Source: Ignavibacteria bacterium
GTDB lineage: Bacteria > Bacteroidota > Ignavibacteria > Ignavibacteriales > Melioribacteraceae
DNA length: 40,324 nucleotides
Direction of reading: 5' to 3'
Assembly (NCBI GenBank): GCA_012719345.1
Contig: JAAYAN010000217.1
Coordinates: 1 to 40,324, forward strand
The position numbers and the translations under genes are program-made. The notes below the pieces were generated by a model. That model was not told the DNA's origin. It did no database searches and saw nothing but the letters and a program-made list of their open reading frames with translations. Shown in pieces: positions 1 through 40,324 of the stretch (position 1 is its first letter; each line of letters starts with the position of its first letter).

Positions 1-311
1 TCGGATACAGCATCGAGAACATTTTTGGTGGTTTCAACATTTCCTTTAAGATAATCTTCCCATTCCTTGGCTTTAACAACGCCTGCTACGTGAAAAACAT
101 AATCTGCATCTTTAACAACTTGAATAAGTTTTTCTTTATCAAAAAGTCCGCAATCGGCAACTTCAATATCTTTTCCTTCAAGCCATTTCATACTGCTGGT
201 GTTGCGGGCAATAACTTTAACTTTATGTCCTTTGGCAATAAGTAAATCTGCCAGATGACTTCCTACAAAACCGGTGCCTCCGGTAACAACAGATACTAAT
301 CTTTCTTTCAT
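1..311 (-). CDS. NAD-dependent epimerase/dehydratase, N-terminal part (possible ceramide reductase CerR-like)
   Basis: The gene starts with ATG at 311 (minus strand) and runs off the left edge, so only about 103 N-terminal residues are visible. Residues 8-19 form the extended short-chain dehydrogenase nucleotide-binding loop (VTGGTGFVGSHL, the GxxGxxG pattern). The 'DADYVFHVAG' stretch is the typical fourth strand of this fold. Family knowledge gives an NAD(P)-dependent oxidoreductase or epimerase; substrate cannot be read from this fragment. It is divergent from a serine palmitoyltransferase-like gene, with about 120 bases between the two starts. In Caulobacter an epimerase-like protein (CerR) reduces the 3-oxo group in ceramide synthesis, so that role is a reasonable inference here. 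A sugar-nucleotide or flavonol-reductase-like enzyme is the alternative. Confidence 0.85.
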   Translation of the reverse strand, partial: MKERLVSVVTGGTGFVGSHLADLLIAKGHKVKVIARNTSSMKWLEGKDIEVADCGLFDKEKLIQVVKDADYVFHVAGVVKAKEWEDYLKGNVETTKNVLDAVS

Positions 312-417
312 ATTTTTTCTGATTTTAATTTGATTGATTTTCTTTTATTTTAATTATACTTTTCGTTTTTGATTTTGAGTTCAAAAATAGAAAAAAATAT
401 TATTAAAGATAAATTTT

Positions 418-425
418 GGGGAGGA
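418..425 (+). promoter_or_regulatory. Shine-Dalgarno site that decides a TTG start
   Basis: The purine run GGGGAGGA lies 5 bases before the in-frame TTG at 431. An upstream in-frame TTG at 416 overlaps this site and could not use it. The spacing argues for translation from 431. Confidence 0.65.
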
Positions 426-430
426 TTAAT

Positions 431-1621
431 TTGGATTTATTTAAAAAATGCTATGAATTTACCCGGGCTGATGAAATAAAAGCTGCAGGAGTTTACCCTT
501 ATTTCAGACCGATTGAAGATAATGACGGACCGGTTGTAACTATTGAAGGGAAAAAAGTAGTTATGGCAGGGTCAAATAATTATCTCGGACTTACACGCCA
601 TCCCCACGTTAAAGAAGCTGCAATTAAAGCAATTGAAAGATTCGGGACCGGATGCTCAGGTTCGCGGTACCTCACCGGAACAATTGAACTTCATATAGAG
701 CTCGAGGCAAGGCTTGCAAAGTTTCTAGGAAAAGAAGCCGTGCTTTTATTTTCTACCGGGTATCAAACAGCGCAGGGAATTATTCCTACTTTAGTTAACC
801 GCGGCGAATATGTTATTTCGGATAAAGACAACCACGCTTGTATTGTTGCCGGAAACCTTATGGCGCGCGGAGCTACTGCCGAACTTTTAAGATATAAACA
901 CAACGATATGGAAGACCTTCTTAGAGTTATAAGTAAAATTCCTGTTGAAACCCCGAAATTAATTGTAAGCGATGGTGTTTTCAGCACAGGAGGCGAAATT
1001 GTAAATCTTCCTGAATTAAATAAAATTGCTAAACAGTTCAACGCCCGTCTGCTTATTGACGATGCTCATTCAGTAGGTGTAATAGGCAAAGGCGGACGCG
1101 GAACAGCAAGCGAATTTGATTTGGTAGATGAAGTTGATATGACAATGGGAACATTCAGCAAAACATTTGCATCGCTTGGCGGCTTTGTTGCCGGAGAAGC
1201 AAAAGTAATTGATTATTTGAAACATCACGCAGCCGCGCTTATTTTCAGTGCCTCCCCCACTCCGGCATCTGTTGCCTCGGCATTAGCAGCATTGGATGTT
1301 TTAGAAAAAGAACCTGAACGCGTGGACAAACTTATCCGCAATACGTCAAAAGTCCGCAAAGCGTTAACAGAAGCAGGGTTTAATGTAATTCAGGGAAGAA
1401 CTGCTATTGTTCCTGTAATTGTAGGCAACGATGAACTTGCATTTAAAATGTGGAAAGGACTTTACGATTTAGGTGTTTTTGTAAATGTATTCATTTCTCC
1501 TGGCGTTCCCCAGGGAAGACAAATGATGCGCACAAGTTATATGAGCACTCACGAAGATGAGCATCTCGATCAAATTATTGATACTTTTAAAAAGGTTGGA
1601 AGCCAGATAGGTCTGATCTAA
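431..1621 (+). CDS. spt: Serine palmitoyltransferase-like alpha-oxoamine synthase (PLP enzyme)
   Basis: A 396-residue, fold-type I PLP enzyme of the alpha-oxoamine synthase family, which condenses an amino acid with an acyl thioester. The N-terminus ([10 protein letters not shown]), the [10 protein letters not shown] block, [13 protein letters not shown] and [12 protein letters not shown] look more like bacterial serine palmitoyltransferases than 2-amino-3-ketobutyrate CoA ligase. The PLP-binding lysine should be about K244 in the TFSK motif, and DDAHSVG carries the Asp that contacts the PLP ring nitrogen. Start chosen at TTG 431 because of the GGGGAGGA site just upstream; a TTG at 416 would add five residues. 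A terminator follows at once, then a GNAT-type acyltransferase gene. With the divergent epimerase this suggests the first step of ceramide synthesis. Cytoplasmic or membrane-associated. The serine/palmitoyl specificity is inferred. Confidence 0.85.
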
Positions 1622-1633
1622 AATTCTAAATAT

Positions 1634-1660
1634 AAAGCATACCGCTCGGTATGCTTTTTT
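1634..1660 (+). terminator. Rho-independent terminator after the spt-like gene
   Basis: A perfect 10-base-pair stem (1634-1643 pairs with 1648-1657) with a four-base GCTC loop runs into a T tract. It lies 12 bases after the stop at 1621 and only 16 bases before the next start, so readthrough probably supplies part of the downstream expression. Confidence 0.85.
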
Positions 1661-1676
1661 TACATTAAGGGAAATT

Positions 1677-2798
1677 ATGAGCGATATTAAAATTCTTAAA
1701 GCTGAATCGAAATCTGAAATTAAAACTTTTTTAAAGATGGCATTCGATATTTATAAAGGCAACGATGCCTGGGTGCCTCCTCTTTATATGGATAAGATGC
1801 ACGTTCTCGATAAAGTAAAAAATCCATTCTTTCAGCATGCCGAAATGCAGCTTTTTATGGCACAAAGAGATGGAAAGATTGTAGGAAGAATTGCAGCTAT
1901 AAGCAACGAATTACATAATAAAACTCATAACGATACTGTTGGTTTTTTTGGATTTTTTGAATGCATTAACGACCAAAGCGTAGCAAATATTCTTCTGGAT
2001 ACAGCCAAAGACTGGTTGAAGAAACGAGGTTTTACCGAAATGAGAGGTCCGGCAAATCCTTCATCAAATGATGAATATGGACTTTTAATTGATTCTTTCG
2101 ATTGTTCTCCTGTAATATCTATGCCGTTTAATCCGCCATATTATATTGATCTTTTGGAAAAATACGGGTTGATAAAAGCTAAAGATTTATATGCTTATAT
2201 TATTAGAAATGAAATATTAGTAAAGCAGGAAAAATTAGTGCGCGGCGCTGAAATAGTAAGAAAAAGAAGCGGGGTTACTATTCGTCCCTTAAATCTTAAA
2301 AATTTCAATGACGAATTACAGCTTGTAAAATACGTTTATAATAAAGCTTGGGAAAAGAACTGGGGATTTGTACCTCTTACAAATGAAGAAATGGACGACC
2401 TTGCCGCAAACTTCAAACCGATTATTAATCCAAATGTTGTATTATTTATGGAAAAGGATGGCGAGACAATCGGTTTTGCATTAGCAGTCCCCGATTATAA
2501 CCAGATATTTAAGAAAATGAACGGCAAATTATTCCCGTTCGGATTTATTAAGCTTTTATCACAAAAGAAAAAAGTAAATCTTTTACGAATAATTATTCTC
2601 GGAGTTATCCCTGAGTATCAAAAACGCGGGCTGGATTCTCTTTTCTATTACGAAATTGCAAAAAGAGCAAAGGATGAGGGAATAACTCTTGGCGAAGCAA
2701 GCTGGATACTTGAAGATAACATAATGATGAACAAAGGCGCTGAAATGATGGGCGGCGAACTTTACAGGAAATACCGCATTTACGAGGTGAAGATTTAA
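1677..2798 (+). CDS. Large GNAT-fold acyltransferase, candidate bacterial ceramide synthase
   Basis: A 373-residue protein with no signal peptide. The N-terminal half contains a GNAT-like stretch (QRDGKIVGRIAAI, about residues 64-76). The middle has the block RGPANPSSNDEYGLL...FDCSP...PFNPPYY (about 121-160). The C-terminal half holds a second acyl-CoA-type region with ILGVIPEYQKRGLDSLFYYE (about 308-327), matching the GNAT V-x-P-x-x-Q-x-R-G-x acyl-CoA loop. From memory, the 'GP.N.S.NDE.GLL...FD' block also occurs in the family that includes the Caulobacter ceramide synthase bCerS; this was not checked. Being next to the spt-like gene makes N-acylation of sphinganine the favoured inference. 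An ordinary N-acetyltransferase of unknown substrate is the alternative. Confidence 0.75.
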   Translation: MSDIKILKAESKSEIKTFLKMAFDIYKGNDAWVPPLYMDKMHVLDKVKNPFFQHAEMQLFMAQRDGKIVGRIAAISNELHNKTHNDTVGFFGFFECINDQSVANILLDTAKDWLKKRGFTEMRGPANPSSNDEYGLLIDSFDCSPVISMPFNPPYYIDLLEKYGLIKAKDLYAYIIRNEILVKQEKLVRGAEIVRKRSGVTIRPLNLKNFNDELQLVKYVYNKAWEKNWGFVPLTNEEMDDLAANFKPIINPNVVLFMEKDGETIGFALAVPDYNQIFKKMNGKLFPFGFIKLLSQKKKVNLLRIIILGVIPEYQKRGLDSLFYYEIAKRAKDEGITLGEASWILEDNIMMNKGAEMMGGELYRKYRIYEVKI

Positions 2799-2975
2799 TA
2801 AGAAAATTTCACATTGTCATTCTTATTGAGAAATTAAGTATTTAGTTTCTATCTTGTGCAGAATCGTTCAATACTATCTGCCAAAAACTTGGTAAATCTC
2901 TAAATGTTTTCATTTCTATTTATTGTTGTATTTGCAAAGTTTGTATTTATGTAAATAAATTTAAATAATAGAATA

Positions 2976-3314
2976 ATGCCAAAAGGTTTTATTTACATAC
3001 TTGAATGTGCGGATAATTCCTATTATACGGGAAGTACAAATGATTTAGAGCGCAGACTATGGGAGCATCAGAATTATTCAGGCGCAAATTATACCAAAAA
3101 GAGACTTCCGGTAAAGTTAGTTTACTTTGAAGAATATTAAAGAATTGACGAAGCATTTTATCGTGAAAAGCAATTGCAAGGATGGAGCAGAAAAAAGAAA
3201 GAGGCTTTGATAAAAGGATTTTCCGCTGATTTGAAAAATTTTGCGGAATGTATGAATAATACACATTCCAAATATTACAAACCGGAAGTTATAGAAAATA
3301 AGTCGGATATATAG
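2976..3314 (+). pseudogene. GIY-YIG nuclease (UvrC-like small family), broken by one in-frame stop
   Basis: The reading frame opens with ATG 2976 and encodes the single-domain GIY-YIG pattern: FIYILECADNSYYTGST, then LERRLWEHQ with the conserved Arg and His. TAA at 3138-3140 interrupts it after codon 54. The same frame then continues with RIDEAFYREKQLQGWSRKKKEALI, the usual second half with its Glu, to TAG at 3312-3314. With the stop read through, it is 112 residues long and needs no frameshift, so this looks like one recent nonsense change rather than decay. The neighbouring DNA is also degenerate and repeat-rich. These small nuclease-like proteins are common in Bacteroidota and of unclear role. 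Sequencing error or readthrough are alternatives. Confidence 0.85.
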
Positions 3315-3319
3315 CTTAA

Positions 3320-3371
3320 AGAGCCGGTAACTGAGCTTAAACCTTATTAAAAGAAGAGCCGGTAACTGAGC
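3320..3371 (+). repeat. Direct repeat pair of 17 bases after the GIY-YIG pseudogene
   Basis: AGAGCCGGTAACTGAGC occurs at 3320-3336 and again, identical, at 3355-3371, a 35-base period. It resembles the 'ggtgactgagc' interspersed repeats that often trail GIY-YIG genes in Bacteroidota; that resemblance is from memory and unverified. Confidence 0.7.
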
Positions 3372-3624
3372 GGATAGACTTCCTAAAGTATTACGACCGG
3401 ATCATTTTTTCCGTTTAAAAATAGGTCATCTAAATCTCAAAAAATCAGTAGTAAAATGCTGCCGGCATATTTTATTATAATAAAAAGTCCAAAGTAAATA
3501 ATGTTAACAACAAATGAAACGGTTTCCTTTTATTAGTAATATTCATTAAACCCAAGATAGTCATTAGAACAAACAATATTATGTTTGAGCTTTTATTATT
3601 GTCGATTTTGTGTAATCCCGACTT

Positions 3625-3648
3625 ATCCCGGTTTATCGGGATGTTTTT
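3625..3648 (+). repeat. Small palindrome with T run (terminator-like or repeat element)
   Basis: ATCCCG at 3625-3630 pairs with CGGGAT at 3637-3642, followed by a T run at 3644-3648. The same ATCCCG word also occurs just upstream at 3615-3620. It sits in a repeat-rich stretch and does not follow an intact gene, so it is more likely part of a dispersed palindromic element than a working terminator. Confidence 0.5.
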
Positions 3649-3693
3649 CAGGAATGTGTTGATTTTGTTAGCCGACCCGTCCGGCTTTGACAG

Positions 3694-3725
3694 ATCCGCC
3701 ATTATTTAGTTTTCTAATGGCGGAT
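3694..3725. repeat. Perfect 11-base inverted repeat
   Basis: ATCCGCCATTA (3694-3704) and TAATGGCGGAT (3715-3725) form a perfect stem around a 10-base loop. The right arm continues into GGATTTGGGTT. The word ATGGCGGATTTGGGTT (3717-3732) recurs with one change at 39604-39619, so this is a dispersed element. Confidence 0.75.
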
Positions 3726-4147
3726 TTGGGTTAAATATTACAATGTAATTTAAGTACCTTTTTTGTCTCATTTCTATTGAATTGTTCCGAGATACTTTTT
3801 TTAATTAAAACTTAAAAAACAAAATCATCCCTTGTAAATATTTCATACTCCCTTACTTTACATTTTCAGCTCAATTCACTAAACTCATCCTCCCCTTTTA
3901 TAAAGGAAAGGTTAAAAATCTTGCCCAATAGATTGCAACCGCTGAAAAAGTAACAATAAATATTTTTATAAACAGATGCGGGTAATTAGCAGTTTGTCCG
4001 TATTAATGGTAGTGAAAATGCAATAATCAAAATTGCTTCGAAACTTCGGAATATTTTCTGCAACAATTGCAAATATTTCTTATATATGTCTTTAATTTAA
4101 TCTGGAATTAAATCCTGCTTTTTTTGGATTAAGCAATAGGAAAAAAT

Positions 4148-5719
4148 ATGAAAACAAATTCTTGCTTGATGATTGTTTTTTGCGCGTTTTTCTTCATCAT
4201 TTCAATATCCGCTCAAACCGGAGCCGCCAATAATCCGATAATTTTCGCTGATGTGCCGGATATGTCGATTATCCGCGTCGGCAATGTTTATTATATGAGC
4301 AGCACAACAATGCATTTTAGTCCCGGCGTGCCTATAATGAAATCGGAAGATTTGGTGAATTGGAAAATTGTAAATTATGCTTACGATGTTCTTGATAATG
4401 TTGATGAAATGGATTTGAATAACGGCAAATTCACTTACGGAAGAGGCTCGTGGGCAAGCTGTTTGCGGTATCATAACGGAATATTTTATTTGAGCACTTT
4501 CGCCCAGACTACCGGGAAAACTTATATTTATCAAACAAATGATATTGAAAAAGGTGCTTGGAAGAAAATTTCTTTCAAACCTTCTTATCACGATCATACA
4601 ATATTTTTTGACGACGACGGAAAAATATATATGATTTGGGGAGCCGGCAAGCTGATGATTACAGAATTAAAAGATGATTTGTCGGGAATAAAAGAAGGTA
4701 CTGAAAAAGTTCTAATCGAAAATGCAACGGCTCCATCCGGATCAAACATTATGCTGCCTGCCGAGGGGTCTCAGCTTTTTAAAATAAAAGGGAAATATTA
4801 TTTGTTTAATATTTCCTGGCCTCGAGGTGGAATGCGCACGGTAATCATTCATCGCGCTGATAAAATTAATGGACCGTATGAAGGAATTGTCGGATTGCAG
4901 GATCAGGGAATTGCGCAAGGCGGACTGATTGACACTCCTGAAGGAAATTGGTTTGCTTATTTGTTTCAAGATCACGGTTCTGTGGGAAGGATACCATATC
5001 TTGTCCCGGTTAAATGGGAAAACGAATGGCCTGTTATTGGGATTGACGGAAAAGCTCCTGTTCAGTTAAACCTACCGAAAAATAAAAGTTTGATTCCCGG
5101 GATTGTTGCCTCAGACAGTTTTGAAAGAAAACCCGGCGAACCCGCTTTGCCGTTGGTGTGGCAATGGAATCATAATCCCGACAATAAATATTGGTCAATT
5201 TCGCAGCGTAAAGGTTATCTTCGTCTTACAACCGGACGAGTGGATACTTTATTTTTAACGGCAAAAAATACACTTACTCAGCGGACAATCGGTCCGGAAT
5301 GCTCGGGAGCCACATCAATTGATGTTTCGAATATGAAAGAAGGCGATTTTGCCGGATTGTGTCTTTTACAAAAGAAATACGGAATAATCGGGATTAAATT
5401 TGAGAACGGCTCCAAATCTTTGGTAATGATAAATGCAGAATCAGACAAACCGAAAATAATTGAAAGCTTTCCTATTCTGCAAAATAATATGTACCTTAAA
5501 GCAGAATGCGATTTTAAAGAAAGAGTTGATTTGGCAAAGTTTTATTTCAGCTACGACGGAAAAATATGGAAGCAGATTGGCAACGAACTTCACATGCAAT
5601 ATACTTTGCCTCATTTTGTAGGGTATCGTTTCGGGTTATTCAATTATGCTACAAAAACCCCCGGCGGTTATGCAGATTTTGATTTTTTCGATGTAACCGA
5701 TAGTATTAAGGAGAAATAA
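4148..5719 (+). CDS. Secreted GH43 glycosidase (beta-xylosidase/arabinofuranosidase type) with C-terminal jelly roll
   Basis: A 523-residue protein with a signal peptide ending near SISAQ (residues 1-23). The five-bladed GH43 propeller covers about residues 28-310. Expected catalytic residues are present: general base D38 in ADVPDMS, pKa-modulating D149 in HDHTIFFDDDG, general acid E206 in LPAEGSQLF. This arrangement looks like the subfamily-12-like xylosidases. Residues about 315-518 form a concanavalin-like beta-xylosidase C-terminal domain (DSFER...W.WNHNPDNKYWS). It would release xylose or arabinose from xylo-oligosaccharides, probably in the periplasm since no outer-membrane sorting signal is visible. 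It is the first gene of the long collinear glycosidase run. Exact specificity cannot be read from sequence. Confidence 0.9.
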   Translation: MKTNSCLMIVFCAFFFIISISAQTGAANNPIIFADVPDMSIIRVGNVYYMSSTTMHFSPGVPIMKSEDLVNWKIVNYAYDVLDNVDEMDLNNGKFTYGRGSWASCLRYHNGIFYLSTFAQTTGKTYIYQTNDIEKGAWKKISFKPSYHDHTIFFDDDGKIYMIWGAGKLMITELKDDLSGIKEGTEKVLIENATAPSGSNIMLPAEGSQLFKIKGKYYLFNISWPRGGMRTVIIHRADKINGPYEGIVGLQDQGIAQGGLIDTPEGNWFAYLFQDHGSVGRIPYLVPVKWENEWPVIGIDGKAPVQLNLPKNKSLIPGIVASDSFERKPGEPALPLVWQWNHNPDNKYWSISQRKGYLRLTTGRVDTLFLTAKNTLTQRTIGPECSGATSIDVSNMKEGDFAGLCLLQKKYGIIGIKFENGSKSLVMINAESDKPKIIESFPILQNNMYLKAECDFKERVDLAKFYFSYDGKIWKQIGNELHMQYTLPHFVGYRFGLFNYATKTPGGYADFDFFDVTDSIKEK

Positions 5720-5888
5720 TAGCAGATGTTTTCCATGATATTTAGTTTGATCATTAACTCGGTTTACAAATATTTAAGCTTTTTGAGAAGCAAAATTCTT
5801 ATTAAAGTTTTTATAAAGTTTCAATTATAAATTAGTTAAATTGTGTGTTAATTAGATATGATTTTTTAATTAGATTAAAGGTTGATAA

Positions 5889-8294
5889 ATGAAAGCATAC
5901 TTGCTGCAATTCTCGATAGCTCTTTTTATTTGTGTTTCAATTAAAGCGCAAAATCCCACAATTTCTGTTGATGCAGATAAACCCGGGCATAAAATTTCTC
6001 CCACACTTTTCGGAATATTTTTCGAAGACATTAATCTCTCGGCTGACGGAGGCATTTATCCGGAGTTAATCCGTAACCGTTCTTTCGAAGATGCAGATAC
6101 TTTACAGAATTGGAAGTTTGAAAGCAAATCCGGCAAAAACTCTGCTTTGGTAATTAAAGCTGATGTTCAAGCAAGACCTCCTGTACCGCCTCTTAATCCG
6201 TTTAATCGTAAATCATTAAATATTATTGCGGATGGAAAATTTTCACTGAAGAATTTTGGCTATTGGGGAATGAATATTGTCTCGGGCGAAAGTTATAAAT
6301 TTAGTTTAGCAGCACGCACGCCGAATGAATTTAAGGGAAAACTAAATGTAAGGATTTTAAGTGAAGCTGGGAAAGAATTGGGTTCGTGCGAAATAAATGA
6401 GTTCGGCTTCGATTGGAAATATTCAAATCTGAATATTATGGCTAAAGGAAGCGATCCGAAAGCATATCTTGAAATTAACGGCGACGGCGTAGGTTCTTTA
6501 TATCTTGATATGATTTCATTACTGCCTGAAAAAACCTGGAAGAACCACGGATTACGAATTGATCTTGCTGAAGCTATCGATTCGCTTAATCCTACGCTTT
6601 TCCGTTTCCCGGGCGGCTGCTGGGTAGAAGGCGATGATTTCGAACATATGAATCATTGGAAAAATACAATCGGCAATGTTGACTCAAGAACTCCACTTTG
6701 GAATATCTGGGAATATAATGCAACAAACAGTCTCGGTTATCACGAATATTTGCAGCTTGCCGAGGATCTTGGCGCAGAACCATTGTATTGCATAAATGCA
6801 GGAATTTCTCACAAAGAAGTAGTGCCGATGGATCAAATGGGTCAATGGATTCAGGATGCGCTTGATGCAATTGAATATGCAAACGGATCTGCTAATTCAG
6901 TATGGGGAAGCCTCCGCGCTAAAAATGGTCATCCCGAACCTTTTAATTTAAAATATCTTGAAATTGGAAATGAAAACGGAATGGCTCCGTATGCAGAAAG
7001 ATGGGAAGTTTTTGTAAAAGCAATTAAAGATAAATACCCCGAAATTATTCTTCTTGCAAACGAATGGGCTGGCGGACATCCGGAAAATCCGAAACCTGAA
7101 ATTGTTGATGAACATTACTATAATAATCCCGATTGGTTTATTTGGAATTCGAATAAATATGATAATTATGATAGAAACGGTTCGAAAATATTTGTCGGCG
7201 AGTATGCAGTTACAAGCGGCTCAGGGAATGGAAATTTGCGAGGCGCAATAGGCGAGGCAGCTTGGATGACAGGAATGGAAAGGAATTCCGATATTGTTGT
7301 TATGAGCGCTTATGCCCCTCTTTTTTGTAATGCAAACCATAAACGCTGGCCTATAAATTTAATTAACTACGACAGCTACCGCTGGTTTGGTCTTCCGAGT
7401 TATTATGTTCAGAAAATGTTTGCAACAAATCAAGGAACAGTATCTTTGCCGTTAACTATTGAAAATGCTCCGAATATACAAGCTCCTTATTCTTCGGGAA
7501 GCATTGGTTTAGGCACTTGGAATAATTCTGCCGAATTTAAGGATTTGAAAGTTGTATCTCCCGAAGGCAAAGTATTGTTCGAAACAGATTTTTCAAAAAA
7601 TATTGATGACTGGAGAAAAATTGGAAACGGCGAATGGTCTGTAAAAGACGGAGTATTAAAGCAATCAGCAATCGCTCCTAATGTAACGGCTTTTGTTGGC
7701 GATCCATCCTGGGTAAATTATACAATAACTTTAAAAGCAAGAAAAATAGCCGGTGAAAACGGATTCCAAATATATTTCCGGAACAAAGATCACCAGTCGC
7801 GTAACCGTTGGGATCTTGGCGGATATACAAATTCGGTTTACTTGTTAGATATTGGAGTGACTTCGCAAAGCAAACCTGCCGGGATTGAAATTGGAAAATG
7901 GTACGATATTAAAATCGAAATCAATGGAAGTTCGGTAAAAGGTTATCTTGACGGAAAACTTATTCAGGAAGTCGGCGACGAACGCTCGGGCGCTAAAAGC
8001 TTATGTGCAAGCGCATCTTTCGACGAAAAATCAGGAGAAATAATTGTAAAAGTTGTTAACGCCGATTCAAAATCATTGAAAACTCAAATTAAGCTTAATA
8101 CAAATAAGAAAATTGCGAAAAACGGTAAAATAATCGTGCTTTCTTCGGATAGTCCGTTAGATGAAAATACTTTGGAAAAACCTGAAAAAGTAGTTCCAAA
8201 AAATGAAAACATCACAATCGCTGGAAATACTTTAACGCAAACTTTTAAGGGAAATTCTGTCTCTATTATCAGATTTCCGGTTTTAAGTAAATAA
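5889..8294 (+). CDS. GH51 alpha-L-arabinofuranosidase with an inserted jelly-roll domain
   Basis: An 801-residue secreted protein (signal peptide to about IKAQ, residue 21). Order of parts: N-terminal beta-sandwich with a CBM4-like module (about 25-210), (beta/alpha)8 barrel with FRFPGGCWVEG at about 238-248, then the C-terminal sandwich. The acid/base is E362 in EIGNENG and the nucleophile E438 in FVGEYA. Residues about 525-705 look like an extra concanavalin/DUF1080-type domain (FETDFS...W....GEWSVKDGVL...YLDGKLI) interrupting the C-terminal sandwich. The neighbouring GH51 paralogue lacks it and is about 120 residues shorter. It would remove arabinose side chains from arabinoxylan or arabinan. 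It follows the GH43 gene by 169 bases and precedes the second GH51 gene by 48. Confidence 0.93.
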   Translation: MKAYLLQFSIALFICVSIKAQNPTISVDADKPGHKISPTLFGIFFEDINLSADGGIYPELIRNRSFEDADTLQNWKFESKSGKNSALVIKADVQARPPVPPLNPFNRKSLNIIADGKFSLKNFGYWGMNIVSGESYKFSLAARTPNEFKGKLNVRILSEAGKELGSCEINEFGFDWKYSNLNIMAKGSDPKAYLEINGDGVGSLYLDMISLLPEKTWKNHGLRIDLAEAIDSLNPTLFRFPGGCWVEGDDFEHMNHWKNTIGNVDSRTPLWNIWEYNATNSLGYHEYLQLAEDLGAEPLYCINAGISHKEVVPMDQMGQWIQDALDAIEYANGSANSVWGSLRAKNGHPEPFNLKYLEIGNENGMAPYAERWEVFVKAIKDKYPEIILLANEWAGGHPENPKPEIVDEHYYNNPDWFIWNSNKYDNYDRNGSKIFVGEYAVTSGSGNGNLRGAIGEAAWMTGMERNSDIVVMSAYAPLFCNANHKRWPINLINYDSYRWFGLPSYYVQKMFATNQGTVSLPLTIENAPNIQAPYSSGSIGLGTWNNSAEFKDLKVVSPEGKVLFETDFSKNIDDWRKIGNGEWSVKDGVLKQSAIAPNVTAFVGDPSWVNYTITLKARKIAGENGFQIYFRNKDHQSRNRWDLGGYTNSVYLLDIGVTSQSKPAGIEIGKWYDIKIEINGSSVKGYLDGKLIQEVGDERSGAKSLCASASFDEKSGEIIVKVVNADSKSLKTQIKLNTNKKIAKNGKIIVLSSDSPLDENTLEKPEKVVPKNENITIAGNTLTQTFKGNSVSIIRFPVLSK

Positions 8295-8342
8295 ATGATT
8301 TTAATTATCTGATAATTTCAACAAAATTTTAAGAGTATATTT

Positions 8343-10388
8343 ATGAGAAAATTGAATAACCGCTATCATTTTAAGTCAATAAAATCGGTAACATTTTTAA
8401 TCGGATTATGTTTTATCGGATTGTTTACTTTTATGACTCCTCCTTCTTCAAATAAACTCACGATAAAAATTGATAAACCAGCGAAACCGATTAGTCCTAA
8501 TATTTTAGGAGTGTTTTTTGAGGATCTAAATTATGCAGCAGACGGAGGTCTTTATGCCGAACTTATTCAAAATCGTTCTTTTGAGTACAGTCCTACACTT
8601 CAACCTGACTGGCATCCTTTAAAATATTGGGATTTACAGCAGCATGGCGGCGGCGAAGGAAATGTTACGGTATCTGATTTACGCCCAATTCATAAAAATA
8701 ATCCTAAATATGCAATTTTAACAGTCATAACTCCCGGAGAAGGCGTTGGGATTTCAAACAGCGGCTTTGATTGCATTCCGATAAAAGAAGGTGAAAAATA
8801 TTTTGCATCATTTTGGGCTTATCAGGCTTTTATGGGACAAATGTGGGGACGCGGAGATAACAGCAAAGCAATGCCGGTAACTTTACGACTCGAAACTATG
8901 AAAGGCGAAGTATTAGGCGAGCAGAAATTTGAAATTAAAGGACGCGATTGGACTAAATTTTCGGCTACTTTTGTTTCTTCTAAAAATGTAAGCAATGCCC
9001 GTTTAGTTATTCTTGCTCACGAAAAAGGCGGTATTTGTCTTGACATGATTTCGCTATTTCCTGAAAAAACTTTTAAAAGCAGACCAAACGGATTACGCGC
9101 TGATTTAGCTCAGGCAATTGCAGACATTAAGCCAAAATTTATACGTTTCCCCGGCGGCTGCCTGGTACACGGACAGGGAATTCATCAATATTACAATTGG
9201 AAAGAAAGCATCGGACCGATTGAACAGCGCAAATCGGGACGAAATTTGTGGGGATACGACCAGACAAGAGGTTTGGGATATTTTGAATTTTTCCAGTATT
9301 GCGAAGATATAGGAGCGCTGCCTCTGCCGGTTGTAACAGCAGGAGTTTGCTGCCAGCACGCGGGTTCCTCTCCAGGACGCGGACAAGAAGGATTGCCTTT
9401 AGAAGAAATGTCTGATTATATTCAGGACGTTCTTGACCTTATCGAGTGGGCAAACGGTCCGGAAAATTCTAAGTGGGGTTCGATCCGCGCTCAAGCAGGT
9501 CACACAAAACCATTTGGATTAAAATACCTTGGCATTGGAAACGAAGACGCTATCACCCCAATCTTTAAAGAGCGTTTTAAAATGATTTATGATGTTTTGA
9601 AAGAAAAACATCCTGAAATAGTTATTATTGGCACTACCGGTCCTTTTCACAGCGGAACTGATTATGATAACGGCTGGGAATTTGCAAAAGAACTTAAACT
9701 GGAAATGGTTGATGAGCATTATTATGTAAATCCCGAATGGTTTTGGAATAATTTGAACAGGTATGATAAATATTCGAGAAATAATTCAAAGGTCTATGTA
9801 GGTGAATATGCGGCGCACGAAAACGATAGAAAAAACACTTTGCGTACAGCGCTTGCGGAAGCTGCAATGTTAACTGGTTTTGAAAGAAACGGAGATATTG
9901 TAGAATTTGCCTCATACGCTCCATTACTTGCGCGAAGAAAACATACGCAATGGCATCCCGATATGATTTATTTTGACAGCGTTAATACATATCTTTCTGC
10001 AAATTATTATGTTCAAAAACTTTTTGGCGAAAACGGCGGCGATATGTTAATCGAATCACAAATTACTTTTCCTGAAAAAACTAAGCTTGCCATATCTGTT
10101 GTACGCGATTCAAAAACTAAAGATTTGATAATTAAAATTGTTAATGGAGAAGACAAATCTTTAGAAATCAGTTTAGTTTTGGAAGGATTAAAATCGAAGA
10201 AAAATGTTAAAGCAGTAAAAACTCTGCTCACAGGTACAAGCGCCGATTCTGTTAACGAAGACGGCGTTGAACCCGTTATAAAACCTGTTATATCAGAAAT
10301 ATTAGTCTCGGAAGATTTTACAGTAAACATACCGGCTAATTCTTTAACCGTGTATCGAATAAATGAAAATAATCTATTAATAAATTAA
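8343..10388 (+). CDS. GH51 alpha-L-arabinofuranosidase (second copy)
   Basis: A 681-residue GH51 protein with a hydrophobic export segment at about residues 16-32. The N-terminus reads ISPNILGVFFEDLNYAADGG, the GH51 hallmark also seen in the gene upstream. A CBM4-like sandwich (about 80-240) precedes the barrel. The acid/base is E401 in GIGNEDA and the nucleophile E488 in YVGEYA. The C-terminal sandwich is of ordinary length, without the insert found in the neighbour. The barrel has a Cys/Gly-rich loop (GVCCQHAGSSPGRGQEG, about 334-350) not present in the first copy, suggesting a different active-site rim. The signal region ends without an obvious AxA site, so membrane anchoring is possible. 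Gap to the next gene is 12 bases, so they are co-transcribed. Confidence 0.93.
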   Translation: MRKLNNRYHFKSIKSVTFLIGLCFIGLFTFMTPPSSNKLTIKIDKPAKPISPNILGVFFEDLNYAADGGLYAELIQNRSFEYSPTLQPDWHPLKYWDLQQHGGGEGNVTVSDLRPIHKNNPKYAILTVITPGEGVGISNSGFDCIPIKEGEKYFASFWAYQAFMGQMWGRGDNSKAMPVTLRLETMKGEVLGEQKFEIKGRDWTKFSATFVSSKNVSNARLVILAHEKGGICLDMISLFPEKTFKSRPNGLRADLAQAIADIKPKFIRFPGGCLVHGQGIHQYYNWKESIGPIEQRKSGRNLWGYDQTRGLGYFEFFQYCEDIGALPLPVVTAGVCCQHAGSSPGRGQEGLPLEEMSDYIQDVLDLIEWANGPENSKWGSIRAQAGHTKPFGLKYLGIGNEDAITPIFKERFKMIYDVLKEKHPEIVIIGTTGPFHSGTDYDNGWEFAKELKLEMVDEHYYVNPEWFWNNLNRYDKYSRNNSKVYVGEYAAHENDRKNTLRTALAEAAMLTGFERNGDIVEFASYAPLLARRKHTQWHPDMIYFDSVNTYLSANYYVQKLFGENGGDMLIESQITFPEKTKLAISVVRDSKTKDLIIKIVNGEDKSLEISLVLEGLKSKKNVKAVKTLLTGTSADSVNEDGVEPVIKPVISEILVSEDFTVNIPANSLTVYRINENNLLIN

Positions 10389-10400
10389 TCAGGAATTATT

Positions 10401-11534
10401 ATGAAAAGTAAAAGGTTGTATCCGAAAGTTTTTCTAATTGGTTATTGGTTTTTATTTCTTACGGCGTTTATTTTTAGCCAGCCGGCAAGAGTTCCCGAAG
10501 TTATTTCTCCGGAAGTGAACAAAGACAACACAGTAATTTTCAGGTTTTATGCGCCAACAGCAAACGAAGTAAAGCTTGATGCACAGTTTCTTAAAAGTCC
10601 TGTTTTAATGGAAAAAAATACGGATGGAGTTTTCAGCGTTAAAGTCGGTCCGGTTTCGCCTGATATGTATCCTTATTGCTTTAAAGTTGACGGAATAAAC
10701 GTAGCAGATCCAAAGAACACTGCTATTTTCCCGAATGAAGGATTTCAATACAGCTTAGTTGAGATTACAGGCGATAAACCGCTTGTTCACACAATTAAGG
10801 ATGTTCCGCACGGTACAGTTTCATATCACTATTATAATAATCCTGAACTTGGAATCCGCCCGGTTGTAATTTATACCCCGCCCGGATACGAAAAAAATGT
10901 TAATAAAGATTATCCTGTTTTGTATCTTCTCCACGGAACTACTGACGTTGAAGAAACATGGACTAAAGTCGGTAGAGCAAACATAATACTTGATAATTTG
11001 ATTAACGAAGGCAAAGCTGAACCGATGATTATTGTAATGCCTTACGGGAGAGGTTATCCGGTAATCAGTAAATCTTCGGGCAGTTTAAGAAATTGGGATA
11101 ATCTTCAGGTATTCAAAAAAGATTTCTTCAATTATCTGATGCCTTTTGTTGAAGGAAATTACAGAGTTAAAAAAGATAATAACAGTCGCGCAATTGCAGG
11201 TTTTTCGGGCGGCGGCGGAACTTCGCTTTATTTAGGATTAAACAATCCCGATTATTTCAGATGGGTCATAGGTTTTGCACCCGGGATGAAAACCGATGAA
11301 TTTGACAGAAACAACGAAGTAGTATTTAACAATCCTGAACAAGCAAATAAAAACCTTAAATTATTCTGGATGGGAGTAGGAAAGGATGACTTCGTATATA
11401 CGATACTAAAAGATTATTATAAAATATTGGATGAAAAGAATATTAAATACGAAAGTTTCCTATCTGATGGCGGACATACGTGGATGAATTGCAAGCTGTT
11501 TTTGTCAACTGTCGCTCAAAAACTTTTTAAATAG
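10401..11534 (+). CDS. CE1-like esterase with N-terminal E-set/CBM48-like domain (copy 1)
   Basis: A 377-residue secreted alpha/beta hydrolase of the esterase D/CE1 type. Residues about 30-125 form an E-set (CBM48-like) module (VIFRFYAPTANEVKLD...DPKNT). The hydrolase follows, with oxyanion motif YLLHGTTD (H178, G179), nucleophile S269 in AGFSGGGG, acid D330 in GVGKDDF and H359 in DGGHTWM. Such enzymes usually release ferulate or acetate from arabinoxylan; which of these applies here is not decidable. Two paralogues follow at 13255 and 14427, with a GH43 gene between copy 1 and copy 2. It starts 12 bases after the GH51 gene, so it is in the same transcript. Confidence 0.9.
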   Translation: MKSKRLYPKVFLIGYWFLFLTAFIFSQPARVPEVISPEVNKDNTVIFRFYAPTANEVKLDAQFLKSPVLMEKNTDGVFSVKVGPVSPDMYPYCFKVDGINVADPKNTAIFPNEGFQYSLVEITGDKPLVHTIKDVPHGTVSYHYYNNPELGIRPVVIYTPPGYEKNVNKDYPVLYLLHGTTDVEETWTKVGRANIILDNLINEGKAEPMIIVMPYGRGYPVISKSSGSLRNWDNLQVFKKDFFNYLMPFVEGNYRVKKDNNSRAIAGFSGGGGTSLYLGLNNPDYFRWVIGFAPGMKTDEFDRNNEVVFNNPEQANKNLKLFWMGVGKDDFVYTILKDYYKILDEKNIKYESFLSDGGHTWMNCKLFLSTVAQKLFK

Positions 11535-11587
11535 ATTTAATGATAATGTCCACATTTTTTCTCGTAATAAGAAAAATGTTCGAAAAT

Positions 11588-11591
11588 GGAG
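11588..11591 (+). promoter_or_regulatory. Ribosome binding site fixing the start at 11597
   Basis: GGAG followed by a T5 spacer precedes ATG 11597. A start at 11540 would add 19 residues in front of a complete signal peptide, so 11597 is preferred. Confidence 0.6.
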
Positions 11592-11596
11592 TTTTT

Positions 11597-13108
11597 ATGC
11601 AAAAGAACTTTAGTGTTATTTTCTCGATTATAACTGTATTTAGTGCATTTATTTTATATGCACAGAACCCGGAAATCGGGAAAAACCCAAGATATTGTAA
11701 TCCATTACCGATGGTTATTAATCCTGGCGGTAATGCAGCCGGAGATGTAACAGTAATAAAAGAAAATGGTAAGTACTATATGTTTTGCACCGGCGGCGGC
11801 GCATGGATATCTGATGACATAGTTAACTGGACTTTCCAGCGGGTAGAAAATGTTCCGATTGCTCCTCACGTAGTAAAATACAACGGTAGTTTTTATATGT
11901 GCGGAAATGACGGTCCGTTATTCAAAGCAGATAATCCGCTTGGACCATATACAAGTCTTGGTGAATGGAAAAACACACCTGATGTTGCCGGAGGCTGGAA
12001 CGAACCGTTCGATATGGATATTTTTATTGATGATGACAACACCCCTTATTTATACTATCCGGGACGAGGTGTAAGCGGAATTTATGCTGTTCAGCTTGAC
12101 CCGAATGATCTTACAAAATTTGTAGGTAAAGTAAAACATTTATTTAAGTTTGATAGTAATCATATTTGGGAACGCTATGGCGAAATGAATGAATACACTG
12201 ACGTTGCTTGGATTGAAGGTCCCTGGATGCAAAAACACAACGGAACTTACTATCTGCAATATTCTGCCTCCGGTACACAGTGGAAAACTTACGCTGAAGG
12301 ATATTACACATCAAAATCCCCGTTAGGACCATTTACTTACGCTCCCAATAATCCATTACTCCGAAAAACAGAAGGAATTGTAACAGGCCCCGCTCACGGA
12401 AGTATTGTTGAAGGTCCGGATGGAAATTTGTGGCAATTTTATACAATTGTTCTTTCAAATCCTCCTGGAGGAAGAAGAATTGGAATGGATAGAATCAAAT
12501 TTGATGAAAATGGCAATATGTCAGTTGAAGTTACAGAAACTCCGCAATTGGCGCCAAGCCCAAATTTTAATGTTTCAAATGGAAACAGCGGTTCTTTGCC
12601 TGTTACGATAAACAAAATTAAATCAATGAATACACTGTCCAAATTCTCTTCAGAGCAACCCGGAAGATTTGCCGCTTATGCAACTGACAACTCAAACGGA
12701 ACTTGCTGGGAGCCTGAACCTGGTGATAATTCTCCTTCGTTAACGATAGAACTTTCTCCGGCAACACGATTTGACGTTGTTCAATTATTTAATATTGATG
12801 CAGCCCGGTTGATGTTTAGCAGCGGAGACAGATGGTCAAGCAGATCAGCTAATTCAGAATTTATTTATAAATTCAAAATAGAAGTATCGATGGATGGCGA
12901 TAATTTTACTACCGCTCTTGACCAGACTAAAAACAACATTTCACGTAATACGATTTTTGAAGAAATTTCACCGGTTAAATGCAGGTTTGTCCGTTTAACA
13001 ATAACGAACTGGCCAAAGTCAGTTCCTTTAAGTATTATTGAATTTACTGTATTTGGAAAACCGGCAGCAAGTTTACCTGCAAACGTACCAATTCCGGGAA
13101 ATAATTGA
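11597..13108 (+). CDS. Secreted GH43-like glycosidase with C-terminal F5/8-type (CBM32-like) domain
   Basis: From ATG 11597 the protein has 503 residues and a signal peptide ending near LYAQ (residue 23). The propeller (about 30-320) has the GH43 triad: base D50 in AAGDVTVI, modulator D139 in EPFDMDIFIDDD, acid E207 in AWIEGPWM. Residues about 345-490 form a discoidin/F5-8 type C sandwich (CWEPEPGDNSPSLTIEL...CRFVRLTITNWP), a carbohydrate-binding fold. The sequence is clearly different from the other three GH43 proteins here, so it probably has another linkage specificity, perhaps arabinose or xylose side chains. It lies between esterase copies 1 and 2. An in-frame upstream ATG at 11540 lacks a good ribosome site. 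Confidence 0.88.
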   Translation: MQKNFSVIFSIITVFSAFILYAQNPEIGKNPRYCNPLPMVINPGGNAAGDVTVIKENGKYYMFCTGGGAWISDDIVNWTFQRVENVPIAPHVVKYNGSFYMCGNDGPLFKADNPLGPYTSLGEWKNTPDVAGGWNEPFDMDIFIDDDNTPYLYYPGRGVSGIYAVQLDPNDLTKFVGKVKHLFKFDSNHIWERYGEMNEYTDVAWIEGPWMQKHNGTYYLQYSASGTQWKTYAEGYYTSKSPLGPFTYAPNNPLLRKTEGIVTGPAHGSIVEGPDGNLWQFYTIVLSNPPGGRRIGMDRIKFDENGNMSVEVTETPQLAPSPNFNVSNGNSGSLPVTINKIKSMNTLSKFSSEQPGRFAAYATDNSNGTCWEPEPGDNSPSLTIELSPATRFDVVQLFNIDAARLMFSSGDRWSSRSANSEFIYKFKIEVSMDGDNFTTALDQTKNNISRNTIFEEISPVKCRFVRLTITNWPKSVPLSIIEFTVFGKPAASLPANVPIPGNN

Positions 13109-13254
13109 TTTTTTATTTATTGTTTTATTTGTTCTTATACACATTAAAGTTTCACCTGAATTCAAACAAACTTTTTAAATCGGTTTTCCGAGATTGAAAG
13201 TAGTATATTGAAAGAATTGTGAACCATACTTACTAATTTTATTAAGGATTAAAT

Positions 13255-14415
13255 ATGTTTAAGAAAGTTTTTGTAACATCTTTATGTTTTTTGTTTCTGC
13301 TATTGAATAGCATAGGTCTAAAAGGTCAGCCGCCAACAGGACCAATGGTGGTTTCACCTAAAATTAACACTGATAAAACCGTAACTTTCAGTTATTTAGC
13401 TCCAAAAGCTAAGGAAGTTATGTTGAGCGGACAGTTCGAAAAAAAACCGGTCTCGATGAAAAAGGATTCAATTGGAATTTGGAGCGTAACAGTCGGACCA
13501 ATTGAACCGGATATTTATCCATATAATTTTATTGTCGATGGCTTATCAGTTATGGATCCGGCAAATGTTGATTACTTCCCGAATGAACGGTTTAAAGGAA
13601 GTCTGCTGGATGTTCCCGGTGATACTCCTCTCATTCATTCTATGCAGGATGTGCCTCACGGAAAAATAACATATGAGTATTATCCCTCGGTAAAAGGGAC
13701 AACCGGTTCGTTAGTTGTATATACTCCGCCCGGTTACGAAAAAAATCCTTCGAAAAAATATCCTGTATTCTATCTTATCAGCGGAACTACTGATACAGAA
13801 GAAGATTGGTATAAAGTCGGACGAACAAATTTTATAATGGATAATCTCATTGCTCAAGGCAAAGCTGTGCCTATGATAATAGTAATGCCTTACGGAAATA
13901 TTGAAGCGCGGATTGCCGAGCAGACAGGCGGAGCAAAACCAGAAGATCCTTCTGGAAGAGAAAATAAGGAAGCAGTTACCAGAGCATTGAATTTTTCTGA
14001 GGATATGATAAATAATATAATTCCTTACATTGAAAAAAATTATAACGTTATCAGCGATAAAAACAGCCGGGCAATCGGCGGCTTTTCGCGCGGCGGCGGA
14101 CAAACGCTTAGAACCGCTTTCGGCAATATGGATAAATTTGGCTCAATCTGCTGTTTCAGCGCATATTTATCAACTCAGGAAATGGAAGCGCAATATAAAA
14201 ATGTTGTTGATAATCCTGAAAAAACCAACAAAGACTTAAAATTATTGTGGATAAGCGTCGGAAATGAAGATTTCCTTTACAAACAAACCGAGGAGTTTAT
14301 GGGTTATCTGAAAGGGAAAAATATAAACTATAAAAGTCTTGTAACTACAGGCGGACATACCTGGATGAATACTAAGAAGTTTCTTAACGCTTCAGTTCAA
14401 TTGCTGTTTAAATAA
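13255..14415 (+). CDS. CE1-like esterase with N-terminal E-set domain (copy 2, altered oxyanion motif)
   Basis: A 386-residue paralogue of the 10401 gene. Signal peptide to about residue 24, E-set module about 32-125, then the alpha/beta hydrolase. The nucleophile is S278 in GGFSRGGG, the acid D339 in VGNEDF, the base H368 in TGGHTWM. The usual His-Gly of the oxyanion strand is Ser-Gly here (YLISGTTD, S176). Compared with the other copies it also carries an extra loop of about 20-25 residues (EARIAEQTGGAKPEDPSGRE, about 217-236) near the active site. The triad is intact, so it should be active, perhaps on another ester. A 146-base gap separates it from the GH43 gene, room for an internal promoter; copy 3 follows after 11 bases. 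Confidence 0.9.
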   Translation: MFKKVFVTSLCFLFLLLNSIGLKGQPPTGPMVVSPKINTDKTVTFSYLAPKAKEVMLSGQFEKKPVSMKKDSIGIWSVTVGPIEPDIYPYNFIVDGLSVMDPANVDYFPNERFKGSLLDVPGDTPLIHSMQDVPHGKITYEYYPSVKGTTGSLVVYTPPGYEKNPSKKYPVFYLISGTTDTEEDWYKVGRTNFIMDNLIAQGKAVPMIIVMPYGNIEARIAEQTGGAKPEDPSGRENKEAVTRALNFSEDMINNIIPYIEKNYNVISDKNSRAIGGFSRGGGQTLRTAFGNMDKFGSICCFSAYLSTQEMEAQYKNVVDNPEKTNKDLKLLWISVGNEDFLYKQTEEFMGYLKGKNINYKSLVTTGGHTWMNTKKFLNASVQLLFK

Positions 14416-14426
14416 AGGATATCGAT

Positions 14427-15506
14427 ATGAGAAAACTATTTTTTATTCAAATAATTATTTTTTTAGCCGGGATTAATTATGCACAAAGAGCACCTCTTTT
14501 AAATTCTCCCGAAGTACATAAAGATAAAAGTGTTACGTTCAGATTCTTTTCGAAAAAGGCTGAAAGTATTAATTTGGAAGCGGAATTCTTAACTTCTCCA
14601 AAATCAATGATAAAGGACTCAACCGGAGTTTGGAGCATTACGGTTGACCCGATTAAACCTGATATTTATCCGTATTTTTTTGTTGTTGACGGAATTCAGG
14701 TTGCCGACCCGAACAACACTTATATTTTTGCCAACGAAAGATTTAAAAGAAGCATTGTCGAAATTCCGGGAGATGAACCATTAATTCACGAATTGCAGGA
14801 TGTCCCTCACGGAAAAGTTACATATTGCTATTACAAATCTTCAACTTTAGGAAGAACCCGCAGACTGTTAGTTTATACTCCTCCGGGATTCGATGTTTTT
14901 GACAGCAATACAAAATATCCGGTTCTATATTTAATACATGGAGGTTCAGATACAGAAGAAACTTGGACAAAAGTTGGAAAGGCTAATTTAATTGCGGATA
15001 ACCTGATTGCCCAAAAAAAAGCAAAACCAATGATAATAGTTATGCCTTACGGAAATGTTTTCCCGGGTCAGTGGGATAGCTTTACAAAGGATGTTGTAAA
15101 TGATGTAATACCGTTTATCGAATCAAATTTTCCGGTTTACACCGATAGCAAAAACCGCGCGGTTGCAGGATTTTCCGTCGGCGGCGGACAAACTTTGAAT
15201 ATCGGATTCACAAATTTGGAAAAATTCTCGTGTATCTGCTCGTATGCACCTTATACAGCAACTCCCGAATTCAAAAAGAATTTTACAAATTGGTTGCCCG
15301 ATGCTGAAAAGATAAATAAACAATTAAAATTATTTACAATAAGCGTTGGAACAGAAGATTTCCTGTATGAAAGCGTAAAATCTAATATTGCAATGTTCGA
15401 AGAAAAAAATATTAACATTAAACCTTTTATAGTTCCAGGCGGTCATACATGGATGAATTGCAAGTTGTTTTTAGCAACTTCACTTCCGCAATTATTTACT
15501 GAATAA
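14427..15506 (+). CDS. CE1-like esterase with N-terminal E-set domain (copy 3)
   Basis: A 359-residue third paralogue, signal peptide to about INYAQ (residue 20). E-set module about 24-118, then hydrolase with the standard YLIHGG oxyanion motif (H171, G172), nucleophile S250 in AGFSVGGG, acid D311 in VGTEDF and H340 in PGGHTWM. It lies 11 bases after copy 2, the signature of a tandem duplication within one transcript. The residue after the nucleophile differs in all three copies (G, R, V), which may mark different leaving groups. Feruloyl or acetyl esterase on xylan is the likely role; exact substrate unknown. Confidence 0.9.
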   Translation: MRKLFFIQIIIFLAGINYAQRAPLLNSPEVHKDKSVTFRFFSKKAESINLEAEFLTSPKSMIKDSTGVWSITVDPIKPDIYPYFFVVDGIQVADPNNTYIFANERFKRSIVEIPGDEPLIHELQDVPHGKVTYCYYKSSTLGRTRRLLVYTPPGFDVFDSNTKYPVLYLIHGGSDTEETWTKVGKANLIADNLIAQKKAKPMIIVMPYGNVFPGQWDSFTKDVVNDVIPFIESNFPVYTDSKNRAVAGFSVGGGQTLNIGFTNLEKFSCICSYAPYTATPEFKKNFTNWLPDAEKINKQLKLFTISVGTEDFLYESVKSNIAMFEEKNINIKPFIVPGGHTWMNCKLFLATSLPQLFTE

Positions 15507-15551
15507 ATAATTAAATTATTAAAAATTAAACCATTTTAAGGAAGAACAATA

Positions 15552-18194
15552 ATGATTAGCAAAAATATACAAAAGTGCAGTGAAAATAACTTGCGGGCGG
15601 AACAAAGGTTTACTAGTCGAAAAACAAGCAGAATATCATTACAAATTATTTTTATTTTGTTTATAGTTACAAACAGCATTTTCAGTCAATTATTAAAAAT
15701 AAATGAACAGGAATATTTTGAAACAACCGGTGTTAATGTTCTTGTGTTTCATAATCAATATAACGGGATGTTTTTTGATGAAAAAACCGCTGGAATTGAA
15801 CTTATCCATCACGGAGTAAGAACATCTACCGGAGGCGCAATTAGACTTCAAAACACGCCTGAACAATGGGATTTGGTTCCTGCCGTTGTAGAAAGAAAAG
15901 TTGATGCAAAAAACAATAGTATAGAGGTTGTTTTACGCTACGAAGAATTGGATTTTAACTCGCGGGTTATAGTTTCTTCAAAAGATAAAGGCGTTTTAAT
16001 AAGCGTTTATCTCGATAAACCTGTACCGGAAAAGCTTGCAGGTCATGCCGGATTGAATATGGAATTTTTACCAGCATCTTATTTCGAAAAAACATTTATG
16101 GCTGATGGAGTTCCAGGAAATTTACCAAGATACCCTGCAGGAAATTCTATAATTGAGAGCGGAAGTAAAAAAATCGCACAGTTTGCAGGACATTCTACTT
16201 TTGATGATAGAGGCAGAAACGAATTTATTATTCCTAAGCCATTAGCTGAAGGAAAAACTATTATACTTGCTCCGGAAGATCCTGAAAAATTGGTGAAAAT
16301 TGAATCATTGGATTCAAAACTGATGCTGTTTGATGGAAGAATGTTAGCTCAAAACGGCTGGTTTATTGTTCGCAGTCTTCTGCCGGCAAACAAAACCGGA
16401 AAAGTATTAGAATGGTATCTTGAGCCAAATTCAGTTCCAAATTGGGTAAGACAACCGAATATTGGATTTTCCCAAGTTGGTTATATGCCTGATCAGCAGA
16501 AAATAGCTGTAATTGAACTTGATAAAAACGATAAACCTCTGAAAACCGCAAAAATATTTCAAATAATGCCTGACGGAAAAGCAGTAGAAAAATTCACCGG
16601 CAATATTGAAGTCTGGGGAAAATACCTCCGTTATAATTATGTTAAATTCGATTTCAGTTCTGTTAAAGAACAAGGTCTTTATTTTATAGAATACGGAAAC
16701 AATAAAACTAATACATTTACCATAAAACCTGATGTTTATGCAGATGTATGGCATCCTACAATGGACGTTTGGTTTCCTGTACAGATGGATCATATGACTG
16801 TTAATGAAGCTTACCGTATTTGGCATGGTGCTCCATATTTGGATGATTGTCTTCAAGCTCCGTTAAATCATATTCATTATGACGGATATGAAATGGGCGA
16901 TACAACCGATACAAAATACAAACCGCTTGAACGTATTCCTAATATGGCTGTAGGCGGCTGGTTTGACGCCGGTGATTTTGATATTCAAACAGGTTCGCAT
17001 AACGGAGTTGTTTCAACTTTTGTTGATGCCTGGGAAAATTTCAAAATTGAAAGAGATCAGACTTATATAGATCAAAAAACAAAATATGTTGATATCCACA
17101 GACCTGACGGAAAACCTGATTTATTACAGCAAATTGAACATGGTACTTTAAATTTAGTAGCTCAATGCGAAAACATCGGGCATCCTGTTCAGGGAATTAT
17201 TGTTCCTAATTTGCATCAATACCACCACCTTGGCGATGCCAGCACCGAAACAGATAATTTACCATATAACCCTAATTTGAAACCTTACGAATCGGATGGT
17301 TTATCAAGCGGAACTTTAGATGACAGATGGGCATTTACAACACGCAGACCGTTTATGGATTATGAAACTGCAGCTACATTAGCGCAGGCATACCGCGCAT
17401 TAAAAGGTTATAATGATGATCTCGCAGATAGAGCACTTAAAAGCGCCATCAGATTAGTTCAAGAAGCTGATGAATTAATGAAAAAACCCCAGAAAGGCGA
17501 AGATTGGATGAGAATGTGGGGCTGGGGTGCAGATATTAATGCGCTATTACAATTATACATCACAACAAAGGAGCAAAAATATGCAGATAAATTTCTTGAA
17601 AAAATATGGTCGACAATAGAACCTCCCAAAATGAACAGCAGAGGTTTTGATTCATCATTTCTTATAGGAAGAGGTCTTAAAACTGCTATTATTGCTATCC
17701 CTTATATGAATGCTGACTACAAAGAAAAACTTAAAGGATATGTGATAAAATATAAAGATGGTATAAAAGAGTTGGAAAAGAAAAATCCTTACGGTATGCC
17801 AATTTCAACAGGCGGATGGGGCGGCAGCGGCAGCATAGTAAATTCGGCAATTGCTAATTATTATGCATACAAAGCTTATCCCGAAATAATGAGTAAAGAA
17901 GATGTTTTAATGGGATTAAATTATATTTTCGGATGTCATCCGTATTCAAACGTATCATTTGTAAACGCTGTTGGAACAAAATCTAAAAAAGTTGCATACG
18001 GAAATAACCGCGCAGATTTTACAACAATTGCCGGAGGAATTGTACCGGGAATATTAGTACTTAAACCTGATTTCCCTGAAAACAAAGATGACTGGCCTTT
18101 CCTTTGGGGTGAAAACGAAGTTACAATAGGCGGAAGCGCTGATTATATTTTTCTTGTAAACGCAGTATTGGATATAACTAAAAATGATAAGTAA
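15552..18194 (+). CDS. GH9 glycosidase (endoglucanase type) with N-terminal sandwich and Ig-like domains
   Basis: An 880-residue protein. The N-terminus has a long basic stretch (about 29 residues) before the hydrophobic export segment, ending near IFSQ (residue 46). Residues about 48-295 form a beta-sandwich seen in other Bacteroidota GH9 proteins. Residues about 296-390 are the cellulase N-terminal Ig-like domain (GFSQVGYMPDQQKIAVI). The (alpha/alpha)6 catalytic domain covers about 395-875. Catalytic Asp residues are in GGWFDAGDFD (D472, D475) and the acid is E856 in WGENEVTIG, with the conserved His in FGCHPYSNVSF. Family activity is on beta-1,4-glucan, glucomannan or xyloglucan. In a xylan locus it may act on mixed-linkage glucan or exposed cellulose; this is inference. 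Confidence 0.92.
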   Translation: MISKNIQKCSENNLRAEQRFTSRKTSRISLQIIFILFIVTNSIFSQLLKINEQEYFETTGVNVLVFHNQYNGMFFDEKTAGIELIHHGVRTSTGGAIRLQNTPEQWDLVPAVVERKVDAKNNSIEVVLRYEELDFNSRVIVSSKDKGVLISVYLDKPVPEKLAGHAGLNMEFLPASYFEKTFMADGVPGNLPRYPAGNSIIESGSKKIAQFAGHSTFDDRGRNEFIIPKPLAEGKTIILAPEDPEKLVKIESLDSKLMLFDGRMLAQNGWFIVRSLLPANKTGKVLEWYLEPNSVPNWVRQPNIGFSQVGYMPDQQKIAVIELDKNDKPLKTAKIFQIMPDGKAVEKFTGNIEVWGKYLRYNYVKFDFSSVKEQGLYFIEYGNNKTNTFTIKPDVYADVWHPTMDVWFPVQMDHMTVNEAYRIWHGAPYLDDCLQAPLNHIHYDGYEMGDTTDTKYKPLERIPNMAVGGWFDAGDFDIQTGSHNGVVSTFVDAWENFKIERDQTYIDQKTKYVDIHRPDGKPDLLQQIEHGTLNLVAQCENIGHPVQGIIVPNLHQYHHLGDASTETDNLPYNPNLKPYESDGLSSGTLDDRWAFTTRRPFMDYETAATLAQAYRALKGYNDDLADRALKSAIRLVQEADELMKKPQKGEDWMRMWGWGADINALLQLYITTKEQKYADKFLEKIWSTIEPPKMNSRGFDSSFLIGRGLKTAIIAIPYMNADYKEKLKGYVIKYKDGIKELEKKNPYGMPISTGGWGGSGSIVNSAIANYYAYKAYPEIMSKEDVLMGLNYIFGCHPYSNVSFVNAVGTKSKKVAYGNNRADFTTIAGGIVPGILVLKPDFPENKDDWPFLWGENEVTIGGSADYIFLVNAVLDITKNDK

Positions 18195-18251
18195 ATATTC
18201 TGTGAAGGAAGAATAATTTAAAAATATTTACCAGAGAAATATTTATTAAAT

Positions 18252-18294
18252 TTGCGGAATATCTGTCAGTGATTAAATGATAGATTTTCCGCAA
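18252..18294. repeat. Long imperfect hairpin between the GH9 and esterase genes
   Basis: A 17-base left arm (18252-18268) pairs with 18278-18294 with one mismatch and one G-T wobble, around a 9-base loop. The core is TTGCGGAA/TTCCGCAA. Only a weak T-rich tail follows (TGTTTATTTG), so it may be a poor terminator or an mRNA-processing structure separating two expression levels in the cluster. Confidence 0.65.
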
Positions 18295-18385
18295 TGTTTA
18301 TTTGATAGATTTATATAAAAAATAATGATGTTAATATTATTTGTCAGAAAGATTTCAAGTTTTCTTAATAAAATACGGTACTAAA

Positions 18386-19300
18386 ATGAAACTCTTTTTC
18401 TCATTTATTTCTTTGTTTTTTGTGCTAACCAGTTATGGTCAGGAATTTTCGAATAGTTGGAAAGATGTGAACTATGCCGGAGACACAAACACCTATCATA
18501 ATCTGGATATTTACCTGCCTAAAACCCAAAAAAAATCTTATCCGGTTATAATTTCTATTTACGGAAGCGCCTGGATGGCTAATAATATGAAAGGGTCTGA
18601 CTTAAAAGTTCTTGGGAAACCTTTATTGGATGCCGGTTTTGCAGTTGTAACTCCTAATCACAGATCCAGCAAGGACGCATTATTCCCAGCACAAATACAC
18701 GATATTAAAGCTGTAATCAGATACTTGCGCGCTAATGCAGCAAAGTATCAAATTGATACTTCATTTATCGGAATAACCGGAAGTTCTTCAGGCGGGAATA
18801 TGGCGGCAATGGCAGGAACTACCAGATTTGTAAAAGAACAAACACTTGAAGAAGTAACTGTTGATATTGAAGGCAGCCTCGGAAATTTTACAAATTACAG
18901 CAGTTCTGTTGATGCAGTTGTTGATTGGTTTGGCCCTACAAATATGCTTGTAATGGATTCCTGCGGAGGAACCGTTTTTACACATAATGCAGCTGACTCA
19001 CCCGCCTCTCTGTATATCGGCGGTCCGATTCAAGAACACAAAGCCAAATGTTTGCTGGCAAGTCCTACAACATATATCGATAAAAATGATCCGCCTTTTC
19101 TGATTTTCCATGGTGATAAAGATAATGTTGTACCATTTTGCCAAAGTGAATTACTATATAAAGAACTTAAAGAAAATGGCGTTCAGTGTGAATTTCACTT
19201 AGTCCCCGAAGGTCAGCACGGACCGGTTGTTCAAACTGAAAAATACTTAAATATGATGGTAGATTTTTTCAACAAAGAATTACAGAAAAAGAAGGAGTAG
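18386..19300 (+). CDS. Secreted alpha/beta hydrolase, acetyl-esterase (BD-FAE/lipase-like) type
   Basis: ATG 18386 gives 304 residues with a clean signal peptide (MKLFFSFISLFFVLTSYGQ). An upstream in-frame TTG at 18341 would put 15 residues in front of it and is not preferred. The nucleophile is S134 in GITGSSSGGN, the acid D246 in FHGDKDNVVPF, the base H278 in EGQHGP. The usual HGGxW oxyanion loop reads YGSAWM here. Family members remove acetyl or other small acyl groups from carbohydrates. It comes after a 190-base gap with a long hairpin and is followed three bases later by another esterase gene, so the two are translated together. Confidence 0.85.
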   Translation: MKLFFSFISLFFVLTSYGQEFSNSWKDVNYAGDTNTYHNLDIYLPKTQKKSYPVIISIYGSAWMANNMKGSDLKVLGKPLLDAGFAVVTPNHRSSKDALFPAQIHDIKAVIRYLRANAAKYQIDTSFIGITGSSSGGNMAAMAGTTRFVKEQTLEEVTVDIEGSLGNFTNYSSSVDAVVDWFGPTNMLVMDSCGGTVFTHNAADSPASLYIGGPIQEHKAKCLLASPTTYIDKNDPPFLIFHGDKDNVVPFCQSELLYKELKENGVQCEFHLVPEGQHGPVVQTEKYLNMMVDFFNKELQKKKE

Positions 19301-19303
19301 AAA

Positions 19304-20203
19304 ATGACTAAAATATCAGCATTACTATCGTTATTGGTTTTTACATTATTCTTGAATGCACAAGAAGTAATAAATCTTTATCCGGGTGAAATTCCAAATT
19401 CAATTGAAATTAACCGCGCAGACCCTGCTTTTGAAAGAGGGATGTATTCAAAAGTAACAAAACCGACATTAGAAATTTTCAAACCTGATAACGGAAAATC
19501 GAATGGGACAGCAATTGTTATTTGTCCCGGAGGAGGTTACAGCGTTGTTGTTTACGAGGCTGAAGGTAAAAAAACCGCTGAGGAATTTGCAAAAAACGGA
19601 ATAACTGTATTTTTACTTAAATACAGAATTCCAAATGATTCAACGATGAAAGATAAAAAAACAGGACCTTTGCAGGATGTTCAGCAGGCATTTAGATTTG
19701 TGCGGGAAAATGCTGCAAAATGGGGAATTGACCCGAATAAGGTTGGAATAATGGGCTTTTCAGCTGGCGGACATTTGGCATCAACAGCGGCTACTCATTT
19801 TGAAAAACCAGTAATTGAAAATGCCGGAAATGTAAATTTACGTCCCGATTTCCAAATTTTAATTTATCCTGTAATCAGTATGCAGGGAAAACTTACACAC
19901 GCAGATTCAAGAAAAGCTTTGCTGGGAATCAGCCCGACAATGGATGTTGTTGATTTGTTCTCAAACGAATTACAGGTAAACGCAAAAACTCCTCCGGCAT
20001 ATATAACACACGCTGCCGACGACTTTGTTGTGGATGTTGAAAATAGTGTAAAATATTTTAGCGCGTTAAAGAAAAACAAAATCCCGGCAGAGATGCATAT
20101 TTATCCCAAAGGAAATCACGGTTTTGTATTGCGCAACCCAACCGAAGTATGGACAAAACCCATAATCGACTGGCTGAAAGGTATGAATTTCTTAAATAAA
20201 TGA
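19304..20203 (+). CDS. Secreted acetylxylan-esterase-like alpha/beta hydrolase
   Basis: A 299-residue protein, signal peptide to about FLNAQ (residue 20). Oxyanion loop CPGGGYSVVVY (about 74-84), nucleophile S153 in GFSAGGH, acid D240 in THAADDFVV, base H272 in GNHGFV. This pattern is that of the alpha/beta hydrolases commonly annotated as acetylxylan esterases next to xylanases. It would deacetylate xylo-oligosaccharides, probably in the periplasm. Its ribosome site (GGAG) overlaps the end of the previous gene, three bases away. The next gap is 85 bases. Confidence 0.87.
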   Translation: MTKISALLSLLVFTLFLNAQEVINLYPGEIPNSIEINRADPAFERGMYSKVTKPTLEIFKPDNGKSNGTAIVICPGGGYSVVVYEAEGKKTAEEFAKNGITVFLLKYRIPNDSTMKDKKTGPLQDVQQAFRFVRENAAKWGIDPNKVGIMGFSAGGHLASTAATHFEKPVIENAGNVNLRPDFQILIYPVISMQGKLTHADSRKALLGISPTMDVVDLFSNELQVNAKTPPAYITHAADDFVVDVENSVKYFSALKKNKIPAEMHIYPKGNHGFVLRNPTEVWTKPIIDWLKGMNFLNK

Positions 20204-20288
20204 TGAAGTAAAAAACGCAGTACTGATAATTAAAAAATAATACATATATGAGTTTATAATTTCAAATAATTATTACAACGAGGAAAAA

Positions 20289-21215
20289 ATGCAAAAGTTT
20301 AAGATGTATTCAATTTCGGCTCTTTCTTTAATTTTGTTTGTTTTTTTAAGCGGATTTCAATTGTTCAGTAATACTAACGAAGCAGGTAATAGTGAAATAA
20401 ATTCAAGAGTTGTTGAAGATGGCGGAACAGGAATTTATAAAGCTGTTATGGTTACAGATTCAACATTAAAAACTCATACCGTTTTCAGACCGCAGGATTT
20501 AAGCAAATTCAACAGTAATAACAAACTCCCCATTATTGCCTGGGGTAACGGCGCCTGCGCAAACTCTCCCTGGGAGCACATAAACTTTTTATCGGAAGTT
20601 GCATCGCACGGTTTTCTTGTTGTTGCAATCGGTCCAATGCCTGAAGAAGGCGTTCGCGGCGGCGGAAGAAGTGAATCGGCACAAATGATTGATGCAATTA
20701 ATTGGGCAATCGCTCAAAACAATGATAAATCGAGCCAGTATTATAATAAAATTGATATAACAAAAATTGCAGTCAGCGGAATGTCCTGCGGAGGATTGCA
20801 AACATTAGAAGTTGCTCCCGATCCGCGTATTTCCACAGTTATGGTTTGCAACAGCGGAATTCTTCCAACACCCGGGGCCGGAATGCCGGGAATGCCTGGA
20901 CTTACAAAAGATCATTTGGCAAAATTGCATTCTCCTGTAATTTATATACTTGGCGGAGAAACTGATATTGCATACAATAACGGAATGGACGATTTCAGCA
21001 AAATAAACAACCTGCCTGTCTGCGCAACAAATCTAAATGTCGGTCACGGCGGAACTTACAGCCAGCCCCACGGAGGCGATTTTGCAATTGTAGCTTCTGC
21101 CTGGTTTAAATGGCAGCTTAAGGATGACCAAACTGCAAAGAAAATGTTTATCGGAGAAAATTGCGGCGTATCCCAAATGCCCGGCTGGAGAATTGAGAAA
21201 AAGAATATTGATTAA
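20289..21215 (+). CDS. Secreted alpha/beta hydrolase, dienelactone-hydrolase/PETase-like branch
   Basis: A 308-residue protein with a signal segment at about residues 8-27. The fold is recognised from PIIAWGNGACANSPWEH (about 81-97, taking the place of the oxyanion loop), nucleophile S166 in SGMSCGGLQ, acid D226 in GGETDIAY and His 253 in NVGHGGTY. Related proteins occur beside hemicellulases in bacteria and fungi without a settled substrate. There is a glycine-rich segment (PGAGMPGMPGL, about 195-205). It sits among esterase genes and before the unclassified helical-barrel protein, so a decoration-removing esterase is the best guess. It is only distantly similar to the two preceding hydrolases. 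Confidence 0.75.
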   Translation: MQKFKMYSISALSLILFVFLSGFQLFSNTNEAGNSEINSRVVEDGGTGIYKAVMVTDSTLKTHTVFRPQDLSKFNSNNKLPIIAWGNGACANSPWEHINFLSEVASHGFLVVAIGPMPEEGVRGGGRSESAQMIDAINWAIAQNNDKSSQYYNKIDITKIAVSGMSCGGLQTLEVAPDPRISTVMVCNSGILPTPGAGMPGMPGLTKDHLAKLHSPVIYILGGETDIAYNNGMDDFSKINNLPVCATNLNVGHGGTYSQPHGGDFAIVASAWFKWQLKDDQTAKKMFIGENCGVSQMPGWRIEKKNID

Positions 21216-21274
21216 ACGATAAACTAGTATTTAACTGAAATTATAATATCAAAAAATCATATTGGAATAATCAA

Positions 21275-23488
21275 ATGAAGAAAAAGTACTATTTCCTTAT
21301 ATATTTATTTCTGTTTTCATTTTCGTTTGCTCAGCATCCAAATTCTGTTGAATTAAAAAGCGGTGATTTAACTTTATCATTTATTCCAAAATCAAATGAT
21401 AAATGGAGCGTTCAGATTTCAAACGATAAAAATTTGAAAATAACGCAGAACATTGCTGCTATCATAGAAATTTGTAAAAATGAAAACGAAATTATCAGTC
21501 TTACTTCCGAATATAAAAATGTTGAAAAGTCGGGAGTAGTCGTTAAGGCAAACGCAGAAATAACTTACGATAAAAATGTAATTTTTAACATTAACGATAA
21601 ATGGGAAATTAGTAACGGAATTGTGTTGTTCGCTCGAAATATTTCAGTTAAAGGAAATTCTTCGGACGGATTTAATTCTTCCATTTCATTTGCAATTGAT
21701 AAATCAGTTAAATGGGAAGATATACAATGTATGCTGCCCGGCGCTTTATATGGCGACCCTACTTACAATGGCGACCGTTCGCCCGGCGGAACAATGAATT
21801 ATGCTGCAAAAAGAATTATTTTCCGCGAAGATATGCTTGCCGCTCCCCTGCTCGCTCTCTCTTTGCCAAACGGGTTATCTGTTTCAATGATTAATCCTGA
21901 ACCAAACGGAGAATCGACCGTCGAGGAAACAAGTCTTAAAAAAGATATATTGATTGATTCACAAATCAAATTCGGATCCTTGAATTATTGGCAAACTCCA
22001 AATAATCCGGTTGAATTTGGTTTTAAATATCCGGGAACAATGACTTTTTATCCTTTCGGTCCAAATGCATCAAATAATCCACGCTGGGTAAGAAGGTTTC
22101 ATCCGATAAATGAAAATGTTTCTCACAGTTACAGAATTAATTTAAGATTCGGCAAAAACGAATCTTTTCAGGAAGTAATAAAAAACTCCTGGAGATGGAC
22201 TTGGAGCACTCTTTCTCCGGCAGAAACCAAAATTGATGTTGAACAAATGCGCCAGGTTTTGATTGATCATCTTGCTTCGCAGGCATCAACAATTGACGGA
22301 CGTTCAGGTATTCCTTTTGCGGTTGCAACTTTCGATACAACCGAGCTTCAATGGAACAGGAATATGACTGCAATGGGATTTGTAAGTAAAAATCTTGAAG
22401 CCGCAAATCAATTGCTTATAGAAGGAGATCGTGATAAATCAGAACGCGGTAAAAAAATGCGTTCACTTGGATTATCAATAATATCTTCAATGATAAATGC
22501 GCTTTCCAAAATTCCTATTGAAGCAACAGGCTATGATCTTGCAACAGGAAAAATATGGACGGGCAATAATCAGGAATGGTTAGCGCCCTGGTTAAGAAAT
22601 GCAACCGAAGATATGCGTGTTTTAATGTGGGCTTATACGCGCGAGCCTGAAAAAGGAAGAACCCAGCGTGAATGGTTAAACTGGGTGAGAACTTATGCCG
22701 ATTGGCTTCTATTTCAACAGCGTAAAGACGGCTCATTCCCGCGAAGATGGGAATCCGGGACAAATAAAGTTGCTGAAGAAACAGGTTCTACAAGTTACTG
22801 CCCGATTCCGCTTCTTGTTCAGTTAGGAAATGAAACAGGAGATAAAAGATATTTGAATTCCGCTCTTAAAGCCGGAGAATATATCTGGGAAAATTGGGGA
22901 AAGAAAACTCTATTTGCAGGCGGAACAAGCGACAACCCGAACATTACCGATAAAGAAGCCGGGATGTTAAGTATGGAAGCTTATTTGAGCCTTTACGAAG
23001 CTACTCAGGATTCCAAATGGCTTGAAAGAGCAAAAGCAGCTGCGGATTTTACCGAAACCTGGATTTGGATATGGAACGTTCCGATGCCGGTTGATGCAGA
23101 TGATAAAGATCTTCATTGGAAAAAAGGAGTGCCTACAGTCGGATTGCAGGGTATAAATGCAAGAGGACCGGGCGGTGTTGACGAGTATCTCGATTGGTCA
23201 GCACCATCTTATGCCAAACTTTACAAATATACAAATGACGAGCATTATCTTGATGTAGCGCGAATACTTCTTCATAACACAAAAGCAATGGTTGCAATGC
23301 CTGGAAGATTATATGATATGAAAGGTCCGGGCTGGCAGCAGGAACATTGGAATCTTGGTCCCGGAAGATCGGGACGAGGAAGAGGCGGACACAGATTCTG
23401 GCTGCCGTGGATTTCTGTAAATCATTTGCATAGCATTACCGGTTTGGAATTGCTGGATAAAGAATTATATCAGAAGTTGATAAAATGA
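21275..23488 (+). CDS. Secreted protein with beta-sandwich plus (alpha/alpha)6-like toroid, no family recognised
   Basis: A 737-residue protein, signal peptide to about FSFAQ (residue 20). Residues about 22-300 look like a beta-sandwich. Residues about 320-735 consist of amphipathic helices rich in Trp and Arg, with repeating layout (WLNWVRTYADWLL, YLNSALKAGEYIWENW, WLERAKAAADFTETWIW, YLDVARILLHNTKAM), as in (alpha/alpha)6 glycosidases and lyases. Possible active-site residues include D/E in NATEDMR, SGTNKVAEETGS and PGGVDEYLDWS; none is assigned. Sandwich-plus-toroid is the layout of several glycosidase and polysaccharide-lyase families, but I cannot name one. The locus otherwise lacks a glucuronidase, so this is a candidate for that or another missing step. 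It is 59 bases after the hydrolase and 112 before the GH3 pair. Confidence 0.75.
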   Translation: MKKKYYFLIYLFLFSFSFAQHPNSVELKSGDLTLSFIPKSNDKWSVQISNDKNLKITQNIAAIIEICKNENEIISLTSEYKNVEKSGVVVKANAEITYDKNVIFNINDKWEISNGIVLFARNISVKGNSSDGFNSSISFAIDKSVKWEDIQCMLPGALYGDPTYNGDRSPGGTMNYAAKRIIFREDMLAAPLLALSLPNGLSVSMINPEPNGESTVEETSLKKDILIDSQIKFGSLNYWQTPNNPVEFGFKYPGTMTFYPFGPNASNNPRWVRRFHPINENVSHSYRINLRFGKNESFQEVIKNSWRWTWSTLSPAETKIDVEQMRQVLIDHLASQASTIDGRSGIPFAVATFDTTELQWNRNMTAMGFVSKNLEAANQLLIEGDRDKSERGKKMRSLGLSIISSMINALSKIPIEATGYDLATGKIWTGNNQEWLAPWLRNATEDMRVLMWAYTREPEKGRTQREWLNWVRTYADWLLFQQRKDGSFPRRWESGTNKVAEETGSTSYCPIPLLVQLGNETGDKRYLNSALKAGEYIWENWGKKTLFAGGTSDNPNITDKEAGMLSMEAYLSLYEATQDSKWLERAKAAADFTETWIWIWNVPMPVDADDKDLHWKKGVPTVGLQGINARGPGGVDEYLDWSAPSYAKLYKYTNDEHYLDVARILLHNTKAMVAMPGRLYDMKGPGWQQEHWNLGPGRSGRGRGGHRFWLPWISVNHLHSITGLELLDKELYQKLIK

Positions 23489-23600
23489 TAGTAAAGAATA
23501 ACAACGGGGTTTTTATTAAGTAAAATCAGGACAACGTTTTTATCCATAAAAATAATTAGAATTTTAAAAAATAAGGTTTACATCATTAAGGAAAATTGAG

Positions 23601-26600
23601 ATGAAAAAAAAGATTGTATCTTCAAGTTTAATAATCGGCTGTATGTTTTTAATTACAGCATTCTTCCCAAGCAGCAAAAACGCCAAGCTGCCTATTTATC
23701 TTAATACTTCATATTCATTTCAGGAAAGAGCTGCGGATCTTGTTTCGAGAATGACGCTTGAGGAAAAACAAAGTCAGCTTGGTAATACAATGCCTCCTAT
23801 TCCCCGTTTGGGTGTTCGCTCTTACGATGTTTGGGGAGAAGCTTTACACGGAATTCAAGGAAGAAATAACAACAGCGGAATGACTGCAACATCATTCCCA
23901 AACAGTGTAGCTGCCGGCGCAACTTGGGATCCTGATCTTATTCAAAGAGAAACTTCTGTAATTGCCGATGAAGCCAGAGGTTTTAATCACGATGTAATTT
24001 TTACTTTAACTTATTGGTCGCCGGTAGTTGAACCGACACGCGACCCCAGATGGGGAAGAACCGCTGAAACATTCGGTGAAGATCCTTTTCTTGTAAAAAA
24101 AATAAGCAGTGCATTTGTAAAAGGTCTTATGGGAGATGATCCTAAGTATCTTAAAACTGTTCCCTGCGGAAAGCATTTTATTGCAAATAATACGGAGTTT
24201 AACCGTCATACCGGAAGTTCTGATCTTGAAGAAAGAGATATGCGCGAATATTATCTCACACCTTACAGAGAATTAATCAGGAATGATAAACTGCCTTCGA
24301 TTATGACAGCTTATAATGCAATAAACGGAATACCTGTTTCAGCAAATAAATTGCTTGTTGATACAATTGCACGCAAAACTTACGGGTTGGACGGATATGT
24401 AACAGGCGATTGCGGCGCAATTTCGGATATGATAAGCGGACATAAATTTGTAAAAACCAACGAAGAAGCAGCTGCACTTGGACTTAAAACCGGCGTTGAT
24501 TCCGATTGCGGCAGCGTTTATCAGGCAAGTGCAATAAAAGCTTTACAGCAAGGATTGATAACCGAAAGCGACATTGATAAAGCCTTAATAAACATTTTTA
24601 CAATTAGAATGAGGATGGGAGAATTTGACCCTGCAAACATAGTTCCATATTCAGGAATCAAACCAAGTGTTATCAACGATCCTTCGCATAATGATTTAGC
24701 ATTGGAAGTTGCTACAAAAGCCCCGGTACTTTTAAAAAATATAAATGCAGCAAATAAAAATTATAAATCCCTTCCGTTAAACTTTAAGAACATTAAGAAA
24801 ATTGCAGTTTTAGGTCCGTTTGCAGACAAAGTTGAATTAGGCGATTATTCAGGAGAAGTAGAACCCGAACTTAAAGTATCGCCTTTAAAAGGAATTCAAA
24901 ATTATATTAAAGAACATAATCTTGATATCGAAGTTGTATCAAGCTCAGGCGGAAATACCGAAAAGAGGAATGATTTCTACACACTTATGGGATTTTCTAC
25001 TGTTGAAAAAAACGGCTCAGCAAAAGAATACAACGCCACAAAATATGATAATTCTGCAAGCGGACTTATAGCTTCCGAAAGATTTGGTCAGCTTTCGTTA
25101 AGAGGAATTAAAGACGGCGATTGGATTGCTTTTAACGGTATCGATATAACAAATCTTGATTCGATAAAGTTTAATATTAATGTTGCCGTAAGCGGCGGAG
25201 CAATTGAAGTGAGAGTCGGTTCTGTTACCGGTAATATTATTGCATCGCAAAAAGTTATCAGCACTCAAACAGGCGGCAATCGCTTTTTCGGAAACAGGGT
25301 AACTGTTCCTGCAAAAGTTAATAATTTGGGTATTTCCGGACCGCAGAGTCTTTTTATAGTTTTCCGCGAACCTGAATCTCCTGCAACTGATAAAAATACG
25401 CTCGATATGGCTTCTTCTGCCGATGTTGCATTCTTGTTTTTAGGAACCGATCAAAATACCGGCAGAGAAGAATCAGACAGATTTTCGTTGAAATTACCAG
25501 GAAATCAAGAAGAATTGATTGAAGCAATTGCCAAAGTAAACAAGAATACCATTGTAGTTATTCAGGCTATGGGTATGGTTGAAGTTGAACAATTCAAAAA
25601 TAACAGCAATATTCCCGGAATAATTTGGACAGGTTACAACGGGCAAGCTCAAGGAACTGCAATTGCGAAAATCCTTTTCGGAGAAGTAAACCCAGGCGGC
25701 AAACTGAATATAACCTGGTATAAAACTGTAAACGATTTACCAGATTTTAATGATTATACACTCAGAAGCGGAAACGGTAAAAACGGAAGAACATACTGGT
25801 ATTTCAACAAAGATGTTTCTTATGAATTCGGTTTCGGATTATCATATACAACTTTTGCTTACAGAAATTTTTCGATAAACAAGAAAAATATTACCCCGAA
25901 TGAATTTGTTACTATTACCACCGATGTTGAAAACACTGGCAATGTTGACGGCGATGAAATTGTGCAGATTTATGTTAAAACCCCTGACAGCAATCCTTCT
26001 TTACAACGTCCGGTTAAGAGATTAAAAGGCTTCAAACGGGTAACAATACCTGCCGGACAAACAAAAAGAGTTTCAATAGATGTAGATTGTTCCGATTTGT
26101 GGTTCTGGGATTCTGAAAACAATAAAATCACATTCGACCAGGGTAAATACATTTTTGAAATCGGTGCTTCATCAAAAGATATTAAAGGAACTGTTGAAGC
26201 ACAAATGAGCGGAAAATATGTTTCTGTTCTGCAAACTGTAACAGCCGAATGCGGGAAATTTGTTTTTAAACCCGGGAACACTGCTCAAACAAGTGTTACT
26301 GCAGCTTTATCTGACGATAGTTTTATAAACCTCAACGATACAAAGGTTGAATATAAAAGCAATAATAATTCAGTTGCAACCGTTGATGAAAAAGGAAAAA
26401 TTACAATTAAAGGCGTTGGCGCAGCATCCATTTTTGCTTACGTAACTTATAACGGGAAAACTGTCAGTTCATCTTTCCCGGTTAAAGTTCTTCCTGATTT
26501 AACTCCGAAAGATTTGATTGTAAACGGAAAGAAAATGCAAGGATTTAACCCGTCAATTAAAGCATACAGCTATTTATTGAAAGATTTAAAAACAATTCCC

Positions 26601-27425
26601 GAAGTAAAATCTTCGAATATCGGAGAAGACATAACTGTCGATATAGTTCAAGCTAAGAAAATTCCCGGAACGGCGGTAATAAATTTTATCGACAACATTA
26701 CGCTTGAAAAAAATACTTATTATGTAAATTTTGATATGAAATCTATTAGCGATGAATTTAACTCAGCTACTTTAGGCAGCCAGTGGGAATGGTTAAGAGA
26801 AAATTCAAAAAATCATTCGTTTGGAAATGGAACCTTTAATATTGTGAGCGAAAAAGGTGATGTATCGGAAAATACAAATAATGCAAAAAACATTTTGCTG
26901 CAAAGCGCCAACAATAACTGGGTAATCGAAACCAAACTTTTCAGTTCTAGAATTCCATCTCAGCCTGAGAATTCAGGAATTATTGCTTACGAAAATGATA
27001 ATTATTTCGTAAAACTTATGTATCGCGCAGTAATCAAAACTACCCGTTTCGGCGGAGGTAATGCTCCTCAGATTCGTCCTGGAACAGTTGATTTGATTAT
27101 GGAAGAAAACGGCATAACAAAATCGGCGGCTTCATTCGATTTAAAAACTGAAATTACAAAAGATAAACCTTTAATCCTTAAACTTGAAAAAAATGGCAGC
27201 AGTTACACTGCTTATTATTCATTGGATGGAACAAAGTTCGAAAAATTAGGCACTGCTGATATACTTTTAAAAGATATTAAAGCGGGTTTAATTGTTTGTG
27301 ACGGTATTATAACTCAGAATATGAAAAGTACATTCTGGTTCGATTCCGATACAACAAAACCGGAAACACCTTTTGAAGTATATTTTGATTATTTCAGAAT
27401 TGAGAACAGCGGTAACGAACTGTAA
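23601..27425 (+). CDS. Giant multidomain GH3 glycosidase (beta-xylosidase/glucosidase type), copy 1
   Basis: A 1274-residue protein; GH3 enzymes are usually 750-870. Signal peptide about 1-27. GH3 N-terminal barrel about 30-340, with nucleophile D270 in YVTGDCGAISD. The C-terminal alpha/beta sandwich (about 385-750) is interrupted by a CBM6-like jelly roll (about 455-590). Then fibronectin-type domain (about 760-870), Big2-like Ig domain (about 875-970), cadherin-like strand domain (about 975-1045) and a concanavalin-like C-terminus (about 1050-1270). WGEALHG, the KHFIANN block and SDLEERDMREYYLTPY are typical of xylan 1,4-beta-xylosidases of GH3. It would act on xylo-oligomers, probably cell-associated. 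Copy 2 follows after 43 bases with the same domain order. Confidence 0.93.
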   Translation: MKKKIVSSSLIIGCMFLITAFFPSSKNAKLPIYLNTSYSFQERAADLVSRMTLEEKQSQLGNTMPPIPRLGVRSYDVWGEALHGIQGRNNNSGMTATSFPNSVAAGATWDPDLIQRETSVIADEARGFNHDVIFTLTYWSPVVEPTRDPRWGRTAETFGEDPFLVKKISSAFVKGLMGDDPKYLKTVPCGKHFIANNTEFNRHTGSSDLEERDMREYYLTPYRELIRNDKLPSIMTAYNAINGIPVSANKLLVDTIARKTYGLDGYVTGDCGAISDMISGHKFVKTNEEAAALGLKTGVDSDCGSVYQASAIKALQQGLITESDIDKALINIFTIRMRMGEFDPANIVPYSGIKPSVINDPSHNDLALEVATKAPVLLKNINAANKNYKSLPLNFKNIKKIAVLGPFADKVELGDYSGEVEPELKVSPLKGIQNYIKEHNLDIEVVSSSGGNTEKRNDFYTLMGFSTVEKNGSAKEYNATKYDNSASGLIASERFGQLSLRGIKDGDWIAFNGIDITNLDSIKFNINVAVSGGAIEVRVGSVTGNIIASQKVISTQTGGNRFFGNRVTVPAKVNNLGISGPQSLFIVFREPESPATDKNTLDMASSADVAFLFLGTDQNTGREESDRFSLKLPGNQEELIEAIAKVNKNTIVVIQAMGMVEVEQFKNNSNIPGIIWTGYNGQAQGTAIAKILFGEVNPGGKLNITWYKTVNDLPDFNDYTLRSGNGKNGRTYWYFNKDVSYEFGFGLSYTTFAYRNFSINKKNITPNEFVTITTDVENTGNVDGDEIVQIYVKTPDSNPSLQRPVKRLKGFKRVTIPAGQTKRVSIDVDCSDLWFWDSENNKITFDQGKYIFEIGASSKDIKGTVEAQMSGKYVSVLQTVTAECGKFVFKPGNTAQTSVTAALSDDSFINLNDTKVEYKSNNNSVATVDEKGKITIKGVGAASIFAYVTYNGKTVSSSFPVKVLPDLTPKDLIVNGKKMQGFNPSIKAYSYLLKDLKTIPEVKSSNIGEDITVDIVQAKKIPGTAVINFIDNITLEKNTYYVNFDMKSISDEFNSATLGSQWEWLRENSKNHSFGNGTFNIVSEKGDVSENTNNAKNILLQSANNNWVIETKLFSSRIPSQPENSGIIAYENDNYFVKLMYRAVIKTTRFGGGNAPQIRPGTVDLIMEENGITKSAASFDLKTEITKDKPLILKLEKNGSSYTAYYSLDGTKFEKLGTADILLKDIKAGLIVCDGIITQNMKSTFWFDSDTTKPETPFEVYFDYFRIENSGNEL

Positions 27426-27468
27426 GAATATGAATTATTTGAAATTATAAATCAGGAAATAGAATTAA

Positions 27469-30400
27469 ATGAAATCAGCCAAAATATTAACTCTTGTACT
27501 ATGCGGAATATTTTTAACGGGATTTTTTCCGAAAAGTGAAAATGCGAAAATCCCGATATATTTAAACACTTCATATTCTTTTAAGGAAAGAGCCGCTGAT
27601 CTTGTTTCGAGATTAACGCTCGAGGAAAAACAAAGTCTTATTGGGAACAGTATGGCTGCTGTTCCCCGTTTAGGTATTAAACCATTTAATGTTTGGGGAG
27701 AAGCTCTACACGGAGTTATGGGCGGTTTCGGAATGAACCGGAACGAAGGTTCGCCTACTTCATTTCCGAACAGTGTTGCACTTGGCTCTTCCTGGGATCC
27801 TGATTTGATGCAAAGAGAAAGCAGCGCTATTTCTGATGAAGCGCGAGCTTTAAACTCTCCTGTTATTACCGGATTAACTTATTGGTCGCCTGTTGTTGAG
27901 CCTATCCGCGACCCGCGCTGGGGAAGAACAGGTGAATCTTACAGTGAAGATCCGTTTCTTGTTTCGCAAATTGCCGCCGGTTTTGTTAAAGGAATGATGG
28001 GAAACGATGACATTTATTTGAAGACTGTCCCTTGCGGAAAACACTATTTTGCTAACAACAGTGAGTTCGACCGCCACGTAAGCAGCTCGAATATGGACAG
28101 CCGGGATATGAGAGAATTTTACCTTCAACCATACAAAAAGTTAATTGAAGAAGATAATCTTCCTTCAATTATGTCGTCATATAATGCAGTTAACGGCGTG
28201 CCTACTTCGGCAAGCAAATTTTATCTTGATACACTCGCACGCAGAACTTACGGTCTTGACGGATATATTACAGGAGATTGCGCTGCAATTGAGGATATTT
28301 ATACAGGTCACTATTTTGTTAAAACTCCAGAAGAAGCAACAGCCGCCGGACTTAAAGCAGGCGTTGATATCGACTGCGGAAGCGTTTATCAAAAAAGCGC
28401 AATTGATGCTTTGAAAAAAGGACTTCTTACAATCGACGATATCGACAAAGCTTTGTTGAATATTTTTACAATCAGGATGAGATTAGGCGAATTCGATCCG
28501 CAGGAAAAGTCACCTTATTCACTTTATCAAAAAAGTATTATAGGGTCTGCTGCAAATAAACTTTTAGCAAAAGAGATTGCCACAAAAACCCCTGTCTTGT
28601 TGAAAAATGAAACTTCTGCAAAATCTGAAAAAAAGATTTTGCCGTTAAATCCTTCTAATCTTAATAAAATAGCTTTAATAGGACCTCAGTCGGATGATGT
28701 TGAATTGGGACCGTATTCCGGCAGACCTTCAAAAGAAAATTTAATTTCTCCGTTGAAAGGAATAACAAAATATCTTTCAGAAAGAAAATACAAAACTGAA
28801 ATTGTTCATTCATCCGGCGGAAACACATCAAACAAGAGCAATTTGTTTTATATCGCAGATTTTTCACTGCAAAAATCAAGCGGAGCATTAACGAAATTTG
28901 ATGCTACCAAGTTCAGTTCTGCCGCAAACGGAATAACAATCGGTTCAGGAATGGGTGAAGAAAATCAGGTAAGAACAATAAACGACGGCTCCTGGACGGC
29001 TTATAATAATGTTGATCTGACAGATGTTGACACAATTGTTATCAATCTTAATATACCTACTGAAGGCGGACTTGTTGAGGTAAGAACCGGCTCGCCGGAA
29101 GGAAATCTACTTACAATATTAGATGCTTCAGTAGCTTCCGGAGCAAAAGCCGGCGGAGTTTACGGAACCGGAACTAAAATGAAAGCCAAAATTAATAAAT
29201 TAGGATATAACGAACCGCAAACTCTCTATCTGGTTTATAAAGCTCCCGAAAATAAGGGAATTGACGAAGCAACAATTGATATGGCAAAAAATTCGGATGT
29301 TGCAATTATTTTTGTAGGAACAGATGAAAAAACCGCAACAGAAGAAGCCGACAGACTTACACTTTTATTGCCGGGGAATCAGGTAGAACTGATTAAGGCT
29401 GTTGCTGCGGTTAATCCAAACACTGTTGTTGTTATGCAGACTCTCGGCTGCGTTGAAGTTGAAGAATTTAAAAATCTTAAAAATATTCCGGGAATTATCT
29501 GGACAGGTTATAACGGTCAGGCTCAAGGTGATGCGATTGCCTCCATTCTTTTCGGCGATGCAAATCCCGGTGGAAAACTTAACGGCACATGGTACAAATC
29601 TGTAAAAGATTTACCTGAAATTACTGATTACACATTGAGGGGCGGAAAAGGAAAAAACGGGCGCACTTTCTGGTATTTTGATAAAGAGGTATCCTATGAA
29701 TTCGGATACGGCTTATCTTATACTACTTTTGAATATTCAAACTTCAGGATAAGTAAGAATTCAATTACGCCGAATGATAAAATTACAATAAGCACTTATG
29801 TAAAAAATACAGGCGGATATGATGGAGATGAAGTAGTTCAGATTTATATGACAACACCCGAAAGTCCTGCAGAACTGCAAAGACCGATAAAAAGATTGAA
29901 AGGATTTAAACGTGTTACCATACCTGCGGGTCAAACTAAAAAAGTTGATATTGAAATAAATTGCGCCGACCTTTGGTTTTGGGATATGGGAAAAGATAAA
30001 ATGACCTTTGATCAGGGAAAATATGTTTTTGAAATCGGAAGTTCGTCAAAAAATATTAAAGGAAAAGTTTCAGCAACAATGAGCGGTAAATTTATCCCTG
30101 AGTTAAAAACTGTTGTAGCAGATTGCGGTAAAATAGTTTTTAAAAAAGGAGCCGGTTCGCAAATATCTTTAACAGCCGCAATGACTGACGACAGCTTTTA
30201 TGATATTTCTAAAGCGTCTGTAACCTATTCAAATAATAATCCTGATGTTGCAGAAGCAGATAAAAACGGATTTGTTAAAGCAAAAGAAACCGGAGTAGCA
30301 ACTATTACTGCTAATGTTACAATTAACGGCAAAACAGTTTCAGGCAGTTTCCCGGTAAAAGTATTGCCGGAAATAAGTTTGTCAAAAATTACTGTCGGCG

Positions 30401-31299
30401 GTAAAAACATACCAGATTTTGATACAAAGAAATTCAGCTACAGCTACCTCTTCCCTTCTACGGTTAGAAATATTCCTAAAGTTGAAGCCTCAGCATCGGA
30501 TAAAGATATTATTGTTGATATTAAACAGGCAGAAAAAATTCCCGGGACGACAGTAATTACTTTAACTGATAAAATTTCTCTTGAACGGAAAACATACCTA
30601 ATCAATTTCGGTTATAATTCGGTTAATGATGAGTTTGATTCAAATAATCTAAACAGCCAATGGAATTGGATTAGAGAAAATAAAGGAAATTGGAGTTTAA
30701 GTAAAAATCAAGGAAATCTTACAATTTCAGTGAAAGACGGAGGATTAAAAGAAACCAGCAATAACGCTGAAAACCTAATCTTACAAAACGCAAATTCGGA
30801 CTGGACAGTTGAAACAAAAATTAAATTTTCCCGAATACCATCCGGTTTATCGCAGCATTCCGGCGTAATTGCATATCAGGATGATGATAATTACTTGATG
30901 CTCGTTTACGGTGCAGGGGCAAGATTAAGAGGTCCGGCAGGTAATCAAAGCGGTTCAGTCTATTTAATTTCCGAAGAAAACGGGAATATGAAAACTATTG
31001 AGACAATTAATTTGGATGCAGATTTCTTAAAAAATAACATAATTTATTTCAAGATGGAAAAAGTTGGAGAAACCTACTCTGCTTCATATTCCTCAGATAA
31101 TAAAAACTTTAAAAATGCAGGAAGCACGAAAATTTTGTTAAAGAATTTAAATGCCGGAATAATCGCCTGCGAAGGAATTCCTGATCCGCGGATGGCGTTT
31201 TTTATGAATATGAGAAACGAAGGGAAAAAGGAAACTGCCGAAAGTCCGTTAGAAGTTTCAGTTGATTATTTCCATATTAACAACAGTGGAATTAAATGA
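27469..31299 (+). CDS. Giant multidomain GH3 glycosidase, copy 2
   Basis: A 1276-residue tandem paralogue of the gene upstream with the same order: signal peptide, GH3 barrel (nucleophile D270 in YITGDCAAIED), alpha/beta sandwich with an inserted CBM6-like jelly roll, fibronectin-type, Big2-like, cadherin-like and concanavalin-like domains. Differences cluster around the active site: GDCGAIS became GDCAAIE, and the loop after WGEALHG is GVMGGFGMNRNEGS instead of GIQGRNNNSGM, so the two may prefer different chain lengths or sugars. The last four bases (ATGA) overlap the start of the next gene, so the propeller protein is translationally coupled to it. Both copies lack a T9SS sorting domain. 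Confidence 0.93.
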   Translation: MKSAKILTLVLCGIFLTGFFPKSENAKIPIYLNTSYSFKERAADLVSRLTLEEKQSLIGNSMAAVPRLGIKPFNVWGEALHGVMGGFGMNRNEGSPTSFPNSVALGSSWDPDLMQRESSAISDEARALNSPVITGLTYWSPVVEPIRDPRWGRTGESYSEDPFLVSQIAAGFVKGMMGNDDIYLKTVPCGKHYFANNSEFDRHVSSSNMDSRDMREFYLQPYKKLIEEDNLPSIMSSYNAVNGVPTSASKFYLDTLARRTYGLDGYITGDCAAIEDIYTGHYFVKTPEEATAAGLKAGVDIDCGSVYQKSAIDALKKGLLTIDDIDKALLNIFTIRMRLGEFDPQEKSPYSLYQKSIIGSAANKLLAKEIATKTPVLLKNETSAKSEKKILPLNPSNLNKIALIGPQSDDVELGPYSGRPSKENLISPLKGITKYLSERKYKTEIVHSSGGNTSNKSNLFYIADFSLQKSSGALTKFDATKFSSAANGITIGSGMGEENQVRTINDGSWTAYNNVDLTDVDTIVINLNIPTEGGLVEVRTGSPEGNLLTILDASVASGAKAGGVYGTGTKMKAKINKLGYNEPQTLYLVYKAPENKGIDEATIDMAKNSDVAIIFVGTDEKTATEEADRLTLLLPGNQVELIKAVAAVNPNTVVVMQTLGCVEVEEFKNLKNIPGIIWTGYNGQAQGDAIASILFGDANPGGKLNGTWYKSVKDLPEITDYTLRGGKGKNGRTFWYFDKEVSYEFGYGLSYTTFEYSNFRISKNSITPNDKITISTYVKNTGGYDGDEVVQIYMTTPESPAELQRPIKRLKGFKRVTIPAGQTKKVDIEINCADLWFWDMGKDKMTFDQGKYVFEIGSSSKNIKGKVSATMSGKFIPELKTVVADCGKIVFKKGAGSQISLTAAMTDDSFYDISKASVTYSNNNPDVAEADKNGFVKAKETGVATITANVTINGKTVSGSFPVKVLPEISLSKITVGGKNIPDFDTKKFSYSYLFPSTVRNIPKVEASASDKDIIVDIKQAEKIPGTTVITLTDKISLERKTYLINFGYNSVNDEFDSNNLNSQWNWIRENKGNWSLSKNQGNLTISVKDGGLKETSNNAENLILQNANSDWTVETKIKFSRIPSGLSQHSGVIAYQDDDNYLMLVYGAGARLRGPAGNQSGSVYLISEENGNMKTIETINLDADFLKNNIIYFKMEKVGETYSASYSSDNKNFKNAGSTKILLKNLNAGIIACEGIPDPRMAFFMNMRNEGKKETAESPLEVSVDYFHINNSGIK

Positions 31300-32258
31300 T
31301 TTTGAGACTTAAACGCTTTTTTGAAATGTTTTTGATTCAAAGAAAATCATTCTGCATCGTTTTTCTATTTGCAATCAGTCAAGTTTTTGCGGAGAATGAT
31401 AATAACAGTTACAGGCAGATAATCCAGTTTCAGGAGACAATATTTACTTTAAGCGCCGATTCAAGAATAGATATTATTTCAAACGACGGCGAGAAAAACA
31501 CAATTTTTAAAAATGACGATTTAAAACTGAATTGTCTGGCAGCAAATGATGAAATCTTAATTTTAGCTGGAAATAAGGGAGTTATATATTATTCAAATAA
31601 TGGGAAAGAATTCGAATCTGCTAAAACCGAAACTGATAAAAATATTTACAGTATTGTTTATAAAAACGGGATATTTTTAGCAGGTTCCGAAAAAGGAGAG
31701 ATTCAGATTTCGGAAGACGGAAAAATTTGGACTAATTTAAAAACAGAAGCTGCCGGAGATATTATTTCAATTTCTGCAAACAATTCAATTTTTATCGGGG
31801 TTACAAACGAGGGCGAGATAATTCAATCGGGAAACGGATTTAATTGGAAAGTTGCAAATTTTAACAAAAATTATGCGGGCTTTATTCCTTATACAGAATT
31901 CATAAAAATTCTTGCAATCGAAAACAGCATAATTATAATCGGCGTTCACGATGACGGCTCACCGGCAATCCTGCTCTCAACTCTTGGCAATGTTTGGAAT
32001 GAAAGACTCCCTTTTTATTATGATGAAGAAGGCATTATAAAATATTTGTCATCCAAACCAAACGATGTTATCTTTGATTATGAAAATGATCAATTCATTT
32101 TAGCTTGCAATAACGGGGAATTGTTAAGTTTGCCGTCCTGCTCGCGTTGTAACAAATATGTAAAAGTATCGGATAAAAATTTACAGTCATTAGTAAGTAT
32201 AAAAAGCAGTTTAATAATTGTCGGTAATGATTTTTCTATTTTTAAATATAGCTTTTAG
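31296..32258 (+). CDS. Small secreted beta-propeller-like protein coupled to GH3 copy 2
   Basis: A 320-residue protein whose ATG overlaps the GH3 stop (ATGA), so translation is coupled. A hydrophobic export segment ends near SQVFA (about residue 31); ATG 31326 would give a shorter signal but loses the overlap. The rest is a run of short beta repeats with the pattern 'G.I..S.dG..W' (GEIQISEDGKIWTNL, GEIIQSGNGFNWKV, SNNGKEF), as in BNR/YCF48-like propellers. A C-S-R-C pair near residue 286 is not a heme motif (no CxxCH). No catalytic residues are assigned. It could be a sialidase-fold hydrolase, a carbohydrate sensor or an assembly helper for the GH3 protein; none is proven. Confidence 0.75.
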   Translation: MILRLKRFFEMFLIQRKSFCIVFLFAISQVFAENDNNSYRQIIQFQETIFTLSADSRIDIISNDGEKNTIFKNDDLKLNCLAANDEILILAGNKGVIYYSNNGKEFESAKTETDKNIYSIVYKNGIFLAGSEKGEIQISEDGKIWTNLKTEAAGDIISISANNSIFIGVTNEGEIIQSGNGFNWKVANFNKNYAGFIPYTEFIKILAIENSIIIIGVHDDGSPAILLSTLGNVWNERLPFYYDEEGIIKYLSSKPNDVIFDYENDQFILACNNGELLSLPSCSRCNKYVKVSDKNLQSLVSIKSSLIIVGNDFSIFKYSF

Positions 32259-32343
32259 CATTATCTTTTTATAATAGGAATGAAATTTTAAATTAAATAC
32301 TTAAAAAACTTGATTTGCCAATAAAATAGTGAGGTATCGCCAA

Positions 32344-33465
32344 ATGAAAAAAGTAATTTTACTTTTTATTTTGTTTGCAGTAGCATTTCCGCTTGAAACA
32401 CTAAAAGCACAGACAGTAAAAGAAAAGAAAAAAGTTATTCGCGGAGAGCAGGCGCCGCTTGCCAATCCGGGTCAAAAGAATTTTGGAGGACCGCCTCCAA
32501 CAGGAAGTCCGATGAGACCAAGGATGCAAGAACCCCAAATAGCTACGGTTTCATTAGATGATATTAATATGAGCGACCCGTTTATTTTTCCTGATGAAAA
32601 AACTAAAACTTATTATTTAACAGGAACAGGCGGACGTCTTTATAAAAGTACAGATTTGAAAATGTGGACCGGTCCGTATAAAATTATCGATTTAACCGGC
32701 ACTTGGATGGACGGGCAGTTTGTAGCAGCCGCTGAAATACATCATATCGGTGATAAATATTATTTAGCCGGAACTTGGAATGATCACAGTAATCCGATTG
32801 AAAATATACCTAGAAGATACAATGTTCCGCGTAATCAGACACAATTATTGGTTTCCGATAAACCCGAAGGTCCTTATTCTCCTTTAGTAAAAGAGTATGA
32901 TTTTTGTCTTGGTCCTGAAGATTGGGATATTATCGACGGTACTCTGTATCAAGAAAATGATACGACATATATGGTATTTGTTCACGAATGGACACAAATT
33001 ATTGACGGAACAATGGATTATATGCCTCTTTCAAAAGACCTTACACGAAGAACTGCCGAACCGACTACAATATTCCGTGCAAGTGAAGCCTCTTGGTCAA
33101 AAGAAATGAACAGTATCGGCGAGGCTACTTTTGGTATGAAAATGCCCGGCTGGGTTACAGATGGTCCGCAGCTTTTCAGAACGCAGACCGGAAAATTAGG
33201 AATGTTATGGGCTACTTGGGGTGTTAAACGTTATTTGCAAGGAATCTGTTATTCCGAATCCGGTTCTATTAAAGGTCCGTGGATACAAGAAAACGAACCA
33301 TTTAAGGACGATAATTCCGGTCATGGGATGTTGTTCACCACATTTGAAGGAAAACGATTATTCATCATACATCATGCTGAAGACAAAGGTCCGCGTAAAC
33401 CTCAAATATATGAAGTGGACGATTCCGGAGATAAGTTAATTCTTGGTAAAAGATATCAACCATAA
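32344..33465 (+). CDS. Secreted GH43-family glycosidase with Asp in place of the usual Glu motif
   Basis: ATG 32344 follows a GAGG site at 32331-32334 and begins a typical signal peptide (MKKVILLFILFAVAFPLETLKAQ), giving 373 residues; a GTG at 32329 is an unlikely start. A low-complexity linker rich in Pro/Gly (about 40-60) precedes the propeller. General base is D78 in NMSDPFIF; the modulating Asp is D198 in DIIDGTLYQEND. Where most GH43 proteins have a Glu-Gly-Pro general acid, this one reads VTDGPQLF (D273), a form I recall in a GH43 branch. The acid could instead be E131 in AAAEIHHIGDKYY. Probably xylosidase/arabinosidase-like; specificity unknown. Confidence 0.85.
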   Translation: MKKVILLFILFAVAFPLETLKAQTVKEKKKVIRGEQAPLANPGQKNFGGPPPTGSPMRPRMQEPQIATVSLDDINMSDPFIFPDEKTKTYYLTGTGGRLYKSTDLKMWTGPYKIIDLTGTWMDGQFVAAAEIHHIGDKYYLAGTWNDHSNPIENIPRRYNVPRNQTQLLVSDKPEGPYSPLVKEYDFCLGPEDWDIIDGTLYQENDTTYMVFVHEWTQIIDGTMDYMPLSKDLTRRTAEPTTIFRASEASWSKEMNSIGEATFGMKMPGWVTDGPQLFRTQTGKLGMLWATWGVKRYLQGICYSESGSIKGPWIQENEPFKDDNSGHGMLFTTFEGKRLFIIHHAEDKGPRKPQIYEVDDSGDKLILGKRYQP

Positions 33466-33581
33466 TTGTTATTTTGCTTATTGTTTTTTTTGAAAATATT
33501 TAATGAGAAATATCTAAATAAAAAATGGGATTTTTGCCCATTTAAAATTACAAAACAACCTAAATTACATGAGGATCTATT

Positions 33582-34298
33582 ATGAAAATGTTCCAGAAAA
33601 TTTGGAAGCCGGTCGTTGGACTTCTGATTGTTTTTTTACTTCAAGGGTATTCATTAACCGCAGATGAGGTTACTAATGATGCTCTAAAACCATATTTTGC
33701 TCCCGCCAAATCTACACCTTTGGCTACAGATGCTGATGGTTTTCTTCAAAGATGGCTTCTGCTTGAACCTATTGAAAAACCAAACCGCACTAACACTGTA
33801 TTTGTAGATAGTTATTTACGCGAACATCTTACTAAAGAATACTTCCCGAAACAATTTACAGTAATGCCAAAAGACGGCGACAAAATAACTGTTGAAGGAA
33901 AAGAACTAAAATGGCATGCATTGGATGCACAAAACTTCAATGTAAAGTTGTTTCGTTTTGCTGCCGGATTAGAAAAGCCAATTTACGGTGTTCTTTTTTA
34001 TGCAATAACAGTTGTAGATTGTCCTGAAGAAATGAAAAATGTTAGAATGGCTGTTGGTTCAAACTCTGCTTCAATGTGGTGGCTTAACGGACAGGAAGCT
34101 GTTATACTTTCTGGCGACAGAAGAATGGTAATGGACGATTGCGTATCAAAAAGATTAACCCTTAAAAAAGGCGCTAATATTATACGCGGCATGGTAATTA
34201 ATGGTCCGGGAATGAGTGATTTCTGCGTGCGTTTTATCGACGAAAAAGGAAATCCGGTTAAAAACATAAAAGTTGACTTTGCAGCATATAAAAAATAA
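33582..34298 (+). CDS. Secreted protein of unknown function with a galactose-binding-like fold pattern
   Basis: A 238-residue protein with a signal segment at about 1-26. I do not recognise a named family. The N-terminal part (about 45-85) reads DGFLQRWLLLEPIEKPNRTNTVFVDSYL, and the C-terminal half (about 165-225) has MWWLNGQEAV...RLTLKKGANIIRGMVINGPG. The 'LNG....LKKG.N' pattern is typical of galactose-binding-like jelly rolls, where the loop after LNG and the strand of the LKKGxN turn face each other. There is no catalytic triad. In some acetylxylan esterases a similar RWLLLEPI block precedes the enzyme domain, so it may be a free-standing carbohydrate-binding subunit. It lies between two GH43 genes, 116 bases after one and 43 before the other. 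Confidence 0.7.
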   Translation: MKMFQKIWKPVVGLLIVFLLQGYSLTADEVTNDALKPYFAPAKSTPLATDADGFLQRWLLLEPIEKPNRTNTVFVDSYLREHLTKEYFPKQFTVMPKDGDKITVEGKELKWHALDAQNFNVKLFRFAAGLEKPIYGVLFYAITVVDCPEEMKNVRMAVGSNSASMWWLNGQEAVILSGDRRMVMDDCVSKRLTLKKGANIIRGMVINGPGMSDFCVRFIDEKGNPVKNIKVDFAAYKK

Positions 34299-34341
34299 AC
34301 TGAAAATAATTTTAAATAAATGATATGAATTTGGAGGTTAA

Positions 34342-35793
34342 ATGAAGTCCTATATTTATTCGGTAGCGGTTACCGCTATTCTTTTTGTTTTATTTTCCGG
34401 TTTGGACTTTGCTCAAACTGGAGACCCATATATTCACGATCCATCAACAATTGCTGAATGTGATGGGAAATATTATACATTCGGTACCGGTGCCGGCGGT
34501 TTAATTTCAGAAGACGGCTGGACTTGGAATTCTGGCGGTGTTCGTCCCGGCGGCGGTGTTGCTCCCGATATTATTAAAATCGGTGACCGTTATTATGTTA
34601 CTTATGCAAAAGGCGGCGGAGGTTTAGCTGGAGGTCATGCAAGTAACGTTTATGTAATGTGGACAAAAACTCTTGATCCTGCTTCACCTGATTTTGGTTA
34701 TCACGATGAAACAATTGTAGCATCATCCGATGGTATTGAAGATTGCGATGCTATCGATTCAGCTTTTCTGCTTGATCCTAATGATGGACGTTTATGGTTA
34801 AGTTACGGTACTTATTTCGGGTTTATCAGACTTATTGAACTCGATCCTAAAACCGGAAAAAGAATGCCTGGCAATGAAGCAATTGATATTGCTATTGACT
34901 GCGAAGCTACAGCTATGATGTATCGTGACGGATGGTATTATTTATTAGGTACTCACGGAACCTGCTGCGATGGTCCTAACTCAACTTATAACATTCGTGT
35001 TGGTCGCTCTAAAAAAATTACAGGTCCTTACATTGATAATTTGGGAATCCCAATGTTAAAAGGCGGCGGAAAACTTGTTGCTGCTGCAGTCGGGAAATAC
35101 CAAGGTCCAGGTCACTTTGGCTTAGTTGATCTTGGTGATGATGTTCAAAAATGTTCATTCCATTACGAGTCAGATTTAGATAGAAACGGATTAAGTGTTT
35201 TAGCAATCCGTCCGCTTCTTTGGAAAAACGGCTGGCCATTAGCTGGTGATGAATTCAGACAAGGAACATATCAGATTCAGTCAGAAGGCAGCGGTTACGG
35301 ATTAGAAATTGCTGTTGATTTTGTTAGACTTCAAGGCGGGATGCGCTTTTTTAGACGCGATAAAAACGCTCCAATTAAACCTATTGCTCCTCAGGTTCTT
35401 GCTGATGTTGATAGCGGCTGGTCAAAAGGAAATATTGAAGTTCGTATCGGTGATTTTATGAATAGACCACACCAGAAATGGACAATAACTCCGGTTGAAA
35501 ATGCTGGCGGTTATTTTGGCGCACCGTTTTATAAAATAACTATTGAAGGAACAGAAAGAGCTTTGGCAGCTACTGCTGAATTAGAAGTTACAACTGTCCC
35601 ATCTTTTACAGGCGCTCCTGAACAGCTTTGGCAAATCGATCAGTTAATTGACGGTTCTTATCGTATTATGCCTAAAAAGATTCCTAATTCAGATGAGAAA
35701 TTAGCTCTTACTGCAGTTGGTTACAGTACACCGACTTTAGCAAAGTTTGATCCGAAAAGCGACAGAGCAAAATGGAATTTTAAACTTCCATAA
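34342..35793 (+). CDS. Secreted GH43 arabinanase-like protein with C-terminal ricin-like domain
   Basis: A 483-residue protein, signal peptide to about LDFAQ (residue 25). The propeller (about 28-305) has base D33 in YIHDPSTI, modulator D139 in CDAIDSAFLLDPNDG and acid E188 in IDCEATAM, the set seen in alpha-1,5-L-arabinanases and exo-arabinanases. A Cys pair in GTCCDG sits close to the acid. Residues about 310-480 look like a beta-trefoil ricin-type lectin (QGTYQIQSEGSGYGLEI, QLWQIDQLIDGSYRIMP, AKWNFKL). Likely to act on arabinan or arabinose side chains at the cell surface or in the periplasm. It is the last gene before the strong terminator at 35804, closing the long collinear cluster. Confidence 0.9.
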   Translation: MKSYIYSVAVTAILFVLFSGLDFAQTGDPYIHDPSTIAECDGKYYTFGTGAGGLISEDGWTWNSGGVRPGGGVAPDIIKIGDRYYVTYAKGGGGLAGGHASNVYVMWTKTLDPASPDFGYHDETIVASSDGIEDCDAIDSAFLLDPNDGRLWLSYGTYFGFIRLIELDPKTGKRMPGNEAIDIAIDCEATAMMYRDGWYYLLGTHGTCCDGPNSTYNIRVGRSKKITGPYIDNLGIPMLKGGGKLVAAAVGKYQGPGHFGLVDLGDDVQKCSFHYESDLDRNGLSVLAIRPLLWKNGWPLAGDEFRQGTYQIQSEGSGYGLEIAVDFVRLQGGMRFFRRDKNAPIKPIAPQVLADVDSGWSKGNIEVRIGDFMNRPHQKWTITPVENAGGYFGAPFYKITIEGTERALAATAELEVTTVPSFTGAPEQLWQIDQLIDGSYRIMPKKIPNSDEKLALTAVGYSTPTLAKFDPKSDRAKWNFKLP

Positions 35794-35803
35794 ATGTTTT
35801 TCC

Positions 35804-35834
35804 AAAAGGCACTCTTTTAAAAGAGTGCTTTTTT
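35804..35834 (+). terminator. Strong rho-independent terminator ending the glycosidase cluster
   Basis: GCACTC (35809-35814) pairs with GAGTGC (35823-35828) across a TTTTAAAA core, flanked by an A run before and a T run after. It lies 11 bases beyond the stop of the arabinanase gene. The flanking A/T runs could make it work in both directions. Confidence 0.9.
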
Positions 35835-35975
35835 CTTTCCTTCCGCATACCGTACCCTGTAAAAGCATTACTTTGAAACAAAATAAAAAATTTGGATAAT
35901 ATTTTGTTGATTGAATATTCCGACTTTTAGTTGTAACTTAATGCATAACAAATGTTGGAAATTCAAAATAAATAT

Positions 35976-35980
35976 GGAGG
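35976..35980 (+). promoter_or_regulatory. Ribosome binding site for the duplicated-domain protein
   Basis: GGAGG four bases before ATG 35985 supports this start over the upstream ATG at 35952, which would place 11 extra residues before the signal peptide. Confidence 0.65.
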
Positions 35981-35984
35981 AAAA

Positions 35985-36620
35985 ATGAAAGGCTGTATCA
36001 CACTGTTTTTAGTTATCTTACTTGGGTCATTTAGTTTAGCGCAGGGTTTGAACGGAAAATGGAAAGGAAATGTAAGCACACCAAACGGCGATATGGAACT
36101 CGTATTTAATTTTAAAGCTACCGATGCTTCTCTTACTGGAGATATTACATCTGCAATGGGTTCAATTCCTATTGAAAACGGAAAAGTTAATGGAAATGAA
36201 TTCTCTTATGATATCAATATTAATGGAAGTGTTTTCAGCAATTCAGGAAAACTTGAAGGCGATATTATTAAAATTAGCAACCCGATGATGGAAGAAGGTA
36301 TGATTTTAAATAGAGTTTCTGACAAATCCAAAATTGACGGAAAGTGGAATGGAACTGCTAGCAGTCCTCAAGGTGAATTTAAACTTACTTTTACATTTGC
36401 AGTTGATGGGAACAAATTAACCGGTAAAAATTCATCAGATATGGGTGAAGTTGATTTAACTAATGGTGTTGTTAACGGAAATGATTTTTCGTTTGATGTT
36501 GATATGGGCGGAATGGTAATCAGCCACAAATGCAAATATATGCCAGACGACTCAATTGAAGTAAAAGCTCTTGTTATGGAAAATGAAATGATTATGAAAT
36601 TAACTAGAGCATCACAATAA
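35985..36620 (+). CDS. Small secreted protein made of two copies of one beta domain
   Basis: From ATG 35985 the protein has 211 residues and a signal peptide ending near FSLAQ (about residue 19). The mature part is a tandem duplication: copy one begins LNGKWKGNVSTPNGDMELVF, copy two IDGKWNGTASSPQGEFKLTF, each about 90 residues. Both share the layout G-KW-G, then a P-x-G turn, L-x-F-x-F, LTG, MG, and a VNGNxFSxD strand. The pattern resembles short lipocalin-like or avidin-like barrels seen as secreted proteins of unknown role. No catalytic residues are visible. It has its own leader after the cluster terminator, and a long hairpin lies 72 bases downstream. A binding function for a small molecule or oligosaccharide is only a guess. 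Confidence 0.8.
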   Translation: MKGCITLFLVILLGSFSLAQGLNGKWKGNVSTPNGDMELVFNFKATDASLTGDITSAMGSIPIENGKVNGNEFSYDININGSVFSNSGKLEGDIIKISNPMMEEGMILNRVSDKSKIDGKWNGTASSPQGEFKLTFTFAVDGNKLTGKNSSDMGEVDLTNGVVNGNDFSFDVDMGGMVISHKCKYMPDDSIEVKALVMENEMIMKLTRASQ

Positions 36621-36691
36621 AATTTAAATTGCAGCTGTTATTCTTGATTTTTACAACTCGTGAATAAAATGCCTAAAAATAAGAATTAAAT

Positions 36692-36735
36692 TTTTACAGA
36701 TATGGGTCGGGTTTTTTCGACTCATATCTGTAAAA
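36692..36735. terminator. Long hairpin, 18-base arms with a T6 loop
   Basis: Positions 36692-36709 pair with 36718-36735 with a single G-T wobble, the core being ACAGATATG against CATATCTGT. The eight-base loop contains six T residues, while the sequence after the right arm is A-rich (TAAAATAAAA). It is therefore not a classic plus-strand terminator, though transcription probably does stop around it. A hairpin protecting the 3' end of the upstream mRNA is equally possible. Confidence 0.6.
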
Positions 36736-37066
36736 TAAAAAGCAGCCGGATTTGTTTAGGTCTTTCCAATATGTATCTTTCTTTTTATACTTCTTCTACT
36801 TCCCTCTCTAAAGAAATATTAGAAATTAAGTTTACTTCAGCATATAGATTTTTGTTATTCCTTTATTAATTTTTTCTTATATTACATCCGAAATTGGAAT
36901 CAATAAATTGGAAAAAAATATAAACTTAACCAGATTATTCTTTTATCTTTTATTGGTACTCAAAATTCAGAAATATGTAACTGATTTTTTCCGGTGATTT
37001 ATAATTTTGAGGTTTATAATTTTATCATTTTAAGGATTACTATTTGCAAATAACAACTAAAAGTTA

Positions 37067-37096
37067 TTTGAATAACTTATTAAAAAACTAATCTTG
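37067..37096 (+). promoter_or_regulatory. Possible Bacteroidota-type promoter of the xylanase gene
   Basis: TTTG at 37067-37070, an 18-base spacer, then TAATCTTG at 37089-37096 matches the -33 TTTG and -7 TAnnTTTG consensus with one change. The leader would be short, about 15-20 bases, with GGAGG at 37106-37110. It is a weak call because the region is AT-rich. Confidence 0.3.
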
Positions 37097-37117
37097 TAAC
37101 AAATTGGAGGATTATTT

Positions 37118-39490
37118 ATGTACAGAATTACTTTATTTAGAAATTTTATTTTTAGCTCCATTCTTTTTGCTGCTCTGTTAGCAAATTATTCGCTAAAAGC
37201 GCAAATTGTTACAAATGGAAGTTTTGAAGAATCTGACACAGGCTCTTATGCCAGTAATTTAGCTGGAATTAAAGGCTGGTTAATGCAGTTATCCGATGGA
37301 GCAATAGCCGATTTCAGCATTGTTGAAGGTGATGCTCAAAAGGGAAATAAATCTTTAAAAATTGTTATAGATACAGCAGGAACGAATGCATGGTCAGCTC
37401 AGGCGGTTGGAGACAGCCTTGATGTTATTCCTGGTCATAGCTACACTTATACAATATGGGCTAAAGCAAATGTAAGCGGAACCGAGGTAAATATCACTGT
37501 AGGAAATTATTCTTACTCTGAGTATGGTGCAATTAGACCTGCATCACTAACAACCGATTGGCAGAAATTTACAATAAATTTTACAGTTGGCGACGGGCAA
37601 ACAATCATCAGAGCTCCTATCCATTTTAATTCAGCTGCAAATGTCGGCAGAGAAATTTACATTGATAATTTAACAATTAAAGATAATACTGCGGCTTTAA
37701 ACCCGATTATTGTTGAAGCAGAATCAGGAGTTGTTGGCAGCGGTTTTAATCTTTTACAGCAGGACAGTGTTGACTATGTTACTATTCAAACAACTTCTTC
37801 AACATATAACCCTGAAGATACAAGCAGAGTAATAACATTTGATGTTACTTTCCCTGATTCAGGCAGCTACGATTTATTTGCACGTATCCGCGTGGGCTCT
37901 GGCAATTTTGATGACGACAGTTTCTTTTATGGAGACGGATTCGGTGAGAAAGAAGCAACTGTTGATACTTTATGGATTTTCGCAAATGGATTAGCAACAG
38001 CCGGCTTTTCGGCACCTGAAGAAGTCGTAAGAGAAGCAGGCGGATTAGGTTCAGGTGTTTGGAAATGGATAAACTTATCCCGAAATGCTTTTCCAAGTGA
38101 ATCAGTTACATTTGTTGTTGATGAAGACAGTTTAACTCAAAAATTCCAGATTGGCGGCAGAGAAGACGGACTTGATATAGATAAAATTGCATTCGGTAAA
38201 TCATACCTATTTTATACTGTCGATAATCTTGACAACGGTACGCCTGGTACAGCTGTAGATCCTACAACCATTTGGCAGGGTCCGCCGTTGGCAAGCAATC
38301 AACCAAAATTTGTGGGAAATATTTACAGTTCTCCTCAAAAAGCTAATTTTGCTTCATACTGGAATCAGGTAATTGCAGAAAATGCAGGTAAATGGGGTAG
38401 CGTTGAAGGAACAAGAGATGTATATAATTGGGCTGAATTAGACGCATCCTATAAACTGGCTCAGGATAATGGATTTCCTTATAATTTTCACGTACTTCTT
38501 TGGGGCGCTCAACAGCCGGCTTGGATTAATGAATTAACAGCAGACGAACAACTTGAAGAAATTCAGGAATGGTTTGATTCTGTTGCTGTTAGATACCCTG
38601 ATATTGATGTTCTCCAAGTATTAAATGAACCGCTTAATGGTCATAATCCACCTGACGGTCAGAATGGCAGAGCCAACTACAAAACAGCCTTAGGCGGTAA
38701 CGGCACAACCGGATGGGATTGGATTCTTACCGCTTTTAGAATGGCGCGTGCCACTTTCCCTAATACAAAATTAATGCTTAATGATTTTAGTATTATTAAT
38801 GATTATTCTGCTACATCTACATATATGACCATAATTAAATTGCTTCAGAAAGAAAATTTAATAGATGTAATCGGTGAACAAGGACACGCTTTTACAACAA
38901 CAGCAACTAATACTGTTATGAGAAGAAATCTTGACACTTTAGCTAAAACAGGATTACCTATTCATATAACAGAATTGGATATTGACGGGTTAGATGATAA
39001 TACACAGCTTACAAGCTACAAGAGAATATTCCCATTATTGTACCAGCATTCAAGAGTTGCAGGAATTACATTATGGGGCTGGAGACCCGGATTATGGAGA
39101 AATGACGAAGGAGCATACTTGGTTAACCAGAACGGAACAGAAAGACCTTCATTAGTTTGGTTACGCGATTATTTAGATACAGTAGCTGTAAGTCCTGTTG
39201 GAGTTGAAGATGTTACGGATATGCCTACATGCTTTTCTCTTTCGAATAATTATCCTAATCCTTTTAATCCGGAAACAATAATTAATTATTCAATTCCCAG
39301 CGCTGCTAAAGTATCTTTAGTTGTTTACGATATTTTAGGCAAGGAAGTGGCTACTTTAGTTAATGACGTAAAATCTGCTGGTCATTACTCAGCAATTTTC
39401 AACGCTCATAATCTTGCGAGCGGTGTATATTTTTACAGATTAAATGCCGGCGATTTTTCTTCAATTAAGAAAATGGTGTTACTCAAGTAA
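37118..39490 (+). CDS. Modular GH10 endo-1,4-beta-xylanase with T9SS sorting domain
   Basis: A 790-residue protein with a signal peptide to about LKAQ (residue 29). Domains: CBM4/9-like sandwich (about 30-190, IVTNGSFEESDTGS), a CBM6/35-like jelly roll (about 196-365, IIVEAESGVV), GH10 barrel (about 375-690) and a T9SS type A C-terminal domain (about 712-790: NNYPNPFNPETIINY, YDILGKEVATLV, SGVYFYRL). Acid/base is E504 in VLNEPLNGH; nucleophile E619 in HITELDIDG. It cuts the xylan backbone inside the chain, outside the outer membrane, and supplies oligomers to the other enzymes. It is the only product in this window with a clear T9SS signal. Separate transcription is likely: terminators lie on both sides. 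Confidence 0.95.
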   Translation: MYRITLFRNFIFSSILFAALLANYSLKAQIVTNGSFEESDTGSYASNLAGIKGWLMQLSDGAIADFSIVEGDAQKGNKSLKIVIDTAGTNAWSAQAVGDSLDVIPGHSYTYTIWAKANVSGTEVNITVGNYSYSEYGAIRPASLTTDWQKFTINFTVGDGQTIIRAPIHFNSAANVGREIYIDNLTIKDNTAALNPIIVEAESGVVGSGFNLLQQDSVDYVTIQTTSSTYNPEDTSRVITFDVTFPDSGSYDLFARIRVGSGNFDDDSFFYGDGFGEKEATVDTLWIFANGLATAGFSAPEEVVREAGGLGSGVWKWINLSRNAFPSESVTFVVDEDSLTQKFQIGGREDGLDIDKIAFGKSYLFYTVDNLDNGTPGTAVDPTTIWQGPPLASNQPKFVGNIYSSPQKANFASYWNQVIAENAGKWGSVEGTRDVYNWAELDASYKLAQDNGFPYNFHVLLWGAQQPAWINELTADEQLEEIQEWFDSVAVRYPDIDVLQVLNEPLNGHNPPDGQNGRANYKTALGGNGTTGWDWILTAFRMARATFPNTKLMLNDFSIINDYSATSTYMTIIKLLQKENLIDVIGEQGHAFTTTATNTVMRRNLDTLAKTGLPIHITELDIDGLDDNTQLTSYKRIFPLLYQHSRVAGITLWGWRPGLWRNDEGAYLVNQNGTERPSLVWLRDYLDTVAVSPVGVEDVTDMPTCFSLSNNYPNPFNPETIINYSIPSAAKVSLVVYDILGKEVATLVNDVKSAGHYSAIFNAHNLASGVYFYRLNAGDFSSIKKMVLLK

Positions 39491-39519
39491 ACTAAGCCCG
39501 TTGTATTTATGATTTACAG

Positions 39520-39552
39520 AAGGGATATCCTGTTAAAGGGTATCCTTTTTTT
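39520..39552 (+). terminator. Terminator of the xylanase gene
   Basis: AAGGGATATCC (39520-39530) pairs with GGGTATCCTTT (39538-39548), 11 pairs with two wobbles, and a T run follows. It lies 30 bases after the xylanase stop. Confidence 0.85.
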
Positions 39553-39577
39553 AGTCAATATATACTGTTGTAATTAT

Positions 39578-39619
39578 AACCCAAATCCTTCAATCAGAAA
39601 AAAATGACGGATTTGGGTT
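39578..39619. repeat. Perfect 11-base inverted repeat, related to the element at 3.7 kb
   Basis: AACCCAAATCC (39578-39588) and GGATTTGGGTT (39609-39619) are perfect complements around a 20-base loop. The right side, ATGACGGATTTGGGTT (39604-39619), matches 3717-3732 at 15 of 16 bases. Both lie between genes, as expected for a dispersed palindromic element. Confidence 0.7.
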
Positions 39620-39671
39620 TATTATTTGCCTCATTTCAATCTCTGGGTTAATCTTAATATTCTTTTTGGGT

Positions 39672-39699
39672 AAAAAAAGCGGAAAGGATTATCCGCTTT
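39672..39699 (-). terminator. Terminator of the acyl-CoA synthetase gene (minus strand)
   Basis: AAAGCGGA (39676-39683) pairs with TCCGCTTT (39692-39699). Read on the minus strand the stem ends in a run of seven T, and it lies about 48 bases beyond the stop of the gene on that strand. Confidence 0.8.
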
Positions 39700-39746
39700 A
39701 TTTCATAAGTTCTGTTTCCAGAAGAGAATAAATTTCCTGCTCGAAA

Positions 39747-40324
39747 TTAAACAACTTTAATTTTTTTTTCTTTCAATATTTCTAAAGCCATTTCACGGAG
39801 TTTGTATTTTTGTATTTTTCCCGATGCTGTCATCGGGTAATTTTCAACAAAAAACACGTATTTTGGAATTTTGAAGCGCGATATTTTTCCGCGGCAAAAA
39901 TCAATAACATCTTCTTCGCATATATTTACACCTTCTTTTTTAATGATAAAAGCGCCAACTTGCTCGCCGTATTTTTCGGAAGCAACACCGGCAACTTGTA
40001 TATCCTTTATTCCTGGCATAGTGTAAAGAAATTCCTCAATTTCACGAGGATAAATATTTTCACCGCCGCGGATAATCATATCCTTAATTCTTCCTGTAAC
40101 CTTAAAATAGCCATCTTTTGTTTTAACACCCAAATCGCCCGAATGCAACCATCCTTCTTTATCAATAACTTCGGCGGTTGCCTGCGGATTTTTGTAATAT
40201 CCTTTCATCAAACTGTAGCCTCGGCAGCAGATTTCGCCTTGAACATCAGGAGGACATTCCTTTCCGGTTTCGGGATCCAATATATTAACTTCAATTTCCG
40301 GAAGCTCTCTGCCTACTGTAGAAA
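39747..40324 (-). CDS. AMP-forming acyl-CoA synthetase, C-terminal part
   Basis: The frame is open to the right edge, so about 192 C-terminal residues are visible; a TTG at 40280 is internal. Signatures of the ANL (acyl/aryl-CoA ligase) superfamily are in order: [24 protein letters not shown] (A7), [26 protein letters not shown] (A8 hinge, split here by residue naming only), and [12 protein letters not shown] with the catalytic A10 lysine. It activates a fatty or carboxylic acid with ATP and loads it on CoA. The long-chain or medium-chain (FadD-like) branch is likely from the [10 protein letters not shown] motif. Unlinked to the polysaccharide genes and on the other strand. It could supply acyl-CoA for lipid synthesis, but nothing here ties it to the ceramide-like genes about 37 kb away. 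Confidence 0.9.

Follow-up and report, generated by a model that had tools for sequence, protein, structure and literature searches.

What does the protein lodged between de-esterifying enzymes and a GH3 pair contribute to this xylan-degradation locus? The window, by which we mean the whole 40,324-nucleotide stretch of DNA analysed, carries at positions 21275-23488 of the plus strand the gene for a secreted sandwich-plus-toroid protein of 737 amino acids, here called P0001. The initial annotation had left it outside the known glycosidase and lyase families and had offered it as a candidate for an activity that the locus seemed to lack.

The gene and its surroundings

The open reading frame runs from ATG to stop with no internal stops, the opposite strand of 21275-23488 is broken by many stops, and the G+C content is 39%, compared with 36-41% in the neighbours. 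Relatives at 38-62% identity to P0001 make up 15 of the 16 other rows of the core alignment A2 (the remaining row, L036, stands at 25%), and we therefore take P0001 to be the product of a real coding gene. Its N-terminus, MKKKYYFLIYLFLFSFSFAQ, is an ordinary signal peptide as judged by eye from the sequence (residues 1-20, positions 21275-21334, plus strand). With an intact frame and this leader, the earlier description of a 737-residue secreted protein holds. P0001 is genuine and conserved, resembles a CAZyme and has no assignment in Pfam or NCBIfam.

Upstream, all on the plus strand, an arabinoxylan context (4148-18194) of a GH43, two arabinofuranosidase-domain proteins (ASD1, GH51-type), three PF00756 esterases, another GH43 and a GH9-like protein leads to two BD-FAE type esterases recognised by Pfam (18341-20203, ORFs from 18341 and 19304). 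These are followed by the immediate upstream neighbour, a PETase-like alpha/beta hydrolase (20289-21215; 33.0 bits in Pfam, cut-off 28). Downstream, on the same strand, lie the GH3 pair with Pfam matches to CBM6 and GH43_C2 (23601-31299, from 23601 and 27469) and a stretch (32329-39490) holding two GH43 proteins and a GH10 protein that bears a T9SS tail, interspersed with two small orphan genes. The order BD-FAE, BD-FAE, PETase-like, P0001, GH3, GH3 agrees with the position first given to P0001, between de-esterifying enzymes and the GH3 pair, and its proposed xylan-degradation surroundings are borne out. The Pfam scan took in the 22 ORFs that span 416-39490, short of three overlapping ones at 39747-40322. 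None of the 22 encodes a TonB receptor or SusD, and no GH95 turned up in the window.

Each GH3 enzyme (23601-27425 and 27469-31299) has its CBM6 match inside the stretch covered by the GH3 C-terminal domain and ends in a GH43_C2 ConA-like domain; the CBM6 match of the second enzyme is below the CBM6 cut-off. Three orphans of the window without a convincing Pfam family (31296-32258, 33582-34298 and 35952-36620) recur in loci of the P0001 family. The first has a counterpart in L051 (159.6 bits), the second in L050 (344.4 bits) and the third in both L007 (85.5 bits) and L049 (295.1 bits).

Family assignment, fold and candidate active site

P0001 has no NCBIfam match at E<=1, and none of 16 members of the wider superfamily has one at E<=0.01. 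Neither the Pfam GH95 catalytic and N-terminal models nor PF07488/PF15979 (GH67/GH115) match it at E<=0.1; the same library gives 574.4 bits to GH95 for a neighbour of the homologue in locus L007. PDB searches by sequence, with P0001 itself and with profiles A2 (E<=1) and A4 (E<=10), yielded weak or short local matches only, the best being a GH76 stretch of 76 positions (E 4e-9) obtained with the widest profile. The local profile matches to GH76, LanC and AGE proteins were rejected as assignments, being stretches of helical-hairpin repeat that define no family. No paper in the open-access literature searched was recognised as describing the P0001 family, though one may exist in print. The earlier statement that no known GH or PL family fits is thus borne out for NCBIfam and Pfam, and P0001 looks like a glycosidase-like enzyme of a type that these two libraries do not name.

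The sole Pfam match over its cut-off is to GH127 (PF07944, 27.9 bits against 24.9), and this model is matched at E<=0.01 by 10 of the 17 A2 members. In addition, the 3,6-anhydro-D-galactosidase 5opq, which we take to be a GH127 enzyme, is among the Foldseek matches of the full model described below. P0001 could accordingly be a divergent beta-L-arabinofuranosidase related to GH127/GH146, a reading that we regard as improbable. The PF07944 match spans just 26 residues, placing P0001 645-670 on model positions 183-208 of 376, and the domain order of P0001 is reversed relative to the full GH127 of L048, which itself lies in a homologue's locus. As set out in PMC10728902, GH127/GH146 enzymes hold zinc with three cysteines and one glutamate and use a cysteine nucleophile. 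The only cysteines of P0001 are at 67, 152 and 509, none of them at an invariant column, which rules out a Zn-Cys3 site of this kind. With so short a match and no cysteine site, we rejected the Pfam assignment to GH127.

The AlphaFold model of full-length P0001, built on an alignment of 10 sequences, has strands over residues 25-293 and then helices over 298-736 (pLDDT 73.6, pTM 0.80); a model of the toroid alone has pLDDT 72.9 and pTM 0.82. These models, with Foldseek and VIA, place on the plus strand an N-terminal beta-sandwich (residues 25-293, positions 21347-22153), a linker helix (298-313, 22166-22213) and an (alpha/alpha)6-type toroid (322-737, 22238-23485). In nearly all VIA matches listed, the helices are aligned with (alpha/alpha)-type proteins, with Z about 22-26. 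Behind its first match, a PL27 enzyme treated below, the Foldseek search with the full model lists cellobiose/chitobiose phosphorylases, PL26, a GH65 glucosidase, glucodextranase, E. coli GH63 and, as sandwich domains, YidC and Slr1438, among others. The beta-sandwich and (alpha/alpha)6-like domain originally described hold for the AlphaFold model, and VIA and Foldseek agree. The predicted fold is common among enzymes that act on carbohydrates and does not by itself identify the reaction.

Foldseek places the PL27 enzyme BACCELL_00875 (5no8/5nok) first with either model, at E 7.7e-10 for full-length P0001 and E 1.1e-4 for the isolated toroid. The domain order of this enzyme is that of P0001, an N-terminal sandwich and then an (alpha/alpha)6 domain, according to PMC8377490. 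P0001 might be a PL27-like lyase or a glucuronate dehydratase, acting by beta-elimination at a glucuronic acid side group and leaving an unsaturated uronic acid for GH88/GH105 enzymes. Such a reading is favoured by the finding that proteins once classed as GH154 proved to be dehydratases, as reported in PMC12269599. It is unlikely in our view, and is nonetheless the main rival to an exo-acting glycosidase. The structural fits are poor (TM by query 0.36 with rmsd 11.6 for the full model, 0.46 with 6.2 for the toroid), and PL27 is not among the 39 PDB sequences retrieved with profile A4 at E<=10, nor among those retrieved with A2 at E<=1. PL27 is likewise missing from the 50 VIA matches listed, which excludes nothing. 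The relatives in Bacteroides finegoldii and Segatella and one from a genome of our G series were considered as PL27 members and rejected, having no PL27 match in the PDB.

On the toroid, VIA returned GH76, AGE-type, unsaturated glucuronyl hydrolase, AprG and DsbH matches at Z 21.6-25.3. The near tie of AGE-type epimerases, GH76, unsaturated glucuronyl hydrolases, a DsbH protein and others (Z about 22-26) would allow P0001 to be an epimerase or isomerase, or a relative of the six-hairpin group that binds carbohydrate without catalysis. We hold this to be very improbable, as P0001 has a signal peptide and a sandwich domain, sits among hydrolases and carries an invariant Glu pair, while a His pair is not superfamily-wide. 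GH88/GH105 enzymes have a catalytic Asp pair, and AGE epimerases a His pair, at defined places; the likeness of P0001 to both is one of fold only, as given by VIA.

Conservation in the toroid centres on two glutamates that are the candidate catalytic residues. E561 (22955-22957, plus strand), which opens the modelled helix 560-577, is kept in 26 of 26 superfamily sequences, and E690 (23342-23344, plus strand), in the loop preceding helix 704-727, in 25 of 25, one sequence ending earlier. Identity in this 26-sequence set falls to 15-23%, and P155, W467, G486, A530, G623, G686 and G704 are also invariant in it; D485 is kept in 23 of 26. The R184-E185-D186 motif of the sandwich (21824-21832, plus strand) is present in 17 of 17 A2 sequences and, residue by residue, in 21/26, 20/25 and 21/25 of the superfamily set. 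No His pair is common to the whole superfamily in the 26-sequence alignment, and no neighbouring invariant Asp pair occurs in alignments A3 and A5. The His of 'GHSLVDHY' in L035 and of 'GHSLTDAY' in the Deinococcus relative gives way to Pro, Ala, Ser or Val in the core clade. E690 precedes the last long helix of the toroid, in a loop where inverting (alpha/alpha)6 enzymes such as GH15 have their base. Loops 601-635 and 670-707, the latter with E690, have pLDDT <50, so neither the closeness of E561 to E690 nor a conserved pocket is readable from the predicted model, and the pair could be structural instead of catalytic.

Relatives and their genomic company

A locus search confined to close relatives gave 9 loci from 18 pattern matches. 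Of 391 genomes drawn from the class, 6 (our own included) exceed 500 bits and 23 have a match at E<=0.001, and a draw of 97 nearer relatives gave a strong match in our own genome only, with 6 at E<=0.001. The phylum draw of 395 genomes gave 3 above 400 bits (own included) and 10 at E<=0.001; when 390 genomes were searched with a profile, 6 scored above 500 bits and 44 matched at E<=0.001. Class-draw and profile-search matches at or below 500 bits are mainly partial and fall on the toroid; L002, one weak match that was scanned, is a DsbH-type protein. A relative at 38% identity to P0001 is carried on a Deinococcus megaplasmid. In the tree, a core clade of 14 rows is united with support 99/99, the Deinococcus sequence and L035 are sister to it (16 rows, 98/98), and deeper joins depend on long branches. 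L012, which contains a run of unknown bases, is part of A1 and A2 and was omitted from A3, A5, the tree and the 26-sequence set, as were L022, L025-L032, L039, L040 and the short matches L002 and L004-L006 from the last of these; L020 is cut by a contig end. The wider sandwich-plus-toroid superfamily reaches at least five bacterial phyla. Relatives at 38-62% identity are scattered over several phyla yet rare within them, which suggests horizontal transfer.

Several relatives have features of their own. A Planctomycetota bin (L009, 4195-8805) holds a tandem gene pair, 47% and 56% identical to P0001, whose copies fall in separate subclades of the tree. L010, L011, L013 and L015 form a rumen Bacteroidales clade with lipobox-like, lipoprotein-like starts by eye, and L015 has an FMN-binding protein directly upstream and a CE15-like esterase downstream. 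The Deinococcus aetherius relative (L044, 13727-27963) lies inside an operon-like run of a DUF4432 epimerase-type protein, sugar ABC transporter genes, an FGGY kinase, an SDR, a PTE-type protein, a KDPG aldolase and a SIS protein; the run has the look of an oxidative pathway for breaking down an uncommon sugar. A related family of about 670 amino acids (L045 10870-12879, L046 11257-13290, L047 9473-11479), annotated as hypothetical and without a Pfam match at E<=0.01, adjoins GH43 in Segatella and B. finegoldii, GH88 in B. finegoldii and a TonB receptor in Segatella and Catenovulum. The superfamily members of B. finegoldii, Segatella, Catenovulum and Deinococcus all carry the annotation 'hypothetical'.

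Each of the 12 non-rumen core loci (11 genomes, the window included) has a GH or CE (esterase) neighbour, some of these neighbours being labelled by Pfam and many by phmmer against already labelled proteins only. The richest company is that of L007 in genome G214 (GH95, GH43-CBM6, GH97, SASA, GH31, two COesterases, GH54), of L017/L048/L049 (CE1-type, BD-FAE, GH127, GH43, GH97, GH39, COesterases) and of L020/L052/L053 (GH115, GH95, GH43-CBM6, Melibiase_2 and GH3, then COesterase, GH31, GH2, GH43 and GH9-like). Others have GH54, CE1-type and COesterase (L008), GH2 (L009), a CE1-type protein with malectin (L012), GH115 and GH2 on the other strand 3-9 kb off (L014), SASA and COesterase (L016/L051) or a GH2-like protein behind a PMT-type gene (L062). 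L018 (SASA) and L050 (SASA, GH43) are two loci of one genome. Several core loci thus hold a complex glucuronoarabinoxylan kit of GH95, GH97, GH31, GH54, GH115 and CE1. No GH neighbour was recognised in the four rumen loci, where Pfam scans took in five neighbours of L015 and one of L013, and the CE15-like esterase is found near L015 only. The sister group likewise shows no firm tie to xylan: L035 adjoins GH43, and beside the Deinococcus member no GH is annotated.

Families were searched for across whole genomes in G688 and in 7 of the 11 non-rumen core genomes. GH95 is over its cut-off in 7/7 core genomes (8/8 with G688), compared with 45/391 in the class, and it shares a contig with the P0001 homologue in three of the seven (G331:C99, G108:C66, G214:C11). 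The 6 class-draw core genomes above 500 bits all lie within the 26 that have GH95 above 500 bits (hypergeometric 5e-8), and among 34 GH115-bearing genomes they all fall within the 14 with strong GH95 (0.002), both values assuming identical genome draws, ignoring kinship and coming from tests chosen post hoc. GH115 is present in 6/6 strong core genomes, against 34/294. As the GH115 association is about as strong as that of GH95, much of the signal may reflect general xylan degradation.

The same genomes bear on beta-elimination, whose product would need a GH88-type enzyme. Such an enzyme is over its cut-off in 5/7 core genomes (6/8 genomes with G688), and a distant P0001 relative in B. finegoldii adjoins GH88. 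However, GH88 is under the cut-off of 26.6 in the other two, our own genome G000 (24.7 bits, with a stop) and G250 (21.0), and lies on the contig of the gene in none of the seven, several of these contigs being merely 4-12 kb. These absences weaken the case for a beta-elimination product.

The idea first attached to P0001, that it is an alpha-glucuronidase of a new family filling a GH67/GH115 gap, started from a xylan locus with neither family, and this is so for the 22 scanned ORFs of the window. It does not extend to the genome, which has GH115 (529.7 bits) and GH67 (494.2 bits, with the GH67 C-terminal domain too), both outside the window and each among xylan-type neighbours with GH43 at both; the GH67 stretch also has CE1-type, GH3, GH31 and GH97 genes. 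Across the seven core genomes GH115 is over its cut-off in six and GH67 in five, with one or both in 6/7; G706 (79% complete) has neither, nor does G688. In L014 and L052, moreover, GH115 and the homologue are found on one stretch, about 6 kb and about 12 kb apart respectively. With these enzymes in our own and most core genomes, and GH115 beside the homologue in two loci, P0001 fills no gap, and we would be very surprised to find it a new alpha-glucuronidase. It is probably not the missing enzyme that removes glucuronic acid. What endures of the initial annotation is a family without assignment in Pfam or NCBIfam and a xylan context, with the Glu pair of the toroid in its favour; the supply of a missing alpha-glucuronidase activity does not.

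Proposed function and known systems

The fold and domain order, the conservation of E561 and E690, the GH or CE neighbours in 12/12 core loci and the GH95 association lead us to propose, at about an even chance, that P0001 is an exo-acting glycosidase trimming the side chains of complex arabinoxylan. We propose a model where P0001 is exported from the cytoplasm and, as an exo-acting glycoside hydrolase of a family unnamed in Pfam and NCBIfam, would take a side-chain sugar off fragments of complex, esterified glucuronoarabinoxylan. Its partners would be esterases and arabinofuranosidases, joined in related genomes by GH95, GH97 and GH31 enzymes. E690, in the last inter-helix loop, may serve as general base and E561 as general acid in an inverting single displacement. 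According to PMC4491172, complex corn xylan or its sugars are substrates of GH95, GH97 and GH31 enzymes. The GH95 described there has a sandwich and an (alpha/alpha)6 domain and is inverting, with a Glu acid and without a carboxylate base, so that even this enzyme departs from a Glu/Glu pair.

It is tempting to go further and suggest that P0001 represents a new glycosidase (or lyase) family within a wider, uncharacterised sandwich-plus-toroid superfamily of at least five phyla, marked by E561/E690, P155, Y159 and the RED motif. Its core clade would cleave a side-chain linkage of complex glucuronoarabinoxylan that has no assigned enzyme family, a proposal to which we give somewhat less than an even chance. 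Beyond this locus, side-chain removal is a bottleneck for the microbial and industrial use of corn-bran type xylan, and the P0001 family, with its candidate catalytic pair and complex-xylan context, is a ready experimental target. A function for P0001 would also provide the first functional anchor for a superfamily of hypothetical proteins.

Compared with known systems, P0001 shares with GH76 alpha-1,6-mannanases and AGE epimerases the toroid fold and short local sequence matches. Unlike GH76, it lacks an invariant adjacent Asp pair (compare the inactive D136A/D137A PDB entry) and has an additional N-terminal sandwich. From the PL27 L-rhamnose-alpha-1,4-D-glucuronate lyase (BACCELL_00875, 5no8) it differs in sequence, with 10-13% identity in structural alignments, and in setting, arabinoxylan for P0001 and gum arabic for PL27. 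The GH95 alpha-L-galactosidase BACOVA_03438, as presented in PMC4491172, likewise joins a sandwich to an (alpha/alpha)6 domain and belongs to a complex xylan locus, whereas P0001 has no Pfam GH95 match, and in three genomes the homologue shares its contig with a true GH95. The larger core loci resemble the corn xylan tool set outlined in PMC4491172.
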